Assembly: GCA_019695215.1 (NCBI GenBank)
Contig: JAIBAK010000004.1
Location: forward strand, 1-64,000
Direction of reading: 5' to 3'
Source: Bacteroidia bacterium
GTDB lineage: Bacteria; Bacteroidota; Bacteroidia; UKL13-3
DNA: 64,000 nt
Each line of letters starts with the position of its first letter. The first letter of the stretch is position 1. Shown here one piece after another: positions 1 through 64,000 of this stretch. Position numbers and translations under genes: made by a program. The notes under the pieces are model-generated. The model was given only the letters and a program-made list of their open reading frames with translations, was not told the DNA's origin and ran no database searches.

Positions 1-117
1 GGCGCAATTTAGACTATTTATAAAGATTGAACAAAGGGAAGGTTACTGCATCCCGCAAAGAATAATCTGACAATTCAATAATTTGAATTATTTTGCCACC
101 TCAAAACACCTTCAAAA

Positions 118-657
118 ATGAAAAAATTCATCGTGGTAATTGTGAATTACCTGCTGTGCGTGCACATCTCCTATTCGCAGGACATAGATATTAGCTGGGG
201 ACCATTACTAAAAGAAAATAAAGGCGGAACCATTGTGGCCATAGTAGGCCACGATCAAAACGGATATTATGCGGTGAGAAACTATGTGGTTGCCTCTGCC
301 CTTATTACTTATGCCGACAAACTTTATCTTGAGCGCTATACCACCAGTCACGAGATGGAATACTCTCATGAGATAAAACTGAAAGACGAAGAACTGGGTA
401 AGATGAAATACGAGGGAATCTACTATGTAGGCGGAAAGCTTATTATGTTTACTTCGCATTACGACAAAAAGGCGGACCGAAATATTGCGTATGCCGAGCA
501 CCTGAGTGAATCGGGCGAACCTGAAGGAGACCGGATTGAAATTGACCGATTATTCTCTGATAAAATTGCCAATAAGGGTTCATTTCAATTTGTGGTATCG
601 GAAGATCAGAGTAAAATTCTTGTCATTCATCAGGAAATGTACAAAAATATAATTTGA
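118..657 (+). pseudogene. Secreted host protein, 5' part, split by prophage
   Basis: N-terminal fragment of a host gene whose remainder lies at 33829-34885. It begins with a Sec signal peptide (MKKFIVVIV... cleavage after SYSQ), so the product is exported. The host frame is intact to 647; the last residues and stop (to 657) are prophage DNA. Joining base 647 to base 33829 gives ...HQEMYKKDSREKF... in frame, 529 codons including the stop. Family not recognised; the second half contains a FDQNLKLLWEKK-type phrase seen in Bacteroidota exported repeat proteins. The gene is presumably inactive, because no signal-peptide-bearing full protein can be made while the prophage is present. Confidence 0.85.
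643..647. repeat. Target-site duplication, copy at late end
   Basis: AAAAA immediately precedes prophage DNA. The same five bases recur at 33824-33828. The uninterrupted host gene would carry a run of six A; the left flank keeps five and the right flank restores all six. Five bases is the duplication length made by Mu-family transposases. The A run makes the exact border ambiguous by a base or so. Confidence 0.75.
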
Positions 658-692
658 AAAACCAAATGCCGGGTTATGAAAAACGAAACGCC
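655..692 (+). repeat. Tandem end repeats, putative transposase-binding sites R1/R2
   Basis: TGAAAAACCAAATGCC (655-670) and TGAAAAACGAAACGCC (677-692) are direct repeats 22 bases apart, identical at 14 of 16 positions, starting 7 bases inside the prophage end. Mu's right end also carries tandem about-22-base MuA sites with a CGAAA core, so by analogy these are transposase sites of the late end. No matching pair was found at 33823. Confidence 0.6.
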
Positions 693-1457
693 CTACTTTT
701 TTGAGGAAACCTTATCCAGCATTGACACAATATTATACTTTATTTTGTCAATATCCCGGCTCCAATAGCTCTGTGTCATGCCCCTTTCATACTCGGGGTA
801 AGGCAACTCCGGCTTATTAAACCGGAAATGCTTGCAAAGTGGGTAAATATACCTATAAGTCTTCACCTCGTAAACCTTCATGTCCCCGATAAGGTAGGCA
901 ATATTAGCCCGGAGGTATGAACTGGTGCATGTTGTGTTGGTGAATATCTGCTCATGCGTAAACTCCCCTGTACGTGAGTTTTCCAAAAACTTTGTATAGT
1001 GGAACCCGTAATATTTGAAGTTTGCGGCCTTGTAAATGGTTCCACAACCTAACCGGCCATCGGCAAAGCTCTGAATAGCCACACAATCCTGATTCATGCG
1101 CCTGAGCAGCTTTATGCTGGCCGCAATCAGGATGCTTTCAGCGTTCATACCCAAAACATCGCTAATCCACATGCGGTTAAGCTCTGACATCCACGCTCCG
1201 GGGTTGGGGTGCGAAAATATCTTAGCATTGGGGTTTTTCATGTACCCATAAACCGCTACCCCGAGGCATTCGCCCGGGTTGTCGGCCTTGAAAATACCAA
1301 AGTTGTATTTCCCGAAACCTCCCTCATTCCATTTGTGTGAATAGTGGTTTTTTACGATCATTTCCTTTGCCAGCGCCTTTTCAACGGGCCGTATTTCCAC
1401 AGGCCCGAACGATTTTGTTTCTTTTACAATTTTAAGTTCTAAATTCTCTTTGTTCAT
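693..1457 (-). CDS. mom: Mom-like DNA adenine modification protein
   Basis: 254 aa, last gene at the late end of the prophage, the same position mom has in Mu. The protein resembles the Mom family (GNAT-fold relatives that modify adenine in phage DNA and so protect it from host restriction). Visible features are an N-terminal IVKNHYSHKWN motif, GVAVYG, a central helix ELNRMWISDVLGMNAES, and SFADGRLGCGTIYKAANF followed by FKYYGFH. Its start lies just downstream of a set of strong inverted repeats (1479-1579), which suggests expression is held back until late. No com homologue was seen next to it. The chemistry of the modification cannot be read from sequence. Confidence 0.7.
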   Translation of the reverse strand: MNKENLELKIVKETKSFGPVEIRPVEKALAKEMIVKNHYSHKWNEGGFGKYNFGIFKADNPGECLGVAVYGYMKNPNAKIFSHPNPGAWMSELNRMWISDVLGMNAESILIAASIKLLRRMNQDCVAIQSFADGRLGCGTIYKAANFKYYGFHYTKFLENSRTGEFTHEQIFTNTTCTSSYLRANIAYLIGDMKVYEVKTYRYIYPLCKHFRFNKPELPYPEYERGMTQSYWSRDIDKIKYNIVSMLDKVSSKK

Positions 1458-1478
1458 TATAAGTTATATTTTTGAAGT

Positions 1479-1579
1479 CTCTCACAAAAAATAAGGTGCA
1501 TACACACCGTAAAGGCTTTGCCTCTGTCGTGGTGTGTATGCACCTTTATGTTATAGCGGGTGTGAGAGCTTTGCTATAA
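1479..1579 (-). promoter_or_regulatory. Nested hairpins in the mom leader (terminator / switch candidate)
   Basis: A perfect 16-base inverted repeat (AAGGTGCATACACACC at 1493-1508, complement at 1531-1546) encloses a small AGGC/GCCT hairpin. Read on the minus strand the stem is followed by TTATTTTTT, the form of a rho-independent terminator lying between the tail operon and mom. An outer 8-base pair (1479-1486 with 1561-1568) and a 7-base pair (1551-1557 with 1573-1579) overlap, so the two outer pairings would compete. This could terminate tail transcription or act as an attenuator for mom. Confidence 0.6.
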
Positions 1580-1583
1580 TGAG

Positions 1584-1607
1584 ACAGGGGCTTTTTATTT
1601 CCCCTGT
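1584..1607 (-). terminator. Hairpin after the last tail gene
   Basis: ACAGGGG and CCCCTGT form a perfect 7-base stem with a 10-base loop, directly downstream of the stop codon at 1614. There is no clear T run on the minus strand, so it may be an RNA-stabilising 3' hairpin rather than a terminator. Confidence 0.4.
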
Positions 1608-1613
1608 TGTTCG

Positions 1614-1832
1614 TTACTGTTTCTCCGGTGCTGGATGTATGTTTATAGTGTAAGTCTGCGATTGCAATTGTTTTACCCACATATATCCCTCATTTGAGCA
1701 ATTATCAACCTCGGATTGAGAAATAAACCAGTCTCCATTCACGTCTTGAACAGGGTTGAAATAACTATCGCTGCAAAATGGCTTGCCCAATAGTTCATTT
1801 TTTTGCGATTCAGTCAGTTTGTAGCCTATCAT
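1614..1832 (-). CDS. Small tail-region protein, unknown
   Basis: 72 aa, starting MIGYKLTESQKNELLGK. It overlaps the preceding fibre gene by 4 bases (ATGA-type overlap at 1829-1832) and so is probably translationally coupled to it. Contains two cysteines, and phrases such as YFNPVQDVNGDWFIS; the length and position after an adhesin suit a small fibre accessory or chaperone, but I recognise no family. Confidence 0.65.
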   Translation of the reverse strand: MIGYKLTESQKNELLGKPFCSDSYFNPVQDVNGDWFISQSEVDNCSNEGYMWVKQLQSQTYTINIHPAPEKQ

Positions 1833-2644
1833 ACTTGCCTCCCTAAATTGATTTGAAATTGCTGTATAATATTATACTCTGCCAGCGATTCAGCATCGGT
1901 AAGTGAGGAGTGGCCTAAAACAGCGAAGGAGCATTCTTTCGTTGAATAATACCCAGCAGAGCCATCTGCATTAACAGCCATTAAATACACTTCGCGGTTC
2001 GAGGCTCCCGCAGTTTTAGCCTCATCTACCACCTTTATCCCATTTTTCCACCCTTGCTGATTAGCGAGTGTTCGGTTTACTGCAAACCATCCGCGCGAAT
2101 CTGAATTTGCTATTGGGGTGGCTGTTCCCAAGCTGTTCCACAGGAAAAAAGATACCCCACCACTGTATCTGATGTATATATCATTTTCGCCACCACTACC
2201 ATAAGCCCCTATGTCAATAGAAGAGCTCACCGCGTTGGTTCTTGAATAATACCCAAGGCCCCCTGCATCAACCGTTACATCTATAGAAGGGACAAAATAT
2301 GTGCGGGCATATCCGTTCAAACCATTTGGCAACATACCTGTATTGCTGTGAGTAATGCCCCCCATAAATGTTAGCCTAAAGGCCTCGTCCAGGTCTCGTG
2401 GGTCTTTCAAATTAAACTTATGATACGTGGCCGAACCACCGACCACGGGGTAAATGGCCTTGCGTTTTGTCCATATACCTGCACTTTTGTAGGATAAAAC
2501 CAGCTCATTTATAGCAGAAACAATGGTTTGGTCAGTAATACCGGTAGCCGTAATAAATGCCTGCGCATCGGCATCAAGAGCGGGTGCGCTTGCCCCATCT
2601 TTACGCACAAACGGTCCTAATTGGAAAGGTCCTGGTATTCTCAT
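1829..2644 (-). CDS. Tail fibre / receptor-binding protein candidate
   Basis: 271 aa from the ATG at 2644 (MRIPGPFQLGPF), chosen because it overlaps the upstream stop as ATGA; an upstream in-frame ATG at 2659 is less likely. The N-terminus (DADAQAFITATGITDQTI, YKSAGIWTKRKAIYP) is followed by a beta-rich body rich in Gly, Ser and Tyr (GYYSRTNAVSSSIDIGAYG), as in LamG-like or other jelly-roll phage adhesins. Last large tail gene before mom, the usual place for host-range proteins. Receptor unknown. Confidence 0.6.
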   Translation of the reverse strand: MRIPGPFQLGPFVRKDGASAPALDADAQAFITATGITDQTIVSAINELVLSYKSAGIWTKRKAIYPVVGGSATYHKFNLKDPRDLDEAFRLTFMGGITHSNTGMLPNGLNGYARTYFVPSIDVTVDAGGLGYYSRTNAVSSSIDIGAYGSGGENDIYIRYSGGVSFFLWNSLGTATPIANSDSRGWFAVNRTLANQQGWKNGIKVVDEAKTAGASNREVYLMAVNADGSAGYYSTKECSFAVLGHSSLTDAESLAEYNIIQQFQINLGRQV

Positions 2645-2919
2645 AACGCCTCCAAACACTCAATCTGCCCGCTGGCAATAGCGATTTCGGTAAAGAACGC
2701 ATCGCCATCGCAGTAAATGAACGCACCCGCTTTAAGGGTTTCTGGTATGTTCATGCCGGTTTCTTCACCGAGGTGGTCAGTTTCCCCGCTTTTCAGCGTG
2801 GTAATTTCTGTGTCGGCAAGCACAGCGATGTAATACACCTTTTTGCCTTCGGGCAAGGCGTCCTCGCCATTCATAAAGTAGGGCTTTCTGCCGCCCAATA
2901 GCCTTTCTGCTGTTAACAT
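2641..2919 (-). CDS. Tail fibre-associated protein, unknown
   Basis: About 92 aa from MLTAERLLGGRKPYFMNGED; a longer start at 2964 would overlap the upstream gene, so 2919 is preferred. It carries no signal peptide or membrane segment. It sits between two fibre-like genes and overlaps the next by 4 bases, so it is probably part of the fibre or its assembly. No family recognised. Confidence 0.55.
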   Translation of the reverse strand: MLTAERLLGGRKPYFMNGEDALPEGKKVYYIAVLADTEITTLKSGETDHLGEETGMNIPETLKAGAFIYCDGDAFFTEIAIASGQIECLEAL

Positions 2920-2935
2920 ATCGTGTTGTTTTTTA

Positions 2936-3703
2936 TTACCATACTTCAAAAGGGGGGATGTCAAATATTAACGTGCCGGGTATGTTTAGGTTTGCCCATA
3001 AAGTGCCGTCAGTTTTTATGTAAATCCAGCTCATTTCAGGCGCGGTCATTGAAATGTACCCATTGGTAATTGACGTAATTACAAGGGCTGGATAATATTT
3101 GTTTACCAGCGGACGAGCACCCACCGGGAATGTATAAAGGGGGCTGTTATTTGTCGGTACAGAAATGCTGTCACCTGGCTTTATTGCACCTCGCAGATAC
3201 ACACGGTTTGCCTCTCGTTTCCACTGAGGAGCGTTGTACTTGGTGTTGTCAGCGTAAACCCACGTTGAACCAACCTGCGGAATATTCTGCCACGAGGTTG
3301 ATGTCCAGTTTTTGAATTGCGAAACGGGTATCTCGCCAACCCCTGGCGTGGCAACAGACTTGAATTTTATTGTTGTGTTTATTGCCATGTCGTACTGGTT
3401 GCCGTCATTGTACAGCTCAGGGCATGGTATCGCCTCGTTTGACTTGTAGGCAACAATGGTATTTCCTACGGTATGGGCAAACAGGCCATCTTGTACGAAC
3501 ATTACCTCACCGTCAAAAATCATGTACCCGGTACCATTGGCCGAGTTGGGCGTATTTATGCCGAGTTCGCAACCGAACAGGATTGCATAATTTCCGTAAT
3601 ACGAGGAAAGGTGTTTGAAAGCGTCTTTTGTTCCGCCTTGCAGGTGTTCCCAAAACTCAGCGAGTACCGGGAAGCCTCCGTTTTCAAATTTTATAGTCTT
3701 CAT
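2936..3703 (-). CDS. Tail fibre / collar-like protein
   Basis: 255 aa, beta-rich. N-terminal segment (MKTIKFENGGFPVLAEFWEH) resembles short baseplate-anchoring segments of phage fibres in this group. The body has aromatic and Thr/Asn-rich stretches (WTSTSWQNIPQVGSTW; KREANRVYLRGAIKPGDS) of the kind found in fibre tips. Starts one base after the stop of the gp48-like gene at 3704, so it is in the same late operon. Probably a structural tail-tip protein. Confidence 0.6.
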   Translation of the reverse strand: MKTIKFENGGFPVLAEFWEHLQGGTKDAFKHLSSYYGNYAILFGCELGINTPNSANGTGYMIFDGEVMFVQDGLFAHTVGNTIVAYKSNEAIPCPELYNDGNQYDMAINTTIKFKSVATPGVGEIPVSQFKNWTSTSWQNIPQVGSTWVYADNTKYNAPQWKREANRVYLRGAIKPGDSISVPTNNSPLYTFPVGARPLVNKYYPALVITSITNGYISMTAPEMSWIYIKTDGTLWANLNIPGTLIFDIPPFEVW

Positions 3704-4225
3704 CTAAAAGTAAATTATTTTGTATGACTGCCCCAAAAACAGGTTGTAGTTTACCCACGATTTTATTTCCGCCTCTTGCTCAACCAAATCGTAAGGCACG
3801 TAAACGTAACCGTCAAACACATTGTTAAACTCAGGTGCCCGGTGCCCATAAATTGCGGCCCCGCTCTCACCTCCCTTTTTGCCGTAAATGGTAACAACCA
3901 TTTCACCGCTGTGCTTTCCGTATAGGTGTTCGATAATGTCGGACGAGGTAACCAGGTAAATGCGTTTCAGCGATGCGTCAAAAACTTTGTTCAGTAAAGC
4001 GGTGAGACTTTTTTGCTGTGAGTTGTATCGCACGCGCAGGTTAACGTAAAGCATAAAATCAATGAACTGCCGGTACAGGCTTTTGTCGCTGTCCGGTTCT
4101 TCGCCCACATCGCTGCGCTTAACACCTGCAAGCAACCCCGTGAGTATGGCTTCCCTCTTTGGCTTCCGGTGAAGCCACGGCAGTTGCATGCGCACCCACT
4201 TTTTTATATCCCACCCGTAGTTCAT
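3704..4225 (-). CDS. Baseplate wedge protein, Mu gp48-like
   Basis: 173 aa, directly after and overlapping by one base the baseplate J-like gene, the same order as gp47-gp48 in Mu. MNYGWDIKKWVRMQLPWLHRK at the start and a C-terminus with hydrophobic beta segments. I assign it mostly from position and size; sequence similarity to gp48 is not obvious by eye. Confidence 0.55.
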   Translation of the reverse strand: MNYGWDIKKWVRMQLPWLHRKPKREAILTGLLAGVKRSDVGEEPDSDKSLYRQFIDFMLYVNLRVRYNSQQKSLTALLNKVFDASLKRIYLVTSSDIIEHLYGKHSGEMVVTIYGKKGGESGAAIYGHRAPEFNNVFDGYVYVPYDLVEQEAEIKSWVNYNLFLGQSYKIIYF

Positions 4226-5019
4226 TATTGCGGTATGTAGGTTATAACCGACCTGTCGCCAACAATGCTGTCGTCAGGTGCAGCCCATTCATAATTCCCG
4301 CTGTAGGGCTCATACTCGCGGGTAACAGTAACAAAGACACCGGCAGCAGGGCGTATTTTAACCTCGAGGACGTCCACGTCCTCGATGCCCGATACTTTCC
4401 TGATTTCGGCACGCATGTCGTTGATGTTGAAATTGCCGTTAAACTTCACATTCTTTAAATAGGTCTTAATCGCTGTTTCAACGGCATTTTTTACATCAGC
4501 AGGTTTCAGCTTTCCATCGTAATAAATGACAATGGTTGTTTTCGCACGGTCGGCACTGGAGCTTACGACCTGGTGAGCTATGGTAAAAGGTTTGATGTCC
4601 TCGATGTAAGCATCAAAGGCAATCAGTTCCTCGGTGGTGAGCGGGCCGGTTTCTTTGGCTACTTTTATAACCGCTTTTTTGTTCAGCCTCACAGCAGCCA
4701 CGCGGGTAATAATTTGCTTGCTCACATCAACAACAGCATACTGCACCACCCCGTTTACCTCAATGGTTGGGTCACCAAACTGGAAGCGCAAAGCCTGATC
4801 TCTGAACCATGCAGGCGTTCCGTATTTGTTAGATGCCATGAGGCCGAGGATTTCCGTTTTGAATGATTCCCAAAGCATTTGAAGGCCGAGGCTGGCATTT
4901 ACGAAAATCATTTTCCACTGTTTCCACTCGGAAACGGTGGAGGCTGTCAGGCCGTCAAATTCCGGCTTCCCTGCAATCTCAGCGTCTATCTGTGCTTCTA
5001 TTTCGTCTGCTGTCTGCAT
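4225..5019 (-). CDS. Baseplate J-like protein (Mu gp47-like)
   Basis: 264 aa. The C-terminal half has the baseplate-J style pattern: a segment on cross-over derivatives (KTTIVIYYDGKLKPADVKNA), VETAIKTYLKNVKFNGNFNINDM, then AEIRKVSGIEDVDVLEV, typical of proteins forming the wedge that joins the fibre network to the hub. The N-terminus (ADEIEAQIDAEIAGKPE) also fits. Shorter than classical gp47 (about 380 aa), like other Bacteroidota phage homologues. Lies in the tail operon before the gp48-like gene. Confidence 0.7.
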   Translation of the reverse strand: MQTADEIEAQIDAEIAGKPEFDGLTASTVSEWKQWKMIFVNASLGLQMLWESFKTEILGLMASNKYGTPAWFRDQALRFQFGDPTIEVNGVVQYAVVDVSKQIITRVAAVRLNKKAVIKVAKETGPLTTEELIAFDAYIEDIKPFTIAHQVVSSSADRAKTTIVIYYDGKLKPADVKNAVETAIKTYLKNVKFNGNFNINDMRAEIRKVSGIEDVDVLEVKIRPAAGVFVTVTREYEPYSGNYEWAAPDDSIVGDRSVITYIPQ

Positions 5020-5025
5020 TGTGTG

Positions 5026-6189
5026 TTAGTTGATAATTGCCCAGTATATGTCTGTGTCCGATTCAACAGCGCTTTCAACAAGTATTTCAAAGCTCACACC
5101 GTTGGTAATTGCACCTAAGCGTGTTCTGATGAAAGAATCGTCACCGCTGGCGGTACCGGTTTTTTGTGTCAGTAAAATGGTTGAACCAGGAGCAACTGCT
5201 GCCGTGGCTACAATTACATTGTCTCCTGCTGAATTTATGGTAGCCACTCCCTTTGTAATGGTTCCCTGCTTTCCGGCAAGTATGGTGTCAAGCCCTTGCG
5301 TGTGTATGTAGGTGTTTGTGTTGGGGCTTGAAAGGTCGCCCACCTTGTTGGTGGCATCCTCCTTCCCGTTCCATGTTGTTTTTTCAGAAGTTGAAACCCA
5401 CTTGCGTGTTGCAGTCTCTGCGATGTCGTCAGCATCCAGCACCACCGCGCCAACCTGACCGTTTACGGTAATAACCGCATCGGTGTTGTCAACCTTTTTC
5501 CATGCGGTGCCTATGCTTATAATCCAGTCACCGAGACCCCATTCGTTGATACCGTCCACCGTGGTGCTGCCTGCTGTGGTAACAATCAGGTACCAGCCCA
5601 CGTTACCGGAAGAGGCGGCAGGAATAGCCCCCCCGTCAATGTCCTCGTCTTCGCTATCAATAACGTTGGTGTTGGCATTCCAAACACCTTTGAACTTGGT
5701 TGCACCGAGGATTGAATCGGGCAGGTCTGACAGCGCCACTTTTCCGGTAATGTCGTAGCCTACCTTTGAGGCAAGCGCTGCCGCAAGGCCGGTAATATCG
5801 CCCTGTGAATGCGTATGCACCAGCGCTGCTTTGCCGTCCTGCAATGCTTTGCCCTGTTTTGCCGACAACACCTTTGAGGCATCGTTCGTGGTCAGGTTGT
5901 CCACGATTTCGGGAAGCTCGTAAATACCTATTACCTCCCAGTTATCCTCTTCGGATGCGGGCAGGGCCGTAAGCCTGAATGTTGCTTTTAAATCCGTCAC
6001 CTTGCAGGTGTCTCCAACCTTTGCGGGCTTGTCGAGCATGTCGGCCACATCGCTGCCGGTATATGTAGCTTTGCCACCGTTGGCCGCAGTCATTGCTGCC
6101 GCTGCCTGTGCATCGCAATCCCTGAAATTTGCATCTACTTCCGCAGGGGTAAGGTTTTCGCCTTTTTCGTCTCTGAATGTTTTTGCCAT
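5026..6189 (-). CDS. Tail fibre-like structural protein
   Basis: 387 aa, Ala/Thr/Gly/Asp-rich. It contains repeats typical of phage fibre shafts: LSAKQGKALQDGKAALVHTH, ITGLAAALASKVGYD, and a THTQGDITGL-type collagen-like fibre phrase, followed by a C-terminal beta domain. Carries no catalytic motif. It lies between the LysM-like protein and the baseplate J gene, unlike Mu, where the fibre follows gp48. Probably a trimeric baseplate-attached fibre. Confidence 0.65.
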   Translation of the reverse strand: MAKTFRDEKGENLTPAEVDANFRDCDAQAAAAMTAANGGKATYTGSDVADMLDKPAKVGDTCKVTDLKATFRLTALPASEEDNWEVIGIYELPEIVDNLTTNDASKVLSAKQGKALQDGKAALVHTHSQGDITGLAAALASKVGYDITGKVALSDLPDSILGATKFKGVWNANTNVIDSEDEDIDGGAIPAASSGNVGWYLIVTTAGSTTVDGINEWGLGDWIISIGTAWKKVDNTDAVITVNGQVGAVVLDADDIAETATRKWVSTSEKTTWNGKEDATNKVGDLSSPNTNTYIHTQGLDTILAGKQGTITKGVATINSAGDNVIVATAAVAPGSTILLTQKTGTASGDDSFIRTRLGAITNGVSFEILVESAVESDTDIYWAIIN

Positions 6190-6208
6190 ATCGCTTAAAA
6201 AATTATTG

Positions 6209-6571
6209 TCAGTTCAAATACCCGGGGTTCACGTACCCGGGGTTCACGTAATTATTGCCTCCGGTTTCACAGCCCACGTATCCGGGGTTCACATAACCGG
6301 GGGCCACGTAACAGTTGCCATTCGGTATGTATTTGTAGGTGCTGTTCACCGAAATATTTTTGCTCTCAAATTGCCTTACAACAGCTTGGTTTGTTTTGGT
6401 AAGTGCAGGCACAGGGTAACGCACGTTTACAACCTGCCCGGCCACCAGCTCGGTGCTCAGTCCAAAACCCGGGTTATCCTCCATTAAAAGGCGGATGCCC
6501 TCAAAGCAACCGTAGTGCCTTGTGGTTATGTCGTAAATCGTTTGTCCTGCTGTTACCGTTACCTGTTTCAT
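6209..6571 (-). CDS. LysM-like tail protein with NPGY repeats
   Basis: 120 aa. Residues 1-50 (VTVTAGQTIYDITTRHYG ... LVAGQVVNVRYP) look like a LysM or tail-protein-X module, which in myophages stabilises the tail-tube/baseplate region. The C-terminal third is low-complexity and built of pentapeptides of the type GYVNP, encoded by 15-base repeats at 6219-6308. The tail ends NPGYLN. Copy number of such repeats can change by slippage. Start overlaps the holin stop by 4 bases. Confidence 0.65.
   Translation of the reverse strand: MKQVTVTAGQTIYDITTRHYGCFEGIRLLMEDNPGFGLSTELVAGQVVNVRYPVPALTKTNQAVVRQFESKNISVNSTYKYIPNGNCYVAPGYVNPGYVGCETGGNNYVNPGYVNPGYLN
6219..6308. repeat. 15-base coding repeats (GYVNP units)
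   Basis: Units tacccggggttcacg at 6219-6233 and 6234-6248 are identical; variants occur at 6279-6293 and 6294-6308, separated by a 30-base interruption. All are in frame and encode YVNPG-type pentapeptides on the minus strand. Confidence 0.85.
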
Positions 6572-7119
6572 TCTTCGTTGTCCTTGCTTCCGTCAAATTC
6601 AAACCACTTGTTAAATCTGCGCAGGATAAAACCTGCAATGGTCTTTGTCTCTTTGTAGCCCAGTGAGCCGAGGTTCTCGAGCCAGCTAATAAGAAGCTGA
6701 AACACGATTGCTATAAACACCGTGTAGTAAAGCCAAACAAATGGATTGAGCGAAAGGCCCATTATATCCGGTGCATCAATGCTTTTGGCAAATGTGTTCA
6801 GCACTGAAATAATGACGATGTAAGTGCCTATTTTCAAAAGCATGCGTCCCATTGGACGGGAGCGGAACTTGTCGTTCCTGATTTTGCGGGCAACCTTTAC
6901 ACCTGTCCAAAACTCTGCTGCAACAAGAAAAGTAAATGCCCAAAATACCGGCAGGTCAATGCCCACATAATTGGTAATAACCATTCGCAACGCACCGAGT
7001 GCGGCCATAGCTAAAAACTTTATGTCAACACCCGAGTTGTAATACCCGCAGAGTGCCCGTTGAAAATCGTTTGAGCTTTCGTACCCGAAACCGTTAAGCA
7101 TGTAGTTCAGTTGTTTCAT
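6568..7119 (-). CDS. Phage holin family protein
   Basis: 183 aa with several hydrophobic segments: about residues 34-55 (FLAMAALGALRMVITNYVG), 60-75 (FWAFTFLVAAEFWTG), 95-115 (GTYIVIISVLNTF) and 127-150 (WLYYTVFIAIVFQLLIS). The pattern ending LISWLENLG and a charged C-terminus match holins of the phage_holin_4 type common in Bacteroidota phages. It would make inner-membrane holes that let the amidase reach peptidoglycan. It lies in the baseplate region, about 8 kb from the endolysin and spanin genes. Confidence 0.7.
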   Translation of the reverse strand: MKQLNYMLNGFGYESSNDFQRALCGYYNSGVDIKFLAMAALGALRMVITNYVGIDLPVFWAFTFLVAAEFWTGVKVARKIRNDKFRSRPMGRMLLKIGTYIVIISVLNTFAKSIDAPDIMGLSLNPFVWLYYTVFIAIVFQLLISWLENLGSLGYKETKTIAGFILRRFNKWFEFDGSKDNEE

Positions 7120-7388
7120 TTTATCCTGATTCCTTTTTTTAGTTCCCTGTAATCTTTGTTGTCCATTTTGAAGTGCAACGCGATAACGCTTTCCAGTTCT
7201 TCTTGCGACATCGTGGCTTTTACAAACCGGGTAATTGCTGGGCCAATGAGCGGGGCATGTTGTACAGCTCCCGGGTTAAGTCGCAGGATGAGGCCAACTT
7301 CTTGCAACAGGCTTTCCCCGCGTACCAGGTCGCCCGTTTCTGAAATTGCTATGTCGTCTTGCTCATCGCGTAAAATATCCGTTGCCAT
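7116..7388 (-). CDS. Baseplate protein, gpW/gp25-like (Mu gp46-like)
   Basis: 90 aa. Starts MATDILRDEQDDIAISETGD, the typical opening of the small GPW/gp25 baseplate wedge protein, and has GPAITRFVKATMSQEELESVI in the middle. Overlaps the spike gene stop by one base and is followed at 4-base overlap by the holin. In Mu the next gene would be gp47; here holin, LysM-like and fibre genes are inserted first. Confidence 0.75.
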   Translation of the reverse strand: MATDILRDEQDDIAISETGDLVRGESLLQEVGLILRLNPGAVQHAPLIGPAITRFVKATMSQEELESVIALHFKMDNKDYRELKKGIRIK

Positions 7389-7918
7389 CAGTGTTTCACT
7401 TTATCGTTTTCGAGCTGCGTAAGGTTTTGCGTTTGCATACCGGCCACAGCCGTGTTGAATGTTGTTGCAGTAGCTCCACCATCCAGCAAACCGCTCAGGG
7501 TTGTAATGGCCGCAGCAGCCGCATTTTTGAGTATCGTATTATTTGTGTTCAGCTTTTGCAGCTCTGTTTTCAGCGGGTCAACTTTCACCAACCCTTTATT
7601 GTTTCCATCGTTAAAAGTTATCTGCAAAGAGTTGATGAGCATTTCTTCCACCTCTTCGCATTCAATCAGGAATGTGGCCGCGTCCTGATTTTCTATTAAG
7701 CCTATCAGGGCTTTTGTTCCCTGTTTCGGTTTGGTGTAAACAGAACCGATGCCGAGCAGCACATCGTTATAATCGAGGTCGTCCATCAGGCCGGTGGCTG
7801 TCATGGTCTTTTCGTCCCAGTCAACAGCTTTCACAGTAACCCACGCGGTTGTAACTTTAACTTGGCGCTTCGCCATTTCCTTTAGTGAATCCGTAAGCTG
7901 CCTGATCTTGTCGCCCAT
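7388..7918 (-). CDS. Baseplate spike protein (gp45/gpV-like)
   Basis: 176 aa, between the hub protein and the gpW-like wedge as in Mu (gp44-gp45-gp46). N-terminal half has an OB-like pattern (VTTAWVTVKAVDWDEKTMTA, DDLDYNDVLLGIGSVYTKPK, GTKALIGLIENQ), and the C-terminal half (ILKNAAAAAITTLSGLL) suggests a helical or repeat tail. Forms the central spike that pierces the outer membrane. Confidence 0.7.
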   Translation of the reverse strand: MGDKIRQLTDSLKEMAKRQVKVTTAWVTVKAVDWDEKTMTATGLMDDLDYNDVLLGIGSVYTKPKQGTKALIGLIENQDAATFLIECEEVEEMLINSLQITFNDGNNKGLVKVDPLKTELQKLNTNNTILKNAAAAAITTLSGLLDGGATATTFNTAVAGMQTQNLTQLENDKVKH

Positions 7919-8877
7919 TACGCTGCCTTTCCTCCCAATGTTAATTCCTGCCTGATGCCTGAAGGCTGGAAATGTTTAACAACACTGTCAATGTAGTACA
8001 CGCCTGCACGCTCGGGAAACAGGTTGCTCACCAGCTCTATTTTTCGCCCGTGTTTAAACCACGGTGTGCCGAAGGTGGTAACTGTACCTGTGTAGCCTCC
8101 ACGTTTCCTTCGGTTGTAATCCAGCTCCACCAGCTTTTTAAGTTCAGCCTGTGTTTTTATATTGAAGTACGACAACGAAAGCTCATCGCCTCCGGTTTCG
8201 CCAATTTCAAATTCAACCTTGCCACCTTTAATGCCTACCGACTTACCCTTTATCTTTAGCAGTATGTCCTCGGCACTCCGGTACTCGAGGTTGTTTTCGG
8301 CTATGTATGTGTCCAAGTTCACCTGATACACGGGGTCGTTGGTGTTGTCGCTGTAATACTTGCCCGACACAACAGTTTTACCGTCCATGTAGGTGTAAAT
8401 ATTAAAGTCGCTGGAAAGTTTGTCCAGCACCTCGCCAACGTTGGTTTTAGCAAATCGAACCGAACCGAGGTTTACGCCTTCCAGCGCGTTTATTGTGTAA
8501 CCCTTGCAAATGTCTTTCAACATTTTTTCGAGGGTTACGCTGTTGCTCGAGTAATTCACAGGCATACGCCTCAGCTTCCACATTTCGTCTTGACACTTCA
8601 CTATAACAGGGAAGTCGGCAGAAACTTCGGAAATGTAGCCGGTAAACTCTTCCACGAGTTCGCCATCGTAACCGAATGCTATTGTAATGGGTGTACCATG
8701 CTTGAACACATCGCGCACCTGGTATTTGTAGAAAAACTCCACGTTGCGGGCAAACTTTATTTCAGCACGAGCCACAAGCTCTTTAAACGATGTTTCAATA
8801 TGAATTTCGGACGGCTTGCGGATGGCTTGTATAATCTTTCCATCAGGTAACGATATGAGTGCAGTTAATATCTTCAT
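7918..8877 (-). CDS. Baseplate hub protein (gpD/gp44-like)
   Basis: 319 aa from MKILTALISLPDG, whose ATG overlaps the previous stop as ATGA (an upstream ATG at 8913 lies inside that gene). Phrases ITIAFGYDGELVEEFTGYIS, SSNSVTLEKMLKDICKGY and KPSEIHIETSF match late-control-D / gp27-type hub proteins that bind the spike and tube. Last residues GIRQELTLGGKAA are a usual C-terminus for this family. One base overlap with the spike gene supports coupled translation. Confidence 0.75.
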   Translation of the reverse strand: MKILTALISLPDGKIIQAIRKPSEIHIETSFKELVARAEIKFARNVEFFYKYQVRDVFKHGTPITIAFGYDGELVEEFTGYISEVSADFPVIVKCQDEMWKLRRMPVNYSSNSVTLEKMLKDICKGYTINALEGVNLGSVRFAKTNVGEVLDKLSSDFNIYTYMDGKTVVSGKYYSDNTNDPVYQVNLDTYIAENNLEYRSAEDILLKIKGKSVGIKGGKVEFEIGETGGDELSLSYFNIKTQAELKKLVELDYNRRKRGGYTGTVTTFGTPWFKHGRKIELVSNLFPERAGVYYIDSVVKHFQPSGIRQELTLGGKAA

Positions 8878-9557
8878 AGTGTTTGGTCTTCCGGGGCAAT
8901 CAGGCTCCTGCATGTAAGCTCGAAAGGCACCACGTTGGGCCTGCCTTCAATTTGGCTCAGGTTGATTTCTTTAATTGCCATGTAAAAAATATTCTTCTCA
9001 ACAAACTTTTTTCCGGCCACATAAATGCCGGAAGCCAAGTCCTCCCACTCGAGTATTGCTTGCTCCTGTTCCGCAACCGTTTTGTGTGTAGGGTGTGAAG
9101 GGTCGTCCAAGCACAGGCCGCGTATGCGTATATTCCAAGCCTCGAAACCGTACATCTCAACAACCCCGCCCTCGGTGGTGCTCTGCGGTGTTTCCTGCAT
9201 AATCTTGCTTCGGCTGAAATCCACCATTGTGGTAACGGGCAGGTAAAAACTTTTCATTTCCACGTCACGCAAAACACCGAAGCGGTCAAACTTTTTATAG
9301 TTGCCACCAATGAGCTGTATAGGAAACATAACACGGTGCCCGTACTGGCTTATGCGGCCAGTGCCCTGCACAGTGTCTTTTAATGATACCTGCTGAAATT
9401 TTAAATCCTCTGGCTTTGTTCCTTCACCCAACTGGAATGTTGGCAGCTTTCTTTCCACCACTTCCAACACATAAGGGAACATTACAGGGAAGTTTGTGCC
9501 GAAAGCAAGCTGGAAGAGCTGACCCACATCGTAACGTATATCTCTTTCTCCTGCCAT
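8874..9557 (-). CDS. Tail protein between tape measure and hub (DUF6046-like)
   Basis: 227 aa. Located where Mu gp43 (DNA circulation / baseplate protein) stands, between tape measure and hub. Contains GTGRISQYGHRVMFPIQLIG and VEMKSFYLPVTTMVDFSRSK; similar proteins in Bacteroidota phages are catalogued as DUF6046, though I assign that name from memory of the pattern. Probably part of the baseplate hub collar. Confidence 0.6.
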   Translation of the reverse strand: MAGERDIRYDVGQLFQLAFGTNFPVMFPYVLEVVERKLPTFQLGEGTKPEDLKFQQVSLKDTVQGTGRISQYGHRVMFPIQLIGGNYKKFDRFGVLRDVEMKSFYLPVTTMVDFSRSKIMQETPQSTTEGGVVEMYGFEAWNIRIRGLCLDDPSHPTHKTVAEQEQAILEWEDLASGIYVAGKKFVEKNIFYMAIKEINLSQIEGRPNVVPFELTCRSLIAPEDQTL

Positions 9558-9561
9558 TCCC

Positions 9562-11499
9562 TTACGCCATTACAAGTGTGTCTTTCAGCCGGTCGTTTAT
9601 CATGCCTGCTATTTTGTCGGCAGCCTGCTGTATGTCCAAATCGCTTTTTATGTTGTTGAAGTAGTTTTTAACTTCAACTCGCATAGAAATAGCCTTGCTG
9701 CCACCGCTGCCCGAAATGCTCATGCCCTGAGATTTCAAAGCGTTTGGGTCTGTAATCTTTCCGTCCAGCTTTTGTTTGTTTCCTACTGATGCGTCAACAC
9801 CGGCCAGCTTTTGTTTTTCCGCGTCTGCCTCTGCCTGTTTATCCTTTTCACTTTCTGCAAGGCTGTTGTTGTAACCTTCTTTAAAGGCCTGCCCGGATGC
9901 AATTTTTACAGTGTTGTCCATCATTTTAACCGCATCGGCTTTGATGGCTGCCTGCGCTTCTTTAAACCCGGCCACACCACCGGTAAGGAACCCGAAGGCC
10001 AACCGTATGGGTGCAAGCAAAAGCATAATGTATCTGTATATGTTATCGAAGACCAGTTTGAACGTTTCCCAAAGACCGTCTATAACTGCCCGGAATCCCT
10101 CGAACTCGTTATATGCCCACACTATTGCGGCAATCAGGGCACCAACGGCAACGATTATAATGCCGATGGGGTTTGCGGTCATGGCCGCATTTAAAAGCCA
10201 CTGAGCGGCTGCCATTGCTTTGGTACCAAGTGAAGCAATCCACTGTACCTTTCCAAGCGCCTGAAATATCGGAATGAAACCGGCCACCGTTTGCACAGGG
10301 CCGGAGAGCTGTTGCAGAGTGATGGCAACGTTGCCCATGCTGTCGCTAAACCACAGTTCCATGTCAGTAAGTAAAGAACGTATGCCAGTGCCTGCGCGTT
10401 CAACGTTGGGCATGTTGTTTACGTCCATATCCATTTTGCTAAAGCCTTCAACCCACGACAAGCCTGCGTCCTCGCCAGCACCTTTAAAGATGTCGGCAAT
10501 AACGAGCTGCTTTGCCTGAATGCTTTTGCCATCCATCGCAGCAGAAATCATTTGCATGGCTTCCATTGAGGTTTTACCGGCAAAGTCTTTCGCCTTCAAC
10601 CCGATTCCTTTAAGTGCTTCTATTTGCGCTGGCCCCATTTCACGCAACGACATATTGGCCTCTTTAATTGAATCAATGGCCTTATCGCTGAAAATTCCCT
10701 GCTTGCCCGCCTGTGCCATTAAGGCGATTGCTTCGGAACCTGAAATGCCGGATTGGCTTAATTGCCCGCTGTACTCTTTCAGTTGCTCGAGCATGTCACC
10801 GTTCAGGTTTGCACCTTTCAGGTACCCGGCTTCGATGAGGTCAAAAGCTGCGGTCATGCTTATACCCATTTGCTTGCTCATGGCGTTGGCGGCAGCGGCA
10901 ACCTCTTGTCCATCGTTTCCAAATTCTTTTCCGAGCTTGTAAGATCGGTGCGTAAGGTCTTCCAGCGCTTCACCGCTGGTTCCTGTCATTAACTGCACGT
11001 TGCGTTGCAGGTCTTTTATTTCCTGCGCAAACTCCATACTGTCGCCAAACTTTTGTGCAGCCTCTGCCGCCTGGTTAGTGAGCAGGGTAATATCCCGCCA
11101 GTTCATGCCTACTTTCTCGGCATCTGGTTTTTTGCTGATCTCGTCCAGCTCGTGTTCAATTTCTACAAGCTGCTCTTTGTACCGCCTTATTTTGGTTTCG
11201 GCATTTTTGATGTCGAACTCCACCGGGCCGGTGGCTAAAGGGTCGTCCGGTATTTCAGACAACCGCTTTTTGAGGTTATCTACCTTCTGAGATTCCTTTT
11301 CAATTTCAGAGGTCAGGTTCTTATGATCGTTAATTGCCTGCTGTGCGGTTTCCTTACCGGCAGCGTCCATTTTATCCAAGCTGTGTGTAATAGACTTTAT
11401 CGTCTCGTGGTAATCCTCGGACGAATTGTTTACCTGCCTCATCGGCCCGGTAATCCTGTCTATCAGTTGAATAATCCAGCTTGTTTTGTTTTCCGCCAT
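9562..11499 (-). CDS. Tail tape measure protein
   Basis: 645 aa, largest phage gene. N-terminus (WIIQLIDRITGPMRQVNNSS) is a standard TP901-type tape-measure start. Coiled coil around residues 40-120, the phage minor-tail domain near 165-370 (GKEFGNDGQEVAAAANAMSK, SGSEAIALMAQAGKQG), hydrophobic segments near 400-510 (ANPIGIIIVAVGALIAAIVW) and a Gly/Lys-rich tail. It sets tail length; at about 1.5 angstroms per residue it implies a tail near 95-100 nm. Transcribed after the chaperone genes. Confidence 0.85.
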   Translation of the reverse strand: MAENKTSWIIQLIDRITGPMRQVNNSSEDYHETIKSITHSLDKMDAAGKETAQQAINDHKNLTSEIEKESQKVDNLKKRLSEIPDDPLATGPVEFDIKNAETKIRRYKEQLVEIEHELDEISKKPDAEKVGMNWRDITLLTNQAAEAAQKFGDSMEFAQEIKDLQRNVQLMTGTSGEALEDLTHRSYKLGKEFGNDGQEVAAAANAMSKQMGISMTAAFDLIEAGYLKGANLNGDMLEQLKEYSGQLSQSGISGSEAIALMAQAGKQGIFSDKAIDSIKEANMSLREMGPAQIEALKGIGLKAKDFAGKTSMEAMQMISAAMDGKSIQAKQLVIADIFKGAGEDAGLSWVEGFSKMDMDVNNMPNVERAGTGIRSLLTDMELWFSDSMGNVAITLQQLSGPVQTVAGFIPIFQALGKVQWIASLGTKAMAAAQWLLNAAMTANPIGIIIVAVGALIAAIVWAYNEFEGFRAVIDGLWETFKLVFDNIYRYIMLLLAPIRLAFGFLTGGVAGFKEAQAAIKADAVKMMDNTVKIASGQAFKEGYNNSLAESEKDKQAEADAEKQKLAGVDASVGNKQKLDGKITDPNALKSQGMSISGSGGSKAISMRVEVKNYFNNIKSDLDIQQAADKIAGMINDRLKDTLVMA

Positions 11500-11518
11500 T
11501 TATCCGTAACTTTGTGCT

Positions 11519-11656
11519 GTGAAAAAGCTCATAGCACTTGCACTTATTCTTTTGCTGTTGTACTTCTTTTGGTACCAGGTAGTGTTTGCCGCAGTTGTGG
11601 GTGCATTTATTTTCACCTGGTTTCAGGTTATTTTCAAACCTGCACGAAGGGTTTAA
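11519..11656 (+). CDS. Small membrane protein on opposite strand
   Basis: A 45-residue frame from GTG 11519 to TAA 11654-11656, antisense to its neighbours. It fills the 153-base gap between tape measure and tail chaperone. Sequence starts VKKLIALALILLLLYFF and continues VVFAAVVGAFIFTWF, i.e. one or two hydrophobic segments with basic ends (KPARRV at the C-terminus). A Bacteroidota-type promoter box TAACTTTG with a TTG 18 bases upstream ends 5 bases before the start. Could be a lysogeny-expressed moron such as a superinfection-exclusion peptide; it may also be chance. Confidence 0.4.
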   Translation: MKKLIALALILLLLYFFWYQVVFAAVVGAFIFTWFQVIFKPARRV

Positions 11657-11904
11657 ATTTCACCCTTCCCGTAAACCGCCTCTATCGCCTCACCAAGCAC
11701 TGTTCGGAGATTGTTTTTGAATATGCGGCTTTGCAGTCTTTGCATGTATTTCCACTCCTCTAAGTACCTTGCCCACTCCTCGTCTGTTAGTGCATCGGGG
11801 TCAATGCGGTAATGGTATCGTATTACCGCATTGCCCTTTGCCACTGCTTTCGGGTCGGGAGCTTCCGGGTCTTCGGAAATCTGTAACTCCCAAAAGCCTA
11901 AAGC
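11653..11904 (-). CDS. Tail assembly chaperone, -1 frameshift extension
   Basis: Open frame in the -1 phase running without stop from the slippery site at 11904-11910 to 11653. After the shift it reads ALGFWELQISEDPEAP and continues through AKGNAVIRYHYRIDPDALTD to AVYGKGEI, adding 83 residues to give a fusion of about 190 aa. A free-standing product could only start at a GTG (11844). Two overlapping chaperone forms just before the tape measure gene are the norm in long-tailed phages (lambda G/GT, Mu gp41 region). Confidence 0.65.
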   Translation of the reverse strand, partial: ALGFWELQISEDPEAPDPKAVAKGNAVIRYHYRIDPDALTDEEWARYLEEWKYMQRLQSRIFKNNLRTVLGEAIEAVYGKGEI

Positions 11905-12224
11905 TTTTTTACGGTAGCCTCCGCCTTACGCATCAGCTTGCTCAGTTCGTCAAGAACAGCCGCGTAAACGGTTCCGTCTTTGTCGAACAGTTCGGTATTA
12001 CCACGCAACACGCAGTTGGTAATAAGTACCTGGTTAGCCTTCGACACGTCTTTGTTTGCTCCGTGCCTGCCTACCGCTTCCAGCTCTGCGCGTCCGGGAA
12101 CACGCAAAACATATTCCTCCTCCTGCCCGTCAGCGGTTTTGATTGTAACCGAACGCAGGTTGTTTTCACCATACTTGGCTTTCCATTGCACCACCTCATC
12201 GGGTGTATAATTTGTTCCTTCCAT
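11898..12224 (-). CDS. Tail assembly chaperone, short form
   Basis: 108 aa (MEGTNYTPDEVVQWKAKYGE ... RKAEATVKKL). Its place between tail tube and tape measure, small size and an A AAA AAG heptamer five codons or fewer before its stop identify it as the G-like chaperone that coats the tape measure. Most ribosomes make this form; a fraction shift to -1 to produce the long fusion. Confidence 0.65.
   Translation of the reverse strand: MEGTNYTPDEVVQWKAKYGENNLRSVTIKTADGQEEEYVLRVPGRAELEAVGRHGANKDVSKANQVLITNCVLRGNTELFDKDGTVYAAVLDELSKLMRKAEATVKKL
11904..11910 (-). promoter_or_regulatory. Programmed -1 frameshift site A AAA AAG
   Basis: Minus-strand reading GTA AAA AAG CTT TAG places the canonical slippery heptamer A AAA AAG in the zero frame two codons before the stop. 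Slipping back one base enters an 83-codon open frame that joins the 11653 gene with no stop. This heptamer is the strongest bacterial -1 site known (dnaX-type). Confidence 0.7.
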
Positions 12225-12230
12225 GAGCGT

Positions 12231-12665
12231 TTAAATTGTGTTCCAATCAATGTGTGAGCACAGCAGTTTGAACTCCGTAACAATGGAGCCATCGCCCTGC
12301 TTTACATCAACACCGTTGTTTGTAAACTCACAGTTGGAAATGCGGTCGCGCAGGATAACACCCGAGGGCAACTCATATTCAACCGTAATGTCAAACGGTG
12401 CAATGTCCTGAATGCGGTCTCCGGGTTTCAGGGAGGCCATAAGGCCGCGCACCTCCTCCTGATAGAGTTCGATGCTTGCCTCAGCCTTGTAGTTCATTTC
12501 CTCGCGCCCTACGGGGTATTTGTTTGCCCCGTATGCGTTCTGCTTGTCCACGATGTCGTTGTAGGCAATACGTTTGATGCCTTCGAGGTCGCGGCCCATT
12601 GTGTTGGCTGTTGTTCTGTTCCAGCCAACAAGGGTTCCGAATTTATTTTTTACTACTTCTGCCAT
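12231..12665 (-). CDS. Tail tube protein
   Basis: 144 aa, directly after the sheath gene (sheath stop 12668), the invariant sheath-tube order of contractile tails. Contains NYKAEASIELYQEEVRGLMA and a beta-rich C-terminus (FDITVEYELPSGVILRDRIS, CEFTNNGVDVKQGDGSIV), matching Mu gpM-like/XkdM-like tube proteins in size and beta-strand pattern. Confidence 0.7.
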   Translation of the reverse strand: MAEVVKNKFGTLVGWNRTTANTMGRDLEGIKRIAYNDIVDKQNAYGANKYPVGREEMNYKAEASIELYQEEVRGLMASLKPGDRIQDIAPFDITVEYELPSGVILRDRISNCEFTNNGVDVKQGDGSIVTEFKLLCSHIDWNTI

Positions 12666-12667
12666 GC

Positions 12668-13912
12668 TTATGAAACGTTATTGGTGAGGCCCAGTTCAAC
12701 ATCGAATGCGTGTACGATGCCATCTTTTACAACCTCGGCACGCACTTTAACCGGGGTTGAGGCATTGGGTATTTGGTTTGCCGCAATGGTCACTTTATAG
12801 CCGCTGATTTCCTCAGCCGTAACCATTGTTTGCAGCGCCCGGTTTGCAGCGCCAATCCATCCGCCAATGGTGGAGTTTTTGATAAACCCTGTTGTGGGGT
12901 TTTTCTTCACCACACCTTTTACACGCGGCAGCAATGCTTGCCTGATAAGGCGGGCTGCTTTGTTCCATGTGCGGTTGTTCTCAATGCGGTTGTAGTCGCT
13001 TGTGGCCGTTACGCAGGTTGGCGAATCGTTGAAGAACATGCCATCGTAACCCTCATAGTTTCCAACGAAAATGTAACCCTTGTTGGTAATGGCCGTTTTG
13101 GTTGTTGCTGAAAGGGTGGAGATATAGGTACCGTTCGAGAGCTTCGCATCTGCCCACCTGTTTGCCCGGGTAAGGGTGTAGTTGGGGTCGGCCTTGTACG
13201 CATTTGGCTTGTTCACAATGTCAACAGAGCCGAGGTTCTCGTTCACCTTGCGCACAGCCAGCATACCCAACACGCTGCCAATATCCGCCTGCTTGGCGTA
13301 GGCTGCATCCTGTGCGGCAATGTATGGGTCTTGCGCAATCGAGACACTTACCTGTGGGGCGTTCTTGGTGCGCAGGTCAGGCAGGTTGCCGGTAACATAA
13401 GCAGAGCTGCCCTTGTTACCCTGAATCAGTACAAAGTCAATCAACCTGTGCTCATCAGCAAAGGCATTGATTTGTGCCTGTACCAGCTCCACTTCGGTGC
13501 CGAGGTTTGCGGCATCCGAATCAACACCGGCAAAGCTGATGCCTTTAACTTTCGGCATCGAGCGTATGGCCGCCTGAACAGGCGCAAAGGCCATAAGGGT
13601 GGAGGGTGCCATTTCCTCGTTTACATCAACCAGTACCAGGTACAGCCTTGCATTAGGCGCGTAGCTGAAAAAGTCTTTGATTGAACCGAGCAGATACACG
13701 CTGTTGTTGGCATCGTATGAGGCAGTGCATCCCAAATCAATGGCATCCTGCGGCTGCAAAAGCTCGTAAGCCTGGTACAACTGGGCTGTACCGGGAAGGT
13801 ATTCGCCATCAACCCCGTAAATAAGGGCTACGATATTATCCTCGCCCGGGGCTGTTTCGCCCAACAGTCCGTTGAGCTTGGCTACGTTTACACCGTCAAA
13901 TGTTTCTGCCAT
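12668..13912 (-). CDS. Contractile tail sheath protein (DUF2586-like)
   Basis: 414 aa. Recognised as sheath by its phrases GEDNIVALIYGVDG, LVLVDVNEEMAPS and a C-terminal domain with NPTTGFIKNSTIGGWIGAAN and YKVTIAANQIPNASTPVKVR. Its presence shows a myovirus-type contractile tail, like Mu gpL. It lies just upstream of the tube gene in the same operon. Confidence 0.75.
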   Translation of the reverse strand: MAETFDGVNVAKLNGLLGETAPGEDNIVALIYGVDGEYLPGTAQLYQAYELLQPQDAIDLGCTASYDANNSVYLLGSIKDFFSYAPNARLYLVLVDVNEEMAPSTLMAFAPVQAAIRSMPKVKGISFAGVDSDAANLGTEVELVQAQINAFADEHRLIDFVLIQGNKGSSAYVTGNLPDLRTKNAPQVSVSIAQDPYIAAQDAAYAKQADIGSVLGMLAVRKVNENLGSVDIVNKPNAYKADPNYTLTRANRWADAKLSNGTYISTLSATTKTAITNKGYIFVGNYEGYDGMFFNDSPTCVTATSDYNRIENNRTWNKAARLIRQALLPRVKGVVKKNPTTGFIKNSTIGGWIGAANRALQTMVTAEEISGYKVTIAANQIPNASTPVKVRAEVVKDGIVHAFDVELGLTNNVS

Positions 13913-13916
13913 GTGC

Positions 13917-14369
13917 TTACTCTCCTTTTCCTTCGGTTAATTTTTCGATACCCTTCTCAATGGCCGCCACCGCAGATTTGCGGTTAGGGCCGCCCACCTC
14001 AGCAAGCAGCATTTCTTTCAGCACATTAATATTGGTTTCTTCGGCCACCTTTTCGGTAATGGCTTTAACGGAGAGCGGCAGGTTTAAAACTTCACCTCCG
14101 CCATTGTTGCCGGTGTTATCCGCATTGGCTGTTTGTCCGGCACCTTCACCTGCGTTTGCATCAGGCGTTTTGGCTTTGGTGGCAGCCGTTTTTGCTTCCG
14201 GCTCTTCTTTATCGAGCTGGTACACGGTGAGTTTTTTACCAGCATGAAGCCGGGCGCGGCTGTCGAGCAGGAATATTTGCCCGTCAGTGGTGCCGTAAAG
14301 TTTTTTCACGTTGAGTTCCTCAAACATGGGCGCTGCAATTTTTTGCAGCTCTGCTTTTGATATGTTCAT
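13917..14369 (-). CDS. Late structural-region protein, unknown (gp35-like position)
   Basis: 150 aa. Residues 1-60 contain AAPMFEELNVKKLYGTTDGQIF, then an Ala/Gly/Thr linker, then a C-terminal helical segment EETNINVLKEMLLAEVGGPNRKSAVAAIEK resembling a HeH/LEM-type helix-extended-helix fold (two pieces). The linker separates two small domains. Mu has a similar-sized gp35 between capsid and sheath. Function unknown; head-tail interface is a reasonable guess. Confidence 0.55.
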   Translation of the reverse strand: MNISKAELQKIAAPMFEELNVKKLYGTTDGQIFLLDSRARLHAGKKLTVYQLDKEEPEAKTAATKAKTPDANAGEGAGQTANADNTGNNGGGEVLNLPLSVKAITEKVAEETNINVLKEMLLAEVGGPNRKSAVAAIEKGIEKLTEGKGE

Positions 14370-14860
14370 TACTTGAATAATTTTTTAAAGGTGAAGTATG
14401 CAATAAGTGCAAGCCAAAAGATGCCACCGCTCCAAGCTAAAAATTTGATAAAGCCCGGAACGTATCGCTCCCTTATGGTAATCGTTTTTGTTTCTGTTTG
14501 GCTACGTGCCCGGTATTCTTTCTCCTGCGTATGGATGAGCTGCGCTTTAATGGCGAGGGTGTCGCAATCGCAATCAGCTTTTATTCCACCCGCATACCTG
14601 GTAATGGTGAGGCGGGCATTTTTAAACTGCTTTGTAACCGGGTTTAAATCCGGTTTTAGCAGGCTGTCGATAGGCAACCATTCAGAAACCTGTGTAGCCT
14701 CGGTTTTGAACACGGTATCAGTAACGGTAATCGTTTTTGATACGAACACCGTATCGTGGGTTTCACGGGTGGTTACTTTGGCCGTTCGGCATCCCTGTGA
14801 AGCGATGAAGGCCACGCAAACCAGCAACAGGAAAAGTGTACGTGTGTTAAATTTTTTCAT
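14369..14860 (-). CDS. Candidate unimolecular spanin (u-spanin)
   Basis: About 163 aa from MKKFNTRTL (an ATG 18 bases upstream is also possible). It has an N-terminal lipoprotein-like signal (LFLLLVCVAFIASQGC, imperfect lipobox), a periplasmic stretch, and a C-terminal membrane segment (FLAWSGGIFWLALIAYFTF) followed by KKLFK. Outer-membrane lipid anchor plus inner-membrane C-terminal segment in one chain is the u-spanin plan known from phage T1; such proteins fuse the two membranes in the last lysis step. It overlaps the amidase gene by 14 bases. Confidence 0.6.
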   Translation of the reverse strand: MKKFNTRTLFLLLVCVAFIASQGCRTAKVTTRETHDTVFVSKTITVTDTVFKTEATQVSEWLPIDSLLKPDLNPVTKQFKNARLTITRYAGGIKADCDCDTLAIKAQLIHTQEKEYRARSQTETKTITIRERYVPGFIKFLAWSGGIFWLALIAYFTFKKLFK

Positions 14861-15290
14861 ACTCTTTATTTGCATCAAAGCAGGGACAAACCTTTATCCA
14901 CTCGAACGATTCAATTACACCGTTGCCGTTCTTGTCAGGGCTGAAATCTCGGTGCCCTACGATCTTGGCTTTGGGAAATTTTGCCCGCAGTTCGCGCAGG
15001 ATGGAAAGCAGTTGCGCTTTCTGTGCATCCGTGCGGGTGTCAACACCCTTGCCCTTTACGATCTTGCCGCCCATGTAACTTACATGCACGCTTTTCGCAT
15101 TGTGGCCCTGCACACCGTTGGCAATTTGTTCAAGAGGAGTAATGTTGTGCCTTGCACCGGAGCCGTCAACAACAATGTGGTACCCGTTGTTTTTCCATCC
15201 GTTTGAACGGAAACCGGCTATAAGCTGCGGTATCGTCTCGTTGGGACTTCCACCGGTGCAATGCACAACTATGTAGTTTATCTCCCGCAT
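14847..15290 (-). CDS. N-acetylmuramoyl-L-alanine amidase endolysin
   Basis: 147 aa, T7-lysozyme/PGRP (amidase_2) family. Zinc-ligand pattern is visible: His in YIVVHCTGG, His in VGHRDFSPDKNG, and Cys in WIKVCPCFD; Tyr in NNGYHIVVDGSG is the usual catalytic-region segment. It cleaves the amide bond between muramic acid and the peptide stem. It has no signal peptide, so it needs a holin (6568-7119). It is coupled to the spanin candidate downstream. Confidence 0.85.
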   Translation of the reverse strand: MREINYIVVHCTGGSPNETIPQLIAGFRSNGWKNNGYHIVVDGSGARHNITPLEQIANGVQGHNAKSVHVSYMGGKIVKGKGVDTRTDAQKAQLLSILRELRAKFPKAKIVGHRDFSPDKNGNGVIESFEWIKVCPCFDANKEYEKI

Positions 15291-15293
15291 CCG

Positions 15294-15629
15294 TTAGTTG
15301 AGTTGCTTGTCGCTTACGTGCAGGAATTTTGAGCCGTCATACTCGTACAGCGCAGTGTAACTTTTGTCTGCGGTTATGGTTAGGGCGTTGCCTTGCATGC
15401 CTGTGCCGGGAGTAAGTGAGCTGGTCTCAGATGCACTCACTTTGATGAGCAGTTGAGCACCTACCGGCACATGCTCATTCACATTCAGGTTGAGCGTGGA
15501 ATCGTCTTCCATTTCACCGATGGTGAGCTGCGTTCTGCTGTTCTTAATGGTAACAGAAATTTCGCTGTCGTATTCTGCGCTGATCTCGTCAACCGGGCCG
15601 TGAGGCCACTGGTATGTGTTTTCTGACAT
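15294..15629 (-). CDS. Capsid-associated protein, unknown (decoration candidate)
   Basis: 111 aa, beta-rich (EISVTIKNSRTQLTIGEMED; LNLNVNEHVPVGAQLLIKV; LTPGTGMQGNALTITADKSY). Immediately downstream of the major capsid gene, a position commonly held by head decoration or fibre-like head proteins. No family recognised. Confidence 0.6.
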   Translation of the reverse strand: MSENTYQWPHGPVDEISAEYDSEISVTIKNSRTQLTIGEMEDDSTLNLNVNEHVPVGAQLLIKVSASETSSLTPGTGMQGNALTITADKSYTALYEYDGSKFLHVSDKQLN

Positions 15630-15655
15630 TACTATTGTCTCCTTTCAGTTAAGGG

Positions 15656-16543
15656 TTAAACAGTACCGCTTACCAGTGCGCCCATGCCTTCGTTTTTGAT
15701 GGCAACGCAGATAAAGTACAGGCGGAAACCGACTCTGTTTTTCCTGTTGTCCGGGTCAGTGTCTGCAACGCTCATGTACCTTTTCACGCTGCCTGCGGCT
15801 TTAGCCAGGTTGCCAACGTAGGCCACCACTGATGCAGGTTTGCCGGTAGGCACAGCACCGAAAGCCTCTTTGGTAAGCGTGCCTGAAACAACCTTGTAGC
15901 TTACGGGTGTGAAGTCCTCCCATATTTCAAAGCCCAAATAGTTGGCTGAAATCAAACCGTCTTTGATGTTCTGATACTGGGTATAGAACGCACGGTCTTC
16001 GAGCAGCAGGTCGTTTACGTGGTCAGAGCACAGGATGAGCATGCGGCCTTTTTTGGGTACGCCCAAATTGTCGAGCCTCTTTTTGTAGTTGATCAGGTCG
16101 GTTGTGGTAAGGCGCTTACGGCCTGTTCCATCGTCTGCACCGGTGGTGGAAATTACCGGGGTAGTTGAGCTGTGCGCAGCCGGGGCAATGGAGAACAGCG
16201 CATGTTCTGCGGTTTTGTCTTCCAGCTCTTCGCGGTGCTGTACCTGCACATCGTTGATTTTCTCGTAAGGCAAGGTTTCCAGCTCATCGTCACTCACGTC
16301 TGTGTTGGTGGTGTCGTACTTGTTCAGGGCAAGCGTTGCGTAATCGTCCTCACGCTTGTTGCTCACGATAGGGTAAATGTTGTTATTGATAAGCACCTCG
16401 GGGGCTGCGCCCTGCTTAGGTACTTTAATAACATCTTTGCTCACCCAGTTGGGTTTCGATTTTACCTGACCTAACCAGGTATGTTCATGCCTGAACTTTT
16501 TAATAAGTTCTTTTTCGGCTAACTCGTTTACTAATTGTGCCAT
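15656..16543 (-). CDS. Major capsid protein (Mu gpT-like)
   Basis: 295 aa, follows protease/scaffold as in Mu (I/Z then T). N-terminus AQLVNELAEKELIKKFRHEH; central segment AALNKYDTTNTDVSDDELE, with HK97-type features such as DRAFYTQYQNIKDGLI and GFRLYFICVAIKNEGMGAL at the end. Forms the icosahedral shell. Confidence 0.75.
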   Translation of the reverse strand: MAQLVNELAEKELIKKFRHEHTWLGQVKSKPNWVSKDVIKVPKQGAAPEVLINNNIYPIVSNKREDDYATLALNKYDTTNTDVSDDELETLPYEKINDVQVQHREELEDKTAEHALFSIAPAAHSSTTPVISTTGADDGTGRKRLTTTDLINYKKRLDNLGVPKKGRMLILCSDHVNDLLLEDRAFYTQYQNIKDGLISANYLGFEIWEDFTPVSYKVVSGTLTKEAFGAVPTGKPASVVAYVGNLAKAAGSVKRYMSVADTDPDNRKNRVGFRLYFICVAIKNEGMGALVSGTV

Positions 16544-16578
16544 TTATGTTTGAAAGTTTTTTGTCCAGTACCTTTGAT

Positions 16579-17706
16579 TTACTTACCTCCGAAGTAGTCC
16601 TTTTCGAGCTGACCGGCACGCTCGGGGTCGTCCTTGCGCATCTGATTGTAAGCCTCCGGGTCTTTATCGAGGTAGTCTTCGAGCTTCCAGTCCTTGCGGC
16701 TGGCCTCGAGGTCAGCTTTCTTTTTGTTTTTGTCCAGCTCGGCAGAAAGCTGCGTTTGTACCGGCAACGATTCAATGGCATCTGCTGTGCCCTCGGGGTC
16801 GTTGATGTATGCCTGCACATAAATTTCCTTTTGCGAGGCGGGGATTTTCTTTGCAGTAATGCCAGCAAGCACCGCTTTTTCAGCCTTTGCCTTTGCTTTT
16901 GCCTCTGCACTTTTTTGGGCGCTATCGTTGTCGGCAGCCTTCTTTTTCATAGCCTCCAGCGCCTCTTTAATTTGCTCGTCCGTTGCGTCAGCATCCAGAC
17001 CGAGACTCGAGATTAGCTCGTCTCTTTCCATATACTTTTTTTTGGGTTTTTGTGTCTGTTTTGAATTGGGCGCTCCGCAAGCCTGTAACATGGTTGCGGC
17101 TTCTGCGTCTATCGGTTCGTCTGTGCCTGTCACATCGTCAACGAGGCCAGCTTCTTTTGCTTCCGCTGCTGTCATCCACTTGTCACCGGCTGACCACATT
17201 TTTTCTATCTCGTCTTCGGTCTTGCCCATTTTGGTGGCGTATGCCTTGCGATATTCTGCGGTAATGTCCTTTAACAATTTCAGGTCGTTTTCAATCTCAG
17301 TTTCATTTCCACCGGTGGGCATCATTGGTTTGTGAATCATAAACTGAGAGTTGGGGCGTGCCTCGGAAGGGAAGTCGGTGAGGAACCTGGTTGCCGCACT
17401 GGCAGCCATTGCACCCACCTGAATTTGCACGCTGTCGAAACGTTTAAGCTCTGCAACCATTTCGCTTGCATCAAACACGTTTCCGCCCGGTGAGCTGAGA
17501 TAAACCACAGCGTCTTTTATGCCCTTGCCTAAAAACTCGTCAACAATCTCGGCCACCTTTTCAGCATTCAATGTTTCAGAGCCGAGGTAGCCGCGTATCT
17601 TAATAAGTGCTTTGCCGCCTTTGGCTTCGGCAGTCACAGTTCCCGTTTTTTTAACGGGCTTATCTGCGGTTATTCTGAGCGTTTTTTTCAGCTTCATCGA
17701 GGGCAA
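16579..17706 (-). CDS. Head maturation protease with scaffold domain (gpI-like)
   Basis: 375 aa. Residues 25-190 are ClpP/S49-like: VVYLSSPGGNVFDASEMVAE gives the oxyanion loop, MAASAATRFL the catalytic serine (AAS), and MIHKPMMPTGG the histidine. Residues 230-375 are a highly charged, Lys/Glu-rich coiled coil (AEAKAKAKAEKAV) that serves as scaffold. First gene of the leftward late operon, facing the terminase gene across a 148-base divergent region. Confidence 0.8.
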   Translation of the reverse strand: MPSMKLKKTLRITADKPVKKTGTVTAEAKGGKALIKIRGYLGSETLNAEKVAEIVDEFLGKGIKDAVVYLSSPGGNVFDASEMVAELKRFDSVQIQVGAMAASAATRFLTDFPSEARPNSQFMIHKPMMPTGGNETEIENDLKLLKDITAEYRKAYATKMGKTEDEIEKMWSAGDKWMTAAEAKEAGLVDDVTGTDEPIDAEAATMLQACGAPNSKQTQKPKKKYMERDELISSLGLDADATDEQIKEALEAMKKKAADNDSAQKSAEAKAKAKAEKAVLAGITAKKIPASQKEIYVQAYINDPEGTADAIESLPVQTQLSAELDKNKKKADLEASRKDWKLEDYLDKDPEAYNQMRKDDPERAGQLEKDYFGGK

Positions 17707-17854
17707 AATTCATCTGCTTTAAAGGCCCGCGCAAATCGGTTCCACGTTTCAGGAACTCATAACTCCCGAATCAGGATTGAAGCAATACCGAAATGGAATA
17801 AGCAAAAAAATACACTCCGTTTACAACCCAATTTTGTGACACAAATAGCACGAA
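17707..17854. promoter_or_regulatory. Divergent late promoter region with palindrome
   Basis: 148 bases separate divergently read virion operons. A perfect palindrome TTTGTG-A-CACAAA (17833-17845) lies 10 bases before the terminase start. It is a candidate operator for a late activator or repressor. No textbook -7/-33 pair is obvious. Confidence 0.45.
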
Positions 17855-18355
17855 ATGGCAGATACCAAAAAGCTGAAAAAGGCTGCTGAAATAATGTTCA
17901 TAGAGCAGGGGAAGCAACAAAAAGAAATTGCGCAAACCCTCGGTGTTTCTGAAAAGACATTAAGCAACTGGGCAAAGGCAGGAAAGTGGAAAGAGAAGCG
18001 AATAGCCCGCATGAACTCGGCAGAGAAACGGACGGAAGACATAAAGCAGGTTATTGGAAGTATAACAGAACGCAGGCTCGAGATAGCCCGGGAAATTGTT
18101 GAGGCAAAAAGTGCGGGAGATAAAAAGCTGGTGGCCGCGTTACAGATTGAGGCGGTTGCCATCGGGCAAGAAGTTGCCATGTACTCGAAGGCGTTGCAGG
18201 TTGTTGAGAAAGATAACAAACCAACGCTTGCCATGTACCTGCAAATAATGGACGAGATTTTCAGAGCCATGCAGGCGTTTAGCCCGTCCCTTCACCTTCA
18301 AACATTAGACTTTCAGGAAAGCCACTTGGCTGACATAACCGAGAAACTTGCATGA
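17855..18355 (+). CDS. Terminase small subunit / DNA-binding protein
   Basis: 166 aa. N-terminal HTH (QQKEIAQTLGVSEKTLSNWAKAGKW), then a helical region (ITERRLEIAREIVEAKSAGD). Overlaps the large terminase gene by 4 bases. HTH-plus-coil and location fit the Mu-type small terminase (DUF1804-like), which recognises phage DNA and recruits the packaging motor. Confidence 0.7.
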   Translation: MADTKKLKKAAEIMFIEQGKQQKEIAQTLGVSEKTLSNWAKAGKWKEKRIARMNSAEKRTEDIKQVIGSITERRLEIAREIVEAKSAGDKKLVAALQIEAVAIGQEVAMYSKALQVVEKDNKPTLAMYLQIMDEIFRAMQAFSPSLHLQTLDFQESHLADITEKLA

Positions 18356-19872
18356 GGGCAAAAGACAAAGTTGCGGTCGAGCGGTACAAAAAGAAATTAG
18401 AGCTTATACGGAGCGCTGGTTTATCTGTAACGTTTGAAACAGCAAAGGAAAAAAGGGAAATCATTGAGCGATGCAAAACGGACATTCCGTTTATGGTCGG
18501 ATATTTATTTCCGCATTATGCAACATCTGAATGCGCAGACTTCCAAATTGAATTTGCAAAAAAGGTTGGCCGAGACCAGAAAATAAAAGCCTTTTGCCAA
18601 TGGGGAAGAGGTCAGGCAAAGAGTGTTTGGAACGATATAATTATACCGTTTTGGCTGCACTTTATAATGGGCGAACCCACGTACCTGGTTATTATCGGCA
18701 GCAGCTCCGATAAAGCAGAGCAGCTTATCGAGGACATCAAAGCCGAGCTGGAAGTAAACCCGAGAATGATTGCGCACTTCGGAGAACAAAAACAGTTGGG
18801 AAGTTGGGAGGGTAAATTCTTTGTAACCAAAGGCGGATTTATCGGGCAGGCTTTGGGCATTGGCAAAAACGTTCGCGGTTTGAGAGTGCGCGGAAGGCGG
18901 CCAACGCTTCTTGTAATTGACGACATCGAAACCGAAGAGCTGAACAATAACCCTGAACGACAAATCAGGTTAGCCAAGTGGGTTGAGAAAAGTTTAATTC
19001 CTACAATGGACGGCCCTGTACGGAGGTTGATATATGCACACAACCGCTATGCTGAAACAATGGTTCAAACCATATTGCAGGAGCGGCACCCCAAATGGTT
19101 TGTTCACGATGTGCCCGCATACGACCCCATAACATACAAACCTACATGGCATCAAAAATACCCTGATAACTATTTCAGGGATTTGGAAGACGAGATAGGA
19201 ATTATAGCAGCGTTATCCGAGTACAACAACCAACCGCATGTTGAGGGGGAGATATTCAAAGAGGAACAAATACAGTGGGGCGATATGCCTGCGCTGAATC
19301 ATTTTAAAATTATCGTTGGGCACTGGGACGTTGCTTATGCAGGTACAAAAACAAGCGACTACAATGCGGTTGAAATAATGGGTTTGAAGGATAAAGACTT
19401 TTGGCACATTGACTGTTTTGTAAAGCAATGTAAAATGCGCGATGCAATCGCGTTCATGTGCGATGTGCAAAAGAACCTTCCAAAAACTGTTATTATCCAC
19501 TGGCAGTTTGAAGCACAGTTTTGGAACGATGAAGTAGAGCGAACAATTGATGAGGTGCAACAAGAAATGGGCGTGCTGCTGCTCATAAGCAAAATACCAA
19601 CACCCACCGGAAACAAGTACGACAGGATATTGCAATTACAGCCCCGGTATCAAAACAGCCGGATATACTATAACAACAAAAAGAAATCGCACAAGGACAC
19701 GCAAACAGGCTTGGCGCAGTTATACGCAACACAGCCGGGAAACAAGAAAAAAGACGACTGGCCTGACGCGCAACACCAGTGCATTGAATTTCTGCAAAAA
19801 TATATCCCTATGGGTAAAGCATCGGGCAATTTTCAAACGGGGCGAATGCTTCCCCACAATGAAAGGATATGA
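18352..19872 (+). CDS. Terminase large subunit
   Basis: 506 aa. ATPase motifs: WGRGQAKSVW (P-loop-like GRGQAKS), and LLVIDDIETEEL as Walker B. C-terminal nuclease domain has HWDVAYAGTK, and KKDDWPDAQHQCIEF near residue 480. Mu gp28-like. It packages DNA headful-fashion into proheads, including flanking host DNA in Mu relatives. It is coupled to both neighbours by 4-base overlaps. Confidence 0.85.
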   Translation: MRAKDKVAVERYKKKLELIRSAGLSVTFETAKEKREIIERCKTDIPFMVGYLFPHYATSECADFQIEFAKKVGRDQKIKAFCQWGRGQAKSVWNDIIIPFWLHFIMGEPTYLVIIGSSSDKAEQLIEDIKAELEVNPRMIAHFGEQKQLGSWEGKFFVTKGGFIGQALGIGKNVRGLRVRGRRPTLLVIDDIETEELNNNPERQIRLAKWVEKSLIPTMDGPVRRLIYAHNRYAETMVQTILQERHPKWFVHDVPAYDPITYKPTWHQKYPDNYFRDLEDEIGIIAALSEYNNQPHVEGEIFKEEQIQWGDMPALNHFKIIVGHWDVAYAGTKTSDYNAVEIMGLKDKDFWHIDCFVKQCKMRDAIAFMCDVQKNLPKTVIIHWQFEAQFWNDEVERTIDEVQQEMGVLLLISKIPTPTGNKYDRILQLQPRYQNSRIYYNNKKKSHKDTQTGLAQLYATQPGNKKKDDWPDAQHQCIEFLQKYIPMGKASGNFQTGRMLPHNERI

Positions 19873-20288
19873 TTTATTTAACACAAGACGACCTTAATTT
19901 AGAGAGCTTCGAGCGCTTCATTACCGAAAGCACGGGAGGCGACAGCTCCATTGTTGACAATGCAGAAAAGAAAGCAATTGCGCACTGCAAAACATTCCTG
20001 AGCCGTTACGATGTGGAGGACGTGTTCGATGAAGAGGAGCCGATACGTGACGAACACCTCGCAAACATTATTGCGATAATTACCTGCTACAAAATCATTA
20101 GCCGAAATGCTGCGCGCAAGGTGCCGAGCGATGCCCGTGAGGATTACAAATGGGCGCTCGAGCAACTGGAAAAAATACAGACGGGTCGCGTAACGCTGGA
20201 ACTTCCGCCCCGCATTGATTCCAGCACCGGCAACGCGGTAAGCAACGCCATATTCGGAAATATATCCAACCCTGATTTTTACATTTAA
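19869..20288 (+). CDS. Head-tail connector, Mu gp36-like (DUF1320)
   Basis: 139 aa. MIYLTQDDLNLESFERFITE opens in DUF1320/gp36 style, followed by the helical pattern AIAHCKTFLSRYDVEDVFDE and LANIIAIITCYKII. In Mu this gene lies after the capsid; here it lies between terminase and portal. Confidence 0.7.
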   Translation: MIYLTQDDLNLESFERFITESTGGDSSIVDNAEKKAIAHCKTFLSRYDVEDVFDEEEPIRDEHLANIIAIITCYKIISRNAARKVPSDAREDYKWALEQLEKIQTGRVTLELPPRIDSSTGNAVSNAIFGNISNPDFYI

Positions 20289-20292
20289 CCCT

Positions 20293-21552
20293 ATGGGCAT
20301 ACAAGACACACGTTTATTTAAGTGGCTGCAACGAGAAGTTTTTAGCCTCACTGACGACAGAACAATAATGGTGGAAAACGCACTGAGGCGTGGCGCTGAC
20401 GATAAGAAAAGCAGCAAGCTGGACTTTGAGGCAAAGAACATGGCCGCAAAGACTTTGAAAGATTGGAAAGATGCCATAAGCCAGGCCACCGACCCCGAAG
20501 AGCCAAACCGCGAAGCGCTGGAACTGCTTTACGAAAACCTGATGCTCGACAACCACCTCGCCAGCACCATTGAAACACGCATACTGTTTTGCCAGCGCTC
20601 GGCATTCAAATTCATTGGCGAGGACGACAAGGAGAACCCCGACATTTCAAAACTGTTTGAAAGGCCGTGGTTCAATGACCTTATTTGGAAAGTGCTGATG
20701 AGCCAGTTTAAGGGAACCACCCTGCTGGAAATTTTCGAGCTGAATGCCGAAGGTGAACTCGGTTGCATTACCGAAATACCGCAGGCGCATTTCAATACGG
20801 TAAAAGGGCTTATTTTAAAGTCACCGGGCGACACAACCGGGTGGGACTATCGCGAGGGAGCTTTCGCACAAAACTACCTTCAAATTGGACGCAATGACGA
20901 TTTAGGGCTATTGGCGCAGATAGCAACCATTGTGCTTGCCAAAAAACTGGGCATGGGTTCTTTCCTCGATTACGTGGACAAATTCGGAGTACCGCCCATT
21001 TTCATTACCACCGACCGGGAAGACGACAACCGGTTGAAAGAGCTGTGGACTGCTGCCTCAAAATTCAAGAGCAACAATTTCATGGTTGGACGCGGGCAGG
21101 AAAAATTCGAGGTTGGTAATGTAGGCGGCCCGGGCGTGGCTCCTCACCAGGCGTTAATCGAACTTTGCAATAGCGAAATAAGCAAACGCATACTGGGAGG
21201 ATCAGGGCTTACCGATGAAAAGAGCTTTGTAGGTGCTGCCGAGATTCAGTTCCGTTTGGCACGCGACCGTTTCGAAGCCGATAAACTGCTGTTTAAATAC
21301 ATTTTCAACGCCCATGTAAAGCCCATGCTAATAAACCTCAGCCCTGTGTATGCTCCTTTGGCAAACCACCGTTTTGATTGGGATAACACGGAAAGCCTTA
21401 CCCAAATCCAAATTATTGACACTATACAAAAGTTTGGAAGTCTTTACGACATTGACCCGGAATACATAACCAAAGTAACAGGCATCCCGATTACCGGCAT
21501 TAAGCAAAATATTCCTACGCTGCCGCCCGGAGGTGGGGACGCGGGAAAGTAA
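20293..21552 (+). CDS. Portal protein (Mu gp29-like, DUF935)
   Basis: 419 aa. Matches DUF935 portals: LLYENLMLDNHLASTIETR, FEGTTLLEIFEL-like segment (SQFKGTTLLEIFELNAEGEL), GMGSFLDYVDKFGVPPIFIT and KRILGGSGLTDEKSFVGAAE. Forms the dodecameric ring through which DNA is packaged. Followed by the gpF-like gene as in Mu. Confidence 0.85.
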   Translation: MGIQDTRLFKWLQREVFSLTDDRTIMVENALRRGADDKKSSKLDFEAKNMAAKTLKDWKDAISQATDPEEPNREALELLYENLMLDNHLASTIETRILFCQRSAFKFIGEDDKENPDISKLFERPWFNDLIWKVLMSQFKGTTLLEIFELNAEGELGCITEIPQAHFNTVKGLILKSPGDTTGWDYREGAFAQNYLQIGRNDDLGLLAQIATIVLAKKLGMGSFLDYVDKFGVPPIFITTDREDDNRLKELWTAASKFKSNNFMVGRGQEKFEVGNVGGPGVAPHQALIELCNSEISKRILGGSGLTDEKSFVGAAEIQFRLARDRFEADKLLFKYIFNAHVKPMLINLSPVYAPLANHRFDWDNTESLTQIQIIDTIQKFGSLYDIDPEYITKVTGIPITGIKQNIPTLPPGGGDAGK

Positions 21553-21587
21553 CAAACGAGAGGCTGTTGCGTGCCTCTCTTAAATTC

Positions 21588-22784
21588 ATGTTTTCCCGCG
21601 TAGAGGCATACTACGGAAAGCCCGGGCAATGCGGACACCCTGAGTGCCAAACACCCGAGCTTGAAGCCATTGACCTGAGCGGTTGGGAAAAGCTGATAAA
21701 GCACCTTGCAACCGAAATGCAACAGGGAAATTTGAAGCCCGCGCAACTGAACCGGGAAAGCCTGCTGAAAACATTTGAAGAGCTGAACAAAGGTGCTGCA
21801 AGCGGGTACGGCAAAGGCTGGCAAAACAGCAATGAGAAAAAACCGCCAAGCCGTGACGCATTGCTGATGCAACGGAATATTTACCGCTTCTCGGGTGCAA
21901 AGAATTATGCCATGCTTCTTGAAATGAACAGCAAGCTCACAAAGGACGGACAGCGTGTAAGTGAAGAGGAGTTTTTGCAGGAGGCTTTAAAGCTCAACAA
22001 GAACCTGAACATAAACCACGCACAGGCAGAGTATCAAACAGCGGCACACAGCAGCACAATGGCCGCACAGTGGGAGAGTTTCCAGCGCAACAAAAAACTT
22101 TATCCCAACCTGAAATATAAAACGCAAGGAGACGACCGCGTAAGGGACGACCACCGGAGCTTAGACGGAAAGATTGCACCCATTGACAGCGACTTTTGGA
22201 AACGGTACTATCCGCCCAATGGTTTCAGGTGCCGGTGCTATGTGGTGCAAACAGCAGCCACACCAAGCGAAGAAATACCAACGGAAGTACCGGAAGTAAA
22301 ACCCGAGTTCAGAATCAATGTAGGGTTGACGCATCAGGTGTTTAACGAAGATGGCAAAAGCGCTCACCCGTATTTCATCCTGTCCAAACGTGTGCCGCAG
22401 GTGAGGCAGCGCATTGAAACGTACCTGGTACAGAAGAACCGGCAGGACGTGCGCGATTGGGCTTACGGCTCATTGAGCGGCAAGTCCATCAAAAATGAAA
22501 AGGTTGCAAAGGGTATAAAGATTTCCAACGCAGACATCAAACACATTACAGGCGGTTCGCACAAAGACCAGCTCGACAGGAACGATTTGCTTTACAACTT
22601 GAGCGATGTTTTTGCCGGTGCGCAGTTTGTGCGGGAGGCACCGGAAACACGCGGGCGGTACCAATACCTCCGTTGGCTTTACTTCAAAGCTGCCGAGGGA
22701 GATTTCTTTTTTAACGTGGTGGAGCTGCGGGACGGTACATTGAAACTGCACTCGATAACAGACAAGATAAAAGGGGCCGAGTAA
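21588..22784 (+). CDS. Head morphogenesis protein gpF-like with C-terminal nuclease-like domain
   Basis: 398 aa from ATG 21588 (MFSRVEAYYGKPG); a TTG at 21567 would add 7 residues. The middle (RVRDDHRSLDGKIAPIDSDFW ... YPPNGFRCRCYV; quoted in parts) is the Mu gpF / SPP1 gp7 signature. The last about 130 residues (from DVRDWAYGSL) look like a separate module with ISNADIKHI, GGSHKDQLDRND and a terminal strand-rich segment, the form of phage Barnase-EndoU-ColicinE5/D-RelE-like nucleases (PBECR) that are known to be fused to head proteins. If so it might be injected with DNA. Confidence 0.7.
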   Translation: MFSRVEAYYGKPGQCGHPECQTPELEAIDLSGWEKLIKHLATEMQQGNLKPAQLNRESLLKTFEELNKGAASGYGKGWQNSNEKKPPSRDALLMQRNIYRFSGAKNYAMLLEMNSKLTKDGQRVSEEEFLQEALKLNKNLNINHAQAEYQTAAHSSTMAAQWESFQRNKKLYPNLKYKTQGDDRVRDDHRSLDGKIAPIDSDFWKRYYPPNGFRCRCYVVQTAATPSEEIPTEVPEVKPEFRINVGLTHQVFNEDGKSAHPYFILSKRVPQVRQRIETYLVQKNRQDVRDWAYGSLSGKSIKNEKVAKGIKISNADIKHITGGSHKDQLDRNDLLYNLSDVFAGAQFVREAPETRGRYQYLRWLYFKAAEGDFFFNVVELRDGTLKLHSITDKIKGAE

Positions 22785-22789
22785 CTTAT

Positions 22790-22811
22790 CCTATGGTTAG
22801 CAAACCATAGG
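22790..22811 (+). other. Hairpin between gpF-like and gpG-like genes
   Basis: CCTATGGTT-AGCA-AACCATAGG is a perfect 9-base stem with 4-base loop in the 66-base gap of the head operon. There is no T run, so it more likely affects mRNA processing or stability than termination. AGGAGG follows but is about 37 bases from the next start. Confidence 0.6.
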
Positions 22812-22850
22812 AGGAAACCCAAGCCCCTTTCAGTAACAAAGGTAATAAAA

Positions 22851-23369
22851 ATGGCGATAGTAAACAGGGAAATTGATTTTGAGCAGATAGGCAGAGACCT
22901 GCTTAAACAGATACCGCACGATGTGGGGCAAATGGCCCTGAGCCATTTTAAAGGCAGTTTCAGAAAGCAGGGTTTTACCGATTACGGTTTTGTTGCATGG
23001 CCCAAACGCAAAGACCATTTTTCGCACAAAATACTAATGCTTACAAACTCGCTGATGCAAGACCTTAAAGTGCGAGAGGAACGCATGAGCAGAATTGAAC
23101 TGAGCACAACATTACCATACGGAATAATACACAACAACGGTGGAGTTATCAGGCTCCGGGTATCGGAAAAGATGCGCAAGTTTTTTTGGGCCATGTTCAA
23201 GAAAACACAGGACGAGAAATGGAAAGGACTTGCCACTACTAAAAAGCGTTACTTAACAATACGCATTCCCAAACGGCAATACATCGGGCACAGCCATGTG
23301 CTCAACAAAAAGATTGATAACTACCTGTTGAATAAGATTGAAACAGCATTTAAAAAAGGATTAGGATAA
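22851..23369 (+). CDS. Virion morphogenesis protein, Mu gpG-like
   Basis: 172 aa. Features HFKGSFRKQGFTDYGFVAW, IKLSTTLPYG-type segment (SRIELSTTLPYGIIHNNGG) and C-terminal RIPKRQYIGHS, all typical of the phage virion-morphogenesis (tail completion) family. It acts in joining head and tail in Mu (gpG). Starts after a 66-base gap with a hairpin. Confidence 0.75.
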   Translation: MAIVNREIDFEQIGRDLLKQIPHDVGQMALSHFKGSFRKQGFTDYGFVAWPKRKDHFSHKILMLTNSLMQDLKVREERMSRIELSTTLPYGIIHNNGGVIRLRVSEKMRKFFWAMFKKTQDEKWKGLATTKKRYLTIRIPKRQYIGHSHVLNKKIDNYLLNKIETAFKKGLG

Positions 23370-23370
23370 T

Positions 23371-23922
23371 ATGCAAAACTGGAAAGATTTATACCTCGAG
23401 ATAGCCGACAAGTTGGCCGAAATAGAGGGCATCAAATGGGTTGACCTTTGGCATAACCAAATAACATTTTTGGACGATGAGCACGAGTTCCCAACCCCGG
23501 CCATATTCCTTGCCTTCCGAACCATAGCCACGGAAGACGCAGGGCAGAAACTGCAAACCATCCGCCTTCAGGTGGAAGCATACCTGTATTACGAAACGTT
23601 TGCCGACACCTACAAAGATTCGGTTAACCAGGATTCGGCCCTCGCATTTTTGGAACACCTGAACAGCATTTATGCAAAGCTGCATGCCACCACCGGAGAT
23701 AACTACTCAGAAATGCGGAGGACGGGTTTTAACCCTGTTGACACGGGCGGAGCTGGTAACTTATACCTCACCATGTTTGAATGCAACCTGGTTGATGCTG
23801 CGGCCTTCGTTGAGTACGAACAATCGGAAGAGCTTGAAGTAACCCCGGAAAAACCGGACGAGCCTTTGCCGGATGCAGAGCCACAGGAAACAGGATTGCC
23901 GGAGTTTGTTATACCCGATTAA
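23371..23922 (+). CDS. Probable tail terminator (gp37-like)
   Basis: 183 aa. MQNWKDLYLEIADKLAEIEG, then FPTPAIFLAFRTIA and RLQVEAYLYYETF, as in minor-tail/terminator proteins that cap the tail tube; C-terminus is acidic and proline-rich (TPEKPDEPLPDAEP) and probably disordered. It is the last gene of the rightward operon and its end overlaps the convergent 61-aa gene by 14 bases. Confidence 0.6.
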   Translation: MQNWKDLYLEIADKLAEIEGIKWVDLWHNQITFLDDEHEFPTPAIFLAFRTIATEDAGQKLQTIRLQVEAYLYYETFADTYKDSVNQDSALAFLEHLNSIYAKLHATTGDNYSEMRRTGFNPVDTGGAGNLYLTMFECNLVDAAAFVEYEQSEELEVTPEKPDEPLPDAEPQETGLPEFVIPD

Positions 23923-24094
23923 AAACGATGTTTTCGACAGTGCGGGCAGAACGGAAAAACTTTTTGCCTACGCGGGAAAGGATATAATCCTGCGTGTAAA
24001 CCGGTATGCCGTCCGCCTTTATGTTCAGCAGGCGGTGGTATTCCTTTTTTACCGATTCGTAAAACTGTATGGTTGATTCTTTGACAACTGCCAC
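23909..24094 (-). CDS. Small HTH-like protein, candidate late regulator
   Basis: 61 aa (MAVVKESTIQFYESVKKEYH...). The C-terminal half (YILSRVGKKFFRSARTVENI plus VFNR) fits a helix-turn-helix of the form used by small phage regulators. It is alone on the minus strand between the early operon's terminator and the rightward head operon, with a promoter-like TATCTTTG box and a palindrome just upstream. Mu's Mor and C activators occupy a comparable middle position, but I see no sequence match to them. Confidence 0.5.
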   Translation of the reverse strand: MAVVKESTIQFYESVKKEYHRLLNIKADGIPVYTQDYILSRVGKKFFRSARTVENIVFNRV

Positions 24095-24097
24095 AGT

Positions 24098-24122
24098 ACA
24101 AAGATATAATCCCGTTTCGGGA
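24098..24122 (-). promoter_or_regulatory. Promoter box and operator-like palindrome
   Basis: On the minus strand TATCTTTG (24100-24107) matches the Bacteroidota -7 box TAnnTTTG, directly preceded by TCCCG-TTT-CGGGA (24110-24122), a perfect 5-base-arm palindrome. Spacing suits a repressor or autoregulator acting on the 61-aa gene. Confidence 0.45.
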
Positions 24123-24161
24123 CTTACTTAAATGCGGCCTCTGCCACTTTTCAACATTGCA

Positions 24162-24191
24162 TAAAAAAAGCCCCGGGGTTGCCGGAGCTTT
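24162..24191 (-). terminator. Rho-independent terminator of early operon
   Basis: A GC-rich stem (AAAGCTCCGG / CCGGGGCTTT on the minus strand, one mismatch) with a 5-base loop followed by seven T. It lies 20 bases downstream of the last early gene (stop at 24211). Confidence 0.8.
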
Positions 24192-24210
24192 ATACAGCCA
24201 TTGCCTGCGC

Positions 24211-24915
24211 TCAGTTCTTCACGACCGTAATAACCGGAGCACCCACGTTCCAGTTCCACGTAATCTTGTCGGAAATGAACCTTTGAACCACATTGCTTTT
24301 GCCGTTGATGTCGTCCTGTTTAAAAGTGGTACTGCCCCAGTAAAAAAGGAACAGGTCGGCCATTGCCTGAAACGACCCGGTAATTGTTACCGAGCTGATG
24401 CGGCCACCGGCAGTGTTGGTAACTACCCGCAGGGTTTGCGGTGTGGAGCCAACGGCCACCTTTTCGGCAAACGTGGTGGTGAATGAACTGCCGGAACCGG
24501 TAACGCCCTGCTCGGCAAATCCGCGTTTCTGAATGTAGGCCGAAAGCTCATTGGCCCAAATGGGTGTTGAACCGGCCAGCACCACGCGGCAACCGTGTGC
24601 GCTCATGCGTTTGTATTGCTCCTGCTGCCGGTACTCTTCGGGTGTGCCGTACTGGCTAACGAACAGGGCTGAATCGGCACCGTGGTATTTATCGGCCACG
24701 GCCCGGGCGGCATCGGATGAATCCTTGCGGGCTTTGTCGGCTTTGGTGGCGGAGGCGCGTTGTAACCTGGCTGCCTGAAAAGCGCTATCCTCTGCGGCTG
24801 CAATGCGGGCGTTTTCCCGGGCTATCTTTTCGGCCTCGGCCTGTTTGTCGGCCTGCTGTGCGAACACGGCAGCAGAGGCCATAAGAATGAAAAGCAGGAG
24901 TATTGTTTTTTTCAT
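24211..24915 (-). CDS. Prophage-encoded exported protein, unknown
   Basis: About 234 aa from MKKTILLLFILMASAAVFAQQ, a clear Sec signal peptide; an upstream ATG at 24975 would bury it and is rejected. Mature protein begins with a highly charged Ala/Lys/Glu/Arg coiled coil (residues 22-75, AEKIARENARIAAAEDS), then a compact domain (SAHGCRVVLAGSTPIWANEL; EKVAVGSTPQTLRVV). Last gene of the early operon, before a terminator. Exported proteins from the early region are unusual; a lysogenic-conversion or exclusion role is possible. Confidence 0.65.
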   Translation of the reverse strand: MKKTILLLFILMASAAVFAQQADKQAEAEKIARENARIAAAEDSAFQAARLQRASATKADKARKDSSDAARAVADKYHGADSALFVSQYGTPEEYRQQEQYKRMSAHGCRVVLAGSTPIWANELSAYIQKRGFAEQGVTGSGSSFTTTFAEKVAVGSTPQTLRVVTNTAGGRISSVTITGSFQAMADLFLFYWGSTTFKQDDINGKSNVVQRFISDKITWNWNVGAPVITVVKN

Positions 24916-24974
24916 GTGCTGGTAAATGTTTAGCGTTTGCAAATTAAGCATTTTACGGGCCAAACTCTGCGGCA

Positions 24975-25265
24975 TTACTGGTTGCTCCGTAAAAGCCTTA
25001 CAATTCCGTTGTCGGAATGTAATAGGTGGTGCAGGTCGTTGCGCACGTAAAGTATGGCGGCCCGCTCTGCCGGTGTGAGCTTTACGCGGTAAGTTTCACG
25101 CACAAAACCGGCCACCTGCCTTTGCACCCGGGTAAGGAGCTGCGCAAGCACATGGCCCACGCATTCGTTGTGGTGCCCGGGCATAACGCTGCAAGTGGCC
25201 ATGTACAACTGCACCACCTCGGTAATTCCCTGCATATCGTTATAGTTTAGCTTAGGGCGTTTCAT
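24975..25265 (-). CDS. Small early protein, unknown
   Basis: 96 aa (MKRPKLNYNDMQGITEVVQL). Helical, with CSVMPGHHNECVGHVLAQLL and a basic C-terminus. Overlaps the GemA-like gene by 4 bases (ATGA). No family recognised; present in the same coupled chain as other early genes. Confidence 0.6.
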   Translation of the reverse strand: MKRPKLNYNDMQGITEVVQLYMATCSVMPGHHNECVGHVLAQLLTRVQRQVAGFVRETYRVKLTPAERAAILYVRNDLHHLLHSDNGIVRLLRSNQ

Positions 25266-25696
25266 TGGGCATTTAAACGGTTTTTAAGCATCATTTCAAA
25301 CTGGAATATGAGGCCGCCATTTCCGCGCAGCTCTTCGGCCTTATATTCATTCAATGGCTTGTGCCCCTTTCCATGTTTGGTGCAATAGCTGTCAATCCTT
25401 TCCATATCCAGCACCGGTTTATTGTTGCGCAGTTGCAGCTCGTTGGTTTCAGGGTCGCGTACATACCAACCGAGCTGATGGCAGCAGCTCAACACCTTTC
25501 TGCGCAACTTGTTGGTGTCCTCCGATTGGGAACGCAGGCCGCGTATGGTTTCGTCCGCTTCGTACCAGCTCATTTGTCTGCTGCTGCCGGTGCGGCCATT
25601 GGTGGCCCCGCGTACTATGTTCTCCTTGTCCTCCGGGTTGTTCAGTCCGAGGTCGTTCAAGAGCTTGTGGAATGCTCTGTTTTGTGCTGAGTTCAT
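25262..25696 (-). CDS. GemA-like early regulatory protein (Mu gp16/DUF1018)
   Basis: 144 aa from MNSAQNRAFHKLLNDLGL; its ATG overlaps the stop of a 48-aa gene (ATGA), so longer upstream starts are rejected. Pattern QMSWYEADETIRGLRSQSED and CCHQLGWYVRD plus a terminal HGKGHKPLNEY resemble the GemA/gp16 family, which in Mu modulates host gene expression and replication. Assignment is by pattern and position. Confidence 0.6.
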   Translation of the reverse strand: MNSAQNRAFHKLLNDLGLNNPEDKENIVRGATNGRTGSSRQMSWYEADETIRGLRSQSEDTNKLRRKVLSCCHQLGWYVRDPETNELQLRNNKPVLDMERIDSYCTKHGKGHKPLNEYKAEELRGNGGLIFQFEMMLKNRLNAQ

Positions 25697-25839
25697 TTTG
25701 TCAGGTATAAGTATATCCATAAAATTATTGCAAGCCACAAAAACAAAACTTCCAGTAAATACATTCCTTTCGATTGAAGGACATCTGCCGTTAGCATAAG
25801 CATGGCTGTGATAAATAAAGTTAGTGTGTGCTTTTTCAT
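25693..25839 (-). CDS. 48-aa membrane protein
   Basis: Starts ATG 25839, ends TGA 25693-25695. Product MKKHTLTLFITAMLMLTADV, then a hydrophobic stretch YLLEVLFLWLAIILWIYLYL: two membrane segments or a signal peptide plus one. Both its start and stop overlap its neighbours as ATGA (25836-25839 and 25693-25696), strong evidence that it is translated. Function unknown. Confidence 0.6.
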   Translation of the reverse strand: MKKHTLTLFITAMLMLTADVLQSKGMYLLEVLFLWLAIILWIYLYLTK

Positions 25840-26264
25840 TGCTTGAAATCGTTATTGTATCGTTGCTGACTGAGGTAACGTTCGGGGTACACCTTTGCAA
25901 TGCTGGTGTCGCGCAGGTAAATGTTATACCGGTTTATAGAGTTCAGGCATTTTGTTTTCTCTGTATCGCCCAGTTTTTCCCACAGCTTTTTTGCCTTGCT
26001 CTTGTCGCCCACCTTGTAAGCGTACCGGTTCCAAAAACTTTCAAACGAAAGGTCTTGCGGTATCTCGGTTACTTTGATGTGCGGGCTTTTGCTGGGCCAT
26101 GCCAGCAAAGCATTTTCCCAAACTGGCAGATGTTCCAAAACCCACATGCGCGAAATCTTATCTACCTCGGGGCCGAAGTCGAAGCCGGTTAGATTACGTT
26201 CCTCATCGTACCTGAAAATTATTTCTCCGCCCATTTTGGGCGATGTGACGCTGTACTGTTTCAT
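25836..26264 (-). CDS. Early protein, unknown
   Basis: 142 aa. Contains LTGFDFGPEVDKISRMW and DLSFESFWNRYAYKVGDKSK with KKLWEKLGD; the phrase FESFWNRY.YK.G..... KKLW resembles the helical element of replication-initiator or DnaT-like phage proteins but is too weak to name. Coupled by ATGA overlaps to both neighbours. Confidence 0.6.
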   Translation of the reverse strand: MKQYSVTSPKMGGEIIFRYDEERNLTGFDFGPEVDKISRMWVLEHLPVWENALLAWPSKSPHIKVTEIPQDLSFESFWNRYAYKVGDKSKAKKLWEKLGDTEKTKCLNSINRYNIYLRDTSIAKVYPERYLSQQRYNNDFKQ

Positions 26265-26437
26265 TTCAGGTTCATGCTTTGTTGGTTGTCGGGCTTTACT
26301 TCAATCTTTACCTCTGCATCAACCTTTCGCTCGAGTTGCTTTGCCCTTGTTAAATGGCTACTCGAACGTGTACTGAAATAATCCTTTTGAGCCTGCCGCA
26401 TTTCGGCTACCAGCTTTCTAAAATCTTTATCGTTCAT
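26261..26437 (-). CDS. 58-aa basic early protein
   Basis: ATG 26437 to TGA 26261-26263. MNDKDFRKLVAEMRQAQKDY, then a helical, Lys/Arg/Gln-rich body ending NQQSMNLK. The stop overlaps the next start (ATGA). Probably a soluble helical accessory protein; not recognised. Confidence 0.55.
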   Translation of the reverse strand: MNDKDFRKLVAEMRQAQKDYFSTRSSSHLTRAKQLERKVDAEVKIEVKPDNQQSMNLK

Positions 26438-26447
26438 AATATTACAA

Positions 26448-26708
26448 CTACTTTTTAATCCAGTAACCGTTTAGGAATCCTCCCGTAAATGCTCCCTCGC
26501 TATCTGTATGCCCACAAACAGAGCATGGATTTGTTCTGTACACTCCCGGGTATTTGTGACACTCGCATTTGCAAGGAGTGTGGCAGTGTGAATCCTTATT
26601 AACTGGGCAAGGTTCGCAGCTATGTGGCGCATGTAATTGGGCGGCTCCACAACCATTGCACAGGTGAGTTGACCCGATGCTATTGCATATAACTTTATTT
26701 ACTTCCAT
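26448..26708 (-). CDS. Cysteine-rich zinc-ribbon-like protein
   Basis: About 86 aa from MEVNKVICNSIG (an ATG 42 bases upstream is possible). Contains two CxxC pairs and many Cys/His: CNGCGAAQLHAPHSCEPC, HCHTPCKCECHK, PCSVCGHTD. At least two zinc sites are likely. Start overlaps the HD-like gene by 10 bases. Role unknown. Confidence 0.5.
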   Translation of the reverse strand: MEVNKVICNSIGSTHLCNGCGAAQLHAPHSCEPCPVNKDSHCHTPCKCECHKYPGVYRTNPCSVCGHTDSEGAFTGGFLNGYWIKK

Positions 26709-27268
26709 ACGCCTGTTTCTGTTACTGCATGCCTGTTTTGAGGTGTCCATGTATCGGCTTTCAGGTCTTTGTGTTGTTCAACCCAATTCCTGACATATAC
26801 CTGCACATCAGCATACCATTTTTTTTGTGAATCCTGAACGGCAATTTGCCCGTTGCTGTTTCGTGCAGCATCTTTCATATACTCGTTTATCTCACCGGTT
26901 GCCCTAACCATTGGCAAGTAAAGCCATGCAGGTGTGAGGCATATTGCCAGCTTGTCGGCCACGCACAACCGAGAGTAATGCGCTCCGTTTCTCTTTGATA
27001 AAAAACGACTGTGGTATAGTGTGAAGTCAAACCACCTTTTCCCAAAGAGAAAACCCATAAGGCAAGCTCCCCAATACGGGTGTGCTTCGCCTTCTTCACC
27101 GTCCATGTTTGATTTGCCGAAGTACCCGAGGTCGTGTACAAAAAATGCAACCCACAGGCGAGGGTCAAAAGGGAAACCGTATAGCTTCCACCATGCGAAA
27201 GCCACAAACCACGGGTGAATAAAAAAGCAATGTGCTCCGAATAAAACTGATTTTGTTCCTACTTTCAT
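26699..27268 (-). CDS. HD-domain-like protein
   Basis: 189 aa. The order H13, HD (FFVHDLGYFGKS), H (EGEAHPYWGA), then H (LYHSRFLSKR) and D (CVADKLAI) is the metal-binding pattern of HD phosphohydrolases, with hydrophobic helices between. It might cleave nucleotides or be a defence-related enzyme, but no substrate is visible. It lies two genes downstream of the DGR reverse transcriptase. Confidence 0.55.
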   Translation of the reverse strand: MKVGTKSVLFGAHCFFIHPWFVAFAWWKLYGFPFDPRLWVAFFVHDLGYFGKSNMDGEEGEAHPYWGACLMGFLFGKRWFDFTLYHSRFLSKRNGAHYSRLCVADKLAICLTPAWLYLPMVRATGEINEYMKDAARNSNGQIAVQDSQKKWYADVQVYVRNWVEQHKDLKADTWTPQNRHAVTETGVWK

Positions 27269-27290
27269 TTGTTTATTTGTTAAATGGTTT

Positions 27291-27602
27291 CTATGTAAAC
27301 TCGTATCTTTCCCCTTCCTGAACTATGGTTGTTGTAAAAGGGAACTTGTCTTTAGGCACCTGCTCAATCATTTCCATGAGTGTGACTGAGCCGTTAAACA
27401 CAACTCTCTGAACTCCGTCAACAGTTACCTGCATGTGCAGGCACTTGCCTTTTCCTTCATACTTGGAGTTCTCAATCTTGTAGGCATGAACAGTTATCTG
27501 TTTGTTGAATAGCCTTTGTATTTGAATTTTCTGACCTATAAACACACCGTTAGTGTTAGGTTTAATTCCGAGGTCTTTAAAACTAAATGCTTGTGTTGTC
27601 AT
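27291..27602 (-). CDS. Small protein downstream of DGR RT
   Basis: 103 aa, beta-rich (NGVFIGQKIQIQRLFNKQIT; CLHMQVTVDGVQRVVF; FPFTTTIVQEGERYEF). Overlaps the reverse transcriptase gene by 20 bases and so is probably co-translated. Not similar to Avd, the four-helix accessory protein of classical DGRs; could be an OB-like nucleic-acid binder by strand pattern only. Confidence 0.6.
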   Translation of the reverse strand: MTTQAFSFKDLGIKPNTNGVFIGQKIQIQRLFNKQITVHAYKIENSKYEGKGKCLHMQVTVDGVQRVVFNGSVTLMEMIEQVPKDKFPFTTTIVQEGERYEFT

Positions 27603-28548
27603 GTAATAGCTTTTTCAATAAATGTTTGCTGTTGCAATGCTTTGCCCAACCATAGTAAGAGGCTATGGACGCGGGGTTTCTCCTCCGGGCAAGCATCCGT
27701 GCGAATCTTTGTTTAATTGTTTTGCGTAATCGTGTGTGTGTATGATAAAATACATAGCCCACAAAGTCAATTCCACGAGCTGAAACCGGGAACACCTGGT
27801 AGTTGTCTTTTACCGTTAATTTTAAGTTGTCGGAAAGGTAGAAACGTATGTCAGTTAAAAGCTGGTGCAGCGCTGCTTTATCCGAAGACAGTATAACAAG
27901 GTCGTCTGCATACCTGAAATAATACTTTACTCGCTTCACCTCTTTGAGCCAATGGTCGAAATAGCTCAGGTAGAAGTTGGCAAAATACTGGCTCAGGTAG
28001 TTTCCAATGGGTACACCTTTCGCGCTGTCTATAATCTCATCGAGTAGAACCAGCAACCTACGGTCTTTAATTTTCTTTCGTAACAGGCTTTTCAGTATGT
28101 CGTGGTCAATGCTGGGGTAGAATTTTTTTACGTCCAGTTTCAGGCAGTAGGTGGTACCGGCTACGTGCTTCAAGGCTCTGCGAACTGCGGAGGCGGCAGC
28201 GTGAATGCCTTTGCCCTTTATGCAGCTATATGTATCGGCAGTGAAGTTTGCAACGAACACAGGCTCCAAAACATTCATTATGGCGTGGTGTACGATGCGG
28301 TCGGGGAAATACGGAAGGCAATAAACATCGCGTTCCTTTGGATCGTGAACCTTGAATGTTTTGTATGCTGATGTGCGAAATGTTCCAGTTTTTAATGATT
28401 CGTGCAGCGAAAGGATATTTGCCTGCCGGTTCCGGTCGTGGTATTGTACCCCATATTGATTTGATTTGCCTTTCCTTGCTTTTAGGTCTGCCAGCTCGAG
28501 GTTTTCAACCGAGATAATATTTTCGTACAGATTTTTTAGACGTTTCAT
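27583..28548 (-). CDS. DGR reverse transcriptase
   Basis: 321 aa. RT motifs in order: DPKERDVYCLPYFPDRIVHH (motif 1-2 region), YCLKLDVKKFYPSIDHDIL (motif 3/A), GVPIGNYLSQYFANFY (motif 4/B), YFRYADDLVILSS (motif 5/C, catalytic YADD) and GIDFVGYVF (motif 6-7). The IGN..SQ form of motif B is typical of diversity-generating retroelement RTs, as opposed to group II introns or retrons. It copies the template RNA (28650-28726) with errors at adenines and the cDNA replaces variable repeats in two genes upstream. No thumb/maturase X domain is seen. Confidence 0.92.
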   Translation of the reverse strand: MKRLKNLYENIISVENLELADLKARKGKSNQYGVQYHDRNRQANILSLHESLKTGTFRTSAYKTFKVHDPKERDVYCLPYFPDRIVHHAIMNVLEPVFVANFTADTYSCIKGKGIHAAASAVRRALKHVAGTTYCLKLDVKKFYPSIDHDILKSLLRKKIKDRRLLVLLDEIIDSAKGVPIGNYLSQYFANFYLSYFDHWLKEVKRVKYYFRYADDLVILSSDKAALHQLLTDIRFYLSDNLKLTVKDNYQVFPVSARGIDFVGYVFYHTHTRLRKTIKQRFARMLARRRNPASIASYYGWAKHCNSKHLLKKLLHDNTSI

Positions 28549-28649
28549 TCCTTTGCTTCAATCAGGTCGCGTTCGCAATTGCTACCAGCGCCCTTTTTGT
28601 GTTATGTTATTTTTTGCAACTGTTGGCATGGCCTGCGCTGTTTAAGTTC

Positions 28650-28726
28650 TTAGCGTAGTCGGGAGCTGACATTCGAGTTCGAGTTCGTGTTATCGTAATC
28701 GTAGTACGAGAGGCCTGAGCCTGCAC
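28650..28726 (-). repeat. DGR template repeat (TR)
   Basis: Non-coding copy between the RT gene and the 129-aa target gene. On the minus strand the core reads like codons for AGSGLSYYDYDNTNSNSNVS, enriched in AAC/AAT. It aligns with VR1 and VR2 over about 65-75 bases without gaps; in the 63-base core 10 (VR1) and 13 (VR2) differences all fall on TR adenines. Confidence 0.9.
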
Positions 28727-28776
28727 ACGCACACGGAGCGCTCAAACGCCCTCACAGCGCACAGCCGGGTTTCTTT

Positions 28777-29166
28777 CTATTTAAGCAGAAACATGCTTTC
28801 GTACAACTTTCTGAAAGGGGGGTGTGTGCCTGCATACCGGGCCAGCTCTGCCGATTTAAAGCAAAGGCGGGAGCCGACAAACGAGTACGAGCCCGGGTAA
28901 CCGTAATCGCAGCACGAGAGGCCCGAGCCCGCAAGTTTTTTGGCTGAGGCTTTCACATCGAACCAAGGATAGTATTTCCATTCATCGTGGTTGTTCCAGT
29001 CCGGTTGCCAACCTTCATTCAATGCCTCTGCAACCACTACGGCTTTGTAGTAATCAACTACTGCCTGCGCGTGTCTTTCGGGAAGCCCTGACACATTGGG
29101 TAATTTGTTTGGGTCTAAGCCCACCGCTTTAAAAGCGTCTGCAACTGTTTTGATTTTGTGTTTCAT
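28777..29166 (-). CDS. DGR variable protein 2
   Basis: 129 aa. N-terminal helical segment (VADAFKAVGLDPNKLP), then ALNEGWQPDWNNHDEWKYYP, the VR-encoded stretch SGLSCCDYGYPGSYSFVG, and a conserved tail GSRLCFKSAELARYAG. The variable residues (C, C, G, Y, P, G, Y, F) correspond exactly to TR adenine codons. The tail differs from paralogue 1 after YAG (THPPFRKLYESMFLLK). Similar GSRLCFKS proteins are frequent in Bacteroidota phages without an adjacent RT; binding target unknown. Confidence 0.85.
   Translation of the reverse strand: MKHKIKTVADAFKAVGLDPNKLPNVSGLPERHAQAVVDYYKAVVVAEALNEGWQPDWNNHDEWKYYPWFDVKASAKKLAGSGLSCCDYGYPGSYSFVGSRLCFKSAELARYAGTHPPFRKLYESMFLLK
28861..28932 (-). repeat. Variable repeat VR2
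   Basis: Inside the 129-aa gene. Thirteen of 17 adenines in the 63-base TR core are substituted here and no non-adenine base differs. Flanked downstream by a stretch shared with VR1 but not TR. Confidence 0.88.
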
Positions 29167-29177
29167 TTCAATGGGGT

Positions 29178-29654
29178 TTAAATGATGAAAAAATCTGCGT
29201 AGATGTCAGCGAACTGACTGCCTGCATACCGGGCCAGCTCTGCCGATTTAAAGCAAAGGCGGGAGCCGACATCCGAGTACGAGAGCGAGTGATCGTAATC
29301 GAAGTACGAGAGGCCCGAGCCGGCAGTCATATCAAAAAATGGGTAGTATTTGTACTCACTGTTATTAGTCCAGTCGGGTTGCCAGCCTTCGTTCAGAACG
29401 GAACGTATAAAGCTGATCTTGGCAATGGCGTTGATGGCCTTTTGCTCTTTGTTCACAGGGCTTGCATAGGGCAGCACATCGTTGGGGTTTACACCTCGGA
29501 TGGCGCAGGCATCCTCGAATGTTTTTACCATGTCTGTAATCTTCTCGGAGAATGTTTTCTCACCGAAGAGGTCGGATAACAATTTTTTACCGACTTCGTT
29601 GGCAGCCTGGTAAGCTGCGAGGGCATTAGCCTTTGTAATTTCCAGTGTTTGCAT
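29178..29654 (-). CDS. DGR variable protein 1
   Basis: 158 aa. Begins MQTLEITKANALAAYQAANE, GKKLLSDLFGEKTFSEKI (alpha-helical N-domain), KTFEDACAIRGVNPNDVL, then GWQPDWTNNSEYKYYPFFD, the variable stretch SGLSYFDYDHSLSYSDVG and tail GSRLCFKSAELARYAGSQFA. Eleven bases separate it from variable protein 2, so both are probably on one mRNA. It has no signal peptide, coiled coil or fibre repeat. It sits in the early operon, far from tail genes. Confidence 0.85.
   Translation of the reverse strand: MQTLEITKANALAAYQAANEVGKKLLSDLFGEKTFSEKITDMVKTFEDACAIRGVNPNDVLPYASPVNKEQKAINAIAKISFIRSVLNEGWQPDWTNNSEYKYYPFFDMTAGSGLSYFDYDHSLSYSDVGSRLCFKSAELARYAGSQFADIYADFFII
29252..29323 (-). repeat. Variable repeat VR1
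   Basis: Inside the 158-aa gene. Ten of 17 adenines in the 63-base TR core are substituted and no other base differs. Codon examples: TR AAC to CAC, AAC to CTC, AAC to TAC, AAT to GAT. Confidence 0.88.
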
Positions 29655-29675
29655 TATTTGTTTTTTAATGGTTGT

Positions 29676-29774
29676 TCAATAAATCAGGTCATTCCCGCCC
29701 ATCAGCCTATGATCGTTACCCCTGTGCAACTGTCTCATGCTTTCAACTTTTGGGTGGGCACCTGTGGTGTCCAT
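29676..29774 (-). CDS. Possible 32-aa protein upstream of DGR genes
   Basis: ATG 29774 to TGA 29676-29678, product MDTTGAHPKVESMRQLHRGN continuing DHRLMGGNDLIY. It is the only open frame in the 212-base gap between Gam and the first DGR target. May be a leader peptide or chance. The gap also holds a CCCGCCC / GGGCGGG long-range inverted repeat (about 29694 and 29800). Confidence 0.3.
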   Translation of the reverse strand: MDTTGAHPKVESMRQLHRGNDHRLMGGNDLIY

Positions 29775-29866
29775 GAGGGAAGTTTAAGCACTATGGGGCG
29801 GGCATTTGTCGCGTGACCTGTTGCGCGTACTTTTAAAATGCACACGGCCTCACGTTGCCGATACGT

Positions 29867-30382
29867 TTAGGCGGTTACCTCCTTTTTTGGCTCTACGAAA
29901 AAGGTCTCGTCCTGGTCAACCAATATTCCCACCTTCGGGAACAGGTTTGCCACTTCCGGTGCATCGCGGTCGGCAAGCAACCGGTCTTTTGCAGGCTCTT
30001 CGGTTGTGCGAACGTACTCGGGCAGGAACTCTTTTAACAGGTTGGTAATGCTGCCCCACGTAAAACCTTTTCGGGTTTTCAGCTTCGGGGTTCCGGTGCG
30101 GAAACCGAGCACACCATGCGTAAGCTCCATGCTCTTTTTGTTGCCAAAATCAGCGCGGTTGTTCTCAGCGTAGCTTTGCAGTTTCTCGAACTCTTCCTCT
30201 TTCACGTCTTGCAACTCCGTAAGTTCATCCTGATACTTTTCGCGTATCTTGGTAATCTCCACGTCCATTTTAGCCGTTAGCTGCTTGGCTCTTGCGTCTG
30301 CCTTTGCATAGGCTGCAAACGCTTCCTCCGCTGTGTTTTTGTCAACTGTGCCGGTAAGCACTTTCTTTTTTACTCTTGTCAT
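29867..30382 (-). CDS. gam: Host-nuclease inhibitor Gam-like protein
   Basis: 171 aa. N-terminal helical region rich in Lys/Glu (KIREKYQDELTELQDVKEEE) followed by ELTHGVLGFRTGTPKLK and TWGSITNLLKEFLPEY, the Mu Gam (PF07352) pattern. Gam is a Ku-like protein that binds double-strand DNA ends and protects linear phage DNA from exonucleases. In the early operon as in Mu. Confidence 0.85.
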   Translation of the reverse strand: MTRVKKKVLTGTVDKNTAEEAFAAYAKADARAKQLTAKMDVEITKIREKYQDELTELQDVKEEEFEKLQSYAENNRADFGNKKSMELTHGVLGFRTGTPKLKTRKGFTWGSITNLLKEFLPEYVRTTEEPAKDRLLADRDAPEVANLFPKVGILVDQDETFFVEPKKEVTA

Positions 30383-30411
30383 TTTGTTGTTATTTATGGT
30401 TGAAAATTGTT

Positions 30412-30591
30412 TTATTGTTTCTGTGCTATTGCCATTTGCATGGATTGTATTTTGCCGTGCAGGTAGTTGCTCTTGTCCACCAAAGCCACGTATGTGCTTT
30501 CGGGTATATGCTTTTCCCTTTTGCGTTCCTGCACCTGTTTCAGTTCGGTTTCGAGGCGCGTAACCTCCTGTTGCATTTCGTCTTTGCTCAT
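30412..30591 (-). CDS. 59-aa coiled-coil early protein
   Basis: ATG 30591 to TAA 30412-30414. MSKDEMQQEVTRLETELKQV then QERKREKHIPESTYVALVDK; heptad pattern in the first 25 residues. Overlaps the DnaA-like gene by 4 bases (ATGA type), supporting expression. Function unknown. Confidence 0.6.
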   Translation of the reverse strand: MSKDEMQQEVTRLETELKQVQERKREKHIPESTYVALVDKSNYLHGKIQSMQMAIAQKQ

Positions 30592-31034
30592 TGCTGTGTG
30601 GGGTTTAATATTTCATTGATGGCCTTGTAATTTTCCTGTACTGTTTTCTCCTTTTCGAGCCAGTCGTTCAGCGTTTGCATGCCGTGTATTACCGAAGAGT
30701 GGTCGCGGTGGCCGTGCATCATGCCAATGGTTTTTAGTGGCATATCGGGGTGCTTCTCTTTTATAAGCCTGTAACAAATGAATCGTGCCTCGGGCATGGG
30801 CCTTTCTCTCGAGGTACTGCACAGTTTTTCTTCGGTTATTCCGAAGTGTTCACAAACGGCAGCTTTCACGCTTTTTACTGTAATCAATTCTGCGGTGTTA
30901 TCTCTCATATTGGCGTGTTCTATTTCAGTAATTTTGAGTGTGACGCGGCAGCCCACCTCATCGGATATTTGGCAGGAGAACTCCTGTAACATGGCTGAGA
31001 TTCGGAACAAACTTTTTGGGTCGAGGTTAAGCAT
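30588..31034 (-). CDS. DnaA domain-IV-like DNA-binding protein
   Basis: 148 aa. The C-terminal half VCEHFGITEEKLCSTSRERP, ARFICYRLIKEKHPDMPLKT and IGMMHGHRDHSSVIHGM carries the DnaA-C HTH including the GHRDHSSVIH signature that reads DnaA boxes. There is no AAA+ part, so it cannot act as an initiator alone. The N-terminus (MLNLDPKSLFRISAMLQEF) is phage-specific. It may bind origin-like sites on phage or host DNA, or modulate host DnaA. Confidence 0.8.
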   Translation of the reverse strand: MLNLDPKSLFRISAMLQEFSCQISDEVGCRVTLKITEIEHANMRDNTAELITVKSVKAAVCEHFGITEEKLCSTSRERPMPEARFICYRLIKEKHPDMPLKTIGMMHGHRDHSSVIHGMQTLNDWLEKEKTVQENYKAINEILNPTQQ

Positions 31035-31395
31035 GTACAGCCTCCTTTCTGCAAGCCATAAGCGCCCGGTTTACTTCGTCAACTACCTGTTTTACGGGCT
31101 TGGCTTTAATGGCCTCCGGGTTGTGTTCCTCAATCCACATCAGGCGCAGGCTTTCGCGCACGTCTGAATCGTTCCTGTCGGCAATACGGTATGCGGCTAA
31201 GAAAACCTCGTCAATCTGCTGCCATTGGTTTTTAAACCACTTCCAAAAGGTTTTCGTTTGTATTACCCTGCTTACAGCTTGTTCATTGCCACCGGTGAGC
31301 ATACCGGCATACTCAATACCTGTTTCAAAAACGAGGCGGGCATAGTCGTCTGCCGATACGCCTACCATTGCAGTAATTCGCTCCTGTATATTCAT
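31027..31395 (-). CDS. Early protein, unknown
   Basis: 122 aa from MNIQERITAMVGVSADDYAR; the first ATG at 31542 lies within the preceding gene and is not used. Helical, with FWKWFKNQWQQIDEVFLAAY and IADRNDSDVRESLRLMWIEE. Overlaps the DnaA-like gene start by 8 bases. No family recognised. Confidence 0.6.
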   Translation of the reverse strand: MNIQERITAMVGVSADDYARLVFETGIEYAGMLTGGNEQAVSRVIQTKTFWKWFKNQWQQIDEVFLAAYRIADRNDSDVRESLRLMWIEEHNPEAIKAKPVKQVVDEVNRALMACRKEAVHA

Positions 31396-31676
31396 GTTTT
31401 TACCTCCTTGTAATTGGCAAGCATGCGCATGGCCTGTGCGCCCACAATGGCAGCCTCGTGCTGCACATCGGAGTGATTTGCCTTTCCGCCCTGTGCCTGC
31501 ATGGCTGTGTTTCGCATTATCTCGGCCATGCCGGAAACACAATCAGCCATGCGCATATTGCTCATTTCTGGTTCGTTGGTTTTTTCCAGATTTCTGTATT
31601 GCATCAGGATAAGATGAAATGCTGCATACTCTTCATCGCTATTAAACCACACTTCTTTTGTGAATGGATTAGGCAT
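31392..31676 (-). CDS. Early protein, unknown
   Basis: 94 aa (MPNPFTKEVWFNSDEEYAAF). Contains MADCVSGMAEIMRNTAMQAQ and a helical C-terminus. Couples to the downstream gene by a 4-base overlap. Not recognised. Confidence 0.55.
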   Translation of the reverse strand: MPNPFTKEVWFNSDEEYAAFHLILMQYRNLEKTNEPEMSNMRMADCVSGMAEIMRNTAMQAQGGKANHSDVQHEAAIVGAQAMRMLANYKEVKT

Positions 31677-31881
31677 TTTTAACCTCCTCGATTTCTGTTA
31701 TTGAAATTTCACGCACGTAATTGAATGTGTTGCGGGCAGATATGTCGTTCAGTTGTCGAACAACAGTTGTGTAGGCTAATTCCTGAGCGCTGATTTCAGT
31801 CTCTGCGGTCAGGTCAACATAGTTCAGCTCCCAGTTTCCATTAAACCAGGTGTGCTTATAATGTACTCTGTATTTTTTCAT
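31669..31881 (-). CDS. Early protein, unknown
   Basis: 70 aa (MKKYRVHYKHTWFNGNWELN). Mixed alpha/beta with VVRQLNDISARNTFNYVREI. Overlaps the next gene by 8 bases. Function unknown. Confidence 0.55.
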   Translation of the reverse strand: MKKYRVHYKHTWFNGNWELNYVDLTAETEISAQELAYTTVVRQLNDISARNTFNYVREISITEIEEVKNA

Positions 31882-31885
31882 GGTG

Positions 31886-32530
31886 TTATGCTGCTTTGAA
31901 TTTGTTAATGAAATCGAAACCGTGGAAATCTATTGCGCCCTTTTCCCAAATGACAAAAGGCTTTGGCATACCGTCCACGTAACGGCTTTTAACGAAGGCC
32001 ACAAAACCGCGTATGGTTATTTTTATACCAGCATCCTGATAGATGAACTTGGCAACGCTTCCCTCGGGCTTCTTGCCGTCCATGTGGCTGATAATAACAA
32101 AGGTTTTGTTTGGGTATCTTTCTTTCAGTTCGGTGTATTGGGCGCGTGTAAACCAACTGTGTTGTATGGTGTCAATAACAACTATCTGAGGGCTTTTATG
32201 TTTGTCGAGGCGTGCGCACAGCTCGGTGAAATATTCTTTGTTCAACACAATAACTTTGCGTGAACCTGATTTTATACCGGCCCGTTTGAATGCTTTGGAA
32301 AGGGACTTGCTTTTGCCCTCCTCGATGCTGTTGTATGCCACTATTCCAAACTGTGACAGTTCTTTACACAGCATTGCAACAAATGTGGTCTTGCCGCTGG
32401 CAACTTCAGCCATAACAAACCATACATTCGAGCGCTCCGGTTTCCCGAAGCTCTCGAACCACTGGCCCTTTAGGTCGTATTCGACCCACTTTTCGCTGTG
32501 TAATTGGGTTACGGAAACGGCTCTGCGCAT
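31886..32530 (-). CDS. RecA-fold ATPase, early phage protein
   Basis: 214 aa. Variant P-loop VMAEVASGKTTF (the first Gly of GxxxxGKT is Ala), Walker B IVVIDTIQHSW and an ISHMDG sensor-type segment indicate a RecA/DnaB-like fold, comparable with replicative-helicase-like phage ATPases. Located directly downstream of the MuB-like gene. Role possibly in replication or transposition DNA handling; family not identified with certainty. Confidence 0.6.
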   Translation of the reverse strand: MRRAVSVTQLHSEKWVEYDLKGQWFESFGKPERSNVWFVMAEVASGKTTFVAMLCKELSQFGIVAYNSIEEGKSKSLSKAFKRAGIKSGSRKVIVLNKEYFTELCARLDKHKSPQIVVIDTIQHSWFTRAQYTELKERYPNKTFVIISHMDGKKPEGSVAKFIYQDAGIKITIRGFVAFVKSRYVDGMPKPFVIWEKGAIDFHGFDFINKFKAA

Positions 32531-32533
32531 AGG

Positions 32534-33400
32534 TTAGTTGAGCTTGGTTAATTCGTTATAAATCCGGGTTAAGCTGCCCTCTGTTTTACGCAGCATCTTT
32601 TGCACGTCTGTGCCTTTGGGTGCATTCGCCTGAATAATCAGTGCGGCTTGTATGCTGGTGAATTTTTCCTCCTCTTCTTTGCCGTGAGGCACAGCTTTTT
32701 GGTAGCGCTTACCAAAACGCCTGAATATTTCGGCAAAGCCAACCTTTTTGTTGTCTATGGCCCTGCGCATTTTCACTTGCAGGCCATCAGCTCCAAGCAT
32801 ATACCAGCCACATGAGCGCTCGGTTGCATTCCACAGCGCTTTTAGCTCGAGGAAAGCATCATATTGCAGGTCGCCCGCTTCATCAATAACAACAATGGGG
32901 TTGGCAATGGTGTTCAGGTAATAAACCAAATCCTCGTACACGTCTGCGTACCTGCCTGTGTGGCCTACGCCAAACTCTTTTGCAATAGAGCGTACAAACT
33001 TTTGCTTGCTCTTCACCTGGCTGCCATCAATGTAAACCGCGTTTTCGTTCTTGCGCACAAAGTCTTTGGCGGCAACGGTTTTACCGATGTCGGCTTTGTC
33101 GCAGAAAAGCCCGGCCATGCTGTTTTTCTTGCAGTGTTTGAGCTGCTCGGTTATGTAAGCATACACGGGGGTTACTGCAATGTTCCATGAGCTTTGACCG
33201 CGCAGGTTTACGCCAAGCGTGCGGGCAATGGTAATCCATTTTGCGTCCGACAAAACCTTATCGGTGTCTCCGCCTGTAATACGGCTGTACTGTGCCACGT
33301 TGATGCCGAGGCTTACAGCGTGTTTTCTGTCGCTGCCAAACTGCGGGCGTGCCGCCTTTACTGCTGCAACAATTCTGTTTTGGAAATCTTTTGTAATCAT
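32534..33400 (-). CDS. MuB-like transposition ATPase
   Basis: 288 aa. N-terminal HTH-like region (HAVSLGINVAQYSRITGGDT), then AAA+ motifs: GLFCDKADIGKTVAAK (P-loop with Asp for the first Gly), NPIVVIDEAGDLQY (Walker B), GADGLQ... and FRRFGKRYQKAVPHG sensor region. MuB binds target DNA and recruits the MuA transpososome. It directly follows the transposase gene, as in Mu. Confidence 0.8.
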   Translation of the reverse strand: MITKDFQNRIVAAVKAARPQFGSDRKHAVSLGINVAQYSRITGGDTDKVLSDAKWITIARTLGVNLRGQSSWNIAVTPVYAYITEQLKHCKKNSMAGLFCDKADIGKTVAAKDFVRKNENAVYIDGSQVKSKQKFVRSIAKEFGVGHTGRYADVYEDLVYYLNTIANPIVVIDEAGDLQYDAFLELKALWNATERSCGWYMLGADGLQVKMRRAIDNKKVGFAEIFRRFGKRYQKAVPHGKEEEEKFTSIQAALIIQANAPKGTDVQKMLRKTEGSLTRIYNELTKLN

Positions 33401-33420
33401 ATTTACGGTTTAATTGGTGT

Positions 33421-33823
33421 TTAAAGGTCTTCTGTTGATTTGCGGGCGTACTCATCGGCTGAGTAGTTGTTGAGCAGGTCTTCGAGGCTCTCTTCTTGTT
33501 TCTCCTGCTCTTCCACTACGGTGGCGGTTTGCTGTGCAGCTTCGTTCACCACTTCGGGGTTGATAAGGGTAAGTTTGGCGAGGTTCTGTTTGCCTTCTTT
33601 TACTTTGGCATCGAATCGGCCCACATACGCGGCCTGCTCTTTATAGGCCACATCGTCCTGCCCGGACACCCACTCGGCTTTTGCTTCGTTGTATTGGTTA
33701 ATTCGCTGGCAGGTGCCAATAAATACGTCACCCTGATATACGAACACCTCGTCAATAACACCGTCAGCGTTGGGGAGGTAATAAGCATGCACATCGTAGT
33801 TGTTAGGTTGCAGGCGTTCCAGT
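33421..33823 (-). pseudogene. MuA-like transposase, C-terminal remnant
   Basis: Reading frame open from the junction (LERLQPNNYDVHAYYLPNAD; last phage base 33823) to the stop at 33421, about 133 residues. Contains the beta-barrel end of the MuA catalytic core (GVIDEVFVYQGDVFIGTCQR) and the C-terminal MuB-interaction region (EEQEKQEESLEDLLNNYSAD). The DDE catalytic domain and DNA-binding N-terminus, roughly 500-550 residues, are missing. Direct fusion to host sequence makes a functional transposase impossible from this locus. Confidence 0.8.
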
Positions 33824-33828
33824 AAAAA
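33824..33828. repeat. Target-site duplication, copy at early end
   Basis: AAAAA, matching 643-647; base 33829 supplies the sixth A of the restored host run. Confidence 0.7.
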
Positions 33829-34885
33829 AGACAGCCGCGAAAAGTTTTTCTATAAAATGTTCGATCAAAACCTGAAATTACTTTGGGAGAAAAAAATGGA
33901 ACTTCCTTTTAAAGACAAATATTCATCGGTGGGAGGATATAAAATAGATGTTGGCGGAAAGGTTTACGCACAATGCGGAGTAACCAACGAGAAAAAAGAG
34001 AAAGGAAAGGCCAACTACACCTACTACATTATCGAGTATGATCCCACTGCTGATAAAATGGAAAAATACCATGTAAACCTTAAGGGTAAATTTATAAGTG
34101 ATATAACTTACGCTGACGACCCGAAACATAATAATATTGTGTGCGCAGGCTTTTACTCCAACAAGTCGGGAGCTGGCATGGCCGGGGTTTTTTACATGCG
34201 CATAAATAAAGACTCAAAAGAAGTAACCGAAAAGGGAATTAAAGATTTCGGGAAAGAGTTTCTGGCGCAGTTTATAGGAGAGAAAAAAGCGGCTAAAGGA
34301 AAAGAGGCTTATTCTTTTGATATGCGTCATTTTATTTTACGGGAAGATGGTGGAGCTATATTGGTTGCCGAACAATTTTATGTTCAGGAGGTTTGCCGCT
34401 CCTCGGGATCAGGTACCGGCTTAACAGTTCAGCGTTGCGACCTTCACTATTACTACAAAGATATTATTTGCGCCAGCATCAATCCGGATGCAAGCATTGC
34501 CTGGGTAACACGAGTACCCAAATCGCAGCATTCGGTTAATGACGGAGGGTTTTATTCTTCCTACCTCATCAGTGTAAAAGGCAACCAGATTTTTTTCCTG
34601 TTTAACGATAACCCTAAAAACATGAAACTGCTCGCTACAGCAAACGCCAAAAAGGGTAAGGGAGTTCCGGTTAAGATGATGTCGAATCCCAAAAAATCAG
34701 TTGCCATGCTTTATACCATAGATATGGCTACCGGAGAAATTGACTCCAAACCATTGTTTAATGCCAAGACAGACAAAGCAACTATACTACGGCCAAAACT
34801 TTACCAGCAAATCAACGACAAGGATGTAGTTATTTACGGAGAACGCGGCAGAAATTACAAGTTCGGTACCATGTCGCTCAACTAA
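33829..34885 (+). pseudogene. Secreted host protein, 3' part
   Basis: C-terminal part (about 351 residues) of the gene begun at 118. Residues continue KDSREKFFYKMFDQNLKLLW and end NYKFGTMSLN. Beta-rich repeats suggest a propeller-like exported protein. Read from the prophage side it is preceded by a chance start MLGCRRSS at 33800. Downstream genes probably still transcribe, starting 7 bases beyond this stop. Confidence 0.8.
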
Positions 34886-34891
34886 CAGCAT

Positions 34892-36409
34892 ATGCGGCCA
34901 ATACGTTTTGCTTTTCTGTTAAGTTCTGTTTTTTTGCTGCTTTCCTCCTGTGCGACCTTGTTTAGTCATTCAGGCGGAAAACCAACTGTTGAAATCAATT
35001 CCAATCCTGACGGGGCTGAAGTTTATGATGAAGCAGGAAATTTTTTAGGTAAAACCCCGCTTAATATTCAAATTCCTAAGGTAAGCGCTTATAAAATTAC
35101 CTTAAAAAAAGAAGGGTATCAACCCTATATACATACTTTTCAAACAGGTAATAAAAAAGGATTCGTTTTTTTAGATGCGATGTTGTTATGCATTCCATGT
35201 ATTGTTGATATCCCGCTTCATTCATTTGAACAATTACTGGATCCGAAGCTCAATTCTAATTTGAAAAAAGAAGCAACTGCTTTTGCTGATACCCTGTTTT
35301 TTTCATTATTGGAGCCGGAATTTGGCCTTGAAAAGGAAGAGTTTATCGGGACCTACCGAAAAGAGAAAATGTATTTTAAGCTGAATGATTATGTATTGGG
35401 ATCCCGCAAAACAATTCAAAATATGATTTGCCAGCATTCCCAAAGCCAGCATATACGCTTTCGTTCCTGTATGCAAAACAACAATGCATCTCCTTTAGTT
35501 GATTTTATGGGAAGCCCCATTTATGCATTAAAGCCAGTGGTAAAAAAACTTTATACCGACATTAAACAAATAAGAGGACTCGATTACGGGAAAGGGCAAA
35601 TGGAGGTAGACTGGAATGTGATTGATTTGCGCGGGGGACAACTGGTGATAAAATCCTTTACCATCAACTGTGAATTTGCCGGCACATTAAAAGTTACCCG
35701 GGCTTTGGTTGATTCGCTCTTTATGGAATCTTATGGTTTATTACTTGGCGATGAAATGGCTATTAAATACCTTTCTACCCTTTCGGAACCAACTAAGTCG
35801 CTGGCAAAAGCGAAGAAGTTTATAATTGCCAGACCTGGTTTACCGGTGTTTGATAAAACAAAAGATTTGGTAAAACATGTATCACAGGCTGTGGTTACGG
35901 TTTCTCACAACGAAGGTTTTGGCAGTGGATTTATTATTTCGTCTGACGGGTTTGTGATTACCAACTACCATGTGGTAAAGGAGCGAAAACAGGTAACCGT
36001 AAAACTTAATAGCGGAGTAAGCCTTACGGCTGAGGTTTTACAAACAGATCAACAGGCAGACCTTGCGCTTTTAAAACTTGCCGGAAAAGATTTTGCCGCC
36101 TTGGTAATTGGCAACTCCGATTCGGTTGAACTTGGCGAAGATGTGCTGGCCATTGGCACTCCTACCAGCATGCAGCTTGGACAAACCATTACCAAGGGAA
36201 TTGTGAGCGGAAAACGCAAAACAAATGATATTGCCTACATTCAAACAGATGTAAGCATCAACGAAGGTAACAGCGGAGGACCGCTCATCAACGAAAAAGG
36301 GGAAGTAATTGGCATTATCACCATGAAAATAATTGGTGAAGGAATTGAGGGATTGGGCTTTTGCATTCCGGTAAATAAAATTTTTGAACGCTTTGGCATT
36401 AGCTATTGA
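34892..36409 (+). CDS. Lipoprotein with PEGA domain and trypsin-like protease domain
   Basis: 505 aa. Lipobox FLLLSSCATLF; PEGA repeat at about 32-80 (VEINSNPDGAEVYDEAGNFL, KTPLNIQI); long middle region; C-terminal HtrA-like S1 protease (340-500) with VITNYHVVKE (His), DLALLKLAG (Asp) and NEGNSGGPLI (Ser). No PDZ domain is visible after it. Probably anchored at the outer membrane facing the periplasm, acting on cell-wall or envelope protein. Directly follows the split gene, so it is probably in the same operon and may be polar-affected. Confidence 0.8.
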   Translation: MRPIRFAFLLSSVFLLLSSCATLFSHSGGKPTVEINSNPDGAEVYDEAGNFLGKTPLNIQIPKVSAYKITLKKEGYQPYIHTFQTGNKKGFVFLDAMLLCIPCIVDIPLHSFEQLLDPKLNSNLKKEATAFADTLFFSLLEPEFGLEKEEFIGTYRKEKMYFKLNDYVLGSRKTIQNMICQHSQSQHIRFRSCMQNNNASPLVDFMGSPIYALKPVVKKLYTDIKQIRGLDYGKGQMEVDWNVIDLRGGQLVIKSFTINCEFAGTLKVTRALVDSLFMESYGLLLGDEMAIKYLSTLSEPTKSLAKAKKFIIARPGLPVFDKTKDLVKHVSQAVVTVSHNEGFGSGFIISSDGFVITNYHVVKERKQVTVKLNSGVSLTAEVLQTDQQADLALLKLAGKDFAALVIGNSDSVELGEDVLAIGTPTSMQLGQTITKGIVSGKRKTNDIAYIQTDVSINEGNSGGPLINEKGEVIGIITMKIIGEGIEGLGFCIPVNKIFERFGISY

Positions 36410-36415
36410 TAAAAC

Positions 36416-37030
36416 ATGAAAACCATCCGACTTGTATTTGTGCTGGTTTCCCTCGCATGTAATAGTGGCGAAATAAAGGCACAGCATGTAATTAAAAATA
36501 GTTTGTACTATAATTCCATACTTCAGGATGCTTCTTCCAGTTATTCTATATACCAAAATATTATTTACGAACTGGGGTATGAACAGTTTATTAATGACCG
36601 GGTGTCTCTTTCTTTAACGGGGCACAGTTCACTCGGCTATTCCCAGACATACTCTGGCTATGGAGTAACATATGGACCGGTTAGGGGCTTGAACTATGAG
36701 GTTAAATATTTTTTTAACCCCGGAGACGGCCTTTATAATGATGGCGGCTATCTGGCCTCAGCTTTATCCTGGCGATACATTAAAGAATCCGTTGATGTGC
36801 CATTTGGTGCGGTAATGAATGCTAAAATTATTTGCATTCCATACAATATTAAAATCGGGCACCGGGCGGTTTATGATTCCGGATTGTTCATTGATTATTT
36901 TACCGGATTAGGCATAAATCTTTTTACCAAAACCGAAAAAAAAACATATTCAGGCAGCCCTTCGGTTTCTTTTGCCAAGCCTTCCCCTCTTCCATTTACA
37001 ATCGGATTTACAATGGGTTACGTTTTTTAA
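36416..37030 (+). CDS. Outer-membrane beta-barrel-like protein
   Basis: 204 aa with signal peptide (MKTIRLVFVLVSLACNSGEI) and alternating beta-strand pattern; ends GFTMGYVF with terminal Phe, the BAM signal. Strand examples: SLSLTGHSSLGYSQTYSGYG. Seven bases after the protease gene. Porin family of unknown cargo. Confidence 0.65.
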   Translation: MKTIRLVFVLVSLACNSGEIKAQHVIKNSLYYNSILQDASSSYSIYQNIIYELGYEQFINDRVSLSLTGHSSLGYSQTYSGYGVTYGPVRGLNYEVKYFFNPGDGLYNDGGYLASALSWRYIKESVDVPFGAVMNAKIICIPYNIKIGHRAVYDSGLFIDYFTGLGINLFTKTEKKTYSGSPSVSFAKPSPLPFTIGFTMGYVF

Positions 37031-37134
37031 CCCCAAAATAGCTTTACCCGTATATCGCCCGTTTTTGTTATCTTTATAAAATTGTGCAACCATAAGCATA
37101 ATGATAGTCTATTCACTCAGTAAGCATCAGGCCG

Positions 37135-37719
37135 GTGACAGAAAGCGAACTCATTCAGAAGTGTAAGGAGAAGCATCGCGGTGCACAACAGGAATTGTTT
37201 AAACGATACGCTCCTGATATGTTGGGTATTTGCCTACGGTACACTCAGCACCGCGAAGAAGCAAAAGATGTAATGCACGATGGATTTGTGAAGGTTTTTA
37301 CCCGCATTTGGTCCTTTCGCGAGGAGTCGTCACTGAAAACCTGGCTTAGTCATATTATGGTAAACACGGCCATTGATCATATTAAAAAACACAACCGCAA
37401 GTATAACTACGTGCGGCTGGAAGATGAAGAGCATTTGCTGGAGGTACAGGAAGAAGATACAATTGACAATACAGATATTCCTTCGCAAATAAGCAGTGAA
37501 GGGGCCTTGCACTTAATGCAGCAATTACCCGACAAATACCGGATTGCACTTAATCTTTATGCGGTAGATGGTTTTACTCACCGGCAAATTGCAGAACAGC
37601 TGGGTGTAAAAGAGGGAACCTCAAAATCGCTGGTAGCAAGGGCCCGCGGGATGATGATAGAATTATTGAACGGAAAAAATTTAAAACACAGGCAATATGA
37701 AAGGTCAAAAACTGGATGA
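37135..37719 (+). CDS. ECF-type RNA polymerase sigma factor
   Basis: 194 aa from GTG 37135. Sigma-70 region 2 (HRGAQQELFKRYAPDMLGIC, EEAKDVMHDGFVKVF) and region 4 HTH (KYRIALNLYAVDGFTHRQIA). Overlaps the downstream barrel gene by 23 bases, so the pair probably forms a regulatory unit. Upstream region contains a possible start but no clear -7 box. Confidence 0.85.
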   Translation: MTESELIQKCKEKHRGAQQELFKRYAPDMLGICLRYTQHREEAKDVMHDGFVKVFTRIWSFREESSLKTWLSHIMVNTAIDHIKKHNRKYNYVRLEDEEHLLEVQEEDTIDNTDIPSQISSEGALHLMQQLPDKYRIALNLYAVDGFTHRQIAEQLGVKEGTSKSLVARARGMMIELLNGKNLKHRQYERSKTG

Positions 37720-39169
37720 AATACTGAGAGAGGCGTTGCAGTCGCTCAGGCCATCCGTTGAGGACGATGACTGGAACCGACTTGCCGATACTCTTGACGG
37801 AAACCCCGATAAAAAGCGGGGCTTAGGATGGATGTTTACCACAACCCTTATTGTGGCTGCCGGTATGCTTCTTTGGCTTATGCCGTCACTGAATACGGAT
37901 ACAGGAAAAACAGGCTTGCTTCAAAAGGAAGCCAGAGAGGTAACATCTTCATCAAAAATAAAAAATACGGTTGGGGGAAAACAGAACCAGGAAACAATTG
38001 GATCTGTTGATTTCAGGCAACGGAGGGAGGCACAATCGGTGTCTCCGTCTCCGGTGTCTGTAAAAAATCAATCGCAACAGAAAGCAGCAGCAAGTAATTC
38101 TGAAAACCCCGCCTCCGTTTTAAAGCCGGCCGGAAGCAAAAAACAAGGAAAGTCCATTCATATGCCTTCAATAGTTGCTGTAAAAACTACTGAGCAAAAA
38201 GTTATAAAAGATACTGCCCCGGATTTAGAAAATAATTCTGCTTCAGAAACCAAAACCTCTGAAATTACATCAGCAAAAATTTTGATTACACAAAACGAGG
38301 ATAGCATTAGCAAAAACAAAGAAACTATCCCTGTTAACCAAATTACCGGCCCGGAAAAGGTGGAGGATTCGCTAAAGAATGAAAAACCTGTTTCAGCAAT
38401 AAACTCAGCCGACAGCAGTATTACCCCTGCGATTGCCAATAAAAAAGCTACAGGAGAAACTGTTTTTAGTAAAGGCTGGCTGGTGGGTATAAGTGTTACC
38501 CCTCAGTTTGCTTTTAGAAGTTTTGGCATGAACTCCACCAAGGCTTCTGTTGCTCACAAAGATTATCAGAATATCAGAAACGGTCAGGATAAACCAATGC
38601 CAACCTTTGCCGTTAACCTCTATGCCGAATGTAAAATAAGTGCCTCGCTGGGATTTCAAACTGGGGTATCCTACACGCAGGGCGGATATTTTGCCGATTA
38701 CAATTATAAAGTGACCGAAATTCCGGTGCGCGACTCGGCAACACATGCCATTCTGGGCTATGTTCAGGTGAGCGATTCGGCAGGAACGCATTTAAGCAGC
38801 CGCCAATCATTTTCGTATGTAGAAGTTCCGTTTTTAATTGGTTACTCCTTTCAGGTGGCTCCTAAATGGAGAATTGGAATACGGGCCGGAGGAAGCATTC
38901 AAAAACTTCAATTAGTAAACGCCACGGTTGTTGACCCCGAAGCACTCACTCTGTCAAAATTGTCGGCCAAAGACCAAACGGTTCGCAGCATTAATTACAG
39001 CTACCAATTAGCTTTGGGATTATATTATGCCGTGAAACCCAGATTTTATATTATGGCAGAACCCGTATTTAAGAGAAGCATTAACCCGCTTATGAACAGC
39101 AATTCCATTAGCAGGGAAACCTTGTTTTCATACGGACTAAACGCAGGTATTATGTACAAACTATTTTAA
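37697..39169 (+). CDS. Outer-membrane barrel with anti-sigma-like N-terminus
   Basis: 490 aa. N-terminal 40 residues (SLRPSVEDDDWNRLADTLDG) and one membrane segment (WMFTTTLIVAAGMLLWLMP) look like the anti-sigma/FecR-type cytoplasmic head; then a long Ser/Lys/Thr linker, then a C-terminal porin barrel (LVGISVTPQFAFRSFGMNST, ending SYGLNAGIMYKLF). Coupled to the ECF sigma gene. Not a classic FecR, but the layout suggests it holds the sigma factor. Confidence 0.65.
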   Translation: MKGQKLDEILREALQSLRPSVEDDDWNRLADTLDGNPDKKRGLGWMFTTTLIVAAGMLLWLMPSLNTDTGKTGLLQKEAREVTSSSKIKNTVGGKQNQETIGSVDFRQRREAQSVSPSPVSVKNQSQQKAAASNSENPASVLKPAGSKKQGKSIHMPSIVAVKTTEQKVIKDTAPDLENNSASETKTSEITSAKILITQNEDSISKNKETIPVNQITGPEKVEDSLKNEKPVSAINSADSSITPAIANKKATGETVFSKGWLVGISVTPQFAFRSFGMNSTKASVAHKDYQNIRNGQDKPMPTFAVNLYAECKISASLGFQTGVSYTQGGYFADYNYKVTEIPVRDSATHAILGYVQVSDSAGTHLSSRQSFSYVEVPFLIGYSFQVAPKWRIGIRAGGSIQKLQLVNATVVDPEALTLSKLSAKDQTVRSINYSYQLALGLYYAVKPRFYIMAEPVFKRSINPLMNSNSISRETLFSYGLNAGIMYKLF

Positions 39170-39181
39170 GCAGTAAGCATT

Positions 39182-41758
39182 ATGAAAAAGTATATATTTT
39201 TATTTTTTGTAAACGTCCTCCTGTCTCCATCAGGTTACGGACAATTAATACGACCCCTTGATAAAGGGTTGCAGCAGTTTAATCAAAACATTCAAACCAT
39301 TTACAGCTATGGAAACGATGCTTACGTGGTAACTAATATGGGCAGCACCTCAATAGGAAGCAACTTTGAATACACCATAAAAATTGCCAAATGGAATGGC
39401 ATCAGCTGGAGTTACCTGCCAACACTCCGGGCCATTTCTTCGTTGGATATTCCGGCAGCCAATTATTTTATTAAAAACCTGTGCATGTTTAATAATGAAT
39501 TATACATCACCGGTATGTTTGACAGCATCTCCGGAATTATAGGTAGCACCGGAATTGTTAAATGGACAGGAAACTTTTATCAAAGTGTGGGCGGAGGATT
39601 TATGTTCTCTGATGTAATGAAACTGAGTCCTATTAATGCATCAAAAGCCTTTTGGGGCATGCTCATTTGGCAAGGAGAGCTGATTGTTGCTGCAGAAATT
39701 AAACAGGCCGGAACCAAAACGGTAAATAATTTGGCCAGGTGGAACGGCAGCTCATGGAATTTTGTAGGGAAAACAGCCCTTTCGCAGGGTTTTCTGAATA
39801 CCACAACCGGTTTAACTTTCAGTGATTATTTTAAAGGCATCGCTGCAGATGATGTACTTATTCTTCATGGAACTTTTACGTCTGTAGGGGGTAATTCTTC
39901 TGTTACTGGACTTGCTTTCTGTAATGGTATTGACTCATTAGTTTGGGACAAAATAAAACCACACACTTCCAGTGACCAGCTTTTTTACGATAATATTTCT
40001 CAGCTTATTTCTTATCCAAAAAACAAGTATGGAGGTGTATTGTTTTATTCATCTGTTTTAAACAGGTATGGCGTATTTAATTCGGCCAACGGATGGAGAA
40101 CCACATCAGAGTGGGCAATAAGTCCGGCCTTGCAACCCAAGACATACGGCTACGGAACCACTTCACTACCTCTTGTGTTTTGGTATCAAGGTAGTTTTTG
40201 GGCATTGGGTACCGATAATTATTTTTACAAAGATTTCACCACCAGAAAATCGTTTTGCAAAACACCTTCTTTTGTCCCTTCCAATTCACTTTTCAATACC
40301 GGTTCATACGATTACCAACCTGCCAATATTTTGTTGTGTGGTATGCCAACCTATGGCACGGACATTATCAACTATGCGGGAGGTTTTTTAGCAGATGGAG
40401 GTATCATGACCGGAAAGGTTTACGTAGACCAAAATAACAATTGCCAGTATGATACAGGTGAGCCCTTGATTAAAAATGAAATGATTGATCACGGAAACGG
40501 ATATGTTTCTACAGATGAAAATGGTGTTTATACCGCAAACCTAAAGGCAGGAGTGTATAATCTGGGATTGGCGCAAAGCAGAAAAAACTGGTCACGTACC
40601 TGTCCGGGCGGAACGGGCAAATACAATGCGTTGTGTTTTATGGACAGCGTTATAAAAGGGTATGATTTCTCCATCAGGCGCGATTCCAATATTACCGATG
40701 TGCAGGTTTCTCTTGTGGGGCATTCGGGCTGGCGTGCCCGCAGAGGCTTTGCTGAAAATTATGTACTCCATATTGATAATTTAGGAAGTAATGCTACCGG
40801 AACTTTCTCTGTATATATGAAGCTTCCGGCCAAAGGAAATTTAGAATCTATAGGTACCAATCCGGATAATGTAACCGGAAAAACGCTGCGGTTTGATATC
40901 TCTAACATAGCAGTTGGAGGTAAGCGGCAAATTATGTTTAGTTACCGCATTCCGGGACCTGACAGCATTGATATAGGTGAAGCATTAATTTTTATGGCCT
41001 CTTCGTCACCCGCATTTAACTTAATTGATAAGGACACATTGGACAATATGGATACCCTGAACCAAAAAGTTGTTGCTGCCCACGACCCCAACGACAAACA
41101 ATCGAATCCGCATATTTATGTGTTGCCCGGTGTAAAAAAGATAGACTACCAGATACGTTTTCAAAACATAGGCAGCGATACCGCTTACGGAGTAACAGTA
41201 CTTGATACGGTTGATACGCGATTACCGCTTAAAGAAATCACCATCAATTCGGCCAGTCACCCCTATCGTTTTGCGGTAATAAACAATGTTCTTTTCTGGC
41301 GATTTGACGGCATTATGCTTCCTCCGGTAAAAACCGATGAACCCCGCAGCCACGGTTGGATTCGGTATTCGTCAAAACTGGCGCAAGGCCTGCCCATAGG
41401 TACTGAAATTCTCAACAAAGCCTATATTTATTTTGATTATGAAAAACCGGTAATCACCAACGAAGCATTAATCCGGCTGGTACAGGATACACTTGCCATG
41501 GGAATACCTGCTAAACCCAAAGCACTCAATGAAACAATTCGCCTGTATCCGAATCCGGCAGGAAGTTTTTTTGTTTTAGAAAACACCGGTGTGGAAACGG
41601 AGCAGATAGAAATATATTCGCTTATCGGAGAAAAAATTCAGGTATTGAATTTAAAGAAAGAAACACAACTTATCATCAATACTACCGACTGGAAAAGCGG
41701 TGTGTATTTTATCAGAAGCGGCTCAGGCAAAGCAACCACGCTGGTAATTCAGCACTAA
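39182..41758 (+). CDS. T9SS type A cell-surface protein
   Basis: 858 aa. Signal peptide; N-terminal beta-propeller-like section (repeats of WNGISW, ARWNGSSWNFVGK); a Ca-binding/SdrD-B-like insert GKVYVDQNNNCQYDTGEPLI; a DUF7619-like domain (YVLPGVKKIDYQIRFQNIGS, WRFDGIMLPP); C-terminal type A sorting domain (LYPNPAGSFFVL, WKSGVYFIRSGSGKATTLVI). Secreted through T9SS and attached to the cell surface or released; cargo function unknown. Confidence 0.75.
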   Translation: MKKYIFLFFVNVLLSPSGYGQLIRPLDKGLQQFNQNIQTIYSYGNDAYVVTNMGSTSIGSNFEYTIKIAKWNGISWSYLPTLRAISSLDIPAANYFIKNLCMFNNELYITGMFDSISGIIGSTGIVKWTGNFYQSVGGGFMFSDVMKLSPINASKAFWGMLIWQGELIVAAEIKQAGTKTVNNLARWNGSSWNFVGKTALSQGFLNTTTGLTFSDYFKGIAADDVLILHGTFTSVGGNSSVTGLAFCNGIDSLVWDKIKPHTSSDQLFYDNISQLISYPKNKYGGVLFYSSVLNRYGVFNSANGWRTTSEWAISPALQPKTYGYGTTSLPLVFWYQGSFWALGTDNYFYKDFTTRKSFCKTPSFVPSNSLFNTGSYDYQPANILLCGMPTYGTDIINYAGGFLADGGIMTGKVYVDQNNNCQYDTGEPLIKNEMIDHGNGYVSTDENGVYTANLKAGVYNLGLAQSRKNWSRTCPGGTGKYNALCFMDSVIKGYDFSIRRDSNITDVQVSLVGHSGWRARRGFAENYVLHIDNLGSNATGTFSVYMKLPAKGNLESIGTNPDNVTGKTLRFDISNIAVGGKRQIMFSYRIPGPDSIDIGEALIFMASSSPAFNLIDKDTLDNMDTLNQKVVAAHDPNDKQSNPHIYVLPGVKKIDYQIRFQNIGSDTAYGVTVLDTVDTRLPLKEITINSASHPYRFAVINNVLFWRFDGIMLPPVKTDEPRSHGWIRYSSKLAQGLPIGTEILNKAYIYFDYEKPVITNEALIRLVQDTLAMGIPAKPKALNETIRLYPNPAGSFFVLENTGVETEQIEIYSLIGEKIQVLNLKKETQLIINTTDWKSGVYFIRSGSGKATTLVIQH

Positions 41759-42654
41759 GCTCTGGGGTGAAACTGTATTAAGGTTTCGCGCAGATACTCC
41801 CGGTCGAGGTGGGTGTAAATTTCGGTGGTGGTGATACTTTCATGACCCAGCATTTGTTGCACAGCGCGTAAATCTGCTCCCCCCTCCACCAGTGCTGTGG
41901 CAAACGAATGCCTGAAGGTGTGAGGACTTATACTTTTTTTCAACCCGATATCTTTAGCCAGTTTTTTTATGATTAAAAAAATCATTACCCGGCTCATTTT
42001 GCTTCCCCTCCGGTTTAAAAATAAAATATCGGTATTGCCCGGTTTAATTTCGAGGTGAACCCTAATGCTGTCCATATACAAACGAATGGCTTTAATAGCA
42101 GCTGCACCAACCGGAACAAGTCGTTCCTTATTTCCTTTGCCGGTTACCTTTACAAATTCTTCGCTGAAAAAAATATGGCTTATTTGCAGGCCTACTACCT
42201 CCGACACACGTAATCCGCAACTAAACATGGTTTCCAGAATTGCCTTATTGCGAATGCCTTCGGGTTTACTCAGGTCAATTGCTGCTATCAGTTTATCTAT
42301 CTCCTCAACGCTCAATACATCGGGCAACTGCCTTTTCAGCCTGGGCGACTCTAATAAATCGGTGGGGGCGGCACTCACCACATCTTCCATCAGCAGGTAT
42401 TTATAAAATGATTTTAATCCGCTGATGATGCGGGCCTGGCTGCTTGCGGTCATTCCGAGTTCACTAATCCATCTCACAAATTCTTTGAGGTCGTTATATG
42501 AAATGGATTCGGGGGTACGCGACAAATTTTTATACTCGAGAAACTGAAGCAGTTTTTCAATATCGTGAATATACGCCTGCACGCTATTGGGCGAAAGCGA
42601 TTTTTCAAGCCTTAGCCATGATTGAAACCCTTTGAGGTAAGCCTGCCAGTTCAT
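41755..42654 (-). CDS. xerD: Site-specific tyrosine recombinase XerD-like
   Basis: 299 aa. Core-binding SAM-like N-domain and catalytic domain with Arg in MFSCGLRVSEVVGL, HxxR in SPHTFRHSFATALV, His in LGHESITTTEIYTH and Tyr in EIYTHLD. Length and lack of a phage neighbourhood favour chromosome dimer resolution over prophage integration. Convergent with the 39182 gene, overlapping its stop by 4 bases. Confidence 0.85.
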   Translation of the reverse strand: MNWQAYLKGFQSWLRLEKSLSPNSVQAYIHDIEKLLQFLEYKNLSRTPESISYNDLKEFVRWISELGMTASSQARIISGLKSFYKYLLMEDVVSAAPTDLLESPRLKRQLPDVLSVEEIDKLIAAIDLSKPEGIRNKAILETMFSCGLRVSEVVGLQISHIFFSEEFVKVTGKGNKERLVPVGAAAIKAIRLYMDSIRVHLEIKPGNTDILFLNRRGSKMSRVMIFLIIKKLAKDIGLKKSISPHTFRHSFATALVEGGADLRAVQQMLGHESITTTEIYTHLDREYLRETLIQFHPRA

Positions 42655-42706
42655 CCTTGTGTGCGAATATCGGGAAAGCAGGTGACCCGCGGTTAACTTA
42701 AAACAG

Positions 42707-42735
42707 AAAAAACCGGAATTTGCGTCCCGGTTTTA
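42707..42735 (-). terminator. Hairpin terminator after GH25 gene
   Basis: AAAACCGG / CCGGTTTT stem with 10-base loop in the 103-base gap; T-rich ends on both strands could serve the minus-strand GH25 gene. Confidence 0.7.
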
Positions 42736-42757
42736 TTTAATTTAAGCAAATCGAATC

Positions 42758-43561
42758 TTACCTGATATTCTCTTCTAAGAGCAGGTCTTTAAAGGGACCG
42801 TTCAGGGTATCGCCATCATAGGTGGTTAATGAGTTTTCTACTTTGGCCCTGTCAGTACGCTGCCAGATAAACCAGCCCTTTTTTGCCCAGGTGCCTGGGA
42901 TACGCGGTTCCTTCACTCCATACTCAGCCAGCCACAATGGGTAATTCGCAAAATCAGGGTGATTGAGGTATTGGTTGCTAAAAGGGGTGTTGGTATAAAT
43001 AATGGGTTTTACATTAAGCGCTGTTTCCACCTCTTTCAGCCAGGTAAATACATCCTGCTGAAATTGTTTCGGGTTAACTGCTTTCTGAACCCCGCCCTGC
43101 TCTAAATCGAGCATTGGCGGCAGGGTGTTGTTGTCGAGTTCCCTGCAGGTTTTTATAAATAGTGCGGCTTGCTTCAGAGGGTCATCTCCTGCAATATAAA
43201 AGTGGTAAGCGCCATGGTGCATCCCTACTTTGCCCGAGCCGTTTTCGTTTACGGCAAATTTGGGGTCAACAAAGCCCATGCCCTGGGTGGCCTTAGAGTA
43301 TGCAAATTTAAACCCGGTAGTTTTTACCTCTTCCCAGTTTACGTTTCCCTGAAAATGCGATACATCAATACCCGAAGCGGTTTGCTCAAGCAACGGATCC
43401 TGAGCGGTTGCCTCGTTTGGTGTTGGTTGGGTTGACGTGTCGGGTGCAACGCTGGCTGAGTCGGCAGGAGTTTCATTGCTTTTTGCTTCGTTGCCTGTGC
43501 AGGATGCAAGGCCTGCAGACAGCACTACTGCTCCAAGCCAAAAAATGTGTTTCTTTTTCAT
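42758..43561 (-). CDS. GH25 lysozyme-like lipoprotein
   Basis: 267 aa. Lipoprotein signal (VVLSAGLASCTGNE), a Pro/Thr/Ser linker, then a glycosyl hydrolase 25 domain: SGIDVSHFQGNVNWEEV (catalytic Asp region), GMHHGAYHFYIAGDDP, LPPMLDLEQGG (DxE catalytic pair) and ANYPLWLAEYG. Cleaves muramic-acid linkages in peptidoglycan; anchored in the envelope. Adjacent to a membrane-coil gene. Confidence 0.8.
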   Translation of the reverse strand: MKKKHIFWLGAVVLSAGLASCTGNEAKSNETPADSASVAPDTSTQPTPNEATAQDPLLEQTASGIDVSHFQGNVNWEEVKTTGFKFAYSKATQGMGFVDPKFAVNENGSGKVGMHHGAYHFYIAGDDPLKQAALFIKTCRELDNNTLPPMLDLEQGGVQKAVNPKQFQQDVFTWLKEVETALNVKPIIYTNTPFSNQYLNHPDFANYPLWLAEYGVKEPRIPGTWAKKGWFIWQRTDRAKVENSLTTYDGDTLNGPFKDLLLEENIR

Positions 43562-43563
43562 AT

Positions 43564-44496
43564 TTATGGGTGTTGTTTTTCGTTTGTTTCATTTGTTGAA
43601 GCGGGTGTTGCTTCGGGAGCGGGTTTAGTAGCCGCTGCAATGGTAATTTCCTTATAAAAAAGTCGTTTTACAAAAAGGCTTAATAAATAAACATAAGCAA
43701 AGGGCAACACAAGAAAAATAATGATTATTACAGCCAAAAGGTTTAGTACAATAGACGTCAGTTTTGCCCCTGATGCTTTCAGCACGTCAAATGAAATGCC
43801 GGCTGCTTTTTCAACTTCCAGTGCTGCAGCCGCCCCTGCGTCTGATACTGCGTCCTCTACCTTGCGCAGTAAACTGATATGGTCTTTGCCTTTTGCCTCG
43901 GCCTGCTCTAATTGCTGCTGGTTGCGGGCATCTTCTGCCTGTTTTCGCGCCTGTTCTTTTTGTTGAAAATCGGTACGGGTTTGCATCAGATGTTCGTGTA
44001 GTGTACCTCCCAGATCAAAGTGCATTTTTGCCGAAATCACCGAGGTTCCATATACAAATAAACTGAGTCCGGGATTAACGAGCAGCAGTACCAAAACCAT
44101 TTTTACACAAAAGCTTCGTAAGCGGGTAACAAAACTCCCCGCTAAAAAAACCAGCGGAAGGAGCTTAAACCACACCGAAGCGGAAAAAAGTTTAAGGATA
44201 AGGGTTTGAATGACCACCAGCAAACCAGCGAAACTTACATAGTCAAACGCCTTGTTCAAATCGGTGGTGAGGTTGCCCGCTGCTCCGCCCAGTAAAGGCA
44301 GGTGTGATGAACCCAAAGAAGCTGCCGCAGACTTGAGCTCGGTAATAATACCCAAACTACCCAATATGGTTTGGGTAGACGAGGAAAGAAACGCCAGCGC
44401 AAGGTTATGGATTTGGCCATTGAGCGAAACAAACACAAGCAACAGCGTGAGGATAGTGATGGGAACCTGACGGGTAATAAAAGTTAAAAGTTTCAT
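43564..44496 (-). CDS. Membrane and coiled-coil protein, unknown
   Basis: 310 aa. Hydrophobic segments near residues 13-30, 85-105 and 125-160, an Ala/Glu/Gln coiled coil (KEQARKQAEDARNQQQLEQ) near 180-215, and another membrane segment near 255-280 (LNLLAVIIIIFLVLPFAY). Two bases upstream of the GH25 gene stop, so one operon. Its first 74 bases are duplicated at 50770-50843. No family recognised. Confidence 0.6.
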   Translation of the reverse strand: MKLLTFITRQVPITILTLLLVFVSLNGQIHNLALAFLSSSTQTILGSLGIITELKSAAASLGSSHLPLLGGAAGNLTTDLNKAFDYVSFAGLLVVIQTLILKLFSASVWFKLLPLVFLAGSFVTRLRSFCVKMVLVLLLVNPGLSLFVYGTSVISAKMHFDLGGTLHEHLMQTRTDFQQKEQARKQAEDARNQQQLEQAEAKGKDHISLLRKVEDAVSDAGAAAALEVEKAAGISFDVLKASGAKLTSIVLNLLAVIIIIFLVLPFAYVYLLSLFVKRLFYKEITIAAATKPAPEATPASTNETNEKQHP

Positions 44497-44718
44497 AAGG
44501 GAGGTGGTATGGTGTGTAAAAATGAATATTTTTAGTTAAAATAAAAAATGTGCGGGCAAAATGTCGTGTAGCTGTTCGGTCTTGTGTACTTTTGCAGGGC
44601 ATGCAACTACTCATTCTTAATGGTCCCAACCTTAACCTGCTTGGCAAAAGAGAGCCCGGCATATATGGCAACGAAAGTTTTGAATCTTTTTTTGAAACCC
44701 TTAAACAGCATTACCCAA
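44423..44718. repeat. 296-base direct repeat, copy 1
   Basis: Matches 50770-51065 with equal length and five mismatches. It spans the first 74 bases of the 43564 gene, the divergent promoter region, and the first 118 bases of aroQ. Confidence 0.95.
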
Positions 44719-44750
44719 TACTTACAAAGGCACACCCTTTGTTACCCTAA
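44601..44750 (+). pseudogene. aroQ, truncated copy
   Basis: The first 39 residues of type II 3-dehydroquinase ([20 protein letters not shown]) followed by unrelated sequence and an early stop after HPLLP. Lacks catalytic and substrate-binding parts (NAGGYTH, HISN). It is a by-product of the duplication; the full gene lies at 50948-51367. Confidence 0.85.
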
Positions 44751-44833
44751 AGGGTAATTTTTACTTTAGTTTAACAAAAATTTGTTTTTACCAAAATTTA
44801 GCTGTTAGCTTTGTTATCTAATAACTATTTGTT

Positions 44834-45343
44834 ATGAAAATACACCATCAATTATTGCTTCTTTTTACCGCGTTGCTGACCATGAATGTGCATTGCGAAA
44901 AAGATGAAACTACCCCACCCGACCAATTGCCACCCTATAGCCAAATAGGTGCTAATACCATGGGCTGCCTGGTAAACGGACGTGTGTTTATACCACGGGA
45001 ACACGATTTGTATGGATACTCTTTTGAATATTATAAAAATGACTTAACCCTGTACATTGACCGCAAAGGTGAGCGGGTATATATTGGTATTTGGGACAAA
45101 ACAGTTACCGACACCGGGGCGTATGATTTAACGTATAAGGGCACCCAGAGGGAAGTGTATTATCTGCCTCCTCCCTACGCCCCCGGTTTTCAAACTAACC
45201 CACTGCACACTGGTAAACTTCATATTAGGTACTGGGACAAACAGCACCATATCATGGCGGGGACGTTTTATTTTGATGCCATTGGAGATGATTCAAGCAT
45301 TGTACACATTACTGATGGCCGATTCGATATGATTTATAACTAA
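44834..45343 (+). CDS. Lipoprotein-like paralogue 1 (DUF6252-like)
   Basis: 169 aa, exported (LLLLFTALLTMNVHC, weak lipobox). Shares PPYSQIGANTMGCLVNGRVF and C-terminal HITDGRFDMIYN with the two following genes. The NT-GCL-NG motif fits DUF6252-like Bacteroidota lipoproteins. From residue 73 its DNA is identical by eye to copy 2 at a 554-base offset. Confidence 0.7.
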   Translation: MKIHHQLLLLFTALLTMNVHCEKDETTPPDQLPPYSQIGANTMGCLVNGRVFIPREHDLYGYSFEYYKNDLTLYIDRKGERVYIGIWDKTVTDTGAYDLTYKGTQREVYYLPPPYAPGFQTNPLHTGKLHIRYWDKQHHIMAGTFYFDAIGDDSSIVHITDGRFDMIYN

Positions 45344-46036
45344 CAATTAATTATTTTTGTGTATGATTTAAACATCCAATTATGAAAAATAGCCCCAACA
45401 ACATTATTGCCCTTTCCTTTTTAGGTTTGCTGCTGTGTAGCTGCTGGAATCAGAATGACGACCCCAAACCCCCCGACCAATTACCACCCTACAGCCAAAT
45501 AGGTGCTAATACCATGGGATGCCTGATAAACGGGCGTGTGTTTATACCACGGGAACACGATTTAAAAGGCAAATACTTTGGCTGTCATGATGATGACTTA
45601 ACTATGTACATTGACCGCAAAGGTGAGCGGGTATATATTGGTATTTGGGACAAAACAGTTACCGACACCGGGGCGTATGATTTAACGTATAAGGGCACCC
45701 AGAGGGAAGTGTATTATCTGCCTCCTCCCTACGCCCCCGGTTTTCAAACTAACCCACTGCACACTGGTAAACTTCATATTAGGTACTGGGACAAACAGCA
45801 CCATATCATGGCGGGGACGTTTTATTTTGATGCCATTGGAGATGATTCAAGCATTGTACACATTACTGATGGCCGATTCGATATGATTTATAACTAACAA
45901 TTAATTATTTTTGTGTATGATTTAAACATCCAATTATGAAAAATAGCCCCAACAACATTATTGCCCTTTCCTTTTTAGGTTTGCTGCTGTGTAGCTGCTG
46001 GAATCAGAATGACGACCCCAAACCCCCCGACCAATT
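45053..46036. repeat. 554-base tandem duplication across the lipoprotein array
   Basis: Bases 45053-45482 recur at 45607-46036 without visible difference. The unit comprises the 3' part of one paralogue, the spacer and the 5' part of the next, which makes copy 2 a hybrid of copies 1 and 3. Consistent with unequal crossing over. Confidence 0.85.
45382..45897 (+). CDS. Lipoprotein paralogue 2 (mosaic)
   Basis: 171 aa, good lipobox (LGLLLCSCWNQ). N-terminal 45 residues equal copy 3, residues 75-171 equal copy 1. Only the block HDLKGKYFGCHDDDLTMYID differs from both, so it carries a unique variable segment. Same 38-base spacer before and after. Confidence 0.7.
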   Translation: MKNSPNNIIALSFLGLLLCSCWNQNDDPKPPDQLPPYSQIGANTMGCLINGRVFIPREHDLKGKYFGCHDDDLTMYIDRKGERVYIGIWDKTVTDTGAYDLTYKGTQREVYYLPPPYAPGFQTNPLHTGKLHIRYWDKQHHIMAGTFYFDAIGDDSSIVHITDGRFDMIYN

Positions 46037-46451
46037 GCCACCCTACAGCCAAATAGGCGCTAATACCATGGGATGCCTGGTAAACGGTCGTGTGTTTATA
46101 CCAATAAAACATGATTTGTATGGGTACTCGTTTGAATATTACCAGAATGATCTCACTTTATACATTGACCGGGATGGAGAACGTGTTTACATAGCCCTTA
46201 ATGATAAATCGGTTATTGATACAGGGGAGTACGATTTAACTTATATTGAGACCAAGAGAATTGCAATCTATTATCCCCCACCCTTTGCCAAAGCATTTGG
46301 AACCAACCCAACACATACCGGCAAATTGCACATCCGTTACTGGGATAAACAAAAACATATCATGGCCGGCACCTTTCACTTTGATGCAGTACGAGAAGAT
46401 TCTGCCTTGGTGCATATTACCCAAGGCCGTTTTGATATGGTATACAATTAA
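45936..46451 (+). CDS. Lipoprotein paralogue 3
   Basis: 171 aa. N-terminal part matches copy 2; the rest has drifted (IDRDGERVYIALNDKSVIDTG; FAKAFGTNPTHTGKLHIRYW), showing that it is the oldest divergent copy. Outer-membrane lipoprotein of unknown function; all three lie in the 6-kb insert. Confidence 0.7.
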   Translation: MKNSPNNIIALSFLGLLLCSCWNQNDDPKPPDQLPPYSQIGANTMGCLVNGRVFIPIKHDLYGYSFEYYQNDLTLYIDRDGERVYIALNDKSVIDTGEYDLTYIETKRIAIYYPPPFAKAFGTNPTHTGKLHIRYWDKQKHIMAGTFHFDAVREDSALVHITQGRFDMVYN

Positions 46452-46472
46452 AACCTTTGAACCCTTTTATAT

Positions 46473-46934
46473 ATGAAAAAAATACTACTCTTTATTATCT
46501 TGTTTGGCTTGTGCCATACCGGATTTGCACAGCAGGATTTTTATTTTCCTGAGAACTTTTTAAACGACACACTTACTGCCCGCATTGTCGATAGTATTAC
46601 AGATGACCCCATTGTAATGATTGATTCAGTGTTTAAACTTATTCATAAAGACTCTGTAGATACTGACATCCTGATTGAAAAAAGTTTGGTGAATGCCGCA
46701 TATATGGATTTTAAGGGTGATAGTATTCATGATGACACCTGTGATTACGGTACATTGCTGCAACTTTACGGAGCGCTCTACTGGGGTAGCACCGATACCA
46801 ACCAACGCCTGCCTTATGTTACCGATTACGACAGTATAGCGCAATTGTACAGGGATAGTGGATACGTTCCCATAGGAATTGTTTTGTGCCGTACAACAAA
46901 ACCAAATCGAATGCTTTTACGGATAGTTTGCTGA
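46473..46934 (+). pseudogene. N-terminal part of T9SS lipase gene, frameshifted
   Basis: Open frame of 153 residues with signal peptide (MKKILLFIILFGLCHTGFAQ) running into DYDSIAQLYRDSGYVPIGIV. The natural continuation ...YNKTKSNAFTDSLL is in the frame starting at 46886. Adding one base to the T4 tract at 46882-46885 would give GIVFVPYNKTK and a single protein of about 1370 residues. Disabling mutation, phase variation or sequence error cannot be told apart. Confidence 0.7.
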
Positions 46935-49900
46935 TTGCAGATGGTATACAGGTTAGACAAAACAGTCCCTGGCGAGGGCACCCTTTTGAGGAACAAACCA
47001 TGTGTGCGGCCAGTGGCATGACGGAGGAACACGACAGCAGTCTGGTGAACTTTATACTTCCCGAAGAATTGGTTGTAAACCTTACCGGAGATATGATAGA
47101 CTATGTAGAAGCAGATTTTGATGACGGAAATGGATTTGTGCCTTTAACCATGAATGCGGTGGTACCGATTGACTATGAATCGCCCATTGGGAAAAAGGTC
47201 GTATTGTTTCGTGTGTTTTTTCCGGGCGGAAAAGTGAAATTACTCAAGTGGGAATTTAACTACAGAAACCGTGGTGGCTACTGGGCACTGGCCGACCCAG
47301 TGGCTATACCCGATGAATTCTGGTATGTGCAACCCACGGCCAATCACTCCGGTGGTTTGGTAAGCATTGCATACGGCTGTGGTCATTCCAAACTAATAAA
47401 ACCTCTAATAGTGGCCGAAGGTTTTGATCCGCCTAAGTTTGGAAATAACTTGAACTTTGATAATTTTATCCGCTTTGACGTTCCAATATTATTGAGGGAG
47501 GAACTCCAGCTTTCAGGATATGACATTGTATACGTGGATAATTTTAATGGGGCCGATGCCGTGGAGCGCAACGCTGCCCTGCTTCGTGCAGTAATAACCC
47601 GTGTAAATGATGCGTTAGATGAAAATGGTTCAACAGAGAAGAATACGGTGGTGGGCTTCAGCATGGGTGGAGTGGTAGCACGCATCGCCCTTAAAGCGAT
47701 GGAGAATGCAACAGAAGATCACAACACTCGTCTTTACCTTTCGTTTGATGCACCACATAAAGGAGCCTATGGTCCTCTATCAGCTCAGTTTATGCTTTAC
47801 CATTTATATGAATACAAAATTGCAGGTAAAAGGATTTTTGCTGATGTGATTCCACAAATTAAATCAGCCGTGAATATGATGAAAACACCTGCTGCCAGAC
47901 AAATGCTTTTTTACAATATTTATGCAGGTGCTACCGATTATGCCGATTACATATCTGCCTTAAGCGCCCTTGGCTTTCCTTCGCAATGTGCAGTAAAAGC
48001 GGTAGCCAATGGCTCGCAAGTAGGACTGGGACAACAGGTGGCGCCTAACAATTTTTTAGTGACAATAAATAATGCCTCGGAATTTTTTATACCGGTTTTA
48101 TGGGCAAACCCTAATTCGTACCCGTACAACCAAAAGCCAATAAAAATGGCTTTAGGAGGAGGGTCTGGGAATTTTACTTTGCAAGCAATGCCTGATATTT
48201 TTCAGGGGACAAAGGAGATATATAGAGGAAAGGCTGATATCAGACTTTTTGGCTTCCTAAATGTGTTTACCCTCACCAATGTCAAAGTCTCCATGGCTAG
48301 TAGGATTTCGTATGAGAACTTCCCGGCAGGAGTGTATGGTTGGGAATACATGGGTTTAAAGCCGAATAAACTTCCGGCAGGTACAACCCTCCATGCATCA
48401 GGTTTTGCTTTCGTACCAACGGGCAGTGCTTTACATGTGAATACAACAAATCCATACCTAAATGTACAAAATGCTCTTATTTTAAACCCATCTCTCAGTC
48501 CGTTTGAAACGGATTATATTGCCCCTGTAACCACAACGTCAATGGGTGCAGATGCCGGGATTGGATTTAATGAGTTTCATACCAAAATCTCTAATTATAA
48601 TGATGGGTGGATTGGAGAGCAGTTATTCGATTACGTAAATCATAGCTTGGATGATTTGAGTAATTTAAATCAAATATACAATTTCGGGAAACCTTCAAGT
48701 GGTATACAAACCACTGACAAACTGAGGGACATAAATATACAGAACAATGGAATTTTATGCGTTGCTTGTGATGAAACAATTGGGCTGGCCAGCGAGACCC
48801 TAAACCAGCATAATGCCAACACTAATTTCGAAGTTCACACAGTGTCCAAGGGCTGCAATTCGGTGAATATATTGGTTCAAGACGGAGGTGAAATAAGATT
48901 AGGGGATGCTGGTTTGAGTAACTCAGGGACATTGCGACTTACTAGTGGGTCAACTATTTATTTTAATACAGGGAGTAAACTAACACTCTACAAAAACTCG
49001 CAGTTTATTATAGAACCGGGTGCTATTGTACATTTTTCGCCTGATGTTACCATTGATTTGATTGACGACAATTCAGTACTTGTTATCAATGGGGCACTAC
49101 ATCTCGAGTCTGGTACTACCTTGACATTTACAGGAGACGGATTTCTCAATATGGATTTGCAATCGTATAGCGGAGCCAACGTATTTGCCAAAGACAATAA
49201 CTGTGGCATTAATCTTACCGGTGCCGACCCGAATGATAAGGTATTGGAATTACATTCATCGTTGGATGGTTTTACCTCAGTAACTGGGTCGTTATATCCG
49301 CTTAATTTATTTACACTGCAAAACTGTAAGGTTGAAATGGATGTATATTCCAAAATAGATTTGTATTCCGCTAGCACACATATTGAGAATGTGACCTTTG
49401 TAAAAACAACGGGTGCAACGGGAAATTACAGAGGGGTTGTGCTTCGTGGACAAGATGAATCGGATGTATATATCCGCCATTGTTCTTTTGATGATGCTGA
49501 TATGGCTATTAAGCGAATTGGCAGTGCATCACCAACCACGAATGTTGAAATTGGGGATTGCAGATTCAATAATTGTGACGTAGCTATTTACACAACAGGA
49601 CATGGATTAAAATTGAAGTATAATAAATTTACCGGGTGTACCCGGGGCTGGCAGGCGGTAGACATGACCTCGCCAAGCGAATTTTTGGGCTGGGCAGAAG
49701 ATTGTAGCTATGGTATAGATTTCGCAGGTAATGCGGATGCCAAATTGTTTGTTTACAGTTCAACGTTTGAAGGCTGTGGGAGGGGAGTTTACTCATTAGG
49801 AGACGGAACTTGCGCAGTCAAATGTTCAGACTTTAATAACAATGATTATGGCCATATCTACAAAATAAACGGGGCACTCAAAATTGATAACGTACAAAAT

Positions 49901-50590
49901 TATACTCGGCTGAATTCTTCAACTGACTATGCCGGGTACAACAATTTTGGCAACTCATCTCAATATTCCATTTTTTTACATGAGGTTGATGTTTTCGCAA
50001 TAGAAGATGGATACAATAGTTTTATTATGAATCCCAATCCTTCAAATTATGTTTTTGACGGTTCGTTGAATTATGGAGCTTTAGATATTTCGAATAATTA
50101 TTGGGAGATGCAGTCGGGTGGTAGTACCGTTAATTATCTTGTTTCATCGTATTTTTCACTGGTTGATTATTCAAATAGCAACACCGCGGTTACTTTAACG
50201 GCCAGCCCTAACCTTAGCAGCAATGTAATTGAATGTGCGAGATGGGATGGTGAAACAGTATCTGATGGAGATTGGAACGTATTTGCTGTGAAAAGAATAA
50301 GTGCTGAAAAAGATAAAAACAGTATAGATTTTCTTGCATTTGAAGTATTTCCAATACCAGCCGATAATGAACTAGTATTGGTTTCAAAAGAAAATATAGA
50401 ATCGGGTATGTTGACAAGGGTGAAAGTGATTGATATTACAGGAAGGGAGTTTGATTTATCTGTGGCTAATGATGCAGGAGTTAAAACCCGCAATTATGAT
50501 GTGTCTCAATTAGGCTCCGGAGTTTATTTACTAATTGTTGAACAAAAAGGGCAAGTAGTTCACAAGCAAAAAATTGTTATAATGCATTAG
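46886..50590 (+). CDS. T9SS lipase/esterase-like protein with beta-helix
   Basis: Main part, 1234 residues as read from GTG 46886. An alpha/beta hydrolase follows (about 160-330): KPLIVAEGFDPPKFG, GYDIVYVDNFNGADAVERNA, nucleophile NTVVGFSMGGVVARIAL (GxSxG), then DAPHKGAYGPLS. Next come parallel beta-helix repeats (YIRHCSFDDADMAIKRIGSA, FNNCDVAIYTTG) and a C-terminal type A T9SS sorting domain (FEVFPIPADNELVLVS; LGSGVYLLIVEQKG). Would be exported as a large surface enzyme. Without the signal peptide (see frameshift) it stays inside. Confidence 0.75.
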   Translation: MPYNKTKSNAFTDSLLIADGIQVRQNSPWRGHPFEEQTMCAASGMTEEHDSSLVNFILPEELVVNLTGDMIDYVEADFDDGNGFVPLTMNAVVPIDYESPIGKKVVLFRVFFPGGKVKLLKWEFNYRNRGGYWALADPVAIPDEFWYVQPTANHSGGLVSIAYGCGHSKLIKPLIVAEGFDPPKFGNNLNFDNFIRFDVPILLREELQLSGYDIVYVDNFNGADAVERNAALLRAVITRVNDALDENGSTEKNTVVGFSMGGVVARIALKAMENATEDHNTRLYLSFDAPHKGAYGPLSAQFMLYHLYEYKIAGKRIFADVIPQIKSAVNMMKTPAARQMLFYNIYAGATDYADYISALSALGFPSQCAVKAVANGSQVGLGQQVAPNNFLVTINNASEFFIPVLWANPNSYPYNQKPIKMALGGGSGNFTLQAMPDIFQGTKEIYRGKADIRLFGFLNVFTLTNVKVSMASRISYENFPAGVYGWEYMGLKPNKLPAGTTLHASGFAFVPTGSALHVNTTNPYLNVQNALILNPSLSPFETDYIAPVTTTSMGADAGIGFNEFHTKISNYNDGWIGEQLFDYVNHSLDDLSNLNQIYNFGKPSSGIQTTDKLRDINIQNNGILCVACDETIGLASETLNQHNANTNFEVHTVSKGCNSVNILVQDGGEIRLGDAGLSNSGTLRLTSGSTIYFNTGSKLTLYKNSQFIIEPGAIVHFSPDVTIDLIDDNSVLVINGALHLESGTTLTFTGDGFLNMDLQSYSGANVFAKDNNCGINLTGADPNDKVLELHSSLDGFTSVTGSLYPLNLFTLQNCKVEMDVYSKIDLYSASTHIENVTFVKTTGATGNYRGVVLRGQDESDVYIRHCSFDDADMAIKRIGSASPTTNVEIGDCRFNNCDVAIYTTGHGLKLKYNKFTGCTRGWQAVDMTSPSEFLGWAEDCSYGIDFAGNADAKLFVYSSTFEGCGRGVYSLGDGTCAVKCSDFNNNDYGHIYKINGALKIDNVQNYTRLNSSTDYAGYNNFGNSSQYSIFLHEVDVFAIEDGYNSFIMNPNPSNYVFDGSLNYGALDISNNYWEMQSGGSTVNYLVSSYFSLVDYSNSNTAVTLTASPNLSSNVIECARWDGETVSDGDWNVFAVKRISAEKDKNSIDFLAFEVFPIPADNELVLVSKENIESGMLTRVKVIDITGREFDLSVANDAGVKTRNYDVSQLGSGVYLLIVEQKGQVVHKQKIVIMH

Positions 50591-50625
50591 AGAGGGTAGA
50601 TTTCAGATAGTACCATTTGCGCAAT

Positions 50626-50663
50626 AATAAAGCTCACACATTTTGTGAGCTTTATTGTTTTTT
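50626..50663 (+). terminator. Strong bidirectional-looking terminator
   Basis: AATAAAGCTCACA / TGTGAGCTTTATT forms a perfect 13-base stem with 5-base loop, followed by TTTTTT. Ends the lipase transcript 36 bases after its stop. Confidence 0.9.
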
Positions 50664-50769
50664 ATGAAACGAGAAATTAAAACAATATTATAAGTACAAA
50701 GCTACAGATACACTAAAACCATTTTTACTCAAAACTTCTACAATTAATGAAACTTCTTGCAGGCAAACC

Positions 50770-51065
50770 AGCGAAACAAACACAAGCAACAGCGTGAGGA
50801 TAGTGATGGGGACCTGACGGGTAATAAAAGTTAAAAGTTTCATAAGGGAGGTGGTATGGTGTGTAAGAATGAATATTTTTAGTTAAAATAAAAAATGTGC
50901 GGGTAAAATGTCGTGTAGCTGTTCAGTCTTGTGTACTTTTGCAGGGCATGCAACTACTCATTCTTAATGGTCCCAACCTTAACCTGCTTGGCAAAAGAGA
51001 GCCCGGCATATATGGCAACGAAAGTTTTGAATCTTTTTTTGAAACCCTTAAACTGCATTACCCAA
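50770..51065. repeat. 296-base direct repeat, copy 2
   Basis: Copy adjacent to the full aroQ gene. Includes a 74-base orphan of the 43564 gene start. Boundary at 50770 abuts gcaaaccagcgaaac, which also occurs inside the 43564 gene near 44219. Confidence 0.95.
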
Positions 51066-51367
51066 AGGTTGAATTTGCCTACTACCAAAGCAATGTAGAG
51101 GGGGAGCTCATAAACAAATTGCACGAAACGGGTTTTGAGTATGATGGCATTATTTTAAATGCAGGCGGATACACCCATACTTCGGTGGCCTTAGCCGATG
51201 CGGTGGCAGCCATTAAAACTCCGGTAATCGAGGTGCATATCAGCAATATTTTTGCAAGGGAAGAATTTCGTCATGTTTCGCTTTTATCAAAACATTGCAT
51301 AGGCATCATCAGCGGACTTGGGTTAAAAGGTTATGAAATGGCTGTAAGGTATTTTACCGGGCAGTAA
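50948..51367 (+). CDS. aroQ: 3-dehydroquinate dehydratase, type II
   Basis: 139 aa from ATG 50948 ([20 protein letters not shown]); an upstream ATG at 50897 adds 17 unlikely residues. [35 protein letters not shown] and EVHISNIFAREEFRHVS show the shikimate-pathway enzyme (3-dehydroquinate to 3-dehydroshikimate) with its catalytic Tyr and His loop. Convergent overlap with the glycosyltransferase gene. Confidence 0.93.
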   Translation: MQLLILNGPNLNLLGKREPGIYGNESFESFFETLKLHYPKVEFAYYQSNVEGELINKLHETGFEYDGIILNAGGYTHTSVALADAVAAIKTPVIEVHISNIFAREEFRHVSLLSKHCIGIISGLGLKGYEMAVRYFTGQ

Positions 51368-52382
51368 TTTCGTTGTAGGTTCGCCTTCCCAGCACAAAAT
51401 ACTTCCAAACTACCGAATAAGAAACCATTCCGGATACATTACGATGATTGGCTATTAACTGTGTTTTTTGCCGTGCCTTGTGCCATTTACCCAATTTAAA
51501 AAAGAAATCGGAATGTGCCCGATGAATGGCCGCGCTGTGGCCAAATTTCCCTTCCGTTAAAAAACGAATTGACGCGATAAGGTCGAGCGTAGCGCGCACA
51601 AAAATAACCCACCACAATTTACGACTCTCCAAATTTTTGTAAAGCATCACCAGCGAATTGCGAAAGTTGAGGTATGTCTTCTGCGGATTTAATTTGCTCA
51701 GCGTTCCCCCACCCACATGATATACCTTTGACTGCGGAATCACTTTAAGTCTACAGCCGCGCAGGTGCAGTCGCCAGCACAGGTCTATTTCCTCCATATG
51801 GGCAAAAAAGTTTTCGTCAAAACCACCTACCTCATGAAACAAATTGGCTCTGATAAATAAACAGGCACCGGTGGCCCAAAAAACAGATACCGGATTGTCG
51901 TATTGTCCGTAGTCGTGTTCAAGGGTATCAAACAAACGGCCGCGGCAAAAAGGAAATCCGTATTTATCAATAAATCCCCCGCAGGCACCGGCATATTCAA
52001 ACAGCGCCTTGTCGTGGTAATCGAGCATTTTTGGCTGGCAGGCTCCAATGCTGCGGTCGCACTCCATTGCTTCAATCACAGGCTCTATCCATCCTTTTGG
52101 CACTTCAATATCATTATTCAGCAATACATAATAATCAGCTTCTACCTGTTTTAGCGCATGATTATAACCACCGGCATAGCCGTAGTTTTGCTCATTGATA
52201 ATAATTTTTACTTCAGGAAAATGGCTTTGCACATAAGCAACCGAATCATCGTCCGAAGCATTGTCGGCCAGCACCACTTCCATATTCGGATAAGCAGAAG
52301 CCATAACTGCAGGAAGAAATTTTTCGAGCAGATTTTTTCTGTTCCAGTGAACGATTACCACAGCAACCTTAGGATACTTCAC
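51354..52382 (-). CDS. Glycosyltransferase family 2
   Basis: 342 aa from GTG 52382 (VKYPKVAVVIVHWNRKNLLE); a more upstream ATG exists at 52418, overlapping the previous gene by 50 bases. GT2 motifs: NYGYAGGYNHAL, LLNNDIEVPKGWIEP (DxD-like), GACLFIRANLFHEVGGFDEN and FFAHMEEIDLCWRL. C-terminal membrane-associated helices. Transfers sugars in surface polysaccharide or glycan formation; no gene cluster is adjacent. Confidence 0.8.
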   Translation of the reverse strand: MKYPKVAVVIVHWNRKNLLEKFLPAVMASAYPNMEVVLADNASDDDSVAYVQSHFPEVKIIINEQNYGYAGGYNHALKQVEADYYVLLNNDIEVPKGWIEPVIEAMECDRSIGACQPKMLDYHDKALFEYAGACGGFIDKYGFPFCRGRLFDTLEHDYGQYDNPVSVFWATGACLFIRANLFHEVGGFDENFFAHMEEIDLCWRLHLRGCRLKVIPQSKVYHVGGGTLSKLNPQKTYLNFRNSLVMLYKNLESRKLWWVIFVRATLDLIASIRFLTEGKFGHSAAIHRAHSDFFFKLGKWHKARQKTQLIANHRNVSGMVSYSVVWKYFVLGRRTYNEITAR

Positions 52383-52752
52383 CTTCTTGTTTTTTCTTTC
52401 GGTAGGGAATAAACACAAAGCTGGCCCCGTCAGGTGTTACCCAAAAAATGCAGGCGTATTTACGGGGATTTTTAAAAGCCTTTTCAAAATTTTCTCTCTT
52501 GTACTCAAGAATTACTTTTTTCTCGACTAATTCTTCAAGTATGGTTGCATTAAAGGTCCAGGTACGGTTGTACGATTCGCGATCAAAAATTACCTCCCCC
52601 AGTTTTACCTCATGCCTATGGGCAACAAATACCGGGAATTTTGAAAATCCTTCGGCAATCACATCGGCTGCAACCTCTTTCAGTTGCTCACTAAAATGCG
52701 TTACATCGGCTTTCAGGCTTTCTAATTCTTCTTCAAAAGGGTCTTTATTCAT
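52369..52752 (-). CDS. Conserved protein, unknown
   Basis: 127 aa (MNKDPFEEELESLKADVTHF). Helical N-terminus and a beta C-terminus (KYACIFWVTPDGASFVFIPY). Overlaps the methyltransferase stop by 4 bases. No function recognised. Confidence 0.55.
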   Translation of the reverse strand: MNKDPFEEELESLKADVTHFSEQLKEVAADVIAEGFSKFPVFVAHRHEVKLGEVIFDRESYNRTWTFNATILEELVEKKVILEYKRENFEKAFKNPRKYACIFWVTPDGASFVFIPYRKKKQEGEVS

Positions 52753-54155
52753 TTCCTTTCCAATAAAGCTATATTTTCTACATGGTGCGTATGCGGGAAC
52801 ATATCTACCGGCTGCACATGGGTTACTTCATATTGCTCCTGCATCATGGCAATATCTCGGGCTTGTGTGGCCGGATTACAACTTACATACACCACACGCT
52901 TAGGAGCAATTTCTAATATTTTTTTTACCACATCCTCATGCATTCCGGCACGGGGCGGGTCGCTTATAATTACTTCGGGTTTGCCGTGTCGTGCAATAAA
53001 CTCATCATTCAACACGTCTTTCATATCACCCGAAAAAAATTCGGTGTTTTTAATTTCGTTCAGACCGGCATTTACTTTTGCATCGGCAATGGCCTGTTCA
53101 ATATATTCTATTCCGATTACCTTTTTTGCCTTAGCAGCTACAAATGCGGCAATGGTTCCAACCCCGGTGTATAAATCATAAACCAGCTCGTTTCCGGTAA
53201 GCCGGGCCAGCTCTCTTGTTTTGCTGTACAGGTTTAACGTTTGTTGCGAATTGGTTTGAAAAAAAGATTTGGGCCCGATTTTAAATTCGAGATTTTCCAG
53301 TTTCTCAATAATATGGTCTTTCCCTGCAAACAGCTGAATCTCCAAATCACTTATGCTGTCATTTTTTTTGCCGTTGATTACATACATAAGCGAGGTGATT
53401 TGCGGAAACTGCTGCTGTATATGCTGTAAAAGAGCGACTCTTTTCTCTTCGTCTTCACCGGCAAAAGATACAATCACCATGAGTTCCCCGCTCAGGGTAT
53501 TGCGCACAAAAAGCTGCCTCAGCCACCCTTCCTGACTGCGCAAATTAAAAAAGGGCATGTCATTTTTTACGGCAAAGTTTTTTACGGCAATACGAATAGC
53601 ATTAGCCGGGTCGGCCTGCAGGTAACAGTGTTCAATATCAAGCACCTTATCCCATCGTCCCGGAATGTGAAAACCAAGCCCTGCATGTTCTGCTTCGCTC
53701 AGGTCATCCTTTGTTTCGAGCGACTGAAGCCACTTGCGGTGGGTAAAGGTAAACTCCAGTTTATTCCGGTAATATTCGGTTTGTTCCGAACCCAAAATAG
53801 ATTGAAGCGAAGGAAAAGGAAATTTCCCGATTCGCTGAAAGGCATCAAGCACCTGCTGTTGTTTATACTTTAACTGGGTGGTATAACTCATATGCTGCCA
53901 CTTGCACCCTCCGCAGGTTCCAAAGTGAGTACAAAAAGGCTCAATGCGCTCGGACGATGGCTCGATAAGCCGCTCAATAATTCCGGTATTGTAGCTTTTT
54001 TTCGAGCCGGTAATTTTTATATCCGCAATATCGCCCGGCACCGCAAAATCAATCAAAATAACTTTGTTGTTGTGTCGGGCTATGCTTTTTCCTTCCGAAC
54101 CCGCATTTTCTATTTTCAGTGAGGAAATAATCTGGTTGTGGCTTTTTCTTCTCAT
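52749..54155 (-). CDS. rlmD: 23S rRNA (uracil-5-)-methyltransferase, RumA/RlmD family
   Basis: 468 aa from MRRKSHNQIISSLKIENAGS; longer start at 54296 adds no conserved sequence. N-terminal TRAM domain (IENAGSEGKSIARHNNKVIL), 4Fe-4S cysteines (FCTHFGTCGGCKWQ), then a SAM domain: NELVYDLYTGVGTIAAF, DPPRAGMHEDV, YVSCNPATQARD with the catalytic Cys. Methylates uridine C5 in 23S rRNA. Divergent from a surface protein gene. Confidence 0.88.
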   Translation of the reverse strand: MRRKSHNQIISSLKIENAGSEGKSIARHNNKVILIDFAVPGDIADIKITGSKKSYNTGIIERLIEPSSERIEPFCTHFGTCGGCKWQHMSYTTQLKYKQQQVLDAFQRIGKFPFPSLQSILGSEQTEYYRNKLEFTFTHRKWLQSLETKDDLSEAEHAGLGFHIPGRWDKVLDIEHCYLQADPANAIRIAVKNFAVKNDMPFFNLRSQEGWLRQLFVRNTLSGELMVIVSFAGEDEEKRVALLQHIQQQFPQITSLMYVINGKKNDSISDLEIQLFAGKDHIIEKLENLEFKIGPKSFFQTNSQQTLNLYSKTRELARLTGNELVYDLYTGVGTIAAFVAAKAKKVIGIEYIEQAIADAKVNAGLNEIKNTEFFSGDMKDVLNDEFIARHGKPEVIISDPPRAGMHEDVVKKILEIAPKRVVYVSCNPATQARDIAMMQEQYEVTHVQPVDMFPHTHHVENIALLERK

Positions 54156-54210
54156 AAAACAAGGCTTCGAAAATAGATAAATTCCGGCATTTGCTTTAAT
54201 TCGCAAGGTA

Positions 54211-54855
54211 ATGCGCGGCTTAGTTTGCTTATTTTTTTTGCTGATGGTACTGAATGCGCCTGCGCAAAATGTACCTCCTGTTTTTGTTTTGCCCAACTAC
54301 AGCGATACTACTCTTGAAGCCGACAGGGATACGTGCATTGAGATAGTTGTAAATGCTCCGGAGGCGGGAGACTCTGTCTTTCTCTGGGGAGAATCGGAGC
54401 TGTTTATTGACCGCGATAGCACCGCTTATTTTCTTGAAAAAACAGGAACCGGCACTTTTCAAACGCGTTTATGTTTTCGTAAGGCTTGTCGTAAAGTGCA
54501 GGAAGACCCGTATTTTATTACCTTATATGCTCGCGACAGTTCCTTTGACACCACCATTCATCATGTGCGGGTAAGGTTTAAAAACAGTTTGCAGGAAGAA
54601 TTGACTAAGTTGCCCAATGTATTCACTCCCAATGGTGACGAGGTAAATGAAACTTTTTCCCTTTCGGGGGCTAAAGCCCAATGCGCAAATCTGTTTAATG
54701 TATCCATTTACAACCGGTGGGGGCAGGCGGTTTACACCAACAATCGCATTTCATTTAAGTGGGACGGGGGTAACTGCCCCGATGGGGTTTATTATTATAT
54801 CATTACCTCGGCCGGAGGAATAAGCGCTAAGGGAATTATTACGTTAATTCGTTGA
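54211..54855 (+). CDS. T9SS type B surface protein
   Basis: 214 aa: signal peptide, one beta domain, and a C-terminal gliding-motility-type sorting domain (LPNVFTPNGDEVNETF, IYNRWGQAVYTNN, CPDGVYYYIITSAGG). Convergent with the thioredoxin gene, overlapping 12 bases. Small for its class. Confidence 0.85.
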   Translation: MRGLVCLFFLLMVLNAPAQNVPPVFVLPNYSDTTLEADRDTCIEIVVNAPEAGDSVFLWGESELFIDRDSTAYFLEKTGTGTFQTRLCFRKACRKVQEDPYFITLYARDSSFDTTIHHVRVRFKNSLQEELTKLPNVFTPNGDEVNETFSLSGAKAQCANLFNVSIYNRWGQAVYTNNRISFKWDGGNCPDGVYYYIITSAGGISAKGIITLIR

Positions 54856-55317
54856 AGCGGCTTCGTTTACTATTGAATTTAGCAATTGATTAAAATCAAC
54901 GGGTTTCATGTAACCCGGTTGAATCACCAAACGGTTTTTGGTGGTAAGAATAAAATAGGTAGTTGGGTATCCAAGTCGCTGATTATTAGAAAGCATCATT
55001 AGCAACTCGGCTCCGCTATACGTTTGTCCGTTCAATTCATAACGCATATCGGCAATCTCCGGGTTAAATTTTATCGGAACAAAATACTTGTTAATGGTTT
55101 TAATCACTTCGGGGTCTGTGTATGTATCTGCGTCCATTTTTTTACACCAGCCGCACCAGGCCGTATAAGCATCTACCAATACAATTTTTTTCTCTTTCGT
55201 GGCTTTGGGGTAGCCTGAATTCCAGCTTTCCCACTTAATTCCCTCCTCGGCCGGACGCACCACAAACCCCATGAGGGGCAGAAGTAACAGCGGAAGAAAA
55301 AATGTTAAAATTCGCAT
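54844..55317 (-). CDS. Thioredoxin-fold exported protein
   Basis: 157 aa from MRILTFFLPLLLLPLM with a Sec signal. YTAWCGWCKKMDADTYTD holds the CxxC active site and GYPTTYFILTTKNR the cis-Pro loop. Probably a periplasmic thiol-disulphide protein of the DUF255/thioredoxin-like class. Confidence 0.8.
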   Translation of the reverse strand: MRILTFFLPLLLLPLMGFVVRPAEEGIKWESWNSGYPKATKEKKIVLVDAYTAWCGWCKKMDADTYTDPEVIKTINKYFVPIKFNPEIADMRYELNGQTYSGAELLMMLSNNQRLGYPTTYFILTTKNRLVIQPGYMKPVDFNQLLNSIVNEAASTN

Positions 55318-55464
55318 AGAAACCTTTATTGTCAAAAACTGTTCCAATGCGCAATATATAAAACTGTACGGACTCAGCGATAAAAAAACACCTCTTAAAG
55401 GAAAAATTCTTGCTTACGGGTAAATGTAGTTGCAAAGTTGCCCTAGGTTATTGAATTTGTACGC

Positions 55465-55821
55465 ATGAAAACAATACTCGTTGTAGATGACGAAATTATT
55501 TTGCGCGAATACCTGACCGAATTGCTGGAGCTGGAGGATTTTAAACCCATAGGTGTTTCATCGGGTACCGAAGCATTAGCCGAAATAAGCCGGCAAAAAC
55601 CGGATATGATTATTTGTGATATGTTTTTAAGAGAAGAAACCGGACTGGATTTACTTTATAAAATAAGCACAACCGCTGCGGCAAATACTCCCTTTGTTCT
55701 TATGTCGGCCGAAATAAGCAGCGAGCTTATGGAGAAAAGTACGGCCAAAGGCGTAAAAGCATTTATTAAAAAACCCTACGAAAGCGATGTGTTATTAAAT
55801 ACAATTCGTAACCTTCTTTAA
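55465..55821 (+). CDS. Response regulator receiver
   Basis: 118 aa, receiver domain only. MKTILVVDDEIILREYLTEL (acidic pocket), DMIICDMFLREETG (phospho-Asp D53), PFVLMSAEISS (T/S switch) and AFIKKPYESD (Lys). No output domain. Adjacent to the TPR kinase and probably its partner. Confidence 0.85.
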   Translation: MKTILVVDDEIILREYLTELLELEDFKPIGVSSGTEALAEISRQKPDMIICDMFLREETGLDLLYKISTTAAANTPFVLMSAEISSELMEKSTAKGVKAFIKKPYESDVLLNTIRNLL

Positions 55822-55900
55822 CCGATTTTAAAAATTTTGATGGCACGCTGAGTCCAAAATTAGTATATTGGCCTCATAAAAGGGACATGAGCCGGGCGTT

Positions 55901-57895
55901 ATGAACCAACTTATAAAACTGCAAATTTTTCTAATTCTGCTATCAGCCTCACTAAGTGTTTCTGGGAGTGCAATTGATAGCCTCGAAAAGGTTCTGCAAT
56001 CCTCTTCTGCCGATTCAACACGTATTCAATTATTGGGCGATTTATGTTTTGCTTACCGCGGAACCGATACGGAAAAAGCTAAACATTTTGGAACGGAGGC
56101 GCTGCGGCTTTCGTTAAAAACAAACAACCTGAAAGGAATTGCTCAGTCGTATAACGATTTGGGTATTCTGTTTTTTGATGAGGGAAATTATACAAAAGCA
56201 AGCGAATACTACAATGAATCTTTAAAGATAAGGCAAAAACTTGGAGATGAAAAAGGCATTGCAGCTATTTATAACAAACTTGGAATTTTACATCAAACCA
56301 AAGGGGAATTTAAAGAAGCCCTCGACTACCAGTTTAAGGCCTTAAAAATTTACGAGGCCATTTCGTTTGATTATGGCACCTCGTATTGCCTGAACAATAT
56401 TGCCATTATTTATTACAACCTCAGCAAGTACGATGAGTCGCTTAAGTTTCACAAGCAGTCTCTTTCCATTAAAGAAAAAATAAATGACCTGTCCGGAATA
56501 AGCGGCTCACTAAGTAATATTGGCAATATCTATTTCTCTCAGAAAAACTATACCGAAGCCATTATCCACTTTAAGAAAGCCGAGAAAATTCAAAGGGAAA
56601 GAAAAGAACTTTATTATTTGGCCAGTACACTTAATAATTTAGGCTCGTGCTACAAAAGTTTAGAGAACTATAAAGAAGCCCTGAAGTACATTACCGAATC
56701 GTATGCCATCAGGTTAAAACTGAATGATAAAGTTGGTCAAACCTCGTGCCTTTTAAATACCGCTCAAATTCAAATGCACCTCAGTCAATTTGACCCTGCC
56801 CTTGAGATGCTGCATAAAGGACTTTTAATTGCACAGGAACTGGGGGCGAAAGATGAACTGGAAAATTATTATCAAAACCTGTCGGAAGCATATAAAGCAA
56901 CGGGAGATCACAAAAAATCACTCGCCTTTTTTAAGTTAAGAAACGCTTATCGCGATTCGATTTACAGCGAGGAAAACAACAGGCAGATTGCTGAAATGCA
57001 AACCAAGTACGATACCGAAAAAAAAGAACAGCAAATTGCATTGCTTACCCGGGAAAAGAAAATTAATGACATTGTAAACGAACGAAAACACAACACCCTT
57101 TTGTTAAGTTCGGCCGGACTGGGCATTGCCTTGGTGCTGGTGTGCATTATTTTACTTATGTACCGGCAAAAAGAAACCGCCAACAAAAGACTTATACAGC
57201 TTGATAAGGAAAAAAACGAATTTTTGGGAATTGCCGCCCACGATTTAAAAAACCCTTTACAAACCATCATCGGGTTTTGCCAGATGCAGGCCGACTATTT
57301 TGATAAACTCTCGAAAGAAAAAATTCTTAAATATTCGCAAAACATTGAAGTCTCTGCGCGCAGAATGATTGAGTTAATTAACAACCTTCTTGACATCAAT
57401 GCCATTGAGCAGGGAAAAATACGAAGCCATCCGGAATTTTTTGATATGTATGAACAGGTAACCAAAACCCTGTCGAATTTCGAGTATGCGGCACATCAGA
57501 AAAATATTCAGCTTGTGCTTTCCCGTAAAGATTCTCTGGCAGTAACCACCGATCGGTATATGGTATCTCAGGTATTCGAAAACCTTTTAAGTAATGCCAT
57601 AAAATATTCTCCTGCCGGAAAGAAAATTTTTATTGATCTTTTTGCTGACCCAAAGACTGCCGGCTTCAGCATACGGGATGAAGGACCCGGAATGAATGAC
57701 GAGGATAAGAAAAAAATGTTCGGTAAGTTTACCCGGTTAAGTGCCCGGCCTACCGGAGGCGAAAGCAGCAATGGTCTGGGGCTTTCCATTGTAAAAAAAC
57801 TCACCGATTTAATTGGAGGAAATATCAGCTGCGAATCAAAGCCCGGTGCAGGTTGTTGTTTTATTGTACAGTTCCCAATAAATTCTGCTGTATGA
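55901..57895 (+). CDS. TPR sensor histidine kinase
   Basis: 664 aa. Signal peptide, about eight TPR units (e.g. AQSYNDLGILFFDEGNYTKA; SCLNTAQIQ), a membrane helix near 410-430 (LSSAGLGIALVLVCIILLMY), then HisKA (FLGIAAHDLKNPLQTIIGFC, phospho-His intact) and HATPase (VFENLLSNAIKYSP, FSIRDEGPGMNDED, GLGLSIVKKL). A complete kinase that senses through periplasmic TPRs. First of three related genes. Confidence 0.9.
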   Translation: MNQLIKLQIFLILLSASLSVSGSAIDSLEKVLQSSSADSTRIQLLGDLCFAYRGTDTEKAKHFGTEALRLSLKTNNLKGIAQSYNDLGILFFDEGNYTKASEYYNESLKIRQKLGDEKGIAAIYNKLGILHQTKGEFKEALDYQFKALKIYEAISFDYGTSYCLNNIAIIYYNLSKYDESLKFHKQSLSIKEKINDLSGISGSLSNIGNIYFSQKNYTEAIIHFKKAEKIQRERKELYYLASTLNNLGSCYKSLENYKEALKYITESYAIRLKLNDKVGQTSCLLNTAQIQMHLSQFDPALEMLHKGLLIAQELGAKDELENYYQNLSEAYKATGDHKKSLAFFKLRNAYRDSIYSEENNRQIAEMQTKYDTEKKEQQIALLTREKKINDIVNERKHNTLLLSSAGLGIALVLVCIILLMYRQKETANKRLIQLDKEKNEFLGIAAHDLKNPLQTIIGFCQMQADYFDKLSKEKILKYSQNIEVSARRMIELINNLLDINAIEQGKIRSHPEFFDMYEQVTKTLSNFEYAAHQKNIQLVLSRKDSLAVTTDRYMVSQVFENLLSNAIKYSPAGKKIFIDLFADPKTAGFSIRDEGPGMNDEDKKKMFGKFTRLSARPTGGESSNGLGLSIVKKLTDLIGGNISCESKPGAGCCFIVQFPINSAV

Positions 57896-59703
57896 AAAAG
57901 AACCTCCTGTTATTTCTTCTTTCTTTTGCAATTCTTTCAGCAAGCGCTGTAAGCAGAGAGCAACAACGTATTGACAGCCTCGAGGCTTTGCTTTCAACCA
58001 CCACCGACACTACCCGAATGAGTATTTTACTCATGCTTTGCGGTGACTATATGAAGGCTGATCCCGAAAAATTACTGGCCTACGCAACCGAGCTAACCGA
58101 ATTGGGCAGCACATCAGGTAACTGGAATTATGAAGCACAGGGTTTGCGCTACAAAGGAATCGGGTTAAAAGAAACCGGGAATTACTCCGAATCGGGTAAT
58201 GCATATTTACAGGCACTCAAAATTTTTGAATCGCACCACGACTTGTTTGGTACTGCGGCCTGTAATAACAGTTTGGGTGCGCTCTATTTCAACCTAAATG
58301 AATTAGACAAGGCTGAATCGTACTACCTGAAGTGCATAGAACAATCAAAAAAGGCGGGTCTGGATAAATACCTTCCTTCGGCTTACAATAATTTAGGTGC
58401 AGTGTATGCGATGGAAAAAAAGTACAACCAGGCATTGATGTATTTTAACGAGGGGCTGAAATTAAGATTAAAGCAAAAAGACGAGTATGGTATTGCTTCC
58501 AGTTACGGAAACCTTGGACGCATATACACGGTTTTAGGGCGGTTTAAAGAAGCGCTCGAGTTCCAGAAAAAAAGCCTTGCAATAAGAGAAACACTGAAAG
58601 ACGAAGAGGGGGTTGCCAATACGCTGAACAATATCGGAGAAATATTTCTGGATCAGGAAAATTTTAACGAAGCCATAATATGGTTTAATAAAGGGCTGAC
58701 GGTGGCAAAAGAGTTCGGGTATCAGGAATTAATCCGGTCGAGCTACGAGGCGCTTTCCGAATGCTATGAAGGGGTGAAAAATTATGCGGCAGCTCATGAA
58801 TATTTGAGTTTGAGCGTGGCATTAAAAGACAGCATGATGAATATTGAGAACCGGAATCACCTGGAGGAACTAACTACTCAATACGAAACCGAAAAGAAGG
58901 AACAGCAAATAAAAATACTGGCTAAAAACAACGAAATAAAAGAAGCAGAAAACAGCCGGAAACAAATGTACATTTACCTTATTCTATCCGGTTCGGCTGT
59001 GGTGGTGCTGCTGCTTTTTGTATTAATGCGCATGTATAAGCAAAAGGAACTGGCCAATCAAAAACTCAAAAAACTGGATCAGGAAAAAAACGAGTTTTTA
59101 AGCTTAGCCGCAACCGATTTAAAAAACCCGCTCTCCACCATTATAGGCTATTGCCGCATGCAGGCCGATTATTTTGATAAGCTCAATAAAGAAAAAATCC
59201 TTAAACACTCGGCTAACATCAAATTAGCTGCCGCCAAAATGGTTGACCTCATCAGCAATTTGCTTGACGTAAATGCCATTGAGCAGGGAAGAATGAAAAA
59301 CAATCCGGAGCGTATTGATTTGAACAAATTTTTTGACGACTTGTTTAAAGAGTTTGAACAACAAGCCGGAGAAAAAAATATTACCTTCAGATTAGAAAAT
59401 TCGGGAGAAAATTATCATGTGCATGCTGATCCCCGGTTGCTGACACAGGTAACCGAAAATCTTTTGGCAAACTCTTTAAAAAATACGGCTTCAAACACGC
59501 AGGTATTTATAAAACTGCTGAGAAAAGGAGACAAGGCGGGATACGAGCTGACTGACCCTGCTGCCCAAAAAACTACTGCAGATGATGGCGTTTTAGGAAT
59601 GAGCATTCTTAAACGAATGCTGAATATTATGCAGGCTGAAATTGAGGTGAAAAAAGATTCGCTTCAGGGCTCGGTTGTTACCATTTTATTAAGTGAAGGA
59701 TAA
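57892..59703 (+). CDS. Degenerate TPR histidine-kinase homologue
   Basis: 603 aa from ATG 57892, overlapping the previous stop (ATGA). Same plan as its neighbour, with TPRs and one membrane helix. The phospho-accepting H-box reads LAATDLKNPLSTII: His is Thr. The G-box DEGPG of the neighbour is replaced by LTDPAAQKTTADDGVLGMS, so ATP binding is probably lost too. Likely a pseudokinase that senses or regulates through protein contacts. Confidence 0.85.
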   Translation: MKKNLLLFLLSFAILSASAVSREQQRIDSLEALLSTTTDTTRMSILLMLCGDYMKADPEKLLAYATELTELGSTSGNWNYEAQGLRYKGIGLKETGNYSESGNAYLQALKIFESHHDLFGTAACNNSLGALYFNLNELDKAESYYLKCIEQSKKAGLDKYLPSAYNNLGAVYAMEKKYNQALMYFNEGLKLRLKQKDEYGIASSYGNLGRIYTVLGRFKEALEFQKKSLAIRETLKDEEGVANTLNNIGEIFLDQENFNEAIIWFNKGLTVAKEFGYQELIRSSYEALSECYEGVKNYAAAHEYLSLSVALKDSMMNIENRNHLEELTTQYETEKKEQQIKILAKNNEIKEAENSRKQMYIYLILSGSAVVVLLLFVLMRMYKQKELANQKLKKLDQEKNEFLSLAATDLKNPLSTIIGYCRMQADYFDKLNKEKILKHSANIKLAAAKMVDLISNLLDVNAIEQGRMKNNPERIDLNKFFDDLFKEFEQQAGEKNITFRLENSGENYHVHADPRLLTQVTENLLANSLKNTASNTQVFIKLLRKGDKAGYELTDPAAQKTTADDGVLGMSILKRMLNIMQAEIEVKKDSLQGSVVTILLSEG

Positions 59704-60311
59704 TGGATAAAAACAAACTTCACCTGCAGGGGCTAAAATATCAGCTAAGTTCGCATTTTTTATTTAACGTGCTGAACACGGTGAGAGCTCTTACCCGAAA
59801 AGACACCGAAAAGGCCACAAACATGATAACCCTTGCCAGCGAATACCTGCGCTATGCCCTGCACAAACTTGATCATTTTGAAACCACACTGGGTGAGGAA
59901 AAAACCGGAATCGGACTTTTTCTGCAACTACAGGCATATCGTTTTCATGATACCATAATGATGACATGGAATATTCCCGAAAATATTTTGCTGGCAAAAA
60001 TTCCCTCTTTTCTATTGCAGCCCCTGGTAGAATTAGTTTATAAAAGGGCTGACAAAGATGAAAACGGAAGACAACAAATAGCTCTTGACGCACTCCTGAA
60101 AAATGAAAATCTGGTTCTTTCCGTTTCCTGCCCCAGATGCCTTCCTGATAAAGAACCATCGGGTGCTTTTGTTCCTAAAAGTGATGTGGAAGAGGGAGTG
60201 GAACAGGTGCACATTTTGTTACAGGAGCTATACGGAAACAAGGGAATATTAGAAATTATTGAAACCGGAAACGCGAAAAAAATTCAACTGCAAATTCCAT
60301 ACGAAACATGA
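59703..60311 (+). CDS. LytS-like histidine-kinase domain protein, degenerate
   Basis: 202 aa, soluble. His_kinase motif QLSSHFLFNVLNTVRALTRK retained; EYLRYALHKLDHFETTLGEE follows. The ATP lid is eroded: N-box LLQPLVELVYKRADKDENG lacks the usual ENA, and no DxGxG is visible. Overlaps the LytTR regulator gene by 4 bases. Perhaps a phosphotransfer or scaffold partner of the LytTR regulator. Confidence 0.75.
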   Translation: MDKNKLHLQGLKYQLSSHFLFNVLNTVRALTRKDTEKATNMITLASEYLRYALHKLDHFETTLGEEKTGIGLFLQLQAYRFHDTIMMTWNIPENILLAKIPSFLLQPLVELVYKRADKDENGRQQIALDALLKNENLVLSVSCPRCLPDKEPSGAFVPKSDVEEGVEQVHILLQELYGNKGILEIIETGNAKKIQLQIPYET

Positions 60312-61045
60312 AAGCAAAACTGAAAGCAATAATTGTGGATGACGAACCTTATGCACGTGCCGAACTGGCCGAGTTACTTGCACCCCACAGTCAGGTTGAA
60401 TTAACCGGAGAGGCCGGATCACTCACCGAAGCGGTGGAACTGATTGAAGCCAATAAACCCGATGTGGTTTTTCTGGACATTGAGATGAACGGAGAAAATG
60501 GTTTTGAATTACTCAACCTGTGCGATATTGAATTTAAAACTGTTTTTGTAACTGCCTATAATCAATATGCCATTAGAGCTTTTGAAGTAAATGCTATCGA
60601 TTATCTTCTTAAGCCGGTGAATGCACAACGCCTTGCACAAACGTTAAAAAAATTAGGCGAGCAGGTGAGTGCCGAGCATGAAGCTGCGAACGAATTGCCT
60701 AAACTTACTCCCGATGACCGCCTGTTGATTACCCTGAGCCGTAAAATGAATTTTATAAAAATTTGTGATATTAAATACATTCTTGCTGCCGGTGATTATT
60801 CAGAGTTAGTCACCATAAATAATGATCATGCTTTAGTACAGCGTAAAATGCGTGAGTGGGAAGTTCAGTTGCCCGAAAAAAACTTTCAGCGTATTCACCG
60901 CACCACCATTATCAACCTCGATTTTGTTGACAAAATAGAACGATACGGAAAAGAGAATGCCATTGTGTTTATGAAAGGGGTTGACAAACACCTTGACATT
61001 AGTAAAAACTACCTCTCCGAATTAAAAAGCCGATTTAAAGTATAG
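60308..61045 (+). CDS. LytTR-family response regulator
   Basis: 245 aa. Receiver (AIIVDDEPYARAELAELLAP; DVVFLDIEMNGENG; VTAYNQYAIRAFEVNAIDY) and LytTR DNA-binding domain (KICDIKYILAAGDYSELVTI; FQRIHRTTIINLDFVDKIER). Activates or represses promoters with direct repeats. Likely output of the signalling cluster. Confidence 0.92.
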   Translation: MKAKLKAIIVDDEPYARAELAELLAPHSQVELTGEAGSLTEAVELIEANKPDVVFLDIEMNGENGFELLNLCDIEFKTVFVTAYNQYAIRAFEVNAIDYLLKPVNAQRLAQTLKKLGEQVSAEHEAANELPKLTPDDRLLITLSRKMNFIKICDIKYILAAGDYSELVTINNDHALVQRKMREWEVQLPEKNFQRIHRTTIINLDFVDKIERYGKENAIVFMKGVDKHLDISKNYLSELKSRFKV

Positions 61046-61127
61046 GCATTACACCTTGCTTTTGCAGCATTCACCGATTCATTTCGCCATTGAGCGAAAA
61101 TGACGCATGGTTACTGTTTTTGTTAAA

Positions 61128-61135
61128 TACATTTG
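61128..61135 (+). promoter_or_regulatory. Bacteroidota-type -7 box upstream of repeat protein
   Basis: TACATTTG matches TAnnTTTG and lies 35 bases before the start at 61171. A clear -33 TTG is lacking. A TTTCGC/GCGAAA hairpin at about 61082-61099 precedes it and may terminate the LytTR transcript. Confidence 0.35.
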
Positions 61136-61170
61136 GTTGCTGTTTTTCTGCAAAATTAAAACTCTACAAT

Positions 61171-64000
61171 ATGAAACAAACAATTACCTTTTTTTACGCC
61201 TTACTCGCACTGGCTCTGGGTATGGTTGTAAACCCCGCCATTTCGCAGGCACAATGCGGAATTGCCTCACAAATTAAACCTGTGGTATCCGCCTCAACTG
61301 TGTGTTCGGGCAATTCCGTTACCATGACGGTATTTGGCCTGCCGGTTAGCACCTGGATTTACCGCGACAATGCCGGTTCGTGGCAAAACATGTTTACCGG
61401 CTCTACCACCACCTACACGCATTACAGCACATCGGTGAGTACAACCACCACACGTGAGTACCGCGCGGTGGTTTCGGCAGCAGGCTGTACCTCCGATACA
61501 ACGCTGGCCGCATCGGTTACATTAGTACCGGCTACTTACGGAAACAGCAGTCTGATACCTGCCACTTCCACAAATACCGTTTGTTCGGGTTCCAATATCA
61601 TGTTCAGTGTTCGCAACGACCTTCAGGTAAGCGGTTGGTATTATCGCGACAACGGAGTTGGTTCGTTTAACTATTTTGGTGGTTCCAATCAATTCAGTAC
61701 CTCATTTTCTGCGGGCACTACTACCAACAGGGAGATAAAAGTACTTACCCGTCAGCCCAACTCATGTCAGATTGATAGTTCACAAAGCATCACCATCACT
61801 GTTCAACCGCGTGCCGGGGTAATAAACCCTGCCATCGGAATTTCCACCAGTACCCCTATGGTTTGCTCGGGAAGTTCAGTTAGTCTTCAGCTAAACTCTT
61901 ACTCTTCGGGAAGTATTAACTGGCTGTATCGCAACAGCGGCACCACCAGCTGGACTTATTTTTCAGCTTCTGCCAATGCCACAGACAACAATACTACGGT
62001 TACCTCAAACACCACCCGCGAATACCGTGTTGTGCTGCAATCAACCACCGGATGTACTTATGACTCTTCTTCCATTATTACAGCGCTCATTAACGCTCCC
62101 GTTTCGGGTAATCTGCGCAGCTTAAAACCTGCAACCACTACTCCGGTAATTTGTTCAGGTAGTTCCTCTTCCGTTTCGGTTTCTTCAGGTTATTCAGGTT
62201 CTGTGATTCGCTGGTTATATCGCGACAATAATATCGGGAGCTGGAATATATTTTCAAGCACATCTACTTCCATTTCGCAATCAATTAATGTTACCTCGGT
62301 TACAACAAGAGCCTATCGTATATTGTTAAGAAACGCTGCCCTGTGCAGGCAGGATACTTCGGAAGAAATTACCGTTTTAGTCAATCCTTTTACTTACGGA
62401 AATACTACAAATGTTTCTCCTTTGGTACAACATCAAACCATCTGCTCAGGCTATAATGCGCAGCTTTCGGTTCCCTCTGGAGTAAACGTGCAAAACTGGT
62501 TGTATCGCACCAATGGCGGCACCTGGCAATATTTTTCGAGCGGACAAACGGTTTATGATTACAACACAACGGTTACAGCTTCCACCAACCGCGACTACGT
62601 GGTGCTGGTACGTGATAATTCGTTGTGCCGCATTGACACAAGTTCGGTGGCAAGCATTACTATAAAACCTACCGTTTACGGGAGTTTACCTTATCAGGTT
62701 ACACCTAACGTAACTACACCCGTGGTTTGTTACGGCAATACTTCTCAGGTTGGTTTTACGCTAAACGGAAACTACCAGATATTAAAATGGATTTATAAAG
62801 ACAATGCCGGAACATGGACCGACAACAGCAGCACAGGTTCAACCCTCTATGATTACAACACCTCTGTAAGCACAAACACCAACCGTACGTATCGTGCCAT
62901 TATTCGCAATAACGAAATATGTATTGCCGACTCCACCCAGCCGGCTACCGTTGCTATTAATACACGGGCTTACGGAAACCTTACCTCGGTAGCTCCAACG
63001 GCAGGAGCAACAAGTGTGTGCAGCGGAACTTCAGTTTCTCTCAGCACAACTTTGCCGGCCAACTATACTTCGGTTCAGGCATGGTACAGACGCGACAGCA
63101 CCACCGGATTCTGGACAAACTTTGGTTCAGGAACCAGCGTTAACGACAATGGTACTACCATTACTGCATCTGTAAACCGCGAGTACCGCTCGTTGTTTTA
63201 CAGCAGTACCCAATGTCGTTTTGATACCTCGGCAGCCACTTACGTTAGCATAAACCTAAGAACAAGAACAGCCAACAACAGCGTGGCTCCGCAACTAAGC
63301 ACAACCGGTTTGGTGTGCAGCGGAAAAAACATTTCTTCCTATATTAATTTGCCCTCGGGAACATCGGTGCAAAAGTGGATTTACCGGGACGGTAACACCG
63401 GTACCTGGCTGGATGTTTCGGGCTCAAGCGCCTCTACCAGTTACACCGATACTAAAACGGGAGTACTGGTAAACACCCAACGTTTTTACCGTGTAATTTT
63501 TAGCAATAACAACACCTGTTCTATTGATACTTCTGCTTCGCTGGGTGTTTCCATTCAGGCGGTGAGCGGAGGGACTACCAGCAGCTATGTGCCTACTGCC
63601 TCGGCCAGCAGCATTTGTTCGGGAACATCGGTATTCATCAATGCATCTTCGGGTGTTAATTCAACCGATGCCTTAAGATGGACCTACAAAGACAACAGCG
63701 GCCAGTGGCTTGATGCCAATAGCGGAAGCAATAGTTTTTCAGACCCAAGCTCGAATACGTTAACTTCTTCCAATATTTTAAGAAGCTACCGTCTTATACA
63801 TTACCGCAGCGGTGCCTGTGTGATTGATACCACTTCATCCGTTTCGGTTAATATTAATTCCCGCACCTCCGGAACAAAAATGGTGGCTCCATCGGTTAGC
63901 CCTACAACTGCCTGCGCCACTGCTTCAATAAGCATTGTTGTTTCGGTTGCATCGGGAGAGCAGGTTCAAAAATATATTTACCGCGATAATGCCGGAGCAT
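61171..64000 (+). CDS. Large repeat-rich exported surface protein (partial)
   Basis: Open frame from MKQTITFFYALLALALGMVV (signal peptide, ending ISQAQ) to the end of the window, at least 943 residues. Ten or so tandem units of about 95-100 residues, each opening VCSG-S-type (VCSGNSVTMTVFGLP), with WIYRDNAGSWQNMFTG, TTTREYRAVV and C..DT... Looks like a row of Ig-like modules with Cys pairs. C-terminal sorting domain, if any, lies beyond the window. Probably adhesin or matrix protein. Confidence 0.85.
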   Translation, partial: MKQTITFFYALLALALGMVVNPAISQAQCGIASQIKPVVSASTVCSGNSVTMTVFGLPVSTWIYRDNAGSWQNMFTGSTTTYTHYSTSVSTTTTREYRAVVSAAGCTSDTTLAASVTLVPATYGNSSLIPATSTNTVCSGSNIMFSVRNDLQVSGWYYRDNGVGSFNYFGGSNQFSTSFSAGTTTNREIKVLTRQPNSCQIDSSQSITITVQPRAGVINPAIGISTSTPMVCSGSSVSLQLNSYSSGSINWLYRNSGTTSWTYFSASANATDNNTTVTSNTTREYRVVLQSTTGCTYDSSSIITALINAPVSGNLRSLKPATTTPVICSGSSSSVSVSSGYSGSVIRWLYRDNNIGSWNIFSSTSTSISQSINVTSVTTRAYRILLRNAALCRQDTSEEITVLVNPFTYGNTTNVSPLVQHQTICSGYNAQLSVPSGVNVQNWLYRTNGGTWQYFSSGQTVYDYNTTVTASTNRDYVVLVRDNSLCRIDTSSVASITIKPTVYGSLPYQVTPNVTTPVVCYGNTSQVGFTLNGNYQILKWIYKDNAGTWTDNSSTGSTLYDYNTSVSTNTNRTYRAIIRNNEICIADSTQPATVAINTRAYGNLTSVAPTAGATSVCSGTSVSLSTTLPANYTSVQAWYRRDSTTGFWTNFGSGTSVNDNGTTITASVNREYRSLFYSSTQCRFDTSAATYVSINLRTRTANNSVAPQLSTTGLVCSGKNISSYINLPSGTSVQKWIYRDGNTGTWLDVSGSSASTSYTDTKTGVLVNTQRFYRVIFSNNNTCSIDTSASLGVSIQAVSGGTTSSYVPTASASSICSGTSVFINASSGVNSTDALRWTYKDNSGQWLDANSGSNSFSDPSSNTLTSSNILRSYRLIHYRSGACVIDTTSSVSVNINSRTSGTKMVAPSVSPTTACATASISIVVSVASGEQVQKYIYRDNAGA

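Follow-up and report, generated by a model that had tools for sequence, protein, structure and literature searches.

An intact diversity-generating retroelement with two target genes, a covarying spacer RNA, and a candidate accessory gene in a Mu-like prophage of a Bacteroidia bacterium

The stretch of DNA analyzed here (the window) is 64,000 nucleotides in length and corresponds to positions 1 to 64,000 of contig JAIBAK010000004.1 (assembly GCA_019695215.1) of a Bacteroidia bacterium. It contains a diversity-generating retroelement (DGR). The minus strand carries every part of the DGR (target genes A and B, the TR, the RT, and the accessory gene), and all of these parts are open and intact. 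The features of the cassette and its surroundings are listed below.

27291..27602, minus strand: candidate accessory protein, 103 aa, phrog_19665, overlapping the RT stop
27583..28548, minus strand: DGR RT, 321 aa, with the motifs VPIGNYLSQ and YADD, assigned by phrog_1423 (E 8e-128), by PDB 8ub7, and by tree
28562..28638, minus strand: structured RNA of the TR-RT spacer, assigned by covariation and model R1, with subthreshold Rfam matches RT-14 and RT-17
28656..28725, minus strand: TR, non-coding, with the mutable core at 28671-28715 and an IMH*-like 3’ end at approximately 28654-28668
28777..29166, minus strand: DGR target gene B, 129 aa, of the same family as target A
28864..28933, minus strand: VR-B, with the diversified core at 28879-28923
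29178..29654, minus strand: DGR target gene A, 158 aa, phrog_11581, function unknown, family alignment A2
29256..29325, minus strand: VR-A, 70 nucleotides with A-facing differences only, with the diversified core at 29271-29315
29867..30382, minus strand: Mu Gam-like end-protection protein (context), PF07352, E 2e-33
32534..33400, minus strand: MuB-like transposition protein (context), phrog_296, E 5e-33
33424..33825, minus strand: MuA-like transposase, C-terminal stub (homologues are 661-676 aa)
693..23922, both strands: late module (context) with a Mom-like gene, a contractile tail, and head and packaging genes

The first-pass annotation of this DNA described an RT, one non-coding TR, and two adjacent target genes as a complete DGR in a Mu-like prophage. 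Both parts of this description are borne out. The element is a genuine, intact DGR, as seen in the clade of its RT, the A-only differences between TR and VRs, and the IMH-like landmark. The prophage is recognized by MuB, Gam, and a Mu-type late module that includes tail sheath, baseplate hub, head protease, major head protein, terminase, and Mom-like genes. MuA is present as a stub only. Its last ~135 residues are joined to host-like genes at approximately 33.83 kb, and no other MuA was found in the host assembly. Either the left end of the prophage has been deleted, or there is an assembly join at this point. The host assembly contains no second RT and no further copy of the TR or VR. The first-pass annotation mentions neither the accessory gene nor the spacer RNA, and it does not record that the targets sit in an early operon or that most of the transposase gene has been lost.

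The best PDB match of the RT is 8ub7, which we take to be the BPP-1 RT structure, with an E value of 1e-48; a group II intron RT matches at 1e-20. Its motif-4 signature, VPIGNYLSQ, is of the [IVL]GxxxSQ type that replaces QGxxxSP. A tree was constructed from 50 RTs, composed of 38 DGR RTs and 12 other RTs from the genomes of relatives and a phage. All 38 DGR RTs fall on one side of a 100/99 branch that separates them from the 12 other RTs, with the window RT deep within the DGR clade. There it belongs to a set of 12 rows (98/90) whose RTs come mostly from two-target cassettes. Placement on a tree had been proposed as a check, and the RT groups with DGR RTs and not with retrons or group II introns.

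The TR and VRs were compared over the longest stretch without a non-A mismatch, which is gap-free, 70 nucleotides in length, and composed of 19 A and 51 other bases. VR-A differs from the TR at 12 of the 19 adenines and VR-B at 15 of the 19. Neither VR differs at any of the 51 other bases, so the earlier statement that no C, G, or T of the TR is altered stands. Jointly, 27 of 27 differences are at TR adenines and 0 of 102 at non-A sites. The chance of A-only mismatches is 5e-12 for VR-B and 5e-9 for VR-A. When the 63-nucleotide core is aligned base by base, the counts are 10 of 17 adenines for gene 29178-29654 and 13 of 17 for gene 28777-29166, identical to those first reported. In both targets the VR is near the C-terminus, with approximately 30 residues after it.

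The TR adenines can be sorted into two classes using 166 TR/VR pairs from related viral loci, aligned on the conserved sequence GTCAGC. The 3’ adenines at +1, +8, +10, and +12 (counted from the C of GTCAGC) nearly always have a single VR base, with substitutions of A>G in 150 of 151, A>G in 129 of 130, A>C in 21 of 21, and A>T in 98 of 99, respectively. One adenine at the 5’ edge is also nearly fixed in the VRs (A>G, 92 of 96). At adenines upstream of GTC, A, C, G, and T are all found in the VRs, and the entropy is mostly 1.3-2.0 bits. The fixed differences look like landmarks that distinguish IMH from IMH* and not like products of mutagenesis. The first-pass annotation had assigned all of the A differences to adenine mutagenesis; this holds for the mutable core but not for 3-4 of the 17 adenines, which are fixed VR/TR differences.

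The mutable core in the window is 45 nucleotides long and contains 14 adenines, of which 7 are changed in VR-A and 10 in VR-B. The two VRs differ from one another at 9 of these 14, in agreement with the earlier claim that both genes have been diversified to different sequences. In a comparison of 58 loci, the IMH region (+0..15) has 98% identity between VRs together with fixed differences from the TR. VR-A and VR-B also share sequence 3’ of the TR homology. Directly past the IMH, at +15..33, they are identical in the window, versus a clade median of 50%. The 42 nucleotides that follow the VR and are common to both targets were considered as an extended IMH; this was rejected because the stretch is only ~50% identical in the 58 loci.

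The related set is composed of 80 viral-contig loci with RTs that are 66-76% identical. A recognizable TR is present in 76 of the 80, and 69 of these 76 have at least two VRs. In most single-VR loci a contig end is close to the RT. The A-only TR/VR pattern is also seen in these loci, and the gene order is nearly always a ~156-aa gene, a ~131-aa gene, the TR, and the RT. Two-target DGRs make up ~13% of DGR cassettes in the literature (PMC10743442). Two targets are the rule in this clade, and the first-pass annotation’s view of them as a special feature of the window copy does not hold.

A tree of the targets (n=54) separates positions A and B with 4 label changes versus 18.2 in shuffles (0 of 500), while the branch dividing A from B is weak (76/59). 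Since A and B cluster by position and not by phage, the target duplication is old. From these sequences, one TR appears to serve two old paralogous target lineages within a Mu-like phage lineage of Bacteroidota. Isolate genomes and MAGs that carry the same cassette belong to Chitinophagaceae, Flavobacterium, Emticicia, Dyadobacter, Apibacter, and Dysgonomonas; among the isolates are Flavobacterium sp. ASV13, Emticicia sp. BO119, and Dyadobacter sp. Leaf189.

In about 20 related loci, homologues of MuA, MuB, or the ATPase lie upstream of the cassette on the same strand. No late genes were found upstream of the cassette in related loci, and head genes lie downstream on the opposite strand. On this arrangement, the cassette is part of the early region. 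An early operon position is compatible with a virion or surface role as well.

A membrane-like segment above threshold is present in 3 of 98 targets. The AlphaFold model of the target has helical N- and C-termini, with the VR poorly predicted (pLDDT 50-59). A structure search of the PDB with the target gave no match, and the viral library gave uncharacterized phage proteins only. LoVEphage contains another DGR, in which one TR corresponds to a tail protein and to a phrog_11581-type gene located approximately 16 kb away on the other strand. This second gene has 12 differences over 113 nucleotides, all at TR adenines, and sits near methyltransferase and Lar-like genes. The pairing suggests different roles for the two LoVEphage targets and lends support, short of proof, to a non-tail role for the phrog_11581-type protein. 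Small, soluble targets encoded in an early transposition operon point to a binding surface that is intracellular and not on a tail fibre. Such a surface may be diversified early in infection or during lysogeny, with a part in host takeover, anti-defence, or exclusion. Small soluble DGR targets in an early transposition operon are possibly new.

The accessory gene follows the RT at constant spacing in 76 of the 80 related viral loci. It is absent beside the RT in L058-L060 and L081, so it may be non-essential or replaced there. When 395 genomes of the phylum were searched with the accessory profile without reference to the RT, five clear matches were obtained (the window’s included), and all five are immediately downstream of an RT. 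Among GenBank phages, orthologues were found only in ANMV-1 (E 5e-23) and vir525 (E 2e-25), in each case directly after the DGR RT. The targets of these two viruses are unrelated to those of the window, which indicates that the accessory gene is associated with the RT, not the targets. In crAss-like phages, Perkons, Versailles, LBR48, vir215, and hankyphage, the genes that follow the RT do not belong to this family. An RT-linked family of this kind, phrog_19665, which also occurs beside DGR RTs in two archaeal viruses with other targets, is possibly new.

The AlphaFold model of the accessory protein has a pLDDT of 92. Its Foldseek matches are non-significant (best E 0.08), and many of them are OB folds, including ssDNA-binding proteins. 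A search with the Avd model PF05635 gave no match in the host genome, and none in 25 of the 26 records of related phages. The PF05635 model finds the Avd of BalMu-1 and misses the described Avd of hankyphage, and for this reason the absence of Avd is unproven.

The spacer between the TR and RT contains a hairpin (TGCC..GGCA), an A-run, and then a second hairpin with constant RGUA and GAA internal-loop sides. These sides resemble the bulged-G (loop E) motif. In 45 sequences, 94.9% of cells are paired versus 77.8 when shuffled, and both partners vary in 10 of the 13 pairs. Covariation reaches 0.585; shuffling gives 0.231, and sliding no more than 0.12. RNAalifold applied to the full spacer alignment recovered the first hairpin only, as MAFFT had misplaced the 3’ arm of the second; the trimmed alignment gave the full structure.

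Of 80 genome loci, 62 have a match to a covariance model of this RNA (R1) immediately before the RT. R1 matches at the same position in crAss-like phages, vir525, vir215, BalMu-1, and LBR48. The window spacer scores 26.1 of 48.1 bits with Rfam RT-14 and 21.1 of 40.4 with RT-17, both below gathering, and in this it differs from members of these families. Rfam RT-14, RT-17, and RT-18 are above gathering in the TR-RT spacers of BalMu-1, three genome DGRs (Clostridia/Dysgonomonas), and LBR48. R1 matches in these same spacers, and the RGUA/GAA hairpin layout is common to RT-14 and RT-17. A covarying TR-RT spacer RNA akin in place and motif to the orphan families RT-14/17/18 is possibly new.

Near-identical contigs of the related set were compared. 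Between L058 and L059, 20 of 71 A-facing VR sites differ, as do 0 of 144 other VR sites and 1 of 9506 sites elsewhere. The pairs L034/L035 and L034/L037 have 8-12 A-facing differences and 0-1 outside the VRs. L034 and L035 differ in the first VR only and L034 and L037 in the last VR only, such that one target is altered and the neighboring target is unchanged. Since the changes fall on TR-adenine sites and involve a single VR at a time, the related DGRs are active. The first-pass annotation had proposed looking for A-limited VR variation within a population, and it is seen here in sister phages.

Known systems share some of these features. Hankyphage p00 is, like the window, a DGR in a Mu-like phage of Bacteroidota, and the first-pass annotation compared the element with the hankyphage group. 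The resemblance ends with the Mu-like character. The hankyphage RT is 35% identical to that of the window, R1 was not found before it, and its target is unrelated. Hankyphage has a single large target of more than 2,000 aa (a tail fibre) and a described Avd (PMC6199706, PMC12135933), in contrast to the two targets of 129 and 158 aa in the window, where Avd has no match. The crAss-like DGRs (cr55_1, cr52_1, and crAssphage LMMB) are closer in RT (50-60% identical) and have the R1 spacer RNA (E 2e-9 to 3e-5), but have a tail or tail-collar target and no accessory-family gene beside the RT, and are not Mu-like. The archaeal viruses ANMV-1 and vir525 have the accessory orthologue directly after the RT as in the window, and differ in their Mtd-like AdtA or tail-protein targets. 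R1 is present in vir525 and marginal in ANMV-1 (E 0.12). A putative Avd has been drawn for ANMV-1 (PMC4372165); in the ANMV-1 record, the gene after the RT is annotated as hypothetical. One TR serves two targets in nd4/nd12 (tentaclins) and in Bacuni phages, as in the window (PMC10743442, PMC8143477), but these targets are C-type lectin tail or adhesin-like proteins, and Bacuni phages have Avd.

BPP-1/BIP-1 (mtd-avd-TR-brt) shares with the window the RT family, A-specific TR/VR change, a 3’ block of the IMH type, and the order of TR, spacer, and RT. It differs in an RT that is ~37% identical and in its accessory gene, Avd, in place of which the window has another; the targets of the window are unrelated, small, and early. 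R1 was not found in the BIP-1 stretch. In BPP-1, the spacer is needed for cDNA synthesis, and by analogy the spacer RNA of the window would serve the same step.

Taken as a whole, the best explanation is an intact DGR with one TR, two paralogous targets, spacer-RNA priming, an Avd-like accessory protein, and intracellular early targets, a reading that we consider fairly probable. The RT would reverse-transcribe the TR-spacer transcript and make errors at template A. For priming, the hairpins of the spacer, which lie 3’ of the TR, would most likely bind the RT or set its position. In either target, independently of the other, the mutated cDNA would then take the place of the VR core by way of the identical 15-nucleotide IMH-like 3’ block. 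The 103-aa protein most likely fills the role that Avd has in BPP-1, binding RT, RNA, or cDNA, and the small early targets would present the diversified surface inside the cell.

Several other readings bear on parts of this explanation. The VRs could have arisen by chance or by plain gene duplication with no DGR mutagenesis, which would fit the 3’ sequence that they share past the TR homology. The distribution of the differences (all 27 at TR adenines) and the same pattern in relatives refute this reading and leave it with a negligible probability. The window copy could instead be a dead remnant with a stub of a transposase, a DGR that no longer acts, and frozen VRs. The short remainder of MuA, with no second copy in the assembly, favours such a state, as does the identity of the VRs at +15..33, which looks as if produced by ordinary recombination. 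Against it, every part of the DGR is open and intact, the TR retains full non-A identity with both VRs, and the loss of MuA could be an assembly join. A dead remnant is a serious possibility, rated at somewhat less than an even chance, and we infer that the window copy is active.

The roles of the targets and the accessory protein have competing readings of their own. An ordinary receptor-switching DGR, in which the targets are adhesins, tail-tip subunits, or virion decoration that provide host-range diversity as in BPP-1, would agree with tail proteins being most phage DGR targets (PMC8144416). A crAss-like target beside its RT also ends in ...CGSRLVYRP, similar to the VR end of window-type targets. 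The clade’s targets are nonetheless among early genes with no late gene upstream, membrane-like segments are rare in them, and the LoVEphage TR mutates a tail protein and a distant phrog_11581-type protein, which hints at different roles. Receptor switching is rated as rather unlikely. A slightly lower rating, again unlikely, is given to the view that regards the 103-aa protein as an ordinary small protein of the phage, such as an ssDNA-binding protein, that merely adjoins the RT, with the DGR using the RT alone or a diverged Avd elsewhere. The weak OB-like structural matches, the clade members without the gene, and the crAss-like DGRs with close RTs and no recognizable copy are in its favour. 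Its fixed-spacing linkage to the RT, which extends to archaeal viruses with different targets, argues against an ordinary neighbor, as do clear genome matches that are all DGR-linked and the lack of an Avd match, although that search was of limited sensitivity.

The intact two-target DGR may further represent a DGR subtype of Mu-like Bacteroidota phages, in which a non-Avd accessory protein of its own and a conserved spacer RNA hypermutate paired, small, intracellular early proteins. These would be hypervariable cytoplasmic binders directed against host or defence proteins and not receptors. This broader proposal is tentative. For specialists, the parts of most interest are the accessory family that accompanies the RT, the target genes of the early region, and the spacer RNA. 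The accessory family and the spacer RNA are compact parts for studying the priming of DGR reverse transcription without a classical Avd, and the spacer RNA ties the orphan Rfam families RT-14/17/18 to DGR template RNAs. Receptor switching is the main explanation for phage DGRs. A widespread clade with small early targets makes the diversification of intracellular effectors directly testable, and its natural activity and two maintained paralogues offer a means of asking about such effectors.

Features of the prophage and its surroundings in the window are listed by position.
693-1457, minus strand: Mom-like DNA modification gene (phrog_1384, E 6e-41), located at the distal end of the late module.
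33424-33825, minus strand: MuA-like transposase remnant of only ~135 C-terminal residues, with host-like genes adjoining.
44834-46451, plus strand: three similar tandem genes for lipoprotein-like host proteins of ~170 aa, including the stretch ...PPYSQIGANTMGCL....

A second MuA-like transposase copy was not found in the assembly. The truncated MuA reflects either deletion of the left end or an assembly join.

Clade members L058-L060 and L081 have no accessory gene next to the RT. In the gut Bacteroidales loci L136-L149, the accessory profile matches longer proteins in two to three pieces. These proteins lie ~400 nt past the RT, and the adjoining DGRs have another target type.

The orphan Rfam families RT-14, RT-17, and RT-18 exceed the gathering score precisely within the TR-RT spacers of DGRs. 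The matched loci are listed below.
L113: 2834-2977
L175: 5888-5989
L173: 5902-5988
L163: 5920-6002
L117: 702-777

The DGR of LoVEphage (L239, OY731444.1) has a second VR in a phrog_11581-type gene, ~16 kb away and on the opposite strand. Its repeats differ at 12 of 113 nt, all 12 at TR adenines.
3043-3155, plus strand: LoVEphage repeat
19055-19167, minus strand: LoVEphage repeat
No reference to a LoVEphage DGR turned up when the text of PMC8525569 was searched.

In some relatives, the same TR also has further VRs at a distance (L025 at 2467, L064 at 2230, L070 at 707, and L058 at 14238).

Directly beyond the IMH, the 3' landmark block of the VR, positions 28822-28863 (VR-B) and 29214-29255 (VR-A) of the window are identical, whereas the clade median for the same stretch between VRs is ~50% identity. 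This difference suggests that the 3' end of one target was recently copied.
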